DNA of 64,000 nucleotides, from NCBI GenBank assembly GCA_029718625.1, contig CM056376.1:120002222-120066221 (forward strand). The letters are read 5' to 3'. Source of the stretch: Synaphobranchus kaupii (Eukaryota > Chordata > Actinopteri > Anguilliformes > Synaphobranchidae). A program made the translations under genes and the position numbers. Numbering within the stretch: position 1 is the first letter of the stretch; each line of letters starts with the position of its first letter. Below, piece after piece: positions 1 through 64,000 of the stretch. The notes beneath the pieces were generated by a model. It saw only the letters and a program-made list of their open reading frames with translations, made no database searches and was not told the DNA's origin.

Positions 1-39
1 GATTGCTACCGATGGGGGGAGTCTACTTCTGATTATTGG

Positions 40-640
40 GTTATGGAGCTGCCTCGTTCATCCAATAATCCACATAAACTTCTCAACCCACCCCTAACTT
101 CACCTCCTTCAGCCCTCCTTCAGCTCTCACAGCCTAAGACTTTGCATCATCGTCATCGTCATCATCATCAGCAGGGCGACTGGCACTTCCCCCCCTCCGT
201 GTCAAAGGCTCTCGCTTGTCCCGACTGCGGAGTTTTTCCACATTAGCTCCTCAGTGGTGGAATGAACTTCCCATTCCCCTACGTTCTACTCCAACCCTGC
301 CTGCATTCCGTCGAGGCCTGAAGACACACCTCTTCAGACTCCACCTTGACTGATACCCTCACCTAGGAATATCAGTTCCCTGTTCCCTGTGTTTTCCTGT
401 CTGTTTATTATAGTTTACAATAGTATTTGGAATGGTAGTGTGGTGTTGCTGATTTTCCCACAGCTTACTGTGAACTACAGTCGACGCTCATTGCTAGGGA
501 TAGCTGCTACATTATGTGAAGGATGTGCTTTGCCCTGTCTGTTCTGTAGTGATCTTGATAATGTCTCTGTACGCACTTACTGTACGTCGCTTTGGATAAA
601 AGCGTCTGCTAAATAAATGTAATGTAATGTAATCATACTT
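40..640 (+). mobile_element. 3' end of an L2/CR1-type LINE, decayed
   Basis: Positions about 250-350 decode, with frame breaks, to the usual end of an L2-like reverse-transcriptase ORF: a WWNELP-like block followed by a FRRGLKTHLF-like block. Downstream comes the tail common at the 3' end of fish LINEs and their SINEs (CGCTTTGGATAAAAGCGTCT, about 590-609), ending in short TAATG repeats near 617-634. No intact ORF remains and the 5' part is missing. Orientation is given by the tail. The clade (L2 versus a near relative) is inferred from the tail and C-terminal motif. Confidence 0.7.
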
Positions 641-1234
641 TTAATATCTCTCTTTTTAACGATATCTGGCTCCTTTGTTCTTATGCTAATGGTTTTCCAA
701 TACCTAGCCTCCCCAATCTTTCAGATCAACTCTGCTCTCATGAAATATTGTCCAGTCTCTCTTGTCATTTTGCATAGTGCAGCAACAGTATTGTCATTTA
801 AGGGCATTTTAGAGTTGACTGCCTCCAGTTCCCTTGAGTCTTGTGCCTTATTATAGGGAGTCAGCGAGTCAGCCCTCCTCAATTTAATCCTTCTGAATAA
901 TACATTTGGTGTGGGTGTTGTGCCATTGAAGGGGTGTCATTTGTTTTGGGGAATGACCTAGACAGTGGTTGAGTTTGTTTGCTGTGCTCCTGTTCACTCC
1001 AGGATACTGCCCAGCACTCCAGGACCAGATTTGCCTTCCCCTAGTCTACACCAACATTACATAATATGTCAGTTAGCTAACAAGTTCACAATTTTATCAC
1101 AGCTCATTCATAATTTCTTATTCATTTGATGTGTTCTTTGAGTCATACTATTAGCCAACCATAGTATCATATTATGGTTGTCCTGATTACTCTTGTGATG
1201 ATGCATTTATGTGATGCACTGCATTCTTGTCCTG

Positions 1235-1237
<3 letters not shown>
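641..1237. other. intergenic, nothing recognised
   Basis: AT-rich sequence with no ORF, splice pattern or repeat that I recognise. Confidence 0.4.

Positions 1238-1293
<56 letters not shown>
1238..1293. repeat. (CT)n microsatellite
   Basis: An uninterrupted CT dinucleotide run of about 56 bp, read directly. Confidence 0.98.
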
Positions 1294-1297
<4 letters not shown>

Positions 1298-1382
1298 TTT
1301 ACAAAGCCTTCTGAATAATAATTCACGACTATATAAACTATACATGACATTGAGCCCTGTGTTTGCTGATTGATTGTCATGT

Positions 1383-1745
1383 TTTAGCCTCAAACCATCA
1401 CTCTGCTGCCAGATATACAGTAGATATGAATGGATCACTAAGGGTTGTTTCTCCTGACAAATTTTCCTATTGAACTCTATGTAAAAATAAGTCAGGAGAA
1501 ACAACCCTTCAAGTGATCCATCCATATCTACTGCATATGTGGCAGCAGAGTGATGGTTTGAGGCTCGTTTGATACCTCAGACCCTTGATGACTTACAGCC
1601 ATTTAGCCAACCATGGGTTCCATACTATTCCTGTGTAATTGACAGCTTAATCTAGTCCCACCCCCCCAATTCCCATAGAGATCCATTCAAATGCAGAGAG
1701 GTTATAGTATCGCTTGTCAGAGTACCTGAAAATAAGATATAAAGA
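1383..1745. mobile_element. palindromic repeat, partial copy of the 10.3-11.5 kb family
   Basis: An inverted repeat whose arms meet near 1465-1480 (ggttgtttctcctgac and its complement). The right arm runs through CCCAATTCCCATAGAGATCC (1663-1682) to about 1745. The same arm sequence occurs twice, inverted, inside the foldback element at 10266-11460, so this is a truncated member of that family. The left arm is cut short and the Tc1-type outer ends are absent here. Confidence 0.8.
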
Positions 1746-1754
1746 GTCTTTTGA

Positions 1755-2042
1755 GCCTTTTTATACCCAGTCATGATAGCATAACCTGTTCCAAACAGGT
1801 GTTTTTTTTTCTAGTCTTTTTTTGCCCTTGTCCCAATTTTTTTGGAATGTGTTGCAGGCATCAAATTCGGAATTAGCATATATTTACAAAAATCAAGAAA
1901 GTTAATAAGGTAAAACATTAAATATCTTTTCTTTGTACTGTTTTTATTTTAAATATATGTAAACGCGAATTTACAAATCACTGCTTTCTGCTTTTATGTG
2001 CATTTTACATACTGTCCCAACTTTTTTGGAATTGGGGTTTGT
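1755..2042. mobile_element. terminal part of a fish DNA transposon (TA-flanked, Tc1/mariner-like)
   Basis: Ends in CTTTTTTGGAATTGGGGTTT (about 2020-2039), a terminal sequence widely repeated in fish genomes. An inner CCAATTTTTTTGGAATGTGT block lies near 1834-1853. The opposite-strand version of the same end begins at about 63882 and runs off the window. Non-coding. The superfamily is from memory of the repeat family, not from a transposase. Confidence 0.65.
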
Positions 2043-3599
2043 ACATACGTAGCTCTGATACCCTTGGCGTAATAAATAATGTGTTCCCACCCATAGGCGC
2101 TTATTTTTTACCAGGAGGTGCCTTAAAAAAATTCAGCCACAGGCAAGCCACTCGTGATCACCGGCATCAAAGTATAACTTCACCCTGCAATACGATTCAC
2201 CCCGCAATACACCCCGCAAGGCACCTGAGCACCCACATGTTCCCACCCAATAAGCCGACCTCACCTGCATATTCCCCACTACCTACTTATGTCAAATATA
2301 TTAGATTTTCTAGAAGCTACAGTAAATAATAAACATAATAACAACTGCATCATCATGGAAGACATGCGGCACCTACTGCGCAGCTGCCCTCAATGTAAAA
2401 CAATTAGCTTCAAGAGAGGTTTCTCGCCACATGCCATTTAGATTTCTTCAATAGTCGTCGGTCAAAAATGTTCTAGTGTCTGTGGCATTGAATTGTCCAC
2501 ATTTATTTCTTTATTTTATTGCAATTGTTGTATATCTGCCATTTTTCTGTTGGGTGTCAGTTGCGGTAATAAAGTTGCTCATGAGAGGACAAGAAATACG
2601 TTTGAAAAAGTAAGTCCCTGAAAAATATTCCAGGTATGTCACATACAAAGTTATAAATTTAGTCAAGAAAGAAAAACACAACGGAGGACACATGTTAATG
2701 ACCCTTTAAGAATGTTCAGAATGTAAGTACTGAGATTCAAATTTTCAAAATTGTGAATTTTCACAAATGACCATAACAAACCGTAATACCATTCAGCAGC
2801 CAGTCCTGCAGTGTTCCTTCTGAGAAATAACATTCAAGCGACATTGAGCAATCAGAACACATTTACGTGGTGTGATCGCCATAACCTTCCAGGAATGTAC
2901 TGGGAACCCAAGGAATGTCTGCTGGGTGCCTGCTGTTGCTCTCTCTCTCCTTTTTTGTAGCCTGTATAGTATTCCAAATGAGGTCTGATCGAACCAGGGG
3001 CCACATTTCATGCCTGGTGTTTTCCAGGAAGGAGACGCATGAGTTTGGAACGGGACGGTTCTTCTGCCTAACATCCTCAGTCCCAGGGAGCACCATCAGG
3101 CCCTCAGAACAAGCATGTGTGCACAACGCCCTCATACTGTGATATACCGTAGGTGTTCCTCGTCTAACTCATTCAGTTAAAATTTAAAAAGAGAGATGTC
3201 TAACCTATTGCTTTGGCTATTCTAAATTAATTCCCTTTGGAAAAACTGTTCTGGAAATGGCCTCTTCCTGTCTGAAATACTGATGGACGCCATAAAACTG
3301 GGCTGTAGAGAATTGAGCCATTTCATAAATCCATCTTAAATCCATTCAGTTTACAACAAGGCGTTTAAGTAGGATTTGTTCAGACGGGACAAAATTGGAA
3401 CTTTTTGGTGTAAATGCTAATTGATTCCTCTGTCAGGAAGCAACACAGCGCAAACCATCAACATGGCCTCTCAGTCCTGGAGAATGGTAGTGGTGGCAGG
3501 ATCATGTCATGGAGATACCTGTCAGCAGTAGGGACTGGGAGGCTTGTCAGGAAAATTAACAAAGCGAAGAATAAGTGGGAAGACATTCATACATGAGGT
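2043..3599. other. intergenic, no gene recognised
   Basis: Several short open frames occur around 2.8-3.15 kb on both strands, but none has a domain I recognise, a conserved-looking start or exon-like splice sites. Confidence 0.4.
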
Positions 3600-4906
3600 C
3601 AGGGGCGGATTGGGACTATAAATCTAACCGGGAGTTTCAAAACCATGGCGGCCCAGCAACATTATTATTATTATTATTATGATTGTATAGGCCCTACATG
3701 TCGTATTAAGTTATTGTGCTGCTGTTGTTGTTGTTGTTACACGATGACGAGAGCGTGCATGTAGGCCTAGTTGTACTCGCAATCAGACGGTGGCATGAAA
3801 ACGATACTTGCAATAACGGCCATGGTTTACTTTTGCTACTTAGGCTATGGTTTACTTTTGCTACTTGCAATAATAACTGCCACGGCGGGCACGAAAAATC
3901 ACATTGAGCTGAATGATCCACTTCCAACAACACAAAACTAAACACACATAGAGCATACTTTTGCAATTTGCAATAATAAATGCCACGGCGGCCACAAAAA
4001 CACAAGTGTGTCCTACCTTATTACACTGTCAGCAGGCGTCGCAGGAGGTCGCTTCTCTCAGATAGCTTGTCGTTTACATGCACAGCAATATCCGATTACT
4101 GGAAACGATCAGCTTACGCCAGTATTTAACTTATTGCGTTCACATGAACATAAGTAATGTGATTACTCCAAAAGCCGCGTTTACATGATTCTCTCCATAA
4201 TCAGCTCTGTGGAAAACGTAGCTACTAACTGCTTCCTGTTGTAAGGACAAAAATGATCCGCCCGTCAAAAATTTACGTTAGGCTATTATTATTATTATAG
4301 CTAGCTAGTAATTATTATAGCTACTTATTTATAGCTAATTGCTAGTAGTGGTTGATTTATATTATTGTACTAGCTAGCTTTACCGATCTCTAAATCTGGC
4401 GAATTTCCCGAAAATTTCAGTTATTTAATGTGCTAGCCACAAACTAGCTAGTAGCCTACAAACACAAGCACGTAACACTGAACAATATATTTTCACCGGT
4501 GAAATGCAAATTTAATAATACAATTCTGGAAGTGAGATGCTGAAGGAACCCCAGGCATAGCAAATGTTGACGGGTGGAATCATTTTGACGTTACACCGCC
4601 TCTTCTGCCTAACATGCGTAGTTTTGAAAAGCCGAAAGAAACCGGAGAAAGGTGTTTACATGCTCCAAAAAATCGAAAGTTTGGCCAAAAAACCAGGGGT
4701 GTTAATCGGGTTTCGAAAACACGGATTATGACCTTACATTATCGGATAAAGGTGTTTACATGACCATTTCAGTAACCAGAGTATTGCCATAACCGGGTTC
4801 AGATCGGAGTATTAGTGTGCATGTAAACGTACTAGCCTACCGGCCCACGCACAGCACCGGCCCACCGGGAAAACTCCCGGTGCTCCCGATGGCCAATCCG
4901 CCCCTG
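3600..4906. mobile_element. non-autonomous hAT transposon with intact target duplication
   Basis: The left end CAGGGGCGGATTGG (3600-3613) is the inverse of the right end CCAATCCGCCCCTG (4893-4906), and further inside AACCGGGAGTTT pairs with AAACTCCCGGT. The flanks carry an identical 8-bp direct repeat CATGAGGT (3592-3599 and 4907-4914), the size hAT transposases make. The interior has no transposase ORF. It contains an internal near-duplication around GCAATAATAA.TGCCACGGCG (about 3868 and 3970) and a second, nested inverted-repeat element. Confidence 0.9.
4071..4829. mobile_element. nested inverted-repeat element inside the hAT
   Basis: The left end CGTTTACATGCACA (4071-4084) and the right end TGTGCATGTAAACG (about 4816-4829) are perfect inverted repeats. 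Weaker pairing continues inward. No ORF. I could not identify a clean target duplication, so the superfamily is open. Copies of GGTGTTTACATG also occur near 4652 and 4752. Confidence 0.6.
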
Positions 4907-4949
4907 CATGAGGTACTGCTGGTGGTTATCGAGTGTGACGGTACAACTG

Positions 4950-4952
<3 letters not shown>

Positions 4953-5035
<83 letters not shown>
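4953..5035. repeat. (CA)n microsatellite
   Basis: About 83 bp of uninterrupted CA/AC repeat. The His-Thr and Cys-Val open frames running through it are artefacts. Confidence 0.98.
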
Positions 5036-5037
<2 letters not shown>

Positions 5038-6640
5038 AAGTATGTACACATGCAAAGAGAGGAAGAGAGAGACAGTGAAATGTTATTAACAGCTCAACCT
5101 CTGATACCTCCCTCTGGACAGCTCCTGGAACTCTTCGTAACAGAGAAATCTGACCTGTCTGGACCTTCTGGGGAGTTCTCTTCAGTCCAGTCGGAACTTG
5201 GCCTGAGTAACGGTTAAGGTTGTTGTGCATCTGACACAGAAAATAAAACTTCCTTAAATTTCCCATCAGAGTGGGACCAAATAGCTCCATCCTTTAAATG
5301 CACGTGTGGTCCTTAAGTGAGAGGGTTAAAGTAAACACTTTCACGGAGGGAGCTGTTTTCAAGTACAAGCGATCTTTCAACAAAACATATACCACCTACC
5401 CAACAGCTGCGGGTAAGAGCATTGCCTCACACATGCAAATTAAGTGAGGGTTAAATCCTCGGATGAGTTGTATTTCATTATCCTTGTTAGTTCCTCATTT
5501 CCTACGTTGGTGCTGATGTCATGTGTGTGGCTGATTCACACCCTCGCTCACAAAGCTCTCACACAGCTTAGATTTCAGGCCATGGTTTTGCCAGCTTTTA
5601 TATAACCGGGAACACCTGCAGCTTGCATTCACTCACTCTCTTTTCTCTCTCTCCAACATTTCAGGAAAGCTATATCCTTACCTTGACATTCCAAAGATGC
5701 ACTGACAGAGGAGGGAATTACAGGAGACTGGAATTTGTGCTAACTGAAGTTTAGGATTTAGAAGAGGTCGCCTGAGTTCCAGTCATGTCCTCTTCCGCCT
5801 CAGTGATATTACTTTGTACTGCCACCTGCTGGTGAGTCACATAACTGACTACCAGCAACCCGTCCCCTTGTCTCAGACCTGTTTTAATTTTTTTACCATG
5901 GCATAAAGTACTCTTTTTTGTTACTGCTATGAAAAGTTACTGAAGCAATATAAGCATTACAGCAAAGCGGTAGTGGCACAGCACTTGAAGAGAGAGTCAT
6001 TCAGCAGTCAAAGGGTTTCCCCCATTCCACTTTTATCAGAGTTCTGATCTTTCCTAGAAACAAGACTCTGCAATGAGACTCTTAAAGCCCTCTCCCTTTC
6101 AGTGACATGGGGGACCCTCAGTCAACAAGCAGCTCAGACTTGAATGGGTGATTAGACTATAGGCCTGCGCACACCCTCCCGTACGTTCACTCAGAGAGTA
6201 CGCTGCTTATCTGGCATTGCAGCCATTTTACAGGACTGTTGTGGACATAGAACAGCAAGAGGTGTCTGTGTCAGTATGATAGTGTGCTAATTCAAATCAC
6301 ATTTAATATATGATCTAAATTATTTCAAATAGTTGTTAATCATGTTGAGGAATGCCTCATTAGCCAAAGCGAGGCATATTAAGTTTTCTGCCAACTGTAT
6401 TTTGTCAGAGCAGAGAAATAAACAGGTTCACTACATTGATCAGGAAATCCAAATCAGATGTTTATTTGAAAACAGTTGCATAAAATCTCAATACCCCCTC
6501 AAAATTTGTTATCAAGTTATCAAGTCATTATCAAATTCAAATATTTCCTCTGCTCCATTTTGTTTAATTCTAACGAGGTAAAGGATAAATATGATTTTAT
6601 TGTGAGTTTTAACAGCAGTATTTATATGGGATATGTTTTT
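5036..6640. other. intergenic, no gene recognised
   Basis: Non-repetitive by eye. No exon with a recognisable protein was found. Confidence 0.4.
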
Positions 6641-6649
6641 TGACAGCTC

Positions 6650-8640
6650 TTGGGCAGGGTTACATTCTTATATATAACTGTATTTTATCCTGATCCAAAC
6701 AAGGACCTTTTTGATTTTAAACATATTTCTAGTATTGAGGTCTGTCAGACTTTGAAAGACAGTGACCCAAGAAGTTCTGCAGGCCCGGATCATCTCGATG
6801 CAGAGCATGTTACATATATTTTTTTAAATGTTTGCCTTATGTCCAACACATATACCCAGAATCTGGAAGGCAATGTATGTTCTCCCTCGACTAAATGGAG
6901 GGGACCCATAAGATTTGAACAATTACTGCCATATTTCTAAACTTCCGATCCTTGCCAAGGTTCAAGAATCCCAAATGAGCTCTCAACTGAAGCAATGTCT
7001 ACTTGAAAACCACATTTTAAATGAAGCTTAGTCTGGTTTTACAGCTGGCCACAGTATTGTATCAGTAAAAACAGCTGTGACAAACGACGTCATAAATGCC
7101 CTTGATAAAGAAAATAGCATTGTACTGCTTTATTTGTTGATTTGTCAAAGGCAAATTGTTGTTAACAAGACACTGAAATACTGGCTTAAGTTTAGGGCTG
7201 TTGAGTGATTCAGGAATTTTCTCACAGATAGATCCCAGTGAGTCAGTGCGGAGGGCCACAAATCAAGCTTTCTTGAGACTGCCAAAGGTGTTCCCCAAAG
7301 CTGCAGCTTGGGTCTTGTTTTGTCTTCCGTTTTTATTAATGGCTTAGGCAAGAACAGGCAAACTGAAGAAATACAGTATGCTGATGATACAATGTTCCTA
7401 TGAGGCTAATGGTGCATTATGCAGAATTTTTACCTACACTGCACAAGGCTAAAAATCCTGTATCGTGCATTTTTAAAGAGCTCCAGGTTGGGATCCACTC
7501 AATGCAAGCACCTCTTTTGGTGCTGAAATAGTTTTTTAGAAAACCAAATTAACAACTTTTTCTTTTTCTTTTTTTCAGCCCATCCCAGGGCTGTATATAT
7601 GTATATATTCAATTTCCACCCCGATCTGGAATGTCCAACTATCTACAGCCGTGTTCCATCCGTGAACCACCCTGCCAATTCGGGAGAGCTGGGACATCCA
7701 CGGTTCTTGTCCGAAACACGTGGTGTTAACAGCTACTTCTTTTGACAACCGCAGCTAAGCTGTCACAGAGCAGTGTCGGAGGAGGGACCTTTTATATGCG
7801 TCTTTGGCAATGGCATGCAGTCTTACGACCGCCCTTTCGGCCAGTGGGGGTCGCCCAAGAGCGATGAAATGTAGAACCCTGTCTGACTGAACCCTCCCAT
7901 ACCCTGGCCGACACAGACGGCAATTGTGCGTGTGGAGCTACCTGCACCAATCAGAACAGGCATGGTCCGGATTCGATCCGAGGCCATGAGGCTCATCTAT
8001 GCACCACACCTCTTACAAATATTGAGTCATACGGTTAGATGACAAGCTGTCCTTCACGTTTTTGGTGATAATATCCTTCTTCTAAAACAAACGTTGTTTT
8101 TTTTCTGAGGCCAAAAATACTGGTTCTGACAGTCATTGATTATGGGGACATATTGTATAGCCATACCATAGAAAAGTTCCCACCACTGTGTATAAAGACA
8201 ACAGCATTATTATATTATTCAGCTATAAATCAACACTGGATAAACTGCCTTCCCACCTCTGTTGTCTCTCTTCTGTTAATGACTGAAGTTATAAGTTGAT
8301 GCTTTTTAATGTTCCTAATGTATTCACAGTTCTTGGAGGAATTGCATTTTCTTATTATGCCCCCTGGACGTGGAATAACTTACAAAAAAACCTGACACTG
8401 GAGGCACTAGTATCCTTTAGTCATTCTAAATCTCTTGTTCACTGCTATTGAAGAGCATAATTAGTTTTGATTGGAGGTTGTGTTCTGCGGGTTGGTTTAA
8501 TTGACTGCACTGGTTTTCTCCATGGACTGTTGTGTGTTTTCTTTGACATTAAACATTTTGTATTGTTCTTAATGGCTGCTATCTCGGCCTGGTCTCCCTT
8601 GAAAAATAGATTTTATGTCACGGGACGTCCTGGGTAAATT
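6650..8640 (+). mobile_element. decayed non-LTR retrotransposon (L2/CR1-like), interrupted
   Basis: Fragments in several frames match a LINE reverse transcriptase in order: a RSSAGPDHLD-type block (6773-6802), a SKLPILAKVQES-like block near 6940-6970, a SGFTAGHS-like block near 7032, and YADDT at about 7379-7393 (tatgctgatgataca). After a gap come the VIDYGD-type region near 8133-8150 and the tail CTCCCTTGAAAAATAGATTT (about 8594-8613). Stops and frameshifts are frequent, so it is a dead copy. A tRNA-SINE-like segment occupies about 7560-8030 between the RT core and the C-terminal part. Confidence 0.75.
7560..8030 (-). mobile_element. tRNA-derived SINE-like insertion in the LINE relic
   Basis: On the minus strand the region begins with a tRNA-like head, including GGATCGAATCC (B-box-like) around 7970-7980. 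The segment splits the LINE reading order, which supports a later insertion. The boundaries and the family are uncertain. Confidence 0.45.
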
Positions 8641-10265
8641 CATTTCTAAGAAATATTCAAAACAGAGTAATACATGTTTCATAGTGGTTTTTTTTACATA
8701 AAGTTTGATGGACTAAGTAAGTCACTTCTTCAGGACTTATACAACTTTAAACAGAATTAAGCTTGTGTGGTCTATACTGCATTTTAAATTTTGCCGATGG
8801 CAATACAAGTAGTTGTAAAATGTTTAGCACCAGTGGCACTGATTAATAAACTATAGGATAAAGAAAGCACTTAGGAAAAGCCCTTATTCAGGACCATATG
8901 CACAGGCATAAATAATGCTGGTTTTATGTGGTCTCCTCCTGAAGTCTACTCATGGGCGTATAAGTGCTTGTAAAAATATTTAACACTGTATTTTAAACAA
9001 ATGCACATAACATTAATAAACTAAATTGTAAAATATAGACCACATGATGTACGTATATAATATGAAAATTACATGAAATTACAAGACCTTCCACGGACAT
9101 TTGGAGCCCGAATTGAGAGAGATTTTGTTTCTCGGCACTCCAGCAGGGCCGTATTTGCCAAGCTGAGGGGTGTCCATCGAGTTACATCACAGGCAGACCA
9201 CGCTATACCACTGTATCCAACAGCATAAAGGCTGTTACAGAGTGTTTAAAACAGGGATTGTCTGCGGACCTTTGCCTTTCATAGTCATGCGTTCCAACCC
9301 CCCATTTGTTGACTACATTTCCCATCTTTTTTGTGTGCAAATGGCAAACAACAATGGTGTCCCTCTTGGAAGATGATTACAGTAGGTAGGCTTGTAGGTG
9401 AAAGGACAGGTCCGTGCGGACAGGTCTGTGCGGACACAAAAAAACGACTGCTGCGCGGACTGCCTATACGGTTTTGGGTCTGCTATGATCAAACAGAGGT
9501 AATTTAGATCCGTACAGACCCTGCAGACGTCCGTACGCATTTTTTTGGCGTCTATGAATACCTTTAGTGTCACTCAGCTGCATTGTCATGGCAGTGCCAA
9601 ACACTCAGACCCTCAGTGGACAACCTGTCAACTTCTGCAGAGGTCATGATGTCATCACCTGTTCTCCCAGCTCAGGAAGTACAGTGAGTACACGTTCTCT
9701 GATTTTGTACAGCTCCATTCCAGAGCAAAAAGATTATCAAGATTTTACTTCTGAACAAAAAAAATCCAACTGTCTCAGGATGCAGGCCATGCAGTATGTG
9801 AACTGATTTTAGGTTCGTAGATCAGTTATATTTCTGAATTTCTGCGCCTTGCTGGCAATCCCCCTTTTATACTTGCACCTCCCAAAACAGCCATTCCTCT
9901 TCCAATCCTTGTTGCACCCATACTTGCTGTGCTACTATAACGTTCCACGTTTTATTGTATCAAACAAACCACAATCCTTCCTCCTTTACCTGTATAAGCA
10001 AACAGCAACCGGCCCACTGTCCTTCGTGTGTCAGTAAGCCAGAGACTGGACCACCTCAGCCAATCACTTTATAATATATTTTAGATTCATGTGATTGTCA
10101 ATTAAGCTGTAAAATGTTCTTAGGTGCGAATCACAAAAACCACCAAGAGATACGGTGCAATGAACCTAAGTAAACTATGGGTTAACCAAATGTTCAAATG
10201 ACATGTCTTTCCTTATAATTTGTTTTAAAACATGGTATGCAAGGACAGAATGAGTAATACAGGTA
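8641..10265. other. intergenic, no gene recognised
   Basis: AT-rich. GTCCGTGCGGACAGGTCTGTG and similar repeats lie at about 9410-9430. No ORF with a recognisable domain. Confidence 0.4.
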
Positions 10266-11460
10266 CAGTTGAAGTCGGAAGTTTACACACACTTAGGTTG
10301 AAGTCATTAAAACTAATTTTTAACCACTCCACAGATTTCATGTTAGCAAACTATAGTGTTGGCAAGTCAGTTAGGACTTCTACTTTGTGCATGCCACAAG
10401 TACATTTTCCAACAATTGTTTACAGACAGATTATTTCACTTTTAATTCACTATATCACAATTCCAGTGGGTCAGAAGTTTACATACACTAAGTTGACTGT
10501 GCCTTTAAATTTTTTATATTTGGTTGCATATCCTTTGGCTTTGCATGCCATGACTTCCTGATGTCTGTGACCCAACAACATCAAACTCTTGATATCTTAT
10601 TTTCTGGTACTCTTACAAGCGATACTATAACGTCTCTGCATGGATCTCTATGGGAATTGGGGGGGTGGACTAGATTTAGCTGTAGATTACACTGGAACAG
10701 TATGGAAAACGTGGTTGGCTAAATGGCTCTAAGTCCTCAAGGATCTGCCGTATCAACCAAGCCTTAAATCATCACTCTGCTGCCAGAAATACAGTAGATA
10801 TGGATGGATAACTTGAAGGGTTTCTTCTCCTGACTTATTTTTCAGTTAGAGTTCAATAGGAAAATTTGTCAGGAGAAACAACCCGTAAAGTGATCCATCC
10901 ATATCTACTGTATATCTGGCAGCAGAGTGATGGTTTAAGGCTTGTTTGATACCTCAGACACTTGATGACTTACAGCCATTTTACCAATCATGTATTCCAT
11001 ATCGTTCCAGCATAATTTACAGCTAAATCCCACCCCCCAATTCCCATAGAGATCCATTCAAACGCAGAGACGTTATAGTATCGCTTGTAAGAGTACCAGA
11101 AAATAAGATATCAAGAGTCTTTGATGTTGTTGGGTCACGGACATCAGGAAGTCATGGCATGCAAAGAATCTGCAACCAAATATTAAAAATTTAAAGGCAC
11201 AGTCAACTTAGTGTATGTAAACTTCTGACCCATTGGAATTGTGATATAGTAAACTTCTGACCCACTGGAATTATAATATAGTGAATTAAAAGTGAAATAA
11301 TCTGTCTGTAAACAATTGTTGGAAAAATTACTTGTGTCATGCACAAAGTAGATGTCCTAACTGACTTGCCAACACTATAGTTTGCTAACATGAAATCTGT
11401 GGAGTGGTTAAAAATGAGTTTTAAGGACTTCAACCTAAGTGTATGTAAACTTCCGACTTC
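10266..11460. mobile_element. foldback (palindromic) Tc1 element with Sleeping-Beauty-type IR/DR ends
   Basis: The left end starts at CAGTTGAAGTCGGAAG after TA (10264-10265). It contains the inner direct repeat GTGGGTCAGAAGTTTACATA (about 10466-10485), the IR/DR layout of the salmonid-type Tc1 group. The right end carries the inverse (GTATGTAAACTTCCGACTTC, 11441-11460) but its last few bases are lost. The interior is also inverted around about 10860: arm sequences such as ACTCTTACAAGCGATACTAT (about 10609) recur in inverse near 11077. Each arm is therefore close to 590 bp and no transposase is present. It must have been mobilised in trans. Confidence 0.85.
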
Positions 11461-14400
11461 TGATTGGAGCCAGTGAAATTATCTTCTGGGATCATTCTAT
11501 ATACCCATATCATAGTGTTTAGGGGACCAGGTTTCCATATTCTGAAAAGATCCTAGCTTTATTTTGTTTGTTGGGAGCAGGTCTTAGGTGAGCTAAGGTC
11601 TTCGGTGCGATTGGGTCAAGTAAGGTGACCTAATTGGAGCCTGCAAACGGCAGTTTGAAATCCCCCCAGTACATTTTACTGTGTCATGTTTGGGTTGTTT
11701 GGATCACCACAGGGCCCACCCTGTCCATTCCATATTTCAGTCACAGTGATTATCCACTGAAGCAATATAAAAAATTAATGCATGTTTAGGAGTATAATTT
11801 TCAAACAAATAAAAACACAACTTTTTTTTATTTAAGACAAGGAGATGTACAGCCACCTAACACAGATGTTAACTTTTCCATGTGTGAGATAGATGAGAAG
11901 TGAAATGTACCTGATTTCATGACCTCAACCACAGCTACTTTAGCAGTGCTGTCATTTTGACTGCAACAGACTGCAAGACAATTTCGCTTATGGATTTCAG
12001 GAATGTCAGAGTGATGCTTTACAAACCATATAACTACAAGAGTTTGCAGTGACTTGGACCAGCCAAAATTAGTTTCTATATTTTGCTCAATGATGATAAT
12101 CTCAAATCTGTGGTTTACTGATTAATGTTATTTCTGTTATGCTTCCCACATATCTGACAGAAACATATAGCCTCAATGTCAAAAAGGAAAATAGGTTAAA
12201 TGTGGATAAACTAATATATTAATAATAATAAATAATAAATTGACCTTTTTTACACAAATATTGTACAATCACAATTTTGGCATAGTACTTGCACGTATAA
12301 GGATGTTAGTTTTTGATATTTTTGGATATATATGTAGTATATCTTTGATATGCATACAAAAACAAACTTGCTAAATATATACAGAAATGTATATTCTTTT
12401 CATTTTTTGGATTTAGTTCATGGCCATAATTTTCCAAGAGATATGCTGAATCTCTGATATCCTTAGTGTTTCTCTTATAGTAAAACAGCTCTTCTAATGT
12501 CAAGCTTGACAAGTGTAATTTATATCTATATATTACACAGTACTCCCAACCAGACTATCCCTGTGAAACACAGAACTGCAGAGTTTTAATGAGCGTGTGG
12601 GGACTGCAATTTGAGCTGCGGTTAACCATTCCTTATCGTGATAGGCCATATATCACCAGCTGACACAAGCAACCTGCTTGGCTTGAATGCAGATCCTTTT
12701 TGTGCAAAACAGTGACAGAAATCTTGCAGATTGCTTTTAGAGTATTGGTTTTATGATGTTTGTAGTCTGTGCAGGACATAGACATTTTATACTTGTTAAA
12801 TGACAAAGTAGGTAGCACACTGTAGTTTTTAGGAGTATGGAATAAATTTGGGAATTTTCTCTCACTGTCTTAGGCAACTCTTCAAGCTCAAATAAAGGCA
12901 TCAAAATGGTCTGCATATTTCCACATGAAAGCTTGCACTAAATCTTCCAGTATTACATTTTGACTACTTTACCACTGTCAATACAAAATTAAGATAAATT
13001 AAACACAATGGGCTATATCAATGGCAATTTGTTTATTCTGCATCAAATTACTATTTTCGTAAAATACATACACAAAGTATTATTCATGCATTATTATTCA
13101 ATCTACAAACAATATTAATATGTTCTGTTATTTTGGTAATATTGCAAGGATGTTCAAATTCACAAAATGAATAGAAATAAATATCTATATAAATCTAAAT
13201 AAACATAAATATATAATGTTTTTTTTGTTAATTTAACAATGAAGAGTGTATGTTTAAATCCATTTGAAATGCATGCTTACTTGGTACTGAGTACCGCAAG
13301 ACCACTTGCTACTGTATGTATAATGCCTTTGCACTCAGAAAATGCTACCGATAAAGGTATGCCAAGACATTATGCAGTACTACTTGCTTTAGACCACAAA
13401 ACCCTGAATTCCCTATAACTTCCATTGTATTGCAATTGCAATTCCCACTGATAAGAAACGGAAGCTGACATCACACACTTAGGAGAACAAGGCATGCTTC
13501 TCTGTGCTATCCCACATCAACGGCAGAGGTTAACTTGTAGCAATGAGTGCTGATTGGGAATTCCAAATTGGGGAAAAAAGGCGGAAAATCATTTAAAAAA
13601 ATAAACTGATGAATCAATAATCTAATCAGAAATATAGAGAATCATTATGCACCATAAAAAAAGATTATTTGCTCACAACATGCACTCTGAAATAGCTCAT
13701 CGGTGTGCCAGAAAAACTCCCCTGTTGCAGACAATCGATGGCGTTATTGTATAACTCCCGGAAGCTATGCTCCCAAGGTCTTATCGACTGTTTCTACATC
13801 ATTCATAATATAAACTTGACCTCTGCTGAGGAATCTGTGTCGACTGCATTGACGTTTTGATCATTTATGGCTTCTGGGACAAAAGAAGATAATGGATTTT
13901 TAACAGATGTGTGTTTAACAGCGTGACTTAGCCTGGCGCAGTCGTATTGGAATCTGATCAATAGTTTGGACAGTGATGCTTAGATGCATAACTACACCTT
14001 ACGAGTCCAATGAGAGCCACAACTATCACTTCTCAAGTTAGGGGGATCATTTTAGATATTGAACAGATGAAAATATATTGTGGGATCAGCAAATATATTG
14101 AGGGAATTTGAATGAAAAGTGAAGACCTGCACATTTTTAGTAATATAGTGAATAAAATTTCATCAATGTAATTTCATTAAAACAATCTTAATCAGGATTG
14201 ATATACATAGTATTGTGAATGCAAGTACAAAGTTTGTGTTATTTATTAATTTTAAAATTTTAACAAAACAGACACAAGGGATATTTAAATCAGCTTAACT
14301 CTTATCGTAAGCCATAGTTCAAAACCTTGACATAACTCTTACTTTGATATTCTTTGGGCCAGTTATAAATCTGAGAAAATTGCACATTTACTTGGATAAT

Positions 14401-16999
14401 GAGGTTCGTTGCTTGCAGAAGCGGTGCTACAAGGTCATAGATGAGGTAAGAATGTCCAATGTGTGTTTTTTGGACTGACTTTCTTATCAGTCTGATAAAT
14501 GAATGAAGCAGTCCGATAGCCACTTGTTCCTCCTCAGACATCTTAAACAACGTCTTAAACAGGCGGCCTTAAATCTTAGCGTGATCACTAAAACAACAGA
14601 CGTGTCAAAATCCCCTCCTGTGGAACGGCCGTATAACAGCGCGACAACAACTCTCCAAATCTACAAGACAATAGAGTGGAAAACATCAAAGTGGGGGGAG
14701 GCAACAAAGTTACATTTCTACAAAGCAAAAATTAAAACACCCAACTTTTTTTCCCTGTGGGTGTCGAGATATTCTTTCAGAGGCTCGAAGTGCTGTTTTT
14801 TGTCTGTCAGAAGTACCAGGTACTTGGCAACCTCCTCTCACCTCCTACTCCAAACCATCCCACACAATACATGTGCCTCTGCTGTTGATTGCAAAGCACA
14901 CATGGACTGGGACCACCAGACCCCCATTCGGAGAGCCAGGTCCTCACAGGGCAATGCAAATTGCACCAAGATGAGGTCAAAACACAGGCTGACTGACGGC
15001 CGTCACATTTAAACAGCCAGCTTGGGCTCTTTGATTTGGGCGGGTCGGGAGAGGATCGCCACATTTTCAGTGTGTTCCGCATTTCTCCTCCCTCTTGTAA
15101 CCACGCCCCTCTCAGGCCATTTCCATTTCCTCTTGCCGTCCTGCCTTCCGGAAACAGCTAATTCAAGGCCGGGGACCCTTCAGACGGCACTATGCGGTAC
15201 AAGGGCATTGTACGGACATGTGCGAGTGCGCTGTTCTGCGTTCAGGCACGGCCTTCCTGGACCCACATGCTCAATGTTCCCTTTATGATTCATTGATATG
15301 GGATTTCATGCACTTGCATAATGAATATAAAAATGGTTGCAAAATAGGGTCGTGCTCAAAGCTGATGTGCAGTAGCAGAGTAGAATTTATTTGTGCCTTT
15401 GGCTTAAAGGAAATGTACGGCTGCATCAATTGTGCATGTCTTCACAACTCGGTAATCTGTTTCAGATTTATAAAACAATTTCCCCGCCGCCAGTTCCCAG
15501 ATATACACTGTGTTGTCCCAATACCCATTCACACAAAAATTTTGTGAGAAGAGGTGAAGTTTTGGAGGGGCTCCTGTAAAATCATATCAGTCAAGGACTT
15601 AGTACCTCGGGTATCTACCAGACTGGAGAGTTTTGACACCATTTTTCTAGGTTTTGTGTTATTTTTCTGTTTTGCATGCGCCGTTCACTCCAGTATCTCA
15701 TGCCCTGATTGGTTAATCGTGCAGTTAACTTTTAATACCAGTATCTGCCTGTGGTCTATCGTCCCTCCTGTCCTAACACTAATGACTAATGACAGTGTAC
15801 ACAGTACTAATGGGAAAATCAATGTACTCAGCAAACGCGCATTTGATGATGCTAGATCCTCTCACGGGCTAATCTGGCACCTTTTCTTCTCAGGAAGCCA
15901 CTAAGCACACCCTCGTCATGTTGTCAACAGGTGCTGGAGAAGTCTTGTTACGAGCTGTGCGCTAATCTTGACAACACCTCTTGCGTCAGCCATATTTAAC
16001 AATTCATGCTGAAACACTGTAGGTCTAACCTGTGCATAATCGAAAGCAGCAGGCGATTGACTGCGCACAGTAGCCGTTCCTTATTACTGAAGAGAGAAGT
16101 GAATGGCAAGCAACACTCCAACCCTTGCAGACTTGCGTACGTTAAGAGTCACTAGTTGTCAGGGGTGAGGGTGCGTGGGGGGTGTGTGAACAAGTTAGGC
16201 CCAACACAAGGCTGGTCAGCGAGTCACTGTGGTGCATAGGCCTTGATCTGTCTAGAGAAAGTAGAAGATTTGCACCAGATATCTCACCTGAATTGTCATA
16301 TAGATTAATTAAAGAAACAGCAGTTCACACAAAATGTCTTGATAAGCAATATGAGAAAGGAACAGCTACATTTTGTAAGAAATTGTGCATTCTTTCTCTT
16401 TGCTAGCATTGCATCACATGCACCAGATTGATGTGAGGAATAAGCTGTTGTTTCAACGGGTGGTCACGGAACAATCAATAATGTTGCAAATGATAAAACA
16501 TGGACAAAAATCACCAAAAACAAGGGAGCTAAAGACAGCGTTTGTTTGTGCTGGCGGACAGTAATGTACGAAACGAAGATTGTATCGTTGTAGTCTGTTC
16601 ATTTAGCTGCAAATCAAGTACACTGCGCAGCCAGCACAGCCTGTTTCTTGTTATACTGAATCAGATATGAGCCATTGCTTTGGCGTTTTCCTGTCATTAA
16701 GTGACATCAGCTCTCATCGCCTTTCCCCCCAGTCATCCCAGTCATGTGACGTCAATTTCTGTGATTAGGCTGTTCTGTGGGGACCCCGGGATTCTCTGCT
16801 TTCTGCTGTAGGCTATCACTTCTCGCATTAGCACCAGCGCCGCAGAAACTAGCCCAGATAAAGCGCATGAAGATGTGGGGCTCGTAGGGTCACAGCTTAT
16901 CGAGTTTTCCTTTTCTTTTCTCTTGTGGCGTGGAGCCGTTGATGTACAAGTACACCACTTGGCCAGGACCTACCAGTCTATCACGATGCAATTGTTTTG
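11461..16999. other. 5.5 kb gene-poor interval
   Basis: Largely AT-rich from 11.5 to 14.3 kb, of mixed composition from 14.5 to 17 kb. A 169-codon open frame at 14503-15012 and a 116-codon frame at 15554-15904 show no domain, no codon bias and no exon-like flanks that I recognise. No repeat family was assigned. It could hold regulatory DNA, but nothing proves this. Confidence 0.4.
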
Positions 17000-18197
17000 A
17001 CCTTTTAAGTCATACGCTCTGAAGCTAATAGCCAAAGCGCTATCTTTATAAGGCACTATTCATGTGGTGGAACCTCACGGGGACATGCACGGTGCAGGTC
17101 GTGCACGGGTCTTTGAGACGCGGAGGGATCTCCGTGTGCTTGTCGGTCAGCCACATGGAAGCGGGCCGGATTGGGCCGAGCCGGCCCTCGGAATCAAAGC
17201 GAAAAAGATGCAATTGCGGACAAGCCCGAGCCCCGACGCCAGGTTACGGAAAATGTTTGTCAGGGGCGATCCCGCGGCTAAACGTCCAGGCTCCTCTGAA
17301 TAACGTGGGCTTTGTTCCCCAGCCCAGTGTATTATTTAGTTTTCTAGCAGTGATTAATTGAGCTCAGCCTGATTGTCTCAGGAAACAGAGATCAGTGTCA
17401 TTTAAATAATGACAGTGCGCTGTCATCTGATCTCCTGACCAACAGTTTTACAATAGATATGATTTACCAGTACTTGGAAATAGCAAACTCAATCACGGGA
17501 GGTTTTGGGACAGTGACTCATTCTTTCTTATTTTCTAAATTTGTACTGACAGTTTGTTAAATAAAATAATTAAGTTGCATGCCATATCTCCCTTTACCTG
17601 GGAGTCAGGTGTGAAGACAGTCTGGCCAATCAGTAGCACTAATTGTTCAGTTACAATATACTACCTGGGAGAAAAGAAAACCTGGGCTGGATTTGGATTT
17701 GAGGGCCAGATTTGAGTATCCATTCCATGCCATATGTACATAATCAAAATAACTGTAGTGTAAAGCTGTTTAAAGGCATGTGATCTGTTGTCTCTATCAC
17801 CTTGTTAGATTTGGGGTTGGCGTTTAGGAGCTGAGGATCGATATAGAGGTGAATTGGTGGCAAATGAGTGGGTGTGGGGTGGGGGGGTCTGGATGGTGCA
17901 CAATGCAGCCCTCCTGTTCCAATAAAAAAATGAAAAACATTATCTGATTCCTCTGTTGGTCTGCTGGCACTAATCTTTCAGAGGACCCCCAAACAGACAG
18001 GCAGGCATAAGACAGCACACCTCCACTTGTGAAAAGTAAATGGGGGGTGGAGGGGGGTTACGGATGGGGGCTGGTGTTGGTGGTGGTGGTGGTATTGGGG
18101 GGGGGGGGGGGGTCTATATTTCACAAGGCAGAGCCAGCACTCCAATCCGGCAAATTAAACAGAGCACCGTGGGGTTGGTAATTGATAGCACCATCCC
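17000..18197 (+). repeat. segmental duplication, partial copy 1 (left of LTR element)
   Basis: From GACCTTTTAAGTCATACGC the sequence matches 36678-37068 and 40585-40977 almost base for base to about 17395. It then jumps directly to the part corresponding to 39599 onward and continues to the ATCCC at 18193-18197. About 2.5 kb present in the tandem copies is missing, with a two-base AG at the junction. After the LTR element this copy resumes at 29143. Confidence 0.9.
17396..17429. promoter_or_regulatory. double inverted repeat of TGTCA/TGACAG sites, copy 1
   Basis: TGTCATT-TAAAT-AATGACA overlaps ATGACAG-TGCG-CTGTCAT. TGACAG/CTGTCA is the binding motif of TALE homeodomain proteins (MEIS, PREP, TGIF). 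The same 34 bp recur at 39599-39632 and 43504-43537. A regulatory role is inference. Confidence 0.35.
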
Positions 18198-19549
18198 TGT
18201 TACGATCCTGGGAAGGTTTGGACCTAAATGCACGACTGGGAGGCAGATTCAATGAAGGGATGTTTATTTTTAAATTAAGTTTAGGGGTAGTCCCAAAACT
18301 GTACAGGAAAAGGAAAACACAATTATCACACTGGGTAATGTCAGGAAGCCCGGAACGGACTGCTCCAAGCCGGAGCTGGACTTGAGGGTCCGGAACGGGT
18401 TCCAAGCCGGAACTGGACTGGATAGTAGGTGAAGGCAACACCTGGACTGGACTGGAACTGGACCGGGAGGTCCACTCAGGAAACGGGTTCTGGAACGGAT
18501 TTGTTCCAAACCGGAACTGGACTGAAGAGGTAGGTGCACGACTCACACCTGGACAGGACTGGAACTGGACCGGGAGGTCCACTCTGGAACTGGGCTCAGG
18601 AACGGATTGTTCCAAACAGGAACTGGACTGAAGAGGTAGGTGCACGACTCACTACGGCTGGACTGGAACTGGGCCGGGACGACTGCACCGGTACGGGGCA
18701 AAAAGCAGAGGGAGGTTAGTTTGGGAGTAGGCACGGGAAGGACCGGGAGGTTCTCACAGGGGTGCAGGGTTTGACAGGTAGGTAGCTGGTGAAGCACGGC
18801 AGAGCTGGGTAGTGTGGCGTAGCTGCGGTAGGTCCGGTTGGAGCTGACTGGTCTCCAGGGCTCCCGGAACCGTAACCGAAGACCTTGGTGGCTGCTTCGG
18901 CCGGACAGGAACAACTGGAGGGTAGCCAGGTTATAACGCCACCACGGATCCTACACGAGCTGGAGGTGGAGGTACCGCAACACACGCAAACAAACACGGG
19001 GAAAACGAACACTGCAATGGAGGACTGGAAGCCGGGTAAACTGGAGGTTGAAGGAAGACAGGTTAGCTGCATGCAATACTGAAATGACAGGGGAGGTAAA
19101 CTACCAATCTGTAGTTCGCGAGAACTAAACACTGTAAGGGGATAATATCCCACAACCAAGCGAATAGCACTTTTAAAGACCAGGAGCGAATAGCATGAAC
19201 ACCGAGTGAGGATAGTTAACAAACAGTAACAGGGTCAGAACGGTAACACACGTAATGAACCGACAAAGCAGGGGAGACAGCAGGTGGGTTAAATAAGGGA
19301 GTGAGATTGGAATCAACAAGGCACAGGTGCGGAAAGTAACCGGGAGTGCTTGTTAATTAGACAGGTGAGGAATGCAAGAAACGAGAGGGGAAGGTGATAG
19401 GCGGAAACCAAACTGGGAAACAAAGAGCCAAACAGAGGGGAAACGCCCAGCCTGAAGCAGAGGGGAAAACACGGACAAGGGAATCCAACAAGACACGGAG
19501 GGACATGACAAAACCGGGAAAACGGACTGGATGGGAACGGAACGTCACA
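18198..19549 (-). repeat. 3' LTR (element sense)
   Basis: 1,352 bp, near-identical to 27795-29137. It includes an internal tandem duplication of about 107 bp (18439-18545 and 18546-18651, each with a CGGGAGGTCCACTC block) that both LTRs share. TATA (TTATTTAA) is on the minus strand at 19296-19289. Confidence 0.92.
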
Positions 19550-19561
19550 GTACCCCCCCCT
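19550..19561 (-). promoter_or_regulatory. polypurine tract
   Basis: The element-sense sequence AGGGGGGGGTAC lies directly before TGTGACG of the 3' LTR. A G-run plus TAC in this place is the usual plus-strand primer layout in fish gypsy-type elements. Confidence 0.8.
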
Positions 19562-19639
19562 AAAAAGGACGCCTCCTGGCGTCCAACAGAAACACCACCG
19601 GAGGAAGAGGGCAGGAACGTTCAGGAGGTCGGCCACAGT

Positions 19640-19845
19640 GCGGACTGAACCGTACAGGAGGCCAGACGTGGCGCGGGCGGAGCCGCTCAGGAGGCCGGCT
19701 GTGGCGCGGGCGGAACCGCTCAGGAGGCCGGCTGTGGCGCGGGCGGAACCGCTCAGGAGGCCAGCCGCGGCGCGGGCGGAACCGTTCAGGAGGCCAGCCG
19801 CGGCGCGGGCGGAACCGCTCAGGAGGCCGGCTGCGTAGCGGGACT
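19640..19845. repeat. 33-bp array next to the polypurine tract
   Basis: Five to six copies of a unit beginning CGGAACCGCTCAGGAGGCCG, unrelated at first sight to the main 33-bp unit but sharing CAGGAGGC. It lies after the stop of the main frame. Confidence 0.9.
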
Positions 19846-22800
19846 GGAAGAGAGGAATGGAGCGGGACTGAATGACTGGAACGGGGCGGGACTGGATGAC
19901 TGGAACGGGGCGGGACTGGATGACAGGAACGGGGCGGGACTGGATGACAGGAACGGGGCGGGACTGGATGACTGGAACGGGGCGGGACTGGATGACTGGA
20001 ACGAGGCGGGACTGGATGACTGGAACGGGGCGGGACTGGGGGACTGGAACGGGGCGGGACTGGGGGACTGGAACGGGGCGGGACTGGGGGACTGGAACGG
20101 GGCGGGACTGGAACGGGGCGGGACTGGGGGACTGGAACGAGGAGGGACTGGGGGACTGGAACGAGGAGGGACTGGGGGACTGGACCGAGGAGGGACTGGG
20201 GGACTGGAACGAGGAGGGACTGGGGGACTGGAACGAGGAGGGACTGGGGGACGGGAACGAGGAGGGACTGGGGGACTGGAACGAGGAGGGACTGGGGGAC
20301 TGGACCGAGGAGGGACTGGGGGACTGGAACGAGGAGGGACTGGGGGACTGGAACGAGGAGGGACTGGGGGACTGGAACGAGGAGGGACTGGGGGACTGGA
20401 ACGAGGAGGGACTGGGGGACGGGAACGAGGAGGGACTGGGGGACGGGAACGAGGAGGGACTGGGGGACTGGAACGTGGCGGGACGGGGGGGCTGGAACGT
20501 GGCGGGACGGGGGGGCTGGAACGTGGCGGGACGGGGGGGCTGGAAGGGGAACGGACGGGAGGGCTGGAAGGGGAACGGACGGGAGGGCTGAAAGGGGAAC
20601 GGACGGGAGGGCTGGAAGGGGAACGGACGGGAGGGCTGGAAGGGGAACGGACGGGAGGGCTGGAAGGGGAACGGACGGGAGGGCTGGAAGGGGAACGGAC
20701 AGGAGGGCTGGAAGGGGAACGGACAGGAGGGCTGGAAGGGGAACGGACAGGAGGGCTGGAAGGGGACTGGACAGGAACAGCGATGATTACTTCGCCCTGA
20801 AGGGTGGCGACAGCGACTGCATCGCCCAGGAGGTCGGCGACGACATCATCCCGGAGGCGGGCGGCTGGAACGGGACCGGACAGGAACGGCGATGAACGTA
20901 TCGCCCTGGAGGCAGGCGGCGGCGACTGCATCGCCCTGGAGGCAGGAGGCGTCGACTGCATCGCCCAGGAAGGAGGAGACGGCGACTGCATCGCCCTGGA
21001 AGCAGGAGGCGGCGACGACTGCGTCGCTCTGGAAGCAGGAGGCGAAGACGCCTGCATCGCCCTGGGAGCAGGAGGCGGCGACGACTGCAACGCCCTGGGA
21101 TCAGGAGGCGGCGACGACTGCATCGCCCTGGAAGCAGGAGGCGGCGACGACTGCATCGCCCTGGAAGCAGGAGACGGCGACGACTGCATCGCCTTGGGAG
21201 CAGGAGGCGGCGACGACTGCATCGCCCTGGAAGCAGGAGGCGGCGACGACTGCATCGCCCTGGGAGCAGGAAGCGGCGCCTGCATTGCTCTGGAAGCAGG
21301 AGGCAGCGACGACTGCGTCGCTCTGGAAGCAGGAGGCGGCGATGACTGCATCGCCCTGGAAGCAGGAGGCGGGGATGACTGCATCGCCCTGGAAGCAGGA
21401 GGCGGCGACGACTGCATCGCCCTGGAAGCAGGAGGCGGCGACGACTGCATCGCCCTGGAAGCAGGAGGCGGCGACGACTGCATCGCCTTGGGAGCAGGAG
21501 GCGGCGACGACTGCATCGCCCAGGAAGGAGGAGACGGCGACTGCATCGCCCTGGAAGCAGGAGGCGGCGACGACTGCGTCGCTCTGGAAGCAGGAGGCGA
21601 AGACGACTGCATCGCCCTGGGAGCAGGAGGCGGCGACGACTGCAACGCCCTGGGAGCAGGAGGCGGCGACGACTGCATCGCCCTGGAAGCAGGAGGCGGC
21701 GACGACTGGATCGCCCTGGAAGCAGGAGGCGGCGACGACTGCATCGCCTTGGGAGCAGGAGGCGGCGACGACTGCATCGCCTTGGGAGCAGGAGGCGGCG
21801 ACGACTGCGTCGCTGTGGAAGCAGGAGGCGAAGACGACTGCATCGCCCTGGGAGCAGGAGGCGGCGACGACTGCAACGCCCTGGGATCAGGAGGCGGCGA
21901 CGACTGCATCGCCCTGGAAGCAGGAGGCGGCGACGACTGCATCGCCCTGGAAGCAGGAGACGGCGACGACTGCATCGCCTTGGGAGCAGGAGGCGGCGAC
22001 GACTGCATCGCCCTGGAAGCAGGAGGCGGCGACGACTGCATCGCCCTGGGAGCAGGAAGCGGTGCCTGCATTGCTCTGGAAGCAGGAGGCGGCGACGACT
22101 GCGTCGCTCTGGAAGCAGGAGGCGGCGATGACTGCATCGCCCTGGAAGCAGGAGGCGGGGATGACTGCATCGCCCTGGAAGCAGGAGGCGGCGACGACTG
22201 CATCGCCCTGGAAGCAGGAGGCGGCGACGACTGCATCGCCCTGGAAGCAGGAGGCGGCGACGACTGCATCGCCTTGGGAGCAGGAGGCGGCGACGACTGC
22301 ATCGCCCAGGAAGGAGGAGACGGCGACTGCATCGCCCTGGAAGCAGGAGGCGGCGACGACTGCGTCGCTCTGGAAGCAGGAGGCGAAGACGACTGCATCG
22401 CCCTGGGAGCAGGAGGCGGCGACGACTGCAACGCCCTGGGAGCAGGAGGCGGCGACGACTGCATCGCCCTGGAAGCAGGAGGCGGCGACGACTGCATCGC
22501 CCTGGAAGCAGGAGGCGGCGACGACTGCATCGCCTTGGGAGCAGGAGGCGGCGACGACTGCATCGCCTTGGGAGCAGGAGGCGGCGACGACTGCATCGCC
22601 CTGGAAGCAGGAGGCGGCGACGACTGCATCGCCCTGGAAGCAGGAGGCGGCGACGACTGCATCGCCCTGGGAGCAGGAGGCGGCGACGACTGCATCGCCT
22701 TGGGAGCAGGAGGCGGCGACGACTGCATCGCCCTGGGAGAAGGAGGCGGCGACGACTGCATCGCCCTGGGAGCAGGAAGCGGCGCCTGCATTGCTCTGGA

Positions 22801-25800
22801 AGCAGGAGGCGGCGACGACTGCATCGCCCTGGAAGCAGGAGGCGGCGACGACTGCATCGCCTTGGGAGCAGGAGGCGGCGACGACTGCATCGCCCTGGAG
22901 GCAGGAGGCGGCGACGACTGCATCGCCCTGGAGGCAGGAGGCGGCGACGGCTGCGTCGCCCTGGAAACAGGAGGCGGCGACTGCTGCATCGCCCAGGAAA
23001 CAGGAAGCGGCAACTGCTGCGTCGCCCTGGAAACAGGAGGCGGCGACTGCTGCATCGCCCAGGAAACAGGAGGCGGCGACTGCATCGCCCTGGAAACAGG
23101 AGGCGGCGACTGCTGCATCGCCCAGGAAACAGGAGGCGGCGACGACTGCATCGCCCCGGAAGCAGGAGGCGGCGATGACTGCATCGCCCTGGAGGCAGGA
23201 GGCGGCGACGGCTGCGTCGCCCTGGAAACAGGAGGCGGCGACTGCTGCATCGCCCAGGAAACAGGAAGCGGCAACTGCTGCGTCGCCCTGGAAACAGGAG
23301 GCGGCGATGACTGCATCGCCCTGGAAGCAGGAGGCGGGGATGACTGCATCGCCCTGGAAGCAGGAGGCGGCGACGACTGCATCGCCCCGGAAGCAGGAGG
23401 CGGCGATGACTGCATCGCCCTGGAGGCAGGAGGCGGCGACGGCTGCGTCGCCCTGGAAACAGGAGGCGGCGACTGCTGCATCGCCCAGGAAACAGGAAGC
23501 GGCAACTGCTGCGTCGCCCTGGAAACAGGAGGCGGCGATGACTGCATCGCCCTGGAAGCAGGAGGCGGGGATGACTGCATCGCCCTGGAAGCAGGAGGCG
23601 GCGACGACTGCATCGCCCTGGGAGCAGGAAGCGGCGCCTGCATTGCTCTGGAAGCAGGAGGCGGCGACGACTGCGTCGCTCTGGAAGCAGGAGGCGGGGA
23701 TGACTGCATCGCCCTGGAAGCAGGAGGCGGCGACGACTGCATCGCCCTGGAAGCAGGAGGCGGCGACGACTGCATCGCCCTGGAAGCAGGAGGCGGCGAC
23801 GACTGCATCGCCTTGGGAGCAGGAGGCGGCGACGACTGCATCGCCCAGGAAGGAGGAGACGGCGACTGCATCGCCCTGGAAGCAGGAGGCGGCGACGACT
23901 GCGTTGCTCTGGAAGCAGGAGGCGAAGACGACTGCATCGCCCTGGGAGCAGGAGGCGGCGACGACTGCAACGCCCTGGGAGCAGGAGGCGGCGACGACTG
24001 CATCGCCCTGGAAGCAGGAGGCGGCGACGACTGCATCGCCCTGGAAGCAGGAGGCGGCGACGACTGCATCGCCCTGGAAGCAGGAGGCGGCGACGACTGC
24101 ATCGCCTTGGGAGCAGGAGGCGGCGACGACTGCATCGCCTTGGGAGCAGGAGGCGGCGACGACTGCATCGCCCTGGAAGCAGGAGGCGGCGACGACTGCA
24201 TCGCCCTGGAAGCAGGAGGCGGCGACGACTGCATCGCCCTGGGAGCAGGAGGCGGCGACGACTGCATCGCCTTGGGAGCAGGAGGCGGCGACGACTGCAT
24301 CGCCCTGGGAGAAGGAGGCGGCGACGACTGCATCGCCCTGGGAGCAGGAAGCGGCGCCTGCATTGCTCTGGGAGCAGGAAGCGGCGCCTGCATAGCTCTG
24401 GAAGCAGGAGGCGGCGACGACTGCATCGCCCTGGAAGCAGGAGGCGGCGACGACTGCATCGCCTTGGGAGCAGGAGGCGGCGACGACTGCATCGCCCTGG
24501 AGGCAGGAGGCGGCGACGACTGCATCGCCCTGGAGGCAGGAGGCGGCGACGGCTGCGTCGCCCTGGAAACAGGAGGCGGCGACTGCTGCATCGCCCAGGA
24601 AACAGGAAGCGGCAACTGCTGCGTCGCCCAGGAAACAGGAGGCGCCGACTGCATCGCCCTGGAAACAGGAGGCGGCGACTGCTGCATCGCCCAGGAAACA
24701 GGAGGCGGCGACGACTGCATCGCCCCGGAAGCAGGAGGCGGCGATGACTGCATCGCCCTGGAGGCAGGAGGCGGCGACGGCTGCGTCGCCCTGGAAACAG
24801 GAGGCGGCGACTGCTGCATCGCCCAGGAAACAGGAAGCGGCAACTGCTGCGTCGCCCTGGAAACAGGAGGCGGCGATGACTGCATCGCCCTGGAAGCAGG
24901 AGGCGGGGATGACTGCATCGCCCTGGAAGCAGGAGGCGGCGACGACTGCATCGCCCTGGAAGCAGGAGGCGGCGACGACTGCATCGCCCTGGAAGCAGGA
25001 GGCGGCGACGACTGCATCGCCTTGGGAGCAGGAGGCGGCGACGACTGCATCGCCCAGGAAGGAGGAGACGGCGACTGCATCGCCCTGGAAGCAGGAGGCG
25101 GCGACGACTGCGTCGCTCTGGAAGCAGGAGGCGAAGACGACTGCATCGCCCTGGGAGCAGGAGGCGGCGACGACTGCAACGCCCTGGGAGCAGGAGGCGG
25201 CGACGACTGCATCGCCCTGGAAGCAGGAGGCGGCGACGACTGCATCGCCCTGGAAGCAGGAGGCGGCGACGACTGCATCGCCTTGGGAGCAGGAGGCGGC
25301 GACGACTGCATCGCCTTGGGAGCAGGAGGCGGCGACGACTGCATCGCCCTGGAAGCAGGAGGCGGCGACGACTGCATCGCCCTGGAAGCAGGAGGCGGCG
25401 ACGACATCGCCCTGGGAGCAGGAGGCGGCGACGACTGCATCGCCTTGGGAGCAGGAGGCGGCGACGACTGCATCGCCCTGGGAGAAGGAGGCGGCGACGA
25501 CTGCATCGCCCTGGGAGCAGGAAGCGGCGCCTGCATTGCTCTGGGAGCAGGAAGCGGCGCCTGCATAGCTCTGGAAGCAGGAGGCGGCGACGACTGCATC
25601 GCCCTGGAAGCAGGAGGCGGCGACGACTGCATCGCCTTGGGAGCAGGAGGCGGCGACGACTGCATCGCCCTGGAAGCAGGAGGCGGCGACGACTGCATCG
25701 CCCTGGAAGCAGGAGGCGGCGACGACTGCATCGCCTTGGGAGCAGGAGGCGGCGACGACTGCATCGCCTTGGGAGCAGGAGGCGGCGACGACTGCATCGC

Positions 25801-27792
25801 CTTGGGAGCAGGAGGCGGCGACGACTGCATCGCCCTGGAAGCAGGAGGCGGCGACGACTGCATCGCCCTGGAAGCAGGAGGCGGCGACGACATCGCCCTG
25901 GGAGCAGGAGGCGGCGACGACTGCATCGCCTTGGGAGCAGGAGGCGGCGACGACTGCATCGCCCTGGGAGAAGGAGGTGGCGACGACTGCATCGCCCTGG
26001 GAGCAGGAAGCGGCGCCTGCATTGCTCTGGGAGCAGGAAGCGGCGCCTGCATAGCTCTGGAAGCAGGAGGCGGCGACGACTGCATCGCCCTGGAAGCAGG
26101 AGGCGGCGACGACTGCATCGCCTTGGGAGCAGGAGGCGGCGACGACTGCATCGCCCTGGAGGCAGGAGGCGGCGACGACTGCATCGCCCTGGAGGCAGGA
26201 GGCGGCGACGGCTGCGTCGCCCTGGAAACAGGAGGCGGCGACTGCTGCATCGCCCAGGAAACAGGAAGCGGCAACTGCTGCGTCGCCCTGGAAACAGGAG
26301 GCGGCGACTGCTGCATCGCCCAGGAAACAGGAGGCGGCGACTGCATCGCCCTGGAAACAGGAGGCGGCGACTGCTGCATCGCCCAGGAAACAGGAGGCGG
26401 CGACGACTGCATCGCCCCGGAAGCAGGAGGCGGCGACGACTGCATCGCCCTGGAGGCAGGAGGCGGCGACGGCTGCGTCGCCCTGGAAACAGGAGGCGGC
26501 GACTGCTGCATCGCCCAGGAAACAGGAAGCGGCAACTGCTGCGTCGCCCTGGAAACAGGAGGCGGCGACGGCTGCGTCGCCCTGGAAGCAGGAGGCGGCG
26601 ACGACTGCATCGCCCTGGAGGCAGGAGGCGGCGACGGCTGCGTCGCCCTGGAAACAGGAGGCGGCGACCGCTACATCGCCCAGGAAACAGGAAACGGCAA
26701 CTGCTGCGTCGCCCTGGAAACAGGAGGCGGCGACGGCTGCGTCGCCCTGGAAACAGGAGGCGGCGACGGCTGCGTCGCCCTGGAAACAGGAGGCGGCGAC
26801 TGCATCGCCCTGGAAACAGGAGGCGGCGACTGCTGCATCGCCCAGGAAACAGGAGGCGGCGACGGCTGCATCGCCCCGGAAGCAGGAGGCGGCGACGGCT
26901 GCGTCGCCCTGGAAACAGGAGGCGGCGACTGCTGCGTCGCCCAGGAAACAGGAGGCGGCGACTGCTGCATCGCCCAGGAAACAGGAAGCGGCAACTGCTG
27001 CATCGCCCTGGAAACAGGAAGCGGCGACTGCTGCATCGCCCAGGAAACAGGAAGCGGCAACTGCTGCGTTGCCCTGGAAGCAGGAGGCGGCGACGGCTGC
27101 GTCGCCCTGGAAACAGGAGGCGGCGACTGCTGCATCGCCCAGGAAACAGGAGGCGGCGACTGCCGCGTCGACCTGGAAACAGGTGGCGGTGACTGCCGTG
27201 TCGCCCTGGAAACAGGAAGCGGCGACTGCCGCGTCGCCCTGGAAGCAGGAGGCGGCGACGGCTGCGTCGCCCTGGAAACAGGAGGCGGCGACGGCTGCGT
27301 CGCCCTGGAAGCCGGCGGCGGCGGCTGCGTCGCCCTGGAAGCCGGCGGCGGCGGCTGCGTCGCCCTGGAAGCCGGCGGCGGCGGCTGCGTCGCCCTGGAA
27401 GCCGGCGGCGGCGGCTGCGTCGCCCTGGAAGCCGGCGGCGGCGGCTGCGTCGCCCTGGAAGCCGGCGGCGGCGGCTGCGTCGCCCTGGAAGCCGGCGGCG
27501 GCGGCTGCGTCGCCCTGGAAGGCGGCGGCGGCTGCGTCGCCCTGGAAGCCGGCCGGGGGGGACGACGACGGCGTCGCCTAGGAGACTGGCCTGTGTTGAC
27601 GGCGAATGCCTCGCCCTGAAGGCCGGCGATGATTGCATCGCCCGGGCCTTGGTTCCCACCCAGGCAATGGCTCAGGTGCTCGTCCAGAGCATCCTGGCGG
27701 GCAAGTTCGTGCTCGTACTGCCTTACTGCATGGCCGAAGGCGGGGTGGATCAGGGACAAGAAGTCGGCTAGGTCCTTATCTGGTCGGTTCAT
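19819..27792 (-). CDS. candidate repeat-protein frame of the LTR element, one internal stop
   Basis: One frame runs from an ATG two bases inside the LTR border (27792) to TGA at 19819-19821, about 2,657 codons, broken only by TAG at 26673-26671 where neighbouring repeat units read CAG. The first ~60 residues are unique (start [20 protein letters not shown], then a charged, helix-like stretch). Next come an Arg run, [10 protein letters not shown] units, and then about 200 11-residue units of the type [11 protein letters not shown]. The C-terminal part has SPSSPPVR-, PPRSSPPV- and [12 protein letters not shown] units. The frame is also open upstream into the LTR as far as an ATG at 28233, which could add 147 codons. 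There is no catalytic motif. It could be a degenerate gag-like protein or a non-coding array that happens to be open. Confidence 0.45.
19860..20790. repeat. 24-bp minisatellite arrays (three sub-types)
   Basis: Units of 24 bp: ACTGGATGACTGGAACGGGG+CGGG (about 19870-20030), ACTGGGGGACTGGAACGAGG+AGGG (about 20030-20470), then GGAACGGACGGGAGGGCTGG+AAGG (about 20540-20770). They merge into one another, consistent with progressive divergence from one unit. Confidence 0.95.
20790..27300. repeat. 33/30-bp minisatellite array
   Basis: About 200 tandem units with the consensus theme GCAGGAGGCGGCGACGAC + TGCATCGCCCTGGAA. Units are 33 bp, or 30 bp when one GAC triplet is missing. Every length variant seen is a multiple of three. 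Marker variants (for example the GGAAGGAGGAGACGGC unit at about 20968, 21531, 22308, 23848 and 25054) recur, showing larger blocks duplicated within the array. G+C is high and TA is nearly absent, which explains open frames on both strands. Confidence 0.97.
27300..27555. repeat. 30-bp sub-array at the gag-proximal end
   Basis: About eight almost perfect copies of a 30-bp unit (GTCGCCCTGGAAGCCGGCGG + CGGCGGCTGC). It is the most homogeneous part of the whole array, which suggests the most recent expansion. Confidence 0.95.
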
Positions 27793-27793
27793 T
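27783..27793 (-). promoter_or_regulatory. candidate self-priming primer-binding site
   Basis: In the element's sense, one G separates the LTR's CA end from AATGAACCGAC. This 11-mer is the exact reverse complement of GTCGGTTCATT at the predicted RNA start in the 3' LTR (19264-19254). In the 5' LTR the matching site has one transition (28849). No TGG-initial tRNA-type PBS is present. In Tf1 and sushi-like elements the first 11 nt of the transcript anneal to a PBS beside the LTR, so the arrangement fits that known mechanism. The site overlaps the first ATG of the interior frame. Confidence 0.7.
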
Positions 27794-27794
27794 C

Positions 27795-29137
27795 TGTTAC
27801 GATCCTGGGAAGGTTTGGACCTAAATGCACGACTGGGAGGCAGATTCAATGAAGGGATGTTTATTTTTAAATTAAGTTTAGGGGTAGTCCCAAAACTGTA
27901 CAGGAAAAGGAAAACACAATTATCACACTGGGTAATGTCAGGAAGCCCGGAACGGACTGCTCCAAGCCGGAGCTGGACTTGAGGGTCCGGAACGGGTTCC
28001 AAGCCGGAACTAGTAGGTGAAGGCAACACCTGGACTGGACTGGAACTGGACCGGGAGGTCCACTCAGGAAACGGGTTCTGGAACGGATTTGTTCCAAACC
28101 GGAACTGGACTGAAGAGGTAGGTGCACGACTCACACCTGGACAGGACTGGAACTGGACCGGGAGGTCCACTCTGGAACTGGGCTCAGGAACGGATTGTTC
28201 CAAACAGGAACTGGACTGAAGAGGTAGGTGCACGACTCACTACGGCTGGACTGGAACTGGGCCGGGACGACTGCACCGGTACGGGGCAAAAAGCAGAGGG
28301 AGGTTAGTTTGGGAGTAGGCACGGGAAGGACCGGGAGGTTCTCACAGGGGTGCAGGGTTTGACAGGTAGGTAGCTGGTGAAGCACGGCAGAGCTGGGTAG
28401 TGTGGCGTAGCTGCGGTAGGTCCGGTTGGAGCTGACTGGTCTCCAGGGCTCCCGGAACCGTAACCGAAGACCTTGGTGGCTGCTTCGGCCGGACAGGAAC
28501 AACTGGAGGGTAGCCAGGTTATAACGCCACCACGGATCCTACACGAGCTGGAGGTGGAGGTACCGCAACACACGCAAACAAACACGGGGAAAACGAACAC
28601 TGCAATGGAGGACTGGAAGCCGGGTAAACTGGAGGTTGAAGGAAGACAGGTTAGCTGCATGCAATACTGAAATGACAGGGGAGGTAAACTACCAATCTGT
28701 AGTTCGCGAGAACTAAACACTGTAAGGGGATAATATCCCACAACCAAGCGAATAGCACTTTTAAAGACCAGGAGCGAATAGCATGAACACCGAGTGAGGA
28801 TAGTTAACAAACAGTAACAGGGTCAGAACGGTAACACACGTAATGAACTGACAAAGCAGGGGAGACAGCAGGTGGGTTAAATAAGGGAGTGAGATTGGAA
28901 TCAACAAGGCACAGGTGCGGAAAGTAACCGGGAGTGCTTGTTAATTAGACAGGTGAGGAATGCAAGAAACGAGAGGGGAAGGTGATAGGCGGAAACCAAA
29001 CTGGGAAACAAAGAGCCAAACAGAGGGGAAACACCCAGCCTGAAGCAGAGGGGAAAACACGGACAAGGGAATCCAACAAGACACGGAGGGACATGACAAA
29101 ACCGGGAAAACAGACTGGATGGGAACGGAACGTCACA
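27795..29137 (-). repeat. 5' LTR (element sense)
   Basis: 1,343 bp, TGTGACG...GTAACA in the element's sense. It differs from the 3' LTR by a 9-bp deletion after 28010 and, by eye, three transitions (28849, 29032, 29111), all of which look like CpG decay. Probable layout: U3 29137-28853, TATA at 28884-28877, transcript start near 28852, a long R, and AATAAA on the minus strand near 27865-27860. Confidence 0.92.
28877..28884 (-). promoter_or_regulatory. TATA box of the 5' LTR
   Basis: TTATTTAA on the minus strand. The 11-nt block that pairs with the primer site starts 32 nt from its first base, the expected place for transcript start. Confidence 0.6.
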
Positions 29138-30184
29138 ATCCCCTTTCATACAGTAAATACATGTCAAACAGTGGGGACACTCAGGCCAGATTACCCAAGA
29201 TTTGCAACACCGGAGGATTACCCAATAATGCCTTCCTTTGATCTCTCTCCACTTAGCCTTTGATTCCCTGTAATTATGACCTTTTAAGTCATACGCTCTG
29301 AAGCTAATAGCCAAAGCGCTATCTTTATAAGGCACTATTCATGTGGTGGAACCTCACGGGGACATGCACGGTGCAGGTCGTGCACGGGTCTTTGAGACGC
29401 GGAGGGATCTCCGTGTGCTTGTCGGTCAGCCACATGGAAGCGGGCCGGATTGGGCCGAGCCGGCCCTCGGAATCAAAGCGAAAAAGATGCAATTGCGGAC
29501 AAGCCCGAGCCCCGACGCCAGGTTACGGAAAATGTTTGTCAGGGGCGATCCCGCGGCTAAACGTCCAGGCTCCTCTGAATAACGTGGGCTTTGTTCCCCA
29601 GCCCAGTGTATTATTTAGTTTTCTAGCAGTGATTAATTGAGCTCAGCCTGATTGTCTCAGGAAACAGAGATCAGAGGTACACTTTGATGAAAATGAGGTT
29701 TCAGCAGAGCTACTTCATCTCAGGACCCACAGGCATCTGCAGTTTTTTTTATTTTGGACCAGCCCCTGAGAATGCTTGTGTGGGGTGGTGCACGGGTAGG
29801 TGTGCGAGGATATTGCAATGAGGTCATGAAAAAAATAAAAAACTGTAAAATAAATGATAATAAATAAACAAACAGATGTTATTTACCTTCAAGGGGTGTT
29901 CTTTCCCCATTCATCCCCAATTGTGAACGCCTAGGCATGTTCACGCTACGACGTTCATCACAAACACCGTCAATTACGTAGAGTGCACACGCGTGTGCTC
30001 TCCTCTGAAGCGTGTGATGTCAGCTGCCGCTTGTTATCACACCACAGTTCGCAAAGTCGGCCTTGTGAACTCATGAGTCTGAGGAAGACGGGGGGGGGCG
30101 ACTCTGTCATAACAGTAACACGGCCACCCCTGGGTGATGCTAGAGCCAATTGTATATCACCCTGTGAGGTGTCTGAAAACAGAA
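29138..30184 (+). repeat. segmental duplication, partial copy 1 (right of LTR element)
   Basis: Begins with the ATCCC target duplication and matches 36538-37583 and 40446-41491 closely. It includes the CpG-rich block with the short frames at 29341-29640. It breaks off at AAAACAGAAC, after which the tandem copies continue into a SINE while this copy passes into the 167-bp repeat at 30185. Confidence 0.92.
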
Positions 30185-30351
30185 CTGTAAGAGGGGAGTC
30201 AAAGGCTGCCATGTGTGAAGATGCTTCAAAGGACCAGAGGGCCTTGTAATGAAACAATATAACTCTGACTTCCTTTGGGTTTTCATCCCATTTGTTCTCA
30301 AGGATGTTCTCACCTGGAAGTGACTGTGATAGGAGGAAGTTGGACTGTTTG
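30185..30351 (+). repeat. 167-bp direct repeat, left copy
   Basis: From CTGTAAGAGGGGAGTC to GTTGGACTGTTTG, matching 36322-36488 over the same length. The two copies bracket a 6 kb segment and lie at breakpoints of the duplicated blocks, so they may have mediated the rearrangement. Confidence 0.9.
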
Positions 30352-30790
30352 GTCATGGGTGTGTTTGTGTGTTCTAGGGGCACTTATGGCAGAAGAGGCC
30401 ATTAAGCCCCTGGCCAAAACAATACATCTGGGATCTGTCCCGTCTCTCAGGCTGACACCTCAGTTCATTGCACCCCCTTCTCTCCTGGATTAAGACTCAG
30501 TTTAAATGGTCAACAGACCCTGTAAAACTTACAAACATTGCACATGTGATTCTTATATTGTTACATTATGTCTTATGTAGTAGTAACAGGAATTGCATGT
30601 AAAATGGTTCATCAGAAGGGAATTTTCATGACAACTGCAACATAATAATATTTAATCTGTTAATAATAATCATAATGGTAAGCTGTTTGGTATGGATGTA
30701 ATCCAGTAAAATCAAGGAATCAAATGAGATACATTGCATACCAAATGGAATTTAGTAAAACATAGTTCCAATAACTCTGTAAAACTGTAA
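30352..30790. other. unassigned sequence inside the bracketed segment
   Basis: No gene or repeat was recognised. Confidence 0.4.
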
Positions 30791-32114
30791 CACTGGAATG
30801 TACTCTCTGGTAATTAACTCCTTTTCCCTTCACTATACTCAGCAACGGTGGGGGTTTAGATTCCCGATTCGACCACACCTCCAGGTTAATTTATGCAGGA
30901 GTTGGCTTAAAAGAAAGGGAGACACACTTATCTGGGAGCATCGTAACCGATCTCCCACACCATGCAGATTGTGTATTTTGGGTAAGGAAGATCGCATCCG
31001 ATCTCCCACACCGTGCAGACTCCGTGTATACTCTGTGTTTGTGTTTGGAGAATCGTAACTGATCTCCCACACAGTGCAGATTATGTATGTATGTGTGTGT
31101 AGTTAAAGCAGGCCGGGTAAGATATTTACTCTGTGTTTTCTATTCTTAATTTGTATGTTTTGTAATTGATCTAATTTTAAGATAATGACCTACCTGCCTG
31201 TGAATAAATTCTTATTATTTTAACTTGCGTGGTCTCCATGACTAATCCATTTTCTACCTTTTCCAGCCTAAGTTACGACTGAATACTCAGGGGAACAATT
31301 CTGACCAATGACCAACTGATCAGTGGTGTGGTACAGTATGTGGAGTATTTAAGTTGGGCAGGCGACCGAGTTCGGCCCGAACGGATTGGTTGAGGCACGG
31401 CTCTGGGAATTTGACGCGAAGAGAGCCCCTGGACGTTATACGTCGGTTCTTGTCAAGTTAGCCTTAAGGAGTCCTCTGAGTGCCCGCCGACCGGGGCTCG
31501 CAACTATCTATGTAAAATATAATACATGTATTGTGTCGGCCAGACCCCCAACCTCTATGTTCTCCACCGAACTGAGATTCGGCAATAGTGCTAATCCCGG
31601 GAGCATATATTGAGTAATGGTGGCATACAAGGATGAGTCGAGTGTAAACACTCTGAGCTTCACGCATGATTAAAGTAAAATTCTAAATTATATTTTATAT
31701 GGTTAAGAGTAAACCAATTGTAACTGTTACGCTTACGGTTTGTGGTCATAGATCTATTCGATGTGTTGTTCAGCTCCTGTGTGAATGTTTTAATGCTCCC
31801 ATTAGAATATTGACATTTGGACGATAAGTTGGATATATCCGTGATGACACCATGGCCCCGTTTACGAACGGAGATTATAAGAATCATACTGATCCGTTTC
31901 AGGCCTGTTTTAAGCGGGATATGGAGCAGCGCATTCATATCTGACTCGTGGCGACGGACTCAGTATTTTCTTAAATGTACTTATAATATATACATGACCG
32001 GAGGATAAATCACTGAACTCTTTTTCATTTACATCACAACAGCAAAGGAAAAACATATTTACTCCTTCCCCTCCAGCTATTCCCTCATTGGTCTAGCTGT
32101 GCGGGTTCTACAAA

Positions 32115-32132
32115 TGGTGACCTCGACGTGAT
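32115..32132 (+). promoter_or_regulatory. tRNA-Trp-like primer-binding site
   Basis: 18 bases, TGG-initial, complementary to the tRNA-Trp 3' end including CCA, with one mismatch (T for C at 32123). Confidence 0.6.
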
Positions 32133-32240
32133 TCCTGTTGTTGTTTTTGAAGTTTCAGTGAAAGATCCGAACGACGTGATCCCAGTTGCTGTTTCTGAAG
32201 TTTCAGTGACAGGTCCGAACGACGTGATTCCTCCGGCAGG
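32125..32240 (+). repeat. 48-bp tandem repeat overlapping the primer site
   Basis: GACGTGAT recurs at 32125, 32173 and 32221, exactly 48 bp apart, each followed by a GTTG-TGTTT-TGAAGTTTCAGTG theme. The unit starts within the 3' half of the primer site, so part of that site is present three times. Confidence 0.85.
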
Positions 32241-32620
32241 AGGGTGTCTGCGGTTTCCTTTACCTCCTAATTTCTCCTGCACCGTTGTCTACAAAATTCT
32301 TTACAGTTTGGCGTAATTGACAGCATACTCCGAACAAGGGATTTTCTGGTCAGTCTAACTCCTGGTTCTTTATCCTTGGTGTGGTGAGTAACACGATTAT
32401 TTTACGTAGTAGCATATACTAGGGAGAGTTTTTGTTGTTTCACCATGTAGACACTGTTTAGGGGATCGACATATCCCGGACAGGCCCTGGGACCGTAGAA
32501 ACCGGGCGCATTCCAGACTACTACCCTTCAGGGGATTAATAAACAATGGAAGCAGGGAAAGATAGGAGAACTGCAACTGAAAACTTTCTAAAGTTTTTCT
32601 AAATCTGTGTAAATTGTGAG

Positions 32621-35600
32621 GTAACAGCCCTCACTGTTATATCTATGTATGTGTATATATGTGCGTAGAGATATATATATATATATATGTACTGTTGACA
32701 CTGTCATTCTAGGATGCAGAAGTTTTATATATTATGAGGTCATTATGACTGTAATAATTATAGAACCCTAGAATGGGTAAATGGAAGAGGAGTGTTGCAT
32801 GGCTCAACTTAAAGGTTTGAGGATGTATTAAATACAGTAAAAGGTTTGAGATGCTGTTAACATAGATTGTTGTTGTTAACATAGGTTTGAGATATTACAT
32901 AGAAGGTATGTCGATGCAAGGTACTGTTCTGTTGTTCCACCATACTGTGGGGGACGCAGAGGATCTTGTTCAGATACAGAGTGTAAATCTAAATCATGTG
33001 ACAATAGCACAGTAGGCACTGCTCTACAATCCAGCAGGCCATGCTTTCAGAGGAAAGCAGATCTTTAAAAACTGCATAACATCTTTGCAGAAGTTAATAA
33101 ATAGCACATAGGCTATTTTTATGTAAAAACAGAAGTCTTCCTTCTGTAGTTATTTTTTTGTGCCGTATTGGTGTTTTACTTTTACTTTTAATTTGTGTCT
33201 AAATGTACATCTGTAATACCAGAAAGTTAAAGTGCATAGTATAGATAAATAATTCTTAATCTATATAAATTGCCTTGGCATGTCATTTAGGAAATGTTGG
33301 AATTCACCACCATACCTATTTGTGTGCCAATTAAATTAACTAAGGTATGATTTTTAAATCGCATGGATGTATTTCTGTGTAAATTTCCTCTAGCACAAAA
33401 TCCTGTGCTAGAATGTCTGTCTGATGTCAATAAACCAGTCAATGCCATAAAATGAACCAAAAGCCAGCTGAGTTTTCACTTGCCTTAATTAGGGCCAGCA
33501 TTGTCTGTTCCTGCAGGGCAAAGTGTTTGGGACTGCTAAGGAAGTCTTTCTAGGCATGAGTCCTAAATGGTTTTATAGTTTGAGAGAATAGTTTTCCTCA
33601 ATTAAATAACTAAATAAATAACTAGATAAATAAATAACTAACTAACTAATTAAATAAATAAATAGAAGAAGAAGAAGTAATTTCTTCATTAAATTTATTC
33701 TATATTTGCTAATTTCATTTAAAAGCTGAAATAGGGTCATTTTCTAGCAAAGACTGGCGTATTGGTTTCTTTTGTCCATTTGTGCTTTCTATCTGTCTAC
33801 TTTCTTTCTCTTTATGTTTTCTCTACCCTTCTTTCTCCTCTATCTGTCTTGTGGAATATTTTTGTTTCTTTAAAAAACAGTAAAGTTACATTCTCCAGAA
33901 TGTATGATTTTTGTTTCTCAATTATTAATAACTGGCTATAATCATTTACCCAGTACAAGACCTGAACTATGCAGACAATAACCCTGCATAGGTTTCTCTC
34001 CTTTTCAGCGCCAGGAATATGCTGAGTTCTGGGTAAGATGGGTGGAAGTACTGGAAGGGGCCATAAAACATGCGCACCTCATTTAGGAAACCTTAACCCT
34101 AAACAAGCCCCCTGGTGTGGCACCAGAGCATATTTTACAACACATTTATTAGTGTAAAAGGATCCACCCATCCAAACCTTAGACTCGCTTAGCACAATGA
34201 TGACAGCCACATAGAACTGCACATAAATCTGCATTCAACACCACTATCTCAACACACATCCCAAAACCACATAACTGCAGCACATATAGGACACAATGTA
34301 AATTCAAACATATGTGTTTCTTGGTGCAAGAACATAAGTTTTTGTATAGTTCAATGTTTTTAACAAACATAAACTAATAGCATTAATAATGAATGATTGC
34401 TTAATTTAAACTGTTTTCTGTGTCTGAAAAGTCAAGCTATTACCACCTCATGATTTCAAGCATCAAGAGGGGGGTAATAGAGGACAATAGAATATGACAT
34501 AAATATAGAATGTTATATGTGCAGTATGTGTGTAATGAATTAAAAACCAACTTTCCTGTCTCTGTCAGGTCTGGGTAGCCATTCCATAATTCTACCTTTT
34601 AAAACTTTTATGTCATAAACTATGTTTAATGTGTTTTTAACATTTTTACTTTTCTACTATCATTTTGATCATAATCTTTTTATTGCATAACTTTTATAAA
34701 TGGCCCATGTACTGTTTAACATTTCAAACACCTGTCAGCATATGTGATGCATTGTGGGAAAATTAATTAAATTCCTGCATGGCTACAGTCACGGCTCGAT
34801 GATTTAACTTCTGATTCAATATAAGTAACAAATCAGGTGGCCACTGATTTCTAACATCCCACTAAGAACAATATAAATATCATGAAGGAAATTTGGTCTG
34901 AAGCGCAGGCGTTTCTCTCCACTAGACATCCATTATTCCATTAAACCCATACCATCGAGTGTGGCTTAGCCTGCAGAACATATGCTCCAGAATGATGTAC
35001 TGATGCCAAATAGAAAATAAATAAATAAATAATTATAATTATAATAATTAATACTTTAACAATCTGCTGCACAAGATATGTTAGGTTTTGTCTCCTTTAC
35101 TTTAATATACCCAAATCAAGTTGATCTAAAATCCTAATATATATTACCATGAGAGGTACAAAAATTAAATTTCCAACATAACCCAGTTGTCATTAGGCAG
35201 GGGATTAGGCACCCCGAACCTAGTGACAAACAGGCGGCGGCGGAATTGCAAAGTTCCGAGGGCACGTTAAAAAACTGGTATAGTGCTGGGGAGAAGACTG
35301 AAGGCCTCCGTGTCTGATGAAGTATGAATTGCCATACTGCCGTGGTACCGTCTAGTCGGCGTAGTGTCGCATGTAAGTATGCAGGCACTGCGTGGTACGT
35401 GGATGACAGTCCACACCTAGCAGAGTTACGTTAGAGACGACCTCTGTGAACAGGCAAGGCTGGTGAAAACGGTCAAAGTTTCTATACCCATAGCAAAGTG
35501 GGATAGGGATCAGACCGTCGGCTCCCAACCGGGTGGCTAATTACCACTACGGGGCTCGGTGTTTAGACACCGGGCTGGGGATCGCTATCGACTGGGTCAC
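32621..35600. other. AT-rich interval, no gene recognised
   Basis: Includes an (AT)n run at about 32670-32688 and AAAT-rich low complexity at 33600-33665 and 35015-35050. The more G+C-rich part at 35.2-35.6 kb looks like repeat material, but I cannot name the family. Confidence 0.4.
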
Positions 35601-35636
35601 CGGCCGGTCGGGTCGCATAGAGCAGTAAGTCCATAC

Positions 35637-35745
35637 GGGGCGTCCCTGCAGTGGAGCACATCAGTAGCATCCCTATAGTGGAGCACATGAGTAGCGTCCC
35701 TATAGTGGAGCACATGAGTGGCGTCCCTGTAGTGGAGCCCCTGGC
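35637..35745. repeat. 27-bp tandem repeat, four units
   Basis: Units beginning GCGTCCCTATAGTGGAGCAC at about 35639, 35666, 35693 and 35720. The last is diverged. A minus-strand frame gives a 9-residue repeat of the type HYRDATHVL, but nothing else suggests a protein. Confidence 0.9.
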
Positions 35746-36321
35746 CGCTGCGCTCGGCTCGATGTACAGTCAGGCCACTGTAAGCTAAAACCGAATGCGT
35801 TAGTAAGCGAGCAGTGCTTTCTGTGATCAGGGTTTCTGAAAAGGAGACACCTGGGAAGCAGAGAGGCTGAGGGTCCTTCACTCCGAGGAGTCGGGTGGAA
35901 GGAACTCAGCGGGAAGGGATCCAGCCTAAAGCTGCACCCGAGAGAGGGAAGCTTGAAGGATCAAAGTGGAAACTCCCAACTACATAATTTGTATCTATAA
36001 TGTTTTGCAACCTTTTCTCTACCATCACACCTCTGTGTTAAGTTCCAGCCTCTGCACAGCCCCGCGGATGGGGGAAGGAAGAACGCGGGCTCTGACTGAG
36101 CTAATGGGCTTGGTGCAACACGTGACCTGTGGTGTGAAGTTCCCTTCTTCACACCATCCAACATCCAAACTACCCCCCTACAACACTTGGTCTCAGCCTC
36201 TCCAGTTCTCCCCACAGGCAGCCCTACGACTCTGAGGATCCGAAGGAATCCAGTTGGGGAATTGTCCATGACCCCTCGGGAGGACGTTCTGAAGTGTCCC
36301 CCACTGGGCCAGAGGGGGGAG

Positions 36322-36488
36322 CTGTAAGAGGGGAGTCAAAGGCTGCCATGTGTGAAGATGCTTCAAAGGACCAGAGGGCCTTGTAATGAAACAATATAAC
36401 TCTGACTTCCTTTGGGTTTTCATCCCATTTGTTCTCAAGGATGTTCTCACCTGGAAGTGACTGTGATAGGAGGAAGTTGGACTGTTTG
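36322..36488 (+). repeat. 167-bp direct repeat, right copy
   Basis: Same sequence and length as 30185-30351. Here it is followed within 7 bp by the start of the tandem duplication unit. Confidence 0.9.
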
Positions 36489-36494
36489 AGTACT

Positions 36495-39400
36495 GCAAAG
36501 TAAACAGAGCACCGTGGGGTTGGTAATTGATAGCACCATCCCCTTTCATACAGTAAATACATGTCAAACAGTGGGGACACTCAGGCCAGATTACCCAAGA
36601 TTTGCAACACCGGAGGATTACCCAATAATGCCTTCCTTTGATCTCTCTCCACTTAGCCTTTGATTCCCTGTAATTATGACCTTTTAAGTCATACGCTCTG
36701 AAGCTAATAGCCAAAGCGCTATCTTTATAAGGCACTATTCATGTGGTGGAACCTCACGGGGACATGCACGGTGCAGGTCGTGCACGGGTCTTTGAGACGC
36801 GGAGGGATCTCCGTGTGCTTGTCGGTCAGCCACATGGAAGCGGGCCGGATTGGGCCGAGCCGGCCCTCGGAATCAAAGCGAAAAAGATGCAATTGCGGAC
36901 AAGCCCGAGCCCCGACGCCAGGTTACGGAAAATGTTTGTCAGGGGCGATCCCGCGGCTAAACGTCCAGGCTCCTCTGAATAACGTGGGCTTTGTTCCCCA
37001 GCCCAGTGTATTATTTAGTTTTCTAGCAGTGATTAATTGAGCTCAGCCTGATTGTCTCAGGAAACAGAGATCAGAGGTACACTTTGATGAAAATGAGGTT
37101 TCAGCAGAGCTACTTCATCTCAGGACCCACAGGCATCTGCAGTTTTTTTTATTTTGGACCAGCCCCTGAGAATGCTTGTGTGGGGTGGTGCACGGGTAGG
37201 TGTGCGAGGATATTGCAATGAGGTCATGAAAAAAATAAAAAAATAAAAAATAAATGATAATAAATAAACAAACAGATGTTATTTACCTTCAAGGGGTGTG
37301 TTCTTTCCCCATTCATCCCCAATTGTGAACGCCTAGGCATGTTCACGCTACGACGTTCATCACAAACACCGTCAATTAAGTAGAGTGCACACGCGTGTGC
37401 TCTCCTCTGAAGCGTGTGATGTCAGCTGCCGCTTGTTATCACACCACAGTTCGCAAAGTCGGCCTTGTGAACTCATGAGTCTGAGGAAGACGGGGGGGGC
37501 GACTCTGTCATAACAGTAACACGGCCACCCCTGGGTGATGCTAGAGCCAATTGTATATCACCCTGTGAGGTGTCTGAAAACAGAACAACAGGCTGATGGC
37601 TCACAACACATAGTTAAAATGGCATTGCCAGTAAGCCGTGTGGTGCAGTCCATAGGGCAGCCAACACTCGAGGCACCCCCCCCCCCAACCCCCCACCTGG
37701 GTGGGTGTTTGATTCCCCGCCTTGGCACTCTCTCAGCCGTGGTCCCCTCTCTAGCTGTTACCACTGATGAATAAAGCAAACATAAATTTTAAATAAAAAA
37801 CTGAACGGAGGGCAGCCTGTATCGCTCTCCCTTAAAAAAAATGCCACTGCTTCCCATGTTTTATGGAGCTTGGAGGGTGTCTGCATGTACCGGTCTTGAA
37901 CCAGCTTAAACATTCGCACACAATGGTTTCGGTTAGAATGGGGCAATTTGGGAACCATCTACTTGATTGAAGGCTGAGTCTCTGTCTCAAATGATGGAGT
38001 GGTCATGCTCAAGGGGATTACCCGAATGGCTGTTTATGTGATTCCATTGAAGTAGCTAAAGCTTGAGGGGGAATGGGTACAAAAGGCACTCCTCTGGGGC
38101 CCGCTTCCCTGTCATCGTTCAGAGGCAGAGAAGCTACTTTAATCTAGCGTGGCCGGGCCGGACGGTTGTTGATGTCGGCATTGAGTGTTGCTTTCATGTC
38201 GATATTAGTTCAGTGCCTGAGTGCAGACGAGCCTTTTTTAACTTTTGCTCTTCGGGTCGGGAGGGTGTGAGCTAGGGCGCTCATCCTCCGAAGAGCGGTC
38301 AGCTGCCCGTCGCTGCTTCTCACTCTGTAATCCAGGAACTGTTTTATATAGTTACCACACACTTGATGAGGTGGTCAAACAGCCAGATGTGCTATAGAGT
38401 GATAAGACAGGGTTTAGACACTGCCAATGCACGTGCTTTACAGGGTTTACAGTCATGTATTGAACCCAGTTATACCCACAATGCATATAGGAATAAGAAC
38501 CAATGTGTGATTTTACTTTACACAATTCGATAACTAAGTTATAGTCGTGTTGTTTTACTCATCGGAGAGTCAACGCTAGACTCTGGTTGGACATACTGAA
38601 CACGTGATGACGACTAGCTGATGCATAGCCTACGCAATGTTTTTTGGCCGCTGAAATAAAGTTTATAGATTAGTTTTCTTGTGACGTCACACTGAATATG
38701 TGCAGACGGAAGGCAAAAGATCACCAGAGACTGTTTTAGCACACACACACACACATACACTATATGTTTAAACTCTATTTTCATAAATCCACATATTTAC
38801 AGTATTATTCCATTTCTGTAAGGATAAGACATTCTCAGTTTCTATGCTAATGTAATTTCTGCAAGGCTATTTCACTGTCTGCCACTCTCCAAAATAACAC
38901 AAGCTTTCTTTAAACGGTGTGTGCTCGACTCCAACAAAGTACTGAACCTGACTCAGGGATCCCCTGCAGGAAGCCAAGCAACTGTTTACTGTAAACCGGC
39001 CTGGCCTGCCTTCACTCGGCCTTAAATAAAGTGTCATCTTTGATCCGCCTGCCTATCAGAAATGAAAGCATAATTAAAAGCCTGGATTCCACCCGGGCCT
39101 AGGACGGGTTCTTCAGCCTATCATCCAGCAGTGTCCTCTTCTCCGTTTTACCTGAATGTGGAGCCGTGGCGCACACGCAAACCAGCGGCTATGGGTTCTT
39201 CTCCAAACTGGGGCATTGCACCTCCACGCACAATGCGTCTCAGGGATATCGTTCCGGCGTACAGAGAAAGTGATATCTCTCTCCGCGTCGCTTGCCCCTT
39301 TCTGCCAGGGTGTCTTCCTCTGGCTGGCCCATTTAGTTCGGGTTACCGTCGAGGGGCACACCCTGTGTCCTCACCTCCTCACTGCGCTCCTTTGCCAGTC

Positions 39401-40402
39401 TCCACCCTGGGGAAATGACGGGCGGGACGCGACTGTGCCGTGTCTTTGAGTTCAGCTTGGGCGGCCAATTTTTGGCAGGTGTACCCATCCCTGCTCTCCC
39501 CCCAGTCTCAGCTGGGCACCTTGACAGGTTTTATTTGTGTGGCCTAACCAGATTATGCATTGAAGTGTCTTCACCGGAGATTGGTTTGCAGTGTTAAGTG
39601 TCATTTAAATAATGACAGTGCGCTGTCATCTGATCTCCTGACCAACAGTTTTACAATAGAAATGATTTACCAGTACTTGGAAATAGCAAACTCAATCACG
39701 GGAGGTTTTGGGACAGTGACTCATTCTTTCTCATTTTCTAAATTTGTACTGACAGTTTGTTAAATAAAATAATTAAGTTGCATGCCATATCTCCGTTACT
39801 GAAATCACAATCCCGAGGGCTGAGAACGGCTGGTTTTCCACCCTCCCTTTACCTGGGAGTAAGGTGTGAAGACAGTCTGGCCAATCAGTAGCACTAATTG
39901 TTCAGTTACAATATACTACCTGGGAGAAAAGAAAACCTGGGCTGGATTTGGGGGCCAGATTTGAGTATCCATTCCATGCCATATGTACATAATCAAAATA
40001 ACTGTAGTGTAAAGCTGTTTAAAGGCATGTGATCACATGTCTGTTGTCTCTATCACCCTGTTAGTTTTGGGGTTGGCATGTAGGAGCTGAGGATCGATAT
40101 AGAGGTGAATTGGTGGCAAATGAGTGGGCGTGGGGCGTGGGGGGTGCTGGATGGTGCACAATGCAGCCCTCCTGTTCCAATAAAAAAATGAAAAACATTA
40201 TCTGATTCCTCTGTTGGTCTGCTGGCGCTAATCTTTCAGAGGACCCCCAAACAGACAGGCAGGCATAAGACAGCACACCTCCACTTGTGAAAAGTAAATG
40301 GGGGGTGGAGGGGGGTTACGGATGGGGGCTGGTGTTGGTGGTGGTGGTGGTATTGGGGGGGGGGGTCTATATTTCACAAGGCAGAGCCAGCACTCCAATC
40401 CG
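36495..40402 (+). repeat. segmental duplication, tandem copy 2 (3,908 bp, uninterrupted)
   Basis: From GCAAAGTAAACAGAGCACCG to CACTCCAATCCG, immediately followed by the next copy. Reading along both, only scattered substitutions (for example 37909 versus 41810, 39168 versus 43073) and small differences in A- and G-runs are seen. It contains a CpG-rich block (about 36740-37060), a SINE, a CA run (38741-38756), and TCF- and TALE-like sites. Short frames such as 36743-36982 and 39131-39418 are conserved only because the DNA is duplicated. No protein function is recognised. Confidence 0.93.
37618..37802 (+). mobile_element. tRNA-derived SINE (in tandem copy 2)
   Basis: A head with GTGTGGTGCAGTCCATAGGG (A-box-like TGGTGCAGTCC) and GTTTGATTCCC (B-box-like), followed by a body and an AAATAAAA tail. 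The same SINE is in copy 3. In copy 1 the corresponding part is absent. Confidence 0.7.
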
Positions 40403-41523
40403 GCAAAGTAAACAGAGCACCGTGGGGTTGGTAATTGATAGCACCATCCCCTTTCATACAGTAAATACATGTCAAACAGTGGGGACACTCAGGCCAGATT
40501 ACCCAAGATTTGCAACACCGGAGGATTACCCAATAATGCCTTCCTTTGATCTCTCTCCACTTAGCCTTTGATTCCCTGTAATTATGACCTTTTAAGTCAT
40601 ACGCTCTGAAGCTAATAGCCAAAGCGCTATCTTTATAAGGCACTATTCATGTGGTGGAACCTCACGGGGACATGCACGGTGCAGGTCGTGCACGGGTCTT
40701 TGAGACGCGGAGGGATCTCCGTGTGCTTGTCGGTCAGCCACATGGAAGCGGGCCGGATTGGGCCGAGCCGGCCCTCGGAATCAAAGCGAAAAAGATGCAA
40801 TTGCGGACAAGCCCGAGCCCCGACGCCAGGTTACGGAAAATGTTTGTCAGGGGCGATCCCGCGGCTAAACGTCCAGGCTCCTCTGAATAACGTGGGCTTT
40901 GTTCCCCAGCCCAGTGTATTATTTAGTTTTCTAGCAGTGATTAATTGAGCTCAGCCTGATTGTCTCAGGAAACAGAGATCAGAGGTACACTTTGATGAAA
41001 ATGAGGTTTCAGCAGAGCTACTTCATCTCAGGACCCACAGGCATCTGCAGTTTTTTTTATTTTGGACCAGCCCCTGAGAATGCTTGTGTGGGGTGGTGCA
41101 CGGGTAGGTGTGCGAGGATATTGCAATGAGGTCATGAAAAAAATAAAAAACTGTAAAATAAATGATAATAAATAAACAAACAGATGTTATTTACCTTCAA
41201 GGGGTGTTCTTTCCCCATTCATCCCCAATTGTGAACGCCTAGGCATGTTCACGCTACGACGTTCATCACAAACACCGTCAATTAAGTAGAGTGCACACGC
41301 ATGTGCTCTCCTCTGAAGCGTGTGATGTCAGCTGCCGCTTGTTATCACACCACAGTTCGCAAAGTCGGCCTTGTGAACTCATGAGTCTGAGGAAGACGGG
41401 GGGGGGCGACTCTGTCATAACAGTAACACGGCCACCCCTGGGTGATGCTAGAGCCAATTGTATATCACCCTGTGAGGTGTCTGAAAACAGAACAACAGGC
41501 TGATGGCTCACAACACATAGTTA

Positions 41524-41707
41524 AAATGGCATTGCCAGTAAGCCGTGTGGTGCAGTCCATAGGGCAGCCAACACTCGAGGCACCCCCCCCCAACCCCCCA
41601 CCTGGGTGGGTGTTTGATTCCCCGCCTTGGCACTCTCTCAGCCGTGGTCCCCTCTCTAGCTGTTACCACTGATGAATAAAGCAAACATAAATTTTAAATA
41701 AAAAACT
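41524..41707 (+). mobile_element. tRNA-derived SINE (in tandem copy 3)
   Basis: The duplicate of the SINE at 37618-37802, differing mainly in the length of the C-run. It was inserted before the tandem duplication. Confidence 0.7.
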
Positions 41708-44690
41708 GAACGGAGGGCAGCCTGTATCGCTCTCCCTTAAAAAAAATGCCACTGCTTCCCATGTTTTATGGAGCTTGGAGGGTGTCTGCATGTACCGGTC
41801 TTGAACCAACTTAAACATTCGCACACAATGGTTTCGGTTAGAATGGGGCAATTTGGGAACCATCTACTTGATTGAAGGCTGAGTCTCTGTCTCAAATGAT
41901 GGAGTGGTCATGCTCAAGGGGATTACCCGAATGGCTGTTTATGTGATTCCATTGAAGTAGCTAAAGCTTGAGGGGGAATGGGTACAAAAGGCACTCCTCT
42001 GGGGCCCGCTTCCCTGTCATCGTTCAGAGGCAGAGAAGCTACTTTAATCTAGCGTGGCCGGGCCGGACGGTTGTTGATGTCGGCATTGAGTGTTGCTTTC
42101 ATGTCGATATTAGTTCAGTGCCTGAGTGCAGACGAGCCTTTTTTAACTTTTGCTCTTCGGGTCGGGAGGGTGTGAGCTAGGGCGCTCATCCTCCGAAGAG
42201 CGGTCAGCTGCCCGTCGCTGCTTCTCACTCTGTAATCCAGGAACTGTTTTATATAGTTACCACACACTTGATGAGGTGGTCAAACAGCCAGATGTGCTAT
42301 AGAGTGATAAGACAGGGTTTAGACACTGCCAATGCACGTGCTTTACAGGGTTTACAGTCATGTATTGAACCCAGTTATACCCACAATGCATATAGGAATA
42401 AGAACCAATGTGTGATTTTACTTTACACAATTCGATAACCAAGTTATAGTCGTGTTGTTTTACTCATCGGAGAGTCAACGCTAGACTCTGGTTGGACATA
42501 CTGAACACGTGATGACGACTAGCTGATGCATAGCCTACGCAATGTTTTTTGGCCGCTGAAATAAAGTTTATAGATTCGTTTTCTTGTGACGTCACACTGA
42601 ATATGTGCAGACGGAAGGCAAAAGATCACCAGAGACTGTTTTAGCACACACACACACACATACACTATATGTTTAAACTCTATTTTCATAAATCCACATA
42701 TTTGCAGTATTATTCCATTTCTGTAAGGATAAGACATTCTCAGTTTCTATGCTAATGTAATTTCTGCAAGGCTATTTCACTGTCTGCCACTCTCCAAAAT
42801 AACACAAGCTTTCTTTAAACGGTGTGTGCTCGACTCCAACAAAGTACTGAACCTGACTCAGGGATCCCCTGCAGGAAGCCAAGCAACTGTTTACTGTAAA
42901 CCGGCCTGGCCTGCCTTCACTCGGCCTTAAATAAAGTGTCATCTTTGATCCGCCTGCCTATCAGAAATGAAAGCATAATTAAAAGCCTGGATTCCACCCG
43001 GGCCTAGGACGGGTTCTTCAGCCTATCATCCAGCAGTGTCCTCTTCTCCGTTTTACCTGAATGTGGAGCCGAGGCGCACACGCAAACCAGCGGCTATGGG
43101 TTCTTCTCCAAACTGGGGCATTGCACCTCCACGCACAATGCGTCTCAGGGATATCGTTCCGGCGTACAGAGAAAGTGATATCTCTCTCCGCGTCGCTTGC
43201 CCCTTTCTGCCAGGGTGTCTTCCTCTGGCTGGCCCATTTAGTTCGGGTTACCGTCGAGGGGCACACCCTGTGTCCTCACCTCCTCACTGCGCTCCTTTGC
43301 CAGTCTCCACCCTGGGGAAATGACGGGCGGGACGCGACTGTGCCGTGTCTTTGAGTTCAGCTTGGGCGGCCAATTTTTGGCAGGTGTACCCATCCCTGCT
43401 CTCCCCCCAGTCTCAGCTGGGCACCTTGACAGGTTTTATTTGTGTGGCCTAACCAGATTATGCATTGAAGTGTCTTCACCGGAGATTGGTTTGCAGTGTT
43501 AAGTGTCATTTAAATAATGACAGTGCGCTGTCATCTGATCTCCTGACCAACAGTTTTACAATAGAAATGATTTACCAGTACTTGGAAATAGCAAACTCAA
43601 TCACGGGAGGTTTTGGGACAGTGACTCATTCTTTCTCATTTTCTAAATTTGTACTGACAGTTTGTTAAATAAAATAATTAAGTTGCATGCCATATCTCCG
43701 TTACTGAAATCACAATCCCGAGGGCTGAGAACGGCTGGTTTTCCACCCTCCCTTTACCTGGGAGTAAGGTGTGAAGACAGTCTGGCCAATCAGTAGCACT
43801 AATTGTTCAGTTACAATATACTACCTGGGAGAAAAGAAAACCTGGGCTGGATTTGGGGGCCAGATTTGAGTATCCATTCCATGCCATATGTACATCAATC
43901 AATCAATCAATCAATATTTATTTATATAGCGCATTTCACAACAAGTTGTCACAATGCACTTCACAGCAAAACAGCAAAACCCAGCCTAAACTCCCCACAA
44001 GAGCAAGCCAAAGGCAACAGTGGCAAGGAAAAACTCCCTGGTGTAACTAGGAAGAAACCTTGGAAGGAACCAGACTCAATGGGGGAACCCATCCTCCTCT
44101 GGTCGGCTCAGGGTCTAGGGCTTAAGGACCAACATGGTCAAAACAGCCAATGTCCATGATAATACAATTTGCAGCAGCTAGATGACAGTCCAGATGTGGC
44201 GGCAGTGATGGTGGGGAACCGGGCGCCGATGGCGGCGGGAGCAGCTGGCAGCGGTGGTAAGGAGGGAGGGGCAAGCGGCAACGGACAGGAAGCCGGACAG
44301 CAACTCTCGAGATGCGGGGCATAAGCCCCGCCGGCAGAATGTGAAAAAAAGAGAGAGAGAAAACAGTTAGGGGAAGTGTAATAGAGCAGCAGGAGCACCA
44401 ACTGGAGGGGTGGGGGGTGGGAGGGTTGGACAGGTGCCCCCGCCAGGAGTAATCTATGGCTGCATAGCTATGAAGACAGAGTTTGAGGAACCATGCAGTC
44501 ATGAGAGGGAAAACAGTCCTACCCACCTATCAAGAGCCAGCCCAGGAAGATGGGGTCACAGCTGTTGACAGGTGACAGTAAGGAAAGGATGCCACCCCAC
44601 ATTACTCTATGGCTAAATGCTTCTCTGGTCCTGTCTCCAGACTATAGCTCATTATAAGCCTGATCATAGAGGTGCGTTTTTAATCTAGAC

Positions 44691-47600
44691 TTAAATATTG
44701 AGACTGTCTGATTCCCTTATAAGTTTTGGTAGGGTGTTCCACAGTAGTGGCGCTCTGTAAGAGAAAGCTCTACCACCCGTCAAGTTTTTAGATATTCTTG
44801 GGACTACTAGGTAGCCTGCGTCTTGGGAACGGAGTGATCTTTTTGGCTTATATGGTAAGAGCAGATTACATATATACACTGGCGCAAGTCCATTTAAGGC
44901 TTTAAAGGTCAGAAGCAAAATCTTAAAGTCTATCCTAAACTTAATTGGTAGCCAATGAAGCGATGCTAGTACTGGGGTAATATGCTCATATTTCTTAGTT
45001 CTAGTTAAAATGCGAGCGGCTGCATTCTGTACAAGCTGGAGATTATTTAGCAAGGATTTAGGGCAGCCAGATAGCAGGGCATTACAGTAATCTAGCCTAG
45101 ACGTAACAAAAGCATGGATCAGTTTCTCTGCGTCCCCTATTGATAGGAAGTGCCTTATTTTAGCTATGTTTCTTAACTGAAAGAAAGCTACTCTAGATAT
45201 GTTTTTTATGTGCGCGCTAAAGGTTAGATCTGGGTCTATAGTAACACCTAGGTCTTTCACAGCTGAGTTTGGAACAATTAAACAACCATCGAAATTTAAA
45301 GTAGATGTACCCAGTTTCTCCCTTTGTTTTTTTGGACCTAAAACCAGCATTTCGGTCTTTTCTGAGTTTAGGAGCAGGAAATTGGAAAGCATCCAGGCTT
45401 TAATATCTGCAATACAAGCCTCTAACCGAGAAAGTGGTAGTGCCTCACCGGGTTTCATGGAAATGTATATCTGCGTATCGTCCGCATAGCAGTGAAAATC
45501 TACCCCATGTGCCCGAATAATATCACCAAGGGGTAGCATATATAATGAAAAGAGTACTGGGCCTAGCACTGATCCTTGTGGAATACCATATTTCATTACT
45601 GAGTAACTGGATGATACTTCATTTATTTTAACAAACTGCTTCCTATTGTATAAGTATGATCTGAACCATGCAAGAGCTTGACCATTTAGTCCAACACAGC
45701 CCTGGAGTCTGTTTAGTAGAATTTTGTGATCTATTGTATCAAAAGCTGCACTTAGGTCAAGAAGTACAAGAACAGACACAGAGTTTTGGTCGGCTGATAA
45801 TAGTAAATCGTTAATAACTTTAACAAGTGCCGTTTCAGTGCTATGGTAGGGTCTAAATCCTGACTGGAACATTTCATGGATATGGTTTGAGCTAAGGTAT
45901 GCACCAAGTTGCTTAGCAACAGCTTTCTCTAATATTTTTGATAGAAATGGAAGATTTGAAATGGGTCTATAGTTTTCCAGTTTGTCAGATTCGAGGTTTG
46001 GTTTCTTTAGTAATGGCTTAATAACCGCCATTTTTAGTGGCTCTGGTACATATCCTGTTACTAAGGATGTGTTAATAATTTTTAACATATGCTGGCCTAG
46101 TATGGGGAAAAGTTCTTTAACTAATTTTGTAGGGATTGGGTCGAGTAGGCAGGTAGTCGGTTTTGAGGACATAACCAGTTTAGACAGCTCCTCCATGTCA
46201 ATTGGCTTAAAACAGTTTAGTGCCACTGTTGATACATCTTCCTGTGTTAACCAGGATTTGGGCTGTTCATTGATTAAGGGAGGAGTGATGCCTAGAGGAG
46301 GAGGCAATTTGGAGATCTGGTCTCTAATAGCTTCAATCTTTTGATTGAAATAATTCATGAAATCATTACTGCTGTAAACGCTGGGGTAGGATGAAAATTC
46401 TAATGATGGTTTTTTAGTCAAGTTGTCCACAGTGCTAAACAAGAATTTTGGGTTACATTTGTTTTGTTCAATTAATTTAGAGAAAAAGGCAGATCTAGCT
46501 GATACAAGAGCTTGCTTGTACTGGAGGAGGCTATCTTTCCATGCAAGACGAAATACTTCTAGTTTAGCTGACCGCCATTTTCGCTCTAGTTTTCTTGTGG
46601 ACTGTTTCAGGGCACGGGTAGTGTCATTGTACCAGGGAGTACGGTTTTTCCGACAAGACTTTCTTTTTAGAGGGGCAACCATATCAAGGGTGCTTCTGAG
46701 AGTAAAACTTAACTGGTTAGTCAGTTCGTCCAGCGATACTTCAGTGGTATTTCCTTTGTTTGAAAGGAATGATTCCGGAAGCATATCTATAAACTTTGGA
46801 ATGACGTCAGAGTTTAACGACCGGCTGTAATAGTGTCTTGGCTCTGATATAGAAGTGGTCGTTGCCTCGATTTCAAAAGTAATAAGGAAATGATCAGATA
46901 ATACAGGGTTATGGGGTGCAATAGTAAGATTAATAACATCGATACCATAGGATAACACTAAGTCTAGGGTATGGCTATGGTAATGAGTGGGTCCACAGAC
47001 ATTTTGTTTGAACCCAACAGAGTCAATAATAGAGGCAAAGGCTGTTCCTAGGGGATCACCTGGTTTATCCACATGTATGTTAAAGTCACCAACAATCACA
47101 ACCTTGTCTGCCGAAATAGCAAGGCAAGACAAAAACTCAGCGAATTCTATTAGAAAATCCGAATAGGGCCCAGGTAGGGTTGCCAACCGTCCCTTGAAAT
47201 AAGGGACGATCCCTTATCAGTTCAATAAGGCTTATTGAACAGATAAGGGATCGTCCCTTATTTCAAGGGACGGTTGGCAACCCTAGGCCCAGGTGGTCTG
47301 TAAACAGACACTAGGAGAGAGGACTGCATGTTACCCCTTATTTTAGCTAAGTCATGCTGTACACAGTTCATAGAAAGAACTTCAAAAGATGAGAACGTAT
47401 GTCCACACTTAGGGGTTAAGCTTAAGGTGGACTGATAGATCGCTGCAATACCACCCCCTCTTCCTGACTGGCGCGATACCTGAGTACTTAAAAAACCTAC
47501 AGGAGACGCTTCATTAAGTGCGACATATTCACCAGGTCTTAGCCAAGTTTCAGTTAGACATAGTACTTTGAGATTATGATCTGTGATCAATTCGTTTACA

Positions 47601-47917
47601 AGAAGTGCTTTAGGAGCAAGAGATCTAACATTTAGTAGTCCTATTTTTAGGAGTGATTCACAGCAGCTGCTAGCAGCAATATGTTTTAATTTAAGAGTAA
47701 TAAGATTATCCGCGTTGACACCACGGTTTGCTTTACATTTGGCATATATGCGTGGGGCAGACACAGTCTCAATATAATGAATACTCATTTCTAGCTCAGA
47801 TATGGGATGGGGATGAATACTATTGCCAATTTCTAGCTCTGAAACGCACCTTGCAGACAACGGCGTTGGGCCATGTGTCTGAGTCACGGGCATTGGGAAA
47901 CGCGTTGGGAAACGCAC
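44691..47917 (-). pseudogene. L2 ORF2: AP endonuclease + reverse transcriptase, split by a hAT insertion
   Basis: The endonuclease part begins at 47917 and shows LLNVRSL, CLTETWL and YRPPGP, then past the insertion VGDFNIHVD and SDHFL (the Asp/Asn and SDH catalytic blocks of APE-type nucleases). The RT part contains [17 protein letters not shown] and the catalytic YADD at 45488-45477, with the C-terminal SLHWLPI and LWNTLP blocks, ending at 44691. Two frames are separated only by the 111-bp palindrome. Leaving out the palindrome and one 8-bp TSD (119 bp) brings them into the same frame, so the protein (about 1,035 residues) was open before that hit. It copies LINE RNA at nicked chromosomal target sites. 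Confidence 0.92.
47175..47285. mobile_element. 111-bp palindromic hAT-type MITE in LINE ORF2
   Basis: TAGGGTTGCCAACC at the left and GGTTGGCAACCCTA at the right are inverse, and pairing continues almost to the centre (about 47230), so the whole element is a hairpin. An 8-bp target duplication GGCCCAGG lies at 47167-47174 and 47286-47293. Size, ends and TSD fit the hAT superfamily. Confidence 0.88.
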
Positions 47918-47971
47918 AGGCTCCGATGTAGGATCAGAGGCCTGCTGCCTGGCCGGCGCCCTGATAAGGTG

Positions 47972-48791
47972 TCAGGATCTGGCCTTACTAAGACTAGCAT
48001 CTAAGTTATTTGCTAGGACAAGAGCACCTCTCCAGCTCGGGTGGAGTCCGTCTCTCTTCAGTAGGCCAGGCATTCTCCAGAAGTCAGGCCAATTATTGAC
48101 GAACCCTATGCCACTAGATGAGCACCACTCAGACAGCCAGCGATTTAGCGACGTGAGTCTACTGTAGACCTCGTCACTCCTACGAACTGGGAGCGGACCA
48201 GAGCATATTACTTCCCGACACATCTTTTTAGCCATCGCACACACCGAAACAAAGTTATTTTTGGTGACCTCCGATTGCCTCAATCGGACGTCATTTGTGC
48301 CGACGTGAATAACAATTTTAGAGTATTTACATTTACTTTTAGCCAGCACTCAGACTAGCCTCAACATCGGTAGCTCTGGCACCAGGCATACACTGCACTA
48401 TGGTCGCTGGTGTCGCTAATCTCACGTTTCTCAGAATACTATCCCCTATAATCAGGGCTTTCTCAGTGGGTGTGTTACTGAGTGGGGAATATCGGTTTGA
48501 AACGCGAGTAGGGTGATGCTCGGCGGCTCTAAGCCGACAGCTATGTTTCTTTTGCACCGTGATAAAATCGTCCCGCAGTGAGGACTCTGACGGGGGAGAA
48601 ATACTAGCATCTAAACTGGCATCCGGCTCAGGTAAGAGGGAATCTATCAAACTCTCACTCTCCTGGATCTGATATAACGTCCGGATGCGGGCCTCTAGCT
48701 CAGCTATTTTCCGTGCTAATTCTGAGTTAAGCTGACACTTTGCACATATACCATTACTGGTAAAATTAGCAACAGAACTAAGGCTAAACAT
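47972..48791 (-). pseudogene. L2 ORF1 (SGNH-esterase type), one frameshift
   Basis: Starts at ATG 48791-48789. A short N-terminal CxxC pair (ICAKC) and a predicted coiled-coil region (ELARKIAELEARIRTL) come first, then SGNH-hydrolase blocks: IIGDSILRNV (the GDS serine block), VIHVGTNDV (GTND) and DGLHPSW (catalytic Asp-His block). The first part ends in the frame 48339-48800 and the rest is in the frame 47972-48349, so a one-base indel lies in the overlap near 48340. ORF1 of L2/CR1-group LINEs often has such an esterase domain, whose role in transposition is thought to be lipid or membrane interaction. Confidence 0.85.
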
Positions 48792-49220
48792 GAAACACAC
48801 CCCGCATAATCAAAATAACTGTAGTGTAAAGCTGTTTAAAGGCATGTGATCACATGTCTGTTGTCTCTATCACCCTGTTAGTTTTGGGGTTGGCATGTAG
48901 GAGCTGAGGATCGATATAGAGGTGAATTGGTGGCAAATGAGTGGGCGTGGGGCGTGGGGGGTGCTGGATGGTGCACAATGCAGCCCTCCTGTTCCAATAA
49001 AAAAATGAAAAACATTATCTGATTCCTCTGTTGGTCTGCTGGCGCTAATCTTTCAGAGGACCCCCAAACAGACAGGCAGGCATAAGACAGCACACCTCCA
49101 CTTGTGAAAAGTAAATGGGGGGTGGAGGGGGGTTACGGATGGGGGCTGGTGTTGGTGGTGGTGGTGGTATTGGGGGGGGGGGGTCTATATTTCACAAGGC
49201 AGAGCCAGCACTCCAATCCG

Positions 49221-49402
49221 GCAAAGTAAACAGAGCACCGTGGGGTTGGTAATTGATAGCACCATCCCCTTTCATACAGTAAATACATGTCAAACAGTGG
49301 GGACACTCAGGCCAGATTACCCAAGATTTGCAACACCGGAGGATTACCCAAGAATGCCTTCCTTTGATCTCTCTCCACTTAGCCTTTGATTCCCTGTAAT
49401 TA
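49221..49402 (+). repeat. segmental duplication, partial copy 4
   Basis: Repeats the first about 180 bp of the unit up to TTCCCTGTAATTAT, then passes into unrelated sequence (TTAAGCCGGCGAG). This is probably the right edge of the tandem duplication, and the unrelated sequence the ancestral neighbour. Confidence 0.9.
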
Positions 49403-52400
49403 TTTAAGCCGGCGAGATTTTCCCCCCCCTTCACTGGCTCATTGATTAATGATCCTAACGATTTCTTAATTGCGCCGTGCAAGGCGGCCTTATCTGGGCT
49501 CAGCCTGTGGGATCAGCGCCGAAGCCACAGTAGTCACCGTGACCCCCTCAACCCCACCCCCCAAAAAAACCCCGGTTGAGAAAGGCACATAAATTTAAAC
49601 GCGCAATTTTCATTTGACGGTGCCGCCGTGATTAATGGGGTTGGCTGCCTTCTCCCCCGCGCGGAAAAAAAAAATGTTTACGCGTTACCTACATTTGTGG
49701 GGTTTTTCTTCCCTTTGTCCATGTCAGCTGGTGGCAGGAAGATGTATTTTACCCTTGTAAAAAAGAGAGGAGAAAAAAAGAAAATGTAGAAAATGTCTTG
49801 TTTCTCAAAAATGAAAAGCGTAAAATCAAGCTAAAAGCTTGAGGATAATGATAATAGCTTCATGCAAAGCGTGGTCAGACATCGTCTGTGTATTTTGGCG
49901 CCCTTATAAACAGAAGTACTCCACGTGCTTAAAACCGTGACCTTTGCGTAATACCATTTTGTTCTCTTCCTTTGCCCTGTTCAAATTGTTATGTAAGGTG
50001 TCTTCTACACATTTATAACATGAGAGTAAAGGTTTTATCTTGAGCTTCCAAAGTCTCTATTATAAATGGATACTTAACATTTTTTTTTTTTTTGCTTTAA
50101 TCCTCTAAATTCACATGCACATACTTGGCAATATTAAAATGCATTTCATTAATATTGGATTTTATGTTTTATCTTTCTCGTTTCACTTTTCATATCTCTA
50201 GCTGAGGTGGTGTTTGCTTACCATGTTAAATACAGTTGTTTAAGTCTGATTGAAGTGTGATTGTCCCGTTTCCTCTCGAAGGACCTGCAGGCAGTGATCG
50301 ACAGTAGCACGCGACCCTGGGAGATGCTGGTTTGAGATGAAAAGCCACCTGCATGTGGGACAGAGGAGGAGATGAAACAGGCGCAAGCACACCCGTACCT
50401 AAAACGGCTCCCTTACCCAAGCGCAGCGGGACAGGAGGGCCCAGTTACCCTCTCCGCAAAGAGAGAGAGGGACCAAGAAGGAGGGAGCTGTGGTGGTGGG
50501 GGGGGGGGATAAAATAAGAATAATCGCGACTTCTCCAAGCCATCAAAGCCTTCTACTATCTCTCTGCAGCTCTCAGAATTTTTTGTCCATATCGCACTTT
50601 GATGTGCACTCAGTCTGGGCACCAGGCAGCAGGGTGCCACCCACCGGCAGAGAGGATGCCCTGATGTGGACGCCTGCCATGCGTGGAGGCATGCCAGCTT
50701 TTGGGCTTGTGTTGTGCTGTTGTAGTTCTGCCTTTATTCCTGTAAACGCCTGTGGATATCAGATAGGTGTGGGGCAATTAAGGGCTCTGGACTGATAAAG
50801 GCAATGTGCATTTAATTTCTGTGACGTTAAAAGCTGGCCAGGAGGGGGCGGTAGCGGGCGTTGTTGCCAGAGCTAAGGTTTGAAGTTTGATGTTGTGGAA
50901 ATAGACTAAACAAATAAATAGCTTGATGTCTTTAGCTAGACCTTTAATGAAAGTACATTTCTGTAAATTTGTCTGTGGTTATGTGGGGGCAGTTCTGGTG
51001 TAGGCTGCGTATTCAAGCCGAGCAAAAGATCTTGACAATCTGAGGTCAAATGGAGTCACCTCAGCTTGTTTAGAAGTAACACACTCACAGCCTGAAAGGA
51101 ATGTAACATCGCCCCCTGGTGGCACGCGTCTTGATAGTGTTTTTTTTCCCTTTCTTTCAGAATGCTCAGTGATGGTTTTCCCAGCACGATTCGCTGGGAG
51201 GGGTATGACTGCAAGGCACATTTTAATCCTATGGGTGGATCTCTCACTGCAGGCGTCAACCCACTTGCTAAAGTACATGCGGCTTATGCAAACGTCACAA
51301 CTGTTCAGATCAAATCAACATCCACAGGACCACACCTGTCCCCTTTGCGTGACCTTGAGGCATATGACAAGAGCTCCAGCTTCATATTACACCTGTACAT
51401 ATTTAAATTCGGCTGAAGTATGAAGTAGGATTTTTAAATCAACAAACATATTTGCAGCCTCTCTTCACCATTCCAGGTAATGCAGATATTCCCTTTATAA
51501 TTTGCCTTCCTCCATTTAAAAACAAAATTCAAGATACATTTTTCAGGGCAAGTTGCCATGAAACCTGCGGTCAATCCTGTTTTGATATCTATATGGGAAT
51601 CGTAGAGAGATGCTTTTTTTCATTACACACCTTCCAATGACAGACATGGAAATACGCTAACCAACGCTATCAATAAGGCAAGGCTTACACCTTAATTTCC
51701 AATCTTTTTTTTTGCCCGTTTTTAACCAGGACACCCCCTGAGTATGTTTCTCCTAAAAACATAATTAAAAAATAGACTGGAGTCACCAACACAAATGCAC
51801 CTCTTGTGAGAACATGCCGTGCTGTACGTGGAACGAGTTCTATCAGACGTCTTGCACCCGACAGCCTCCTCCTGCGTTCCTTCTCCTCAGCGCTTGCTTG
51901 GCCCCCCTCCAGCATGACAGGTCTTCGTCTGTGCACCGATGAAAACCAAACCTGCACCTGATGGGAGGGGGGGTCAGAGAGAGAGAGGAGGAGAGAGAGA
52001 GACTGTTAGTCGATGGTGGGAAGCACCACCACTCAACTAAACAGATGATAGTACACTATCCTTGCGATAGATCTCTCACTACATTAAATGTAGCCTGACA
52101 CAACCTGAGGGACAGTGAGTAACCACCCAGCATGTATATAATCACTGTACACCACAATGGAAATAAGCCTTTGGCTTGCTTGTGTTTTATTCCTTTTCTT
52201 GATTTTTAGTATTTTTAGGTTAGGTGTTTTTACTCACTCCGCATGTGACACATCTGAGTCGCCTGAAAAGTAGGCAAGCCAACGCTACTTAAATAGCATT
52301 AAAGCTTTGAAAATAAGGAAAGGGGAAGTGAAAAGTCACTGTCAATCTCAAGACACAATACGTTCTTCTGTCGCTCCCTGGTGGTCAATCTAACTAACTA

Positions 52401-53320
52401 CACAGGAACCCTCCCAGCTGTCTCACAGCTGCTCCAAACCACCACCCCCCTCGTTCCCCTGATCTCAAATCATTAGTCAGCAAGTAATTTTAATATTTCC
52501 ACAAGCGGGGGCAATCACAGTGAACCACATAGGAAAATATGAAATAACATAATATATAAAATAGGTAAAAAATAAAAAAGAAGAGAAAACACAACTATCC
52601 CTGCAGAGTACAATATTATTAAAATATAAAAAAATGTATAATTAAAAAAGGTTCCTAATGCAGCACTTGAGAGGACTGAGTGGAGCCTACAGAAAAGTGA
52701 GAGGAACATGGGAGCCAGTAGATTTACTTAAACCAAAACCTTGAAAAGAAAAACATAGAAATGATAATTTTAAAAGAACACCTGATGTCTGTAAAACAGG
52801 TTCCAGGTGTTTCAAGGCAACGATACTATAAAACAGATCTTAAAGTACACTTAAATTAATCTGACAATCCCAGAGCTTTTTCATGGAAGTGGATGCTTTA
52901 ATTATAAAGTTTTGTTAAGTAGTTACTCTGTGCAATTAAAGCCAAAATTTCATATTATTAATTTGGCAATTAAAATTTCAGCAATTGGCCCAATGGTGGC
53001 AGTATGGAGCAAAAACAAGTTGAAATAACAAATAAATGAAAATTAGTCCCAACTGAGAATGAAAATCAGTCAGTTACATTGACTGAATGTATTTGTGGCC
53101 AAGTTACATGCAAAACAATCTGATAACATCAAAGATCCACCACATTTCACTGTAGGTATGAAATTATTTTCAACATGAGCATCCTTGTTGATGCCAAACC
53201 CACTGCTGTTGTTCATGGCCAAAAAGCTCAATTCTAGTCTCAGCTCATCATGGCATATCTTTAATCAATCTCTCTCTCTCTCTCAATTGTTCTCAGTGCT
53301 TCTGAAGCGTCTCTCACAGG
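49403..53320. other. intergenic, no gene recognised
   Basis: Homeodomain-type ATTA/TAAT motifs are dense at about 49440-49470 (ATTGATTAATGATCC) and 49630 (GTGATTAATGG), and the segment is more G+C-rich to 49.7 kb. No exon was found. A 73-bp stretch at 53150-53260 resembles a common decayed DNA-transposon fragment. Confidence 0.4.
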
Positions 53321-53350
53321 GACAAGATGGGGTGGGGGAGTGAATGCGAC

Positions 53351-53402
53351 CCCCCCCCCCCCCCCTCTCTCTCTCTCCCCCCCCCCCTCTCTCTCTCTCT
53401 GA
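53351..53402. repeat. poly-C / (CT)n low-complexity tract
   Basis: Alternating runs of C and CT. A second CT run lies at 53268-53285. Confidence 0.95.
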
Positions 53403-55130
53403 GGAAGATTTGCTACATTCAGATCTCCTGAATCTTGTATGCCGCAGGTTATGTGGATATTATATATGTCAGTCACATCTGCACTGACCTTGCATAAGTA
53501 AGAGATAAGACATTATATATTACTATATAATAATTATATATTATTATTTAAATGAACTGGAAATAGTTGTATTTCATACCAGTGAACTACAATTCAAAAC
53601 TCTCAAACAACAAATAGGCAGAAGTATATAGCAATGCAACAATAAACACTGTCAATGTACCTGCCTCTTTTTAATACTCACTTCTAGGCCTCGGGACAAT
53701 TTTGAGCAGGACCAATTAAGTGTGTACCACCTGATGCCTAGAGGGAGACAGCATCTTGAAAGCTCACAGGGAATATTTCCATTGGGCTACAGCAACAACG
53801 GGCCATTGTTTTCTCAGTGAGAGGAAGGAATGAAACCGACTGACACGTCGTCAGGTGAAGCAGACGTTCAAATATTATGTTGGGGAGGGAGGTGGGAGTG
53901 ACTTTTTACGGCCCTGTGGCTCTCTGTTGGGATCATGTGAGGTCTGTGTCTCTCCCTCCCATGACTATGGCCCTACACGCTCCAATATGTGGGCAACCCC
54001 AGCAGTCATAAGGTATCACACTATCGTTATGATAATGTTGGGGGGACGTTTGGACAATGTTGTTAGCCTTTTGCAATGACCCAGCAGAACTGGAATGCCC
54101 CTTTAGGTCATATTATCATGAATGCTATTACAGGATATAAAAAGCATTCATTTATTTATGTGTATGTAAGTGTATTTTGTTTTGAAAATGTGCCATATCC
54201 AGAGCAAGACACATTTCAATTGGTTTGATAAAAGGAACCTCGCTGTTGAATTTTTATTGACCGCAGTTGAAGTTATAGTTACTAGTATGATGTGCCGAAA
54301 ATGTAACAGGCTTAGTTTTTGGGGCAAAGACACATTTAAAATGCCAGTCAAATTTATCATGCTCTGCTGGACAGGTAAATTGATTTCCACAACAAAACCA
54401 TACACCTGGAGTAACAATCTTGTTTCTATTATTATATAAACGTATGCTTTTATTACACAGATGTGATGCCAGTCTGTATATTTGGTATAGGAGCTGTGTG
54501 CATTAGTTATGCAGGATCAGTTTAGGCTGCATAGACTGTGGTGGCTAACATTATTTATACAATTTCTGAAGGAAATTTACATGTTGTCTGAATGACATGT
54601 TGTTTTCATACCTTCAACTTTCTGAAAAAGCAATCTGTAAGTTTAATAAAAACATACTGCAGTATAATGTGAAAAGAGATAGCAAATAGATACAACAGTT
54701 TACTTGTAATATAGATAATAAAAAGTGAATGCAAAAGCCTCACTCTATCTAGAATACCAGTGAAACTTTCCGGTTTGGCTCAATTGGAGTTTTTACGTAA
54801 ATGGCGCCATCTACTGACTATATGCCCGGGTACATAATTCTCCGAATAGTGACGTTCCTGTAGAAAAGTTTAAATCACTCAAGCCACTGACAGTGAACTA
54901 AACAGCGAGCTCTCCAACATTCTACATATAGACTTACATCGACTGAATTAAGATCTCAGCTGGGAGCCTGGGAATTCCTATTTCCTATCCAAATAGGAAT
55001 GCACACTGGCATCTGTCATACAAAACATATTTTAGGTTGATGTGATAAATTATTATTTTTATTATTTCTGTATAATAAGCAATAGATATATTTATATCCT
55101 AACCTAAAGCACCAAATGGGACAATATGTT
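53403..55130. other. intergenic, no gene recognised
   Basis: AT-rich, with only short chance frames. Confidence 0.4.
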
Positions 55131-55139
55131 GCTTATCTG

Positions 55140-55350
55140 ACATATGGATTGGGGTTATGGTGTGATGAGACACATTTGAGGTTTTGACCACACACATCAG
55201 CGATGGGTTTTGGCATTGAAAGAAGGACGCTTATGTTGAAAAAGACATCATACCTACAGTGAAATATGGTGGTGCATATTTGATGTTACGGGGTCGTTTG
55301 GCATCTACTGTGGGGCTCTTGTGAAGGTCAATGGAATCATGAACTCCATT
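55140..55350 (+). pseudogene. Tc1-type transposase relic
   Basis: Fragments in shifted frames match the central part of a Tc1 transposase: DETH near 55165, a TVKYGGG-like block near 55258-55275, and WGC.. and NGIMNS-like blocks near 55295-55345. Stops interrupt it and no inverted repeats were found near it. Confidence 0.65.
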
Positions 55351-55419
55351 GACCGAGACATTTGGGCCAAAAAACTTATTTTTCAGTAATTATATATATA
55401 TATATATATATAGCCTATA

Positions 55420-56820
55420 ATGAATATAATTAAGTGTTTTGAATGCCTGGTGCTTTCACAGGTCCAACAGAGTGTGCAGAGCATAGCAGACCCTCTACAG
55501 TTTGCCTACCAACAGAACAGAGGATTTGATGATGCTCTCCTGACACTGCTTCACCTGGTCCAATCCCATCTGGACACACCAAGTCCTACATCAAACTGGT
55601 GTTTTTAGACTTCTCTAATGCGTTAAACACAATCCAACCACACCTAATGGCTAAGGAGCTGCTGAAGATGAACCTCAACCTTCATCTTATCCTCTGGGTA
55701 ATGTCCTTCTTAACTGACAGACCTCAGTTGGTTAGATATAAAGGCCACTGCAGCACCACCAAGACCATCTCTACTGGCTCACCACAAGGCTCGGTAGTTT
55801 CTCCAGTTAACACTCTACATGGATGACTGCCAAAGTAACTGTCCTGAGATCACGTTCATCAAGTACTCAGATGATACAGTAATTGTGGACTCATCCAACT
55901 CTGATGACAAGCTTCAATCTGCTGTCAGTCAGTTCCAGCAGTGGTGTGAAGTCTTTTTCTTGGACTTGAATGTGGAGAAGACTAAAGAAATCGCCATCAA
56001 CTTCTGGCGTGAGCCGTCCCCGCTGAGGCCCCTTACCATCGGAGACAAAACAGTTGAAAGAGTGGAGGAGTACAGATATTTGGGTACCATCATTGATAAT
56101 AAACTGACCTTTGAGGCAAACTGTCGAGTGCATGCAAAGTGTCAGTCAAGGCTGTATTTCCTCTGGAAACTCAGGAATTTGGACATGAGCCAGTCAGTAC
56201 TGCAAGCATTTTACCCCTACTTCCTTGAGTCAGTCCTGACCTTTAGCCTAACAGCTTGGTTTGGCTCATTAAGTGAAATCAGGCAAGTGAAGCTAGAGAG
56301 GGTGACAGTACAGGCTACGAAAACCATAGGGAACCAACAAAAAACACTGAAACATCTGTATGAGGAGAGTACAATTAAAAAAGGAAAGAGGATTATGGCC
56401 CTTCCATCACTTCACTTGAACTTTCTCTTTGAGACTCTTACATCATATTGAAGCTTAAGGTCGTTGCCCGTTAAAGCAAAAAGAGCCCGAAAGAGCTTTG
56501 TCCCTACAGCTGTTAGACTGCTTAATGACATTGGACATCTCAAGACAGTAAAGGCAGATGAGGAACTGTTATTGCATTTGATGCTCAATTTTTCATCGTA
56601 ATTAATATTTAATTAATTTAATATAATTTTGATCATAATACTAATAATAATAGTAATTTTAATCATAATCCTACATAGGCTACCTTCACTATAATGTGAA
56701 ACATCTGATTCAATTGAATGTCTTTATTTAACATGTTTGCTTGTGGGTCTGCCCGACTGTCTATGTCTTTTAAAATATTTTATTATTTTTAAATAAGTTA
56801 TTCTATTCTATTCTATAAAT
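55420..56820 (+). mobile_element. Rex1/CR1-like LINE, decayed 3' half
   Basis: Reverse-transcriptase blocks run through three frames: DPLQFAYQQNRGFDDA, then DFSNALNTIQPHLM, GSPQGSVVSP and IKYSDDTVIVD (the catalytic Asp pair kept, Ala replaced by Ser), then NVEKTKE and VEEYRYLGTIIDNKL. The longest piece is open from 55819 to 56451. A SFVPTAVRLLN-like C-terminus follows near 56490-56525, and the 3' end is the TTCTA repeat at about 56801-56815, a tail type known for Rex1-like LINEs. Frameshifts near 55605 and 55815 make it inactive. Confidence 0.8.
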
Positions 56821-57033
56821 AATTTTCTATTTTTATGCAACACAGCTCATTAGCCTACCTTTGACGTCTATTTTATAGCCCTTTATCGCATTAAACTTTA
56901 TCAAGGATGCCTTTTGGAGGGCATCGTATGGGGCTCCTTCACAATTCTGTTCACGTTATAGGTGTGACAATTCAATACAAGCACTCTTCATGTGCAATGA
57001 ACATTCGTCTAGACTTATGTAAAACACACGCGA

Positions 57034-57051
57034 GTCGCGACCGGTCGCGAC
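57034..57051. repeat. 18-bp perfect CpG-rich palindrome
   Basis: GTCGCGACCGGTCGCGAC equals its own reverse complement and holds five CpGs. It lies about 325 bp upstream of the pcgf1 start codon. Confidence 0.9.
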
Positions 57052-57350
57052 GCACACACAAGCACGCAATCTAATTAGTGACGCTTTAATTTCCTCCAAT
57101 AATGTGAGCACGGTTCCACGCTGCAAAAATGGGCCATCTTAATATGAAATGTCTGCTTCTTGTCAGTAGACTCTTCAAAAATGTTTCAAATGTAACGCTA
57201 TTCACTCAGCTAAATTTCGAAAAGCAAATAGCAAGTAAGCATTCTATTTGGACTGCCACTACGTAACATCTCCGCGAACTGACTGGTGAGTAGGCCTACT
57301 TCTCATCTCGTGCAGATTGCTAGGAGTTGTTATGACAACACCACACTTAT

Positions 57351-57384
57351 CCGGAAGTGAGCCTAAAGTGCCAAAGATGGCGGC
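57351..57384 (+). promoter_or_regulatory. pcgf1 core promoter motifs (ETS and YY1)
   Basis: CCGGAAGTGA (57351-57360) is a consensus ETS/GABPA site. AAGATGGCGGC (57374-57384) is a consensus YY1 site overlapping the start codon. Both are typical of TATA-less housekeeping promoters. An NRF1-like TGCGCAGGCG lies just downstream near 57623-57632. Function is inferred from motif and position. Confidence 0.6.
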
Positions 57385-57463
57385 GCAGGGACCGATGGCG
57401 ATAGCTATGCGGCTGAGAAACCAACTGCAGTCCGTCTATAAGCTCGACCCGTTGAGAAATGAG
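57377..57463 (+). CDS. pcgf1: pcgf1 coding exon 1
   Basis: 87 bp, 29 codons, MAAQGP... to ...DPLRNE, then donor GAG|GTATGT. The ATG lies in a YY1-type motif. The start agrees with the family's N-terminus. Confidence 0.93.
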
Positions 57464-60400
57464 GTATGTCCAAGACTCTTTCTTTATTCCCACGCTCTGC
57501 TATAGTCAGTCGGATGGTCTGGAGTCTTCCGTTCCTCGTATAAATAGAAGGCAAAAGGCGGCAGCGCGTGCATGTCTGTTCGTATCGGAGGGGCCATGGA
57601 CCGCGGAGTTGTAGCCCGTAACTGCGCAGGCGTGAGTGGTAGAGTTTCACTGCCTACTCTTCTCCCTCGATGGACTGCGAGAACTGCGCAGTGAGGTCTT
57701 CGTGTAAATTTCCAGATAGGATTTACTATTCAATTAATTGACGTTGAAACGTAGTAGCACATTATTGAATAAAAATAATGTCGCATACTTCACAGCTTAT
57801 AACTATGCAAAAATGTGGTACTGAATGTTAGCTTTCAAACTAGCGAACGTTGGCAGCGCAAAGCAAGTGCACATAGTCCTTGCGAACCCCTTAGCTAGCT
57901 AGCAAGCTAGCGTTAATTAAACAAAAAAGGTGGCTGAGCGCACACAACAGAACTGAACGTCGTCACATTTACTAGTTTTCCATTATGGATGGATCCTTGT
58001 CAGTATTTGACTAACATGGTATTATTTGCCAGCTAGAATTTCACTGCAATGTAACGTTAACCTAAACACAAAAGCGAGTCTAACCTTCGCAGTCAGCGCT
58101 GTCCTTCCTTTTTTCTCTGTCTTGGGTGACAGCGCAGTCGGTCACACTGTAGCATTGCTTGCGATAACGTTACTGTCGTCCGGCCGGCCAGTCTCATTCT
58201 CGTCTTTTTCCGCTGGCACAGCACTAAATTGGTTTATCTGATCGGCCACGGTAACTAAAGCTAACTTAAATAATAGCATACTTGATACGATATACAAAGC
58301 TAACGTTAGCTAACAAAAACGTGTGCGCTTCCCATCGACAACCCAGCCACCGCACAGTTATTGGACATGATGCGCGAAGTTAGTTGTGGCTTTTTCAAAG
58401 GGCCTTTTCCCGTCAGTGTAACGGGATAACAACAGTGTTAGCTCGGTCAATTGATCCTAGCCAGGAAAAAAAATCAGTTTCAAAACTTCTCGATAGGTCG
58501 GGCAATATCTTGCTTGGTATTATAAGCAGTAGTTATGTTGTAAACTGCTCCCAAGCGCGCCTTATAGATTCACTCCGGAATAACCTGGAATGTGTCCGTT
58601 GGCTTTAAATAGGTCAGACTGACCGTGGCGCGTGGCGGCTGGCGGGCCGTAGACTGGGATGCGAGGGTTCCGTTCTTGACCGTGCCTGGCAGCCACCTGC
58701 AAGGTCTGGGTCTCATTTCAGAAAGCGATGTCAGACCATTTTCGCGGATGCAAATTAACGGTCTTTCTCGTATTGTTACAATTTCAGCTTTATCACAAAA
58801 CAGCCTTCACTAGCAACTGGCGGTTCTGTTGTGCATACGCAAAGGGTCAATTCAATTTCAAGTTTTATTTATGTTTTATTCTTTTACTTGAATGTAGCTT
58901 ATGTTCTTTTTTCTTTGTCTTTATTCCACACAAAACAACGTTTTAAGTGAAAGTAAGGGTGGACAATGTTAATCGATATTGTCAACTGAGAATGTTAAGG
59001 GTAGCATTATTAGTTGTCGGTTGTACAAGTTACAGGTTGGCGCGGGTATAGGTCTACAGCAGTGGTTCCAACCTTGTTCCTGGAGATCTGACACTACCGT
59101 CCTGTAGGTTTCCAACCCTAACAAAGCACACCTCATTCAACAGCTAGAGATCACGTTGAGCTGCTGATTAGTAGAATCAGATGTGCCAAATTTGACTTGA
59201 AATCGCCAGGAACAGAATTGGGGACCATTGGCCTACACTGTTCCTCAGAAATGCAACATACACTCAGAAATAGGTATAGTATCACCAGAGTCAGGCCTCG
59301 TGTAAACGCACAATTCACATTTGACTTGACCACAAAGTGAAGTTGGCTTCTTTATCTTCTTATTCATGATTGGTGGTGGTAGAGGCTCCCTCCCTCCCTC
59401 ATCATTGTAAAGCGCTTTGAGTCACCGGTTGGTGAGAAAGGCGCTATATAAATGCAAGGCATTATTATTATTATTATCCTGCCTCCAGTCCTGAAATTTT
59501 AGATCTTCCCATAGGTCAATATCATATTCAACCAAAACCAACATTTTTCAGTTGATCCCATTCTGTTAATTGCGCATAGTAGCCAAAAGGGGAAATGGTT
59601 GTTGGTATCTATGGGTGTGGTTTTATAGTGACTGATTTAGTTTGAAACCAAGATGTTCAGTTGCTATGAAAAGTTAAATACACAATTTTGAAACCGGAAC
59701 TAAATGATGGATTTTATCAATTTCCCATTCTCTTCTATTTGATTTCAAATATTTTCTATTTGATTTGACACCCCTCATCCCATACATTCATACATTCATA
59801 TTAAATATAGCACTAATTCACAATTTCAGCATACAGTGAACTATAAAATGCATAATACGGATTTGTCCAAAGTAGTAACGTTAGTGGTTATTAGAAGGTG
59901 ATGAAATGATGAACAATGGTACATTTACTATGTAAGTTAAAGGCGTAGTGAACTTTGTTAGAACATAATGTTGTATAGCTACCTGGCCCCGATATGAGTC
60001 GTAATATTCAAGCTCACCTTCATGACTTGCTCCAGTGGTCAGCAACTGGCCAACGAAGAATGATGTTTTTTCTCTCTCCATTCACTTCCATTGCATGGCG
60101 AAAGAGGTCTCAAAAGCACACTTTTAGCACATAAACGAAGGCAAACAACGCGTTACTGGACCGTTACTGGTGCAAGAACGAAACAAAGAAGTCAATAAGC
60201 TGACGACCGGCTCTTCTTCCGAACCTTAATTTGGAAAAAGTGTGAAATATCATGAATGGAGCTTTTTATCTTTTCAAACGTTCGGTTCCGGATGTCAGGA
60301 TTTTGTATATCGGCATAATCCGCATTGTTTGCATTCGTTTGTGTGCTAAAAGTGTGCTTTTGAGACCTCTGTCGCCATGCAGTGGGAGTGAATGGAGAGA

Positions 60401-62695
60401 GAAAAAACATTATTCTTGGCCAGTTGCTGAAAAAAAATTTTTATACGACTCATATCGGGCCAGGTAGCTATACAACATTATGTTCTAACAAAGTTTACTA
60501 TGCCTTTAATGTTGTTTAATTGGTTGTTTTGTGGTTCTGGTGATGCCATACTTAAGCACCTAAAGCACAGAAACATATTCCATAACTTTTCTAACAGGTT
60601 TTACATTCACACATGTGCAGATACATTGCTCTTTGATCTAGCACAAGTTATTTTATAACTCATCTAACCCGTACATGTGATGTTATCAGCTGTCTGCTAA
60701 TCACCAGATTAATCTTTTAATATTTTTATTGTTTTAATTCAGGAAGAAGTCAAATTGAAAATCAAGGACCTGAACGAGCACATTGTTTGCTATCTATGTG
60801 CGGGGGTACTTCATCGATGCCACAACCATCACAGAGTGCTTGCATACATGTAAGTGAGAAATCAGCATCATGTACTTACCCAGCAGTGAGTGCAAATCGG
60901 CCCCAGTTAGGCTAGATGCTGTCTTCCTAAACACATTTTCTGGAGAGATGTTCAAGTGTCCATCAATCTCCAAATATACCAAGGTTAATGATTCACTTTA
61001 ACCATACAATTATTTCTCCTTACTGTTGCCCTCTGGTGGCAATATTATGAGCCTAGATGGTCTCAATGGCCTGTTAACTTCATTAAAGTCTTCTAATTTA
61101 TCTAAATATTTCCAGTGACATAAGTCATGTTCTTCTCTCCCACTGCAGTCTGCAAGAGCTGTATTGTGAAATACCTCCAGACAAGCAAATACTGCCCAAT
61201 GTGCAACATCAAAATCCATGAAACGCAACCCCTGTTAAATCTGAAACTGGACAGAGTGATGCAGGACATTGTCTATAAACTAGTCCCAGGATTGCAGGAG
61301 AGTAAGTACAGCCTCCCGAGCTCAATTTTATGTTATTTTATTTTAATTTACCCCCCCCCCCCCCCCATTTTTGGAATTGGGGTTTGTACTAAATGTAAAT
61401 GTAATGCAATATAATGCCTGGGGTTCAGACCTAGTGGGTAAATTAAGTGTGAGAGATTGCTTTCCTCAAATTTGATATACCAGCGTTGGGTTAAATGGTG
61501 AGGCGCCTCTTTCCCCCTGACTTGTAGCTCCAGTTGTGCCCAAGTTGATATCCCCATTCCCATTGCTAGCATCGGTAGATGATAAATATGGAGATTTCTC
61601 AGAGGACATTTTTGAGTATACTATTTCGAAGGTGATCAGCACATCCCTTGTTTTAAGGTACTGCAACAGCTATGTTTACTCAACTCACAGGCAGCACAAC
61701 AAACTGTACCTTTGCTTAGGCTTATTTCAAATGTATTCTATATTTCAGGATACATTTGAAATGTAAAGCCTAAGCACAGGTACTCAGTTTGTTATAGCCA
61801 TCTAATTTGACTGTTAGTTTTAATTTTAATTTTTAAATCCCAATTTACGATTTTGATTTGTGCATTGTCATTGTTTTAAACAAGTCATATTTTACATATT
61901 AAGCACCTAATAATACATTTTTTTTCTTCAGTGTTTCAGACACAAGCATTGTTAGTTAGCCGACTAGTTATATACGTTTTGTAACCTGTGGGTTGGTAGC
62001 GAGACAGCCACAGGTGAATCATGTCTGAATTGCTGCCTCAAATTGGGAGCTGAATTGTCTGCCTACTCAATGGGCTGTTGGTAAAGCACAGCCTTTGGAA
62101 GTTAGGTGGACTCATCTTGCATCAGAGTATCAACCTGGTCAGGCTTAGCCAGTTAAATATAGGCTTAGGTGAGAGCAAACTGATACTGAATCAGCTGCTT
62201 TTTTCACTTATTGGTTCAGTATTGTCTTAGGCAGGACAAGCAAATCTTGAATCAACTGCTGGTGACGCAAGCACTTTCCATTGGATGCGTTCTTTTCTGA
62301 TGCAAATGTATAGCTCACTAATGTATAGAGTCTCAACCTTATTTTCACGTTTTTTCCTCTTGAACTAGGTGAGGACAAGAGAATTAAAGAATTCTACCAG
62401 TCACGTGGCCTAGAACGAATCATCCAACCCTCTGGGGATGGTATGTAGATTTAACCTTTCTGAGACCAGCAATGCATTCAAATAATATGAAAAGGGTGGG
62501 TTATGTGACCGCTTTGGAGCCATTTACAATATTATTGTGATGGATGATGCAGGTTAACACGGGGGTGTGTGTGTGTGTGTGTTTCTCAGATGCAGTACCA
62601 GATGCAGCAGGCCTGCCTTACACCAGCTTTGATCACTCAAAAGCCCACTTCTACAGATATGACGAACAGGTCTCGCTCTGTCTGGAGAGACAAAG
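57377..62695 (+). CDS. pcgf1: pcgf1, Polycomb group RING finger 1, coding exons 1-5 (3' end outside window)
   Basis: Five exons, joined at GT-AG sites, give the N-terminal two thirds of PCGF1, the RING partner of RING1/RNF2 in the non-canonical PRC1.1 complex (with BCOR and KDM2B), which places H2AK119 ubiquitin at CpG islands in the nucleus. Seen: [16 protein letters not shown] at the start, the C3HC4 RING across exons 2 and 3 ([24 protein letters not shown]), then [27 protein letters not shown] and [14 protein letters not shown] blocks matching the vertebrate family. The RAWUL domain that binds BCOR would lie in later exons that I do not find before 64000. One extra base in exon 2 shifts the frame (see finding). 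Confidence 0.95.
59060..59231. mobile_element. short hAT-like MITE in pcgf1 intron 1
   Basis: Left CAGTGGTTCCAACC...GTTCCTGG and right CCAGGAACAGAATTGGGGAC are imperfect inverse ends of a repeat common in fish. The flanks gTCTACAg and gCCTACAc look like a decayed 8-bp duplication. Confidence 0.65.
59385..59478 (+). mobile_element. LINE/SINE 3' tail
   Basis: AAAGCGCTTTGAGTCACCGG followed by GGCGCTATATAAATGCAAGG and ATT repeats, the shared 3' tail of L2-type LINEs and their SINEs. Confidence 0.75.
59941..60505. mobile_element. TTAA-flanked palindromic DNA transposon in pcgf1 intron 1
   Basis: Flanked by TTAA on both sides (59937-59940, 60506-60509), with ends AGGCGTAGT and ACTATGCCT. The left arm to about 60135 recurs inverted at about 60340-60505 (for example GTTAGAACATAATGTTGTAT at about 59958 against the inverse near 60471-60490). 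Insertion at TTAA is a trait of piggyBac and Kolobok elements. No transposase. Confidence 0.75.
60743..60849 (+). CDS. pcgf1: pcgf1 coding exon 2 (frame-shifted by one extra G)
   Basis: Acceptor TTCAG|GAAGAAGTC, donor ACAT|GTAAGT. It reads [21 protein letters not shown], then a G-run of five at 60802-60806 where four would keep the family frame ([14 protein letters not shown]). The exon is 107 bp, but the phase of exon 3 requires 106. As assembled the frame meets TGA at 61219-61221 in exon 3. Confidence 0.93.
61149..61301 (+). CDS. pcgf1: pcgf1 coding exon 3
   Basis: 153 bp, acceptor CACTGCAG|TCTGCAAG, donor GGAGA|GTAAGT. Encodes the second half of the RING (CKSC...CPMC) and the stretch to VPGLQES. 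Confidence 0.95.
61367..61392 (-). mobile_element. fragment of the GGAATTGGGGTTTGTA transposon end
   Basis: TTTTTGGAATTGGGGTTTGT after a poly-C run in pcgf1 intron 3. It is the same terminal sequence as at 2020-2042. Confidence 0.6.
62369..62440 (+). CDS. pcgf1: pcgf1 coding exon 4
   Basis: 72 bp, acceptor AACTAG|GTGAGG, donor GGATG|GTATGT. Encodes [20 protein letters not shown] and a few more residues. The phase agrees with exons 3 and 5. Confidence 0.94.
62590..62695 (+). CDS. pcgf1: pcgf1 coding exon 5
   Basis: 106 bp, acceptor TTTCTCAG|ATGCAGTA, donor CAAAG|GTAACT. Encodes [20 protein letters not shown] and CLERQ. The following exon is not in the window. Confidence 0.93.
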
Positions 62696-63880
62696 GTAAC
62701 TCCACTTCTAGCGACTCGTTCTGCACTCTTGAGATCAATTATAAATAGTTTCTTGTATTAAGCTTTTTCTTTGTATTCCAGTTCCATAAGGAAAATACTC
62801 ATATGCTCATACTGTTCCAGTGCATGGATGAGCCCCATGGTTAAATCAAATCAAACCAATATCTGTGCGAACTTGGCTTGTCGTCCTTGCTGTGGAAAGA
62901 GGCATGCATCGCATGCTTCGGAAGAGTGCATCTGATTGTCTGCGCTCTTCCAAATCAACAATTCAGGTCCCAATTACAAGAAATTTAAAAAGTTAATTAA
63001 AGCAAAAAAAAAAAAAAAAAAAGCTGAAGAAACTTCAGAAATCTCAGTCCTCTATCCTCTATTTCATGTTCTATGGAAGGTTTTAAAATGAATAAATAAA
63101 AAAATTGTAAGGTATATGCGCACACACATACCCTCACACACAAACACACTGTGTGCTATGTGTTGACACTAGAACTGAGGGTCCCATGTGATCCCCTACC
63201 TTATCAACGATTTAATATGGCAAATCACGATTGGGGACAGTACATTAAGAATTGGTGCACCCGGTAGTCAGTGTCCAACTAATAACATTCTTGCTGAGAA
63301 CATGAATTGACTGGAAGACTGAGCTGTACTAATGCAGCTCCACAGTTGTTCCTTGTAACATCTATTATATCAAATTATCATGACAATTCCAGAAATAGAG
63401 ATTGAATTACCACTCAATGCCCTTTTATGCACAGGAACTTATTGTGTATTGAATACAGATACAACTTTTTTTTTTTTTTTCCAAGAAAATAACTGCAACG
63501 GTAACAAAAGGCCATGTGACTTAGATATTAGTTAACATGTTTCGGTAAAATTGTAGCCAGATTGCTTTAACGGTCACCATGAATGCAAGAGGTACAGAAA
63601 ACTGCAACCATTACGCCACTGTGAAACGCATTCCTTTTTTTATTGATTTTCGACAAAGATCGCGGTTGTTTCCGCTGCAAGTTTTTCAACAATGTTTTTG
63701 AATTGACCAGCATATGCAAAAAAGAGATACTCGTTTTGTGTTCAAATACTTCCATGATTGATGATAAAGTACAGATCACCAAACAAACAAGCACTGCAAA
63801 CTGCAAAACTGGCCACACTTTGTAAATCAAACTGGCTTGGAAACAGTTATGTTCATATTCTTTAACAAGAACCCAGCTAG
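62696..63880 (+). other. pcgf1 intron 5 (start), no exon found
   Basis: Contains poly-A (about 63004-63021), poly-T (63467-63480) and non-coding sequence. I searched for the expected next PCGF1 block (after CLERL) and did not find it. Confidence 0.6.
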
Positions 63881-63881
63881 T

Positions 63882-64000
63882 ACAAACCCCAATTCCAAAA
63901 ACAGTATGTAAAATGCACATAAAAGCAGAAAGCAGTGATTTGTAAATTATCTTTTACATATATTTAATTGAAAACAGTAAAGAAAAGATATTTAATGTTT
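63882..64000 (-). mobile_element. end of a DNA transposon, cut by the window edge
   Basis: TACAAACCCCAATTCCAAAA, then AAAGCAGTGATTTGTAAATT and GATATTTAATGTTT, the reverse complement of the element end at 1900-2042. Confidence 0.7.

What the first reader, a model, noticed from the sequence alone, without database searches (positions are those of the whole stretch)
18198..29137. LTR retrotransposon whose whole body is a coding-compatible minisatellite
The element has matched LTRs, a perfect 5-bp TSD, PPT, TATA and empty sites in sister duplicons, so it is a genuine, recent retrotransposition product. Yet about 8 kb between the LTRs is 24-, 30- and 33-bp tandem repeat, with no pol. Known non-autonomous LTR elements (LARD, TRIM) are unique-sequence or empty; a body made of an in-frame proline-rich minisatellite is not a class I know. 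It may be a new kind of retroelement passenger: a repeat-protein gene carried by LTRs, or a satellite spreading by reverse transcription.
Basis: partly seen in the sequence, partly recalled or inferred. Interest (0 to 1): 0.9.

Follow-up and report, generated by a model that had tools for sequence, protein, structure and literature searches.

The report
Jumping element filled with minisatellite repeats
In what looks like a fish genome, a recently inserted LTR retrotransposon (a copy-and-paste jumping element) carries almost nothing between its ends except about 8,000 bases of short tandem repeats, so it must borrow its copying enzymes and may help to spread repeat DNA.

Summary
Window 18198-29137 is an LTR element with a 5-bp target duplication (ATCCC), LTRs differing by 3 substitutions and one 9-bp indel, and three empty sites in sister duplicons. 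It lies on the minus strand. Of the 8245 bp between the LTRs, 94-98% is three tandem arrays, mainly 204 units of 33/30 bp. No gag or pol domain was found in the 16 pieces scanned.

New here: nt 2-12 after the 5' LTR exactly complement 11 nt lying 31 nt downstream of a TATA-like box, the arrangement of self-primed (Tf1-type) elements.

Most array structure looks older than the insertion, so the array probably travelled through RNA. The protein reading is weak: all minus-strand frames are nearly open, changes show no synonymous bias, repeat phase shifts, and there is an in-frame stop.

Plant Ogre elements carry embedded minisatellites, some without pol (PMC3305785, PMC7004042), so I call this a new variant of a known kind. 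The decisive host-genome search could not be run: the genome search did not complete 13 of 13 times.

The parts
18193..18197 (.). Target site duplication ATCCC, left copy
18198..19549 (-). 3' LTR (1352 bp); holds the 11-nt self-primer sequence at LTR nt 286-296 that matches the PBS exactly
19550..19566 (-). Polypurine tract region (TTTTTAGGGGGGGGTAC) directly before the 3' LTR
19605..19842 (-). Second 33-bp array (about 7 units); carries TGA repeatedly in the ATG frame, among them that frame's stop at 19821-19819
19838..20775 (-). 24-bp array; an 8-bp loss near 20104 shifts the repeat phase
20780..27655 (-). Main 33/30-bp array: uniform core about 20887-27553, degenerate and phase-shifted units at both edges
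26674..27792 (-). ATG-started ORF of 373 codons: about 46 non-repeat codons, then repeats (proline-rich), up to TAG 26673-26671
19822..26670 (-). Same frame beyond the TAG, open for 2283 codons
27783..27793 (-). Putative self-priming PBS (AATGAACCGAC), nt 2-12 after the 5' LTR, overlapping the ATG
27795..29137 (-). 5' LTR (1343 bp): TATTTAA at nt 255, presumed RNA start/self-primer at nt 286, AATAAA at nt 1273; one CpG-type change lies inside the self-primer
29138..29142 (.). Target site duplication ATCCC, right copy
40403..40498 (+). One of three empty sites (others 36495-36590 and 49221-49316), 1 mismatch in 96 bp each

Best explanation
A recently inserted, non-autonomous LTR retrotransposon on the minus strand of a probable teleost genome. 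Shown: LTRs, TSD, PPT-like tract, empty sites, an 11-nt PBS complementary to the presumed RNA start, and a body 94-98% tandem repeat without a recognisable gag or pol. Inferred: transcription starts at about LTR nt 286; the RNA 5' end pairs with the PBS beside U5 and primes its own first strand, as in Tf1; reverse transcriptase, integrase and probably Gag come from an autonomous Ty3-type relative with the same ends; a short repeat next to the start of the first ORF grew by slippage, unequal exchange or template switching in earlier generations and took the place of gag-pol; the grown array was then copied into this site through RNA, so the LTRs act as a vehicle for a minisatellite. The array need not encode a working protein.
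For: TSD, LTR match and three empty sites. PPT-like tract. PBS: 11 of 11 nt complementary to 3' LTR nt 286-296, 31 nt after TATTTAA; of 105,784 background 16-nt positions none had a 10- or 11-nt match in the start zone, 24 had 9 nt. No TGG, the mark of a tRNA-type PBS (recalled), in the first 30 internal nt. The predicted duplex also pairs the last six U5 bases with TGTTAC just after the self-primer. LTR ends TGTGACG...CGTAACA fit the published rGmr1 fish motifs (PMC3601003 Table 3, passage). Repeat content. No Pfam match above cut-off in 16 pieces. Array mostly older than the insertion: 14.9% of 6368 core 300-bp windows have a partner at 99.67% or better, against 85% of pairs expected at the LTR divergence; median best partner 99.0%; longest repeat block 1016 bp at 97.8%, none exact over 600 bp or more.
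Against: No second copy or autonomous partner was seen (genome search did not complete). The 5' LTR self-primer has one mismatch, so this copy may prime poorly. The minimum-energy fold of the 1118-nt leader lacks the self-primer:PBS pairing; duplex energy is reached by 45 of 1000 shuffles (3' LTR letters) and 199 of 1000 (5' LTR letters); an 11-nt complement anywhere in the LTR occurs for 0.5% of 16,496 random 25-mers, so only its position is telling (all). The first about 46 codons match no known gag. 14.9% of core windows are exact duplicates, so some growth or homogenisation is young. If repeat units mutate faster than LTRs, the age argument weakens.
Confidence: 0.6

Rival explanations
1. 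A one-off: a copy of an LTR family that normally carries gag-pol; this copy or its immediate source lost pol, and a small native repeat ballooned, partly after insertion. There is no lineage of minisatellite-bodied elements.
For: Only one copy is in view. 14.9% of core windows are exact duplicates of another place in the core.
Against: 85% of core windows lack a partner at 99.67% or better although the LTRs are 99.8% identical. Three different arrays fill the body.
Confidence: 0.22
2. A repeat-protein gene carried by LTRs: the ATG ORF is translated into a proline-rich repeat protein that serves the element or the host.
For: ATG 2 nt behind the 5' LTR. One stop in the ATG frame over 2656 sense codons. 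Within the core the repeat keeps one phase; its indels sum to multiples of 3 nt, in 10 short unit types (31 of 204 units, parsed in frame, so one search is the independent test).
Against: Other frames are as open: in the core, frame 1 has no stop, frame 2 has two, the ATG frame one. 7 of 29 changes synonymous, 8.2 expected; codon position 3 is the least variable. Phase shifts at both core edges and by 8 bp in the 24-bp array. Triplet-like steps in the unit favour 3-bp slippage (inference). Pfam Cornifin matches in two other frames of the 24-bp array (E 6.2e-06 and 2.8e-04) stay below the cut-off, 26.9 and 21.6 of 34.8 bits, and look compositional.
Confidence: 0.12
3. Assembly artefact: array length or content is wrong.
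For: A 6.9-kb GC-rich array is hard to assemble; no reads were available.
Against: No N in the window. 41 distinct sequences among the 173 33-bp units, no exact repeat of 600 bp or more, complete LTRs and matching TSD on both sides.
Confidence: 0.06

Closest known systems
Plant Ogre-type Ty3 elements with embedded minisatellites (soybean Gmr9/GmOgre; Lathyrus Ogres)
   Same: Tandem minisatellites inside an LTR element, several families, variable length; some copies explained as non-autonomous without pol (PMC3305785 abstract, background, discussion; PMC7004042 passages).
   Different: There the array lies downstream of the coding region (several hundred bp in soybean per the background section). 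Here it starts about 46 codons after the first ATG and makes up 94-98% of the body; host probably a fish.
Tf1/sushi self-primed retrotransposons
   Same: PBS right behind the 5' LTR complementary to the presumed RNA 5' end (passages of PMC4600332, PMC10085805); 3' LTR end fits CNTNACA (PMC3601003 Table 3).
   Different: No pol or chromodomain to classify; 5' end TGTGACG does not fit the Sushi motif TGTYANR.
Fish rGmr1 Ty3 elements
   Same: LTR ends fit TGTNANR / CGTNACA (PMC3601003 Table 3, passage).
   Different: No pol, so the defining IN-before-RT order cannot be seen; short motifs are weak evidence.
LARD, TRIM and TR-GAG non-autonomous LTR elements (definitions recalled; TR-GAG papers seen only as a listing)
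   Same: LTR ends without pol, mobilised in trans.
   Different: LARD interiors are not tandem arrays, TRIMs are small, TR-GAGs carry a gag domain that was not found here.
SVA elements of hominoids (recalled, no call)
   Same: A GC-rich VNTR makes up much of a non-autonomous retroelement.
   Different: SVA is a LINE-mobilised non-LTR composite; this element has LTRs, 5-bp TSD, PPT and PBS.

Membership tests
LTR retrotransposon (insertion product) | Paired near-identical LTRs, short TSD, PPT, PBS, empty site | tested here: met
   PBS function inferred
Autonomous Ty3/gypsy element | gag and pol domains | tested here: not met
   16 translated pieces, none above a Pfam cut-off and no RT, integrase, protease or gag family listed
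Tf1/sushi group | PBS complementary to the RNA 5' end | tested here: met
   11 of 11 nt with 3' LTR letters, one mismatch with 5' LTR letters; the RNA start itself is inferred; leader fold does not show the pairing
Tf1/sushi group | Published Sushi LTR end motifs TGTYANR / CNTNACA | tested here: not met
   5' end TGTGACG fails at Y; 3' end CGTAACA fits; not filed as a member
Tf1/sushi group | RT-IN phylogeny and chromodomain | not testable with these tools
   no pol in this copy, no relative found
rGmr1 group | LTR ends TGTNANR / CGTNACA | tested here: met
rGmr1 group | Integrase before RT in pol | not testable with these tools
   no pol present
TR-GAG | A gag domain between the LTRs | tested here: not met
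   no Pfam gag family; residues 1-72 had no protein at E<=1 in the two size classes searched of a database that holds fish transposon proteins
LARD | Long non-coding interior without pol (recalled) | tested here: inconclusive
   long and without pol, but made of tandem repeats
Ogre-type element with minisatellite | Array downstream of the coding region of an element that keeps coding domains | tested here: not met
   array begins about 46 codons after the first ATG; no domain remains
Repeat-protein gene | Excess of synonymous change in the coding frame | tested here: not met
   7 of 29 synonymous, 8.2 expected; none of six frames shows an excess

The most novel reading that the evidence does not exclude
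A lineage of self-primed, non-autonomous LTR elements in fish whose only cargo is minisatellite: the two ends, an 11-nt primer/PBS pair and the PPT are all the cis sequence needed, the rest of the RNA is free to become tandem repeat, and a minisatellite spreads by reverse transcription.
Probability: 0.35. Interest if true: 0.65.

Novelty: new variant of a known kind. Interest (0 to 1): 0.45.

Why it matters
If other copies exist, this is a natural case of a retroelement cut down to its cis-acting ends, with nearly all else replaced by minisatellite. It would make a question testable: are dispersed minisatellites seeded by reverse transcription, and do the arrays grow during reverse transcription or in the chromosome? 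It would extend the plant link between LTR elements and satellites to a vertebrate.

Tried and rejected
Coding function of the array: stops by frame, synonymous change in six frames, repeat phase; not supported. RNA structure of the array: one 264-nt core piece folds no better than shuffles on either strand (z 0.44 and 0.66). tRNA-type PBS: no TGG in the first 30 nt. Origin of the arrays from the LTR: no BLAST match at E<=1e-3 for any of the three arrays; the 24-bp array has only short weak matches (23-31 bp, E 4e-4) to the degenerate edge of the main array, and the second 33-bp array has none. Similarity of the first 60 codons to solved structures: two matches at E 1.7 and 2.3 (ribosomal protein S11), taken as chance. 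Relatives elsewhere: 46 pattern stretches in viral contigs and 587 in genome contigs, none confirmed; three exact DNA patterns in viral contigs, 0 matches each. Those collections are viral or prokaryotic, so this says little about fish. Literature: ten answered searches (one search returned no paper). Among the listings I noticed no vertebrate LTR element with a minisatellite body; only open-licence papers are held, listings were cut to 10-20 rows, and I read passages or sections of six papers (PMC4600332, PMC10085805, PMC7004042, PMC7599744, PMC3601003, PMC3305785), none whole.

Full report
OBSERVATION. The LTRs are 18198-19549 and 27795-29137; they differ by three substitutions and one 9-bp indel. 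All three substitutions are at CpG, with the changed base in the 27795-29137 copy. ATCCC lies on both sides, and the joined 96-bp flank is found at 36495, 40403 and 49221 with one mismatch each. The right flank matches a sister duplicon over 1048 bp with 2 mismatches, and another with 4 mismatches and 3 gap positions; the left flank fits less well (812 bp with 14 mismatches and 72 gap positions). Duplication and insertion thus look similarly young (0.19% and 0.22% divergence).

ORIENTATION. TTTTTAGGGGGGGGTAC lies directly before the LTR at 18198-19549 on the minus strand; TATTTAA (nt 255) and AATAAA (nt 1273 in the 5' LTR, 1282 in the 3' LTR) are on the same strand. The element runs from 29137 down to 18198.

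PRIMING. The internal region begins GAATGAACCGACC. Nt 2-12 are the exact complement of nt 286-296 of the 3' LTR, 31 nt after the start of the TATA-like box; the 5' LTR has one CpG-type change there. Among 105,784 background 16-nt positions (window outside the element, both strands) none had a 10- or 11-nt complement in the zone 20-42 nt after that box, and 24 had 9 nt. This is the arrangement of self-primed elements first shown for Tf1 (passages: PMC4600332, PMC10085805). The duplex prediction also pairs the last six bases of U5 (GTAACA) with TGTTAC shortly after the self-primer, which recalls the published multi-duplex leader; its significance was not tested separately. Against: the minimum-energy fold of the 1118-nt leader lacks the self-primer:PBS pairing; duplex energies are reached by 45 of 1000 shuffles with 3' LTR letters and 199 of 1000 with 5' LTR letters; an 11-nt complement anywhere in the LTR occurs for 0.5% of 16,496 random 25-mers.

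BODY. Tandem Repeats Finder rows cover 7791 of 8245 bp; with degenerate edge units, limits set by hand, 8047 bp. The main array has 204 units after a first degenerate stretch: 173 of 33 bp, 30 of 30 bp, 1 of 27 bp, with 41 distinct sequences among the 173. A 24-bp array and a second 33-bp array follow.

CODING. The ATG at 27792 is 2 nt behind the 5' LTR. Its frame runs 373 codons to a TAG, then 2283 codons to a TGA at 19821. In the core (20887-27553) frame 1 has no stop, frame 2 has two (21889, 21103) and the ATG frame one. In a minimum spanning tree of the 41 variants, 29 of 40 edges are single-step and were scored; 7 are synonymous in the ATG frame, 8.2 expected, and none of six frames shows an excess. 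The 11 longer edges and the 31 shortened units were left out. Codon position 3 is the least variable. For frame keeping: within the core the phase stays constant and indels sum to multiples of three. Against: the degenerate edges are in another phase, and the 24-bp array loses 8 bp near 20104. I see no good evidence for a selected protein.

AGE OF THE ARRAY. For 6368 windows of 300 bp in the core the best other place in the core was taken: 14.9% reach 99.67% identity or more (all of these are exact), median 99.0%; at the LTR divergence 85% of pairs would differ by at most one base. The longest repeat block is 1016 bp at 97.8%; the best long one 580 bp at 98.8%; exact repeats reach 400 but not 600 bp. 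Most of the array structure is probably older than the insertion, unless units mutate several times faster than LTRs; some is young.

DOMAINS AND RELATIVES. Sixteen translated pieces of the element were scanned against Pfam (2, 6, 8). None reaches a curated cut-off; the best is Cornifin, a proline-rich family, at 26.9 of 34.8 bits in a frame of the 24-bp array. No gag, protease, RT or integrase family is listed. Residues 1-72 of the ATG ORF shared words with 14 and 18 candidates in the two size classes and gave none at E<=1. The same database gave 3711 matches at E<=1e-10 for a neighbouring LINE protein; the best listed is from trout and most named ones are fish. Fish proteins are thus present, though retroelement genes often go unannotated.

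HOST. These matches and a UnaL2 3' element point to a teleost; the species is unknown to me.

COMPARISON. Soybean Gmr9/GmOgre has five interleaved minisatellites between the coding region and the LTR, up to 149 repeats at a locus (PMC3305785). Lathyrus Ogres carry such arrays, and some are explained as non-autonomous copies lacking pol (PMC7004042 passages). A minisatellite inside an LTR element is therefore known. What differs is its extent, its place just behind the first ATG, the absence of any recognisable coding domain, the self-priming arrangement and the probable vertebrate host. LTR ends fit the fish rGmr1 motifs better than Sushi (PMC3601003 Table 3), while self-priming is a Tf1/sushi trait; the clade stays open.

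LIMIT. A search of the host genome, which would decide between a lineage and a single oddity, could not be run: 13 of 13 requests to the genome search did not complete.

Noticed in passing
36495-39996 and 40403-43902: Two duplicons of 3.5 kb, 99.6% identical; parts recur at 16995-18197, 29134-30351 and 48805-49403.
   Followed up: partly
44691-48809 (-): Non-LTR retrotransposon in three adjacent ORFs: RVT_1 (E 2.4e-33) and endonuclease matches; closest listed protein 63% identical, from rainbow trout. It abuts a duplicon piece at 48805.
   Followed up: partly
10271-11460: A 1.2-kb stretch matching its own reverse complement at 85% (long foldback); pieces recur at 1386-1751.
   Followed up: no
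568-622 (+): UnaL2 LINE 3' element (Rfam RF00436, 56.3 bits).
   Followed up: no
18399-18679 and 28026-28267: The LTR holds a 107-bp tandem repeat (2.7 and 2.3 copies); the 9-bp LTR length difference lies in or next to it.
   Followed up: partly
55798-56451 (+): Reverse transcriptase fragment (RVT_1, E 8.1e-08).
   Followed up: no
19550-27794: CpG observed/expected is 0.96 in the body, 0.64 in the 5' LTR and 0.52 in the rest of the window, although CpG is where the LTR copies have changed.
   Followed up: no
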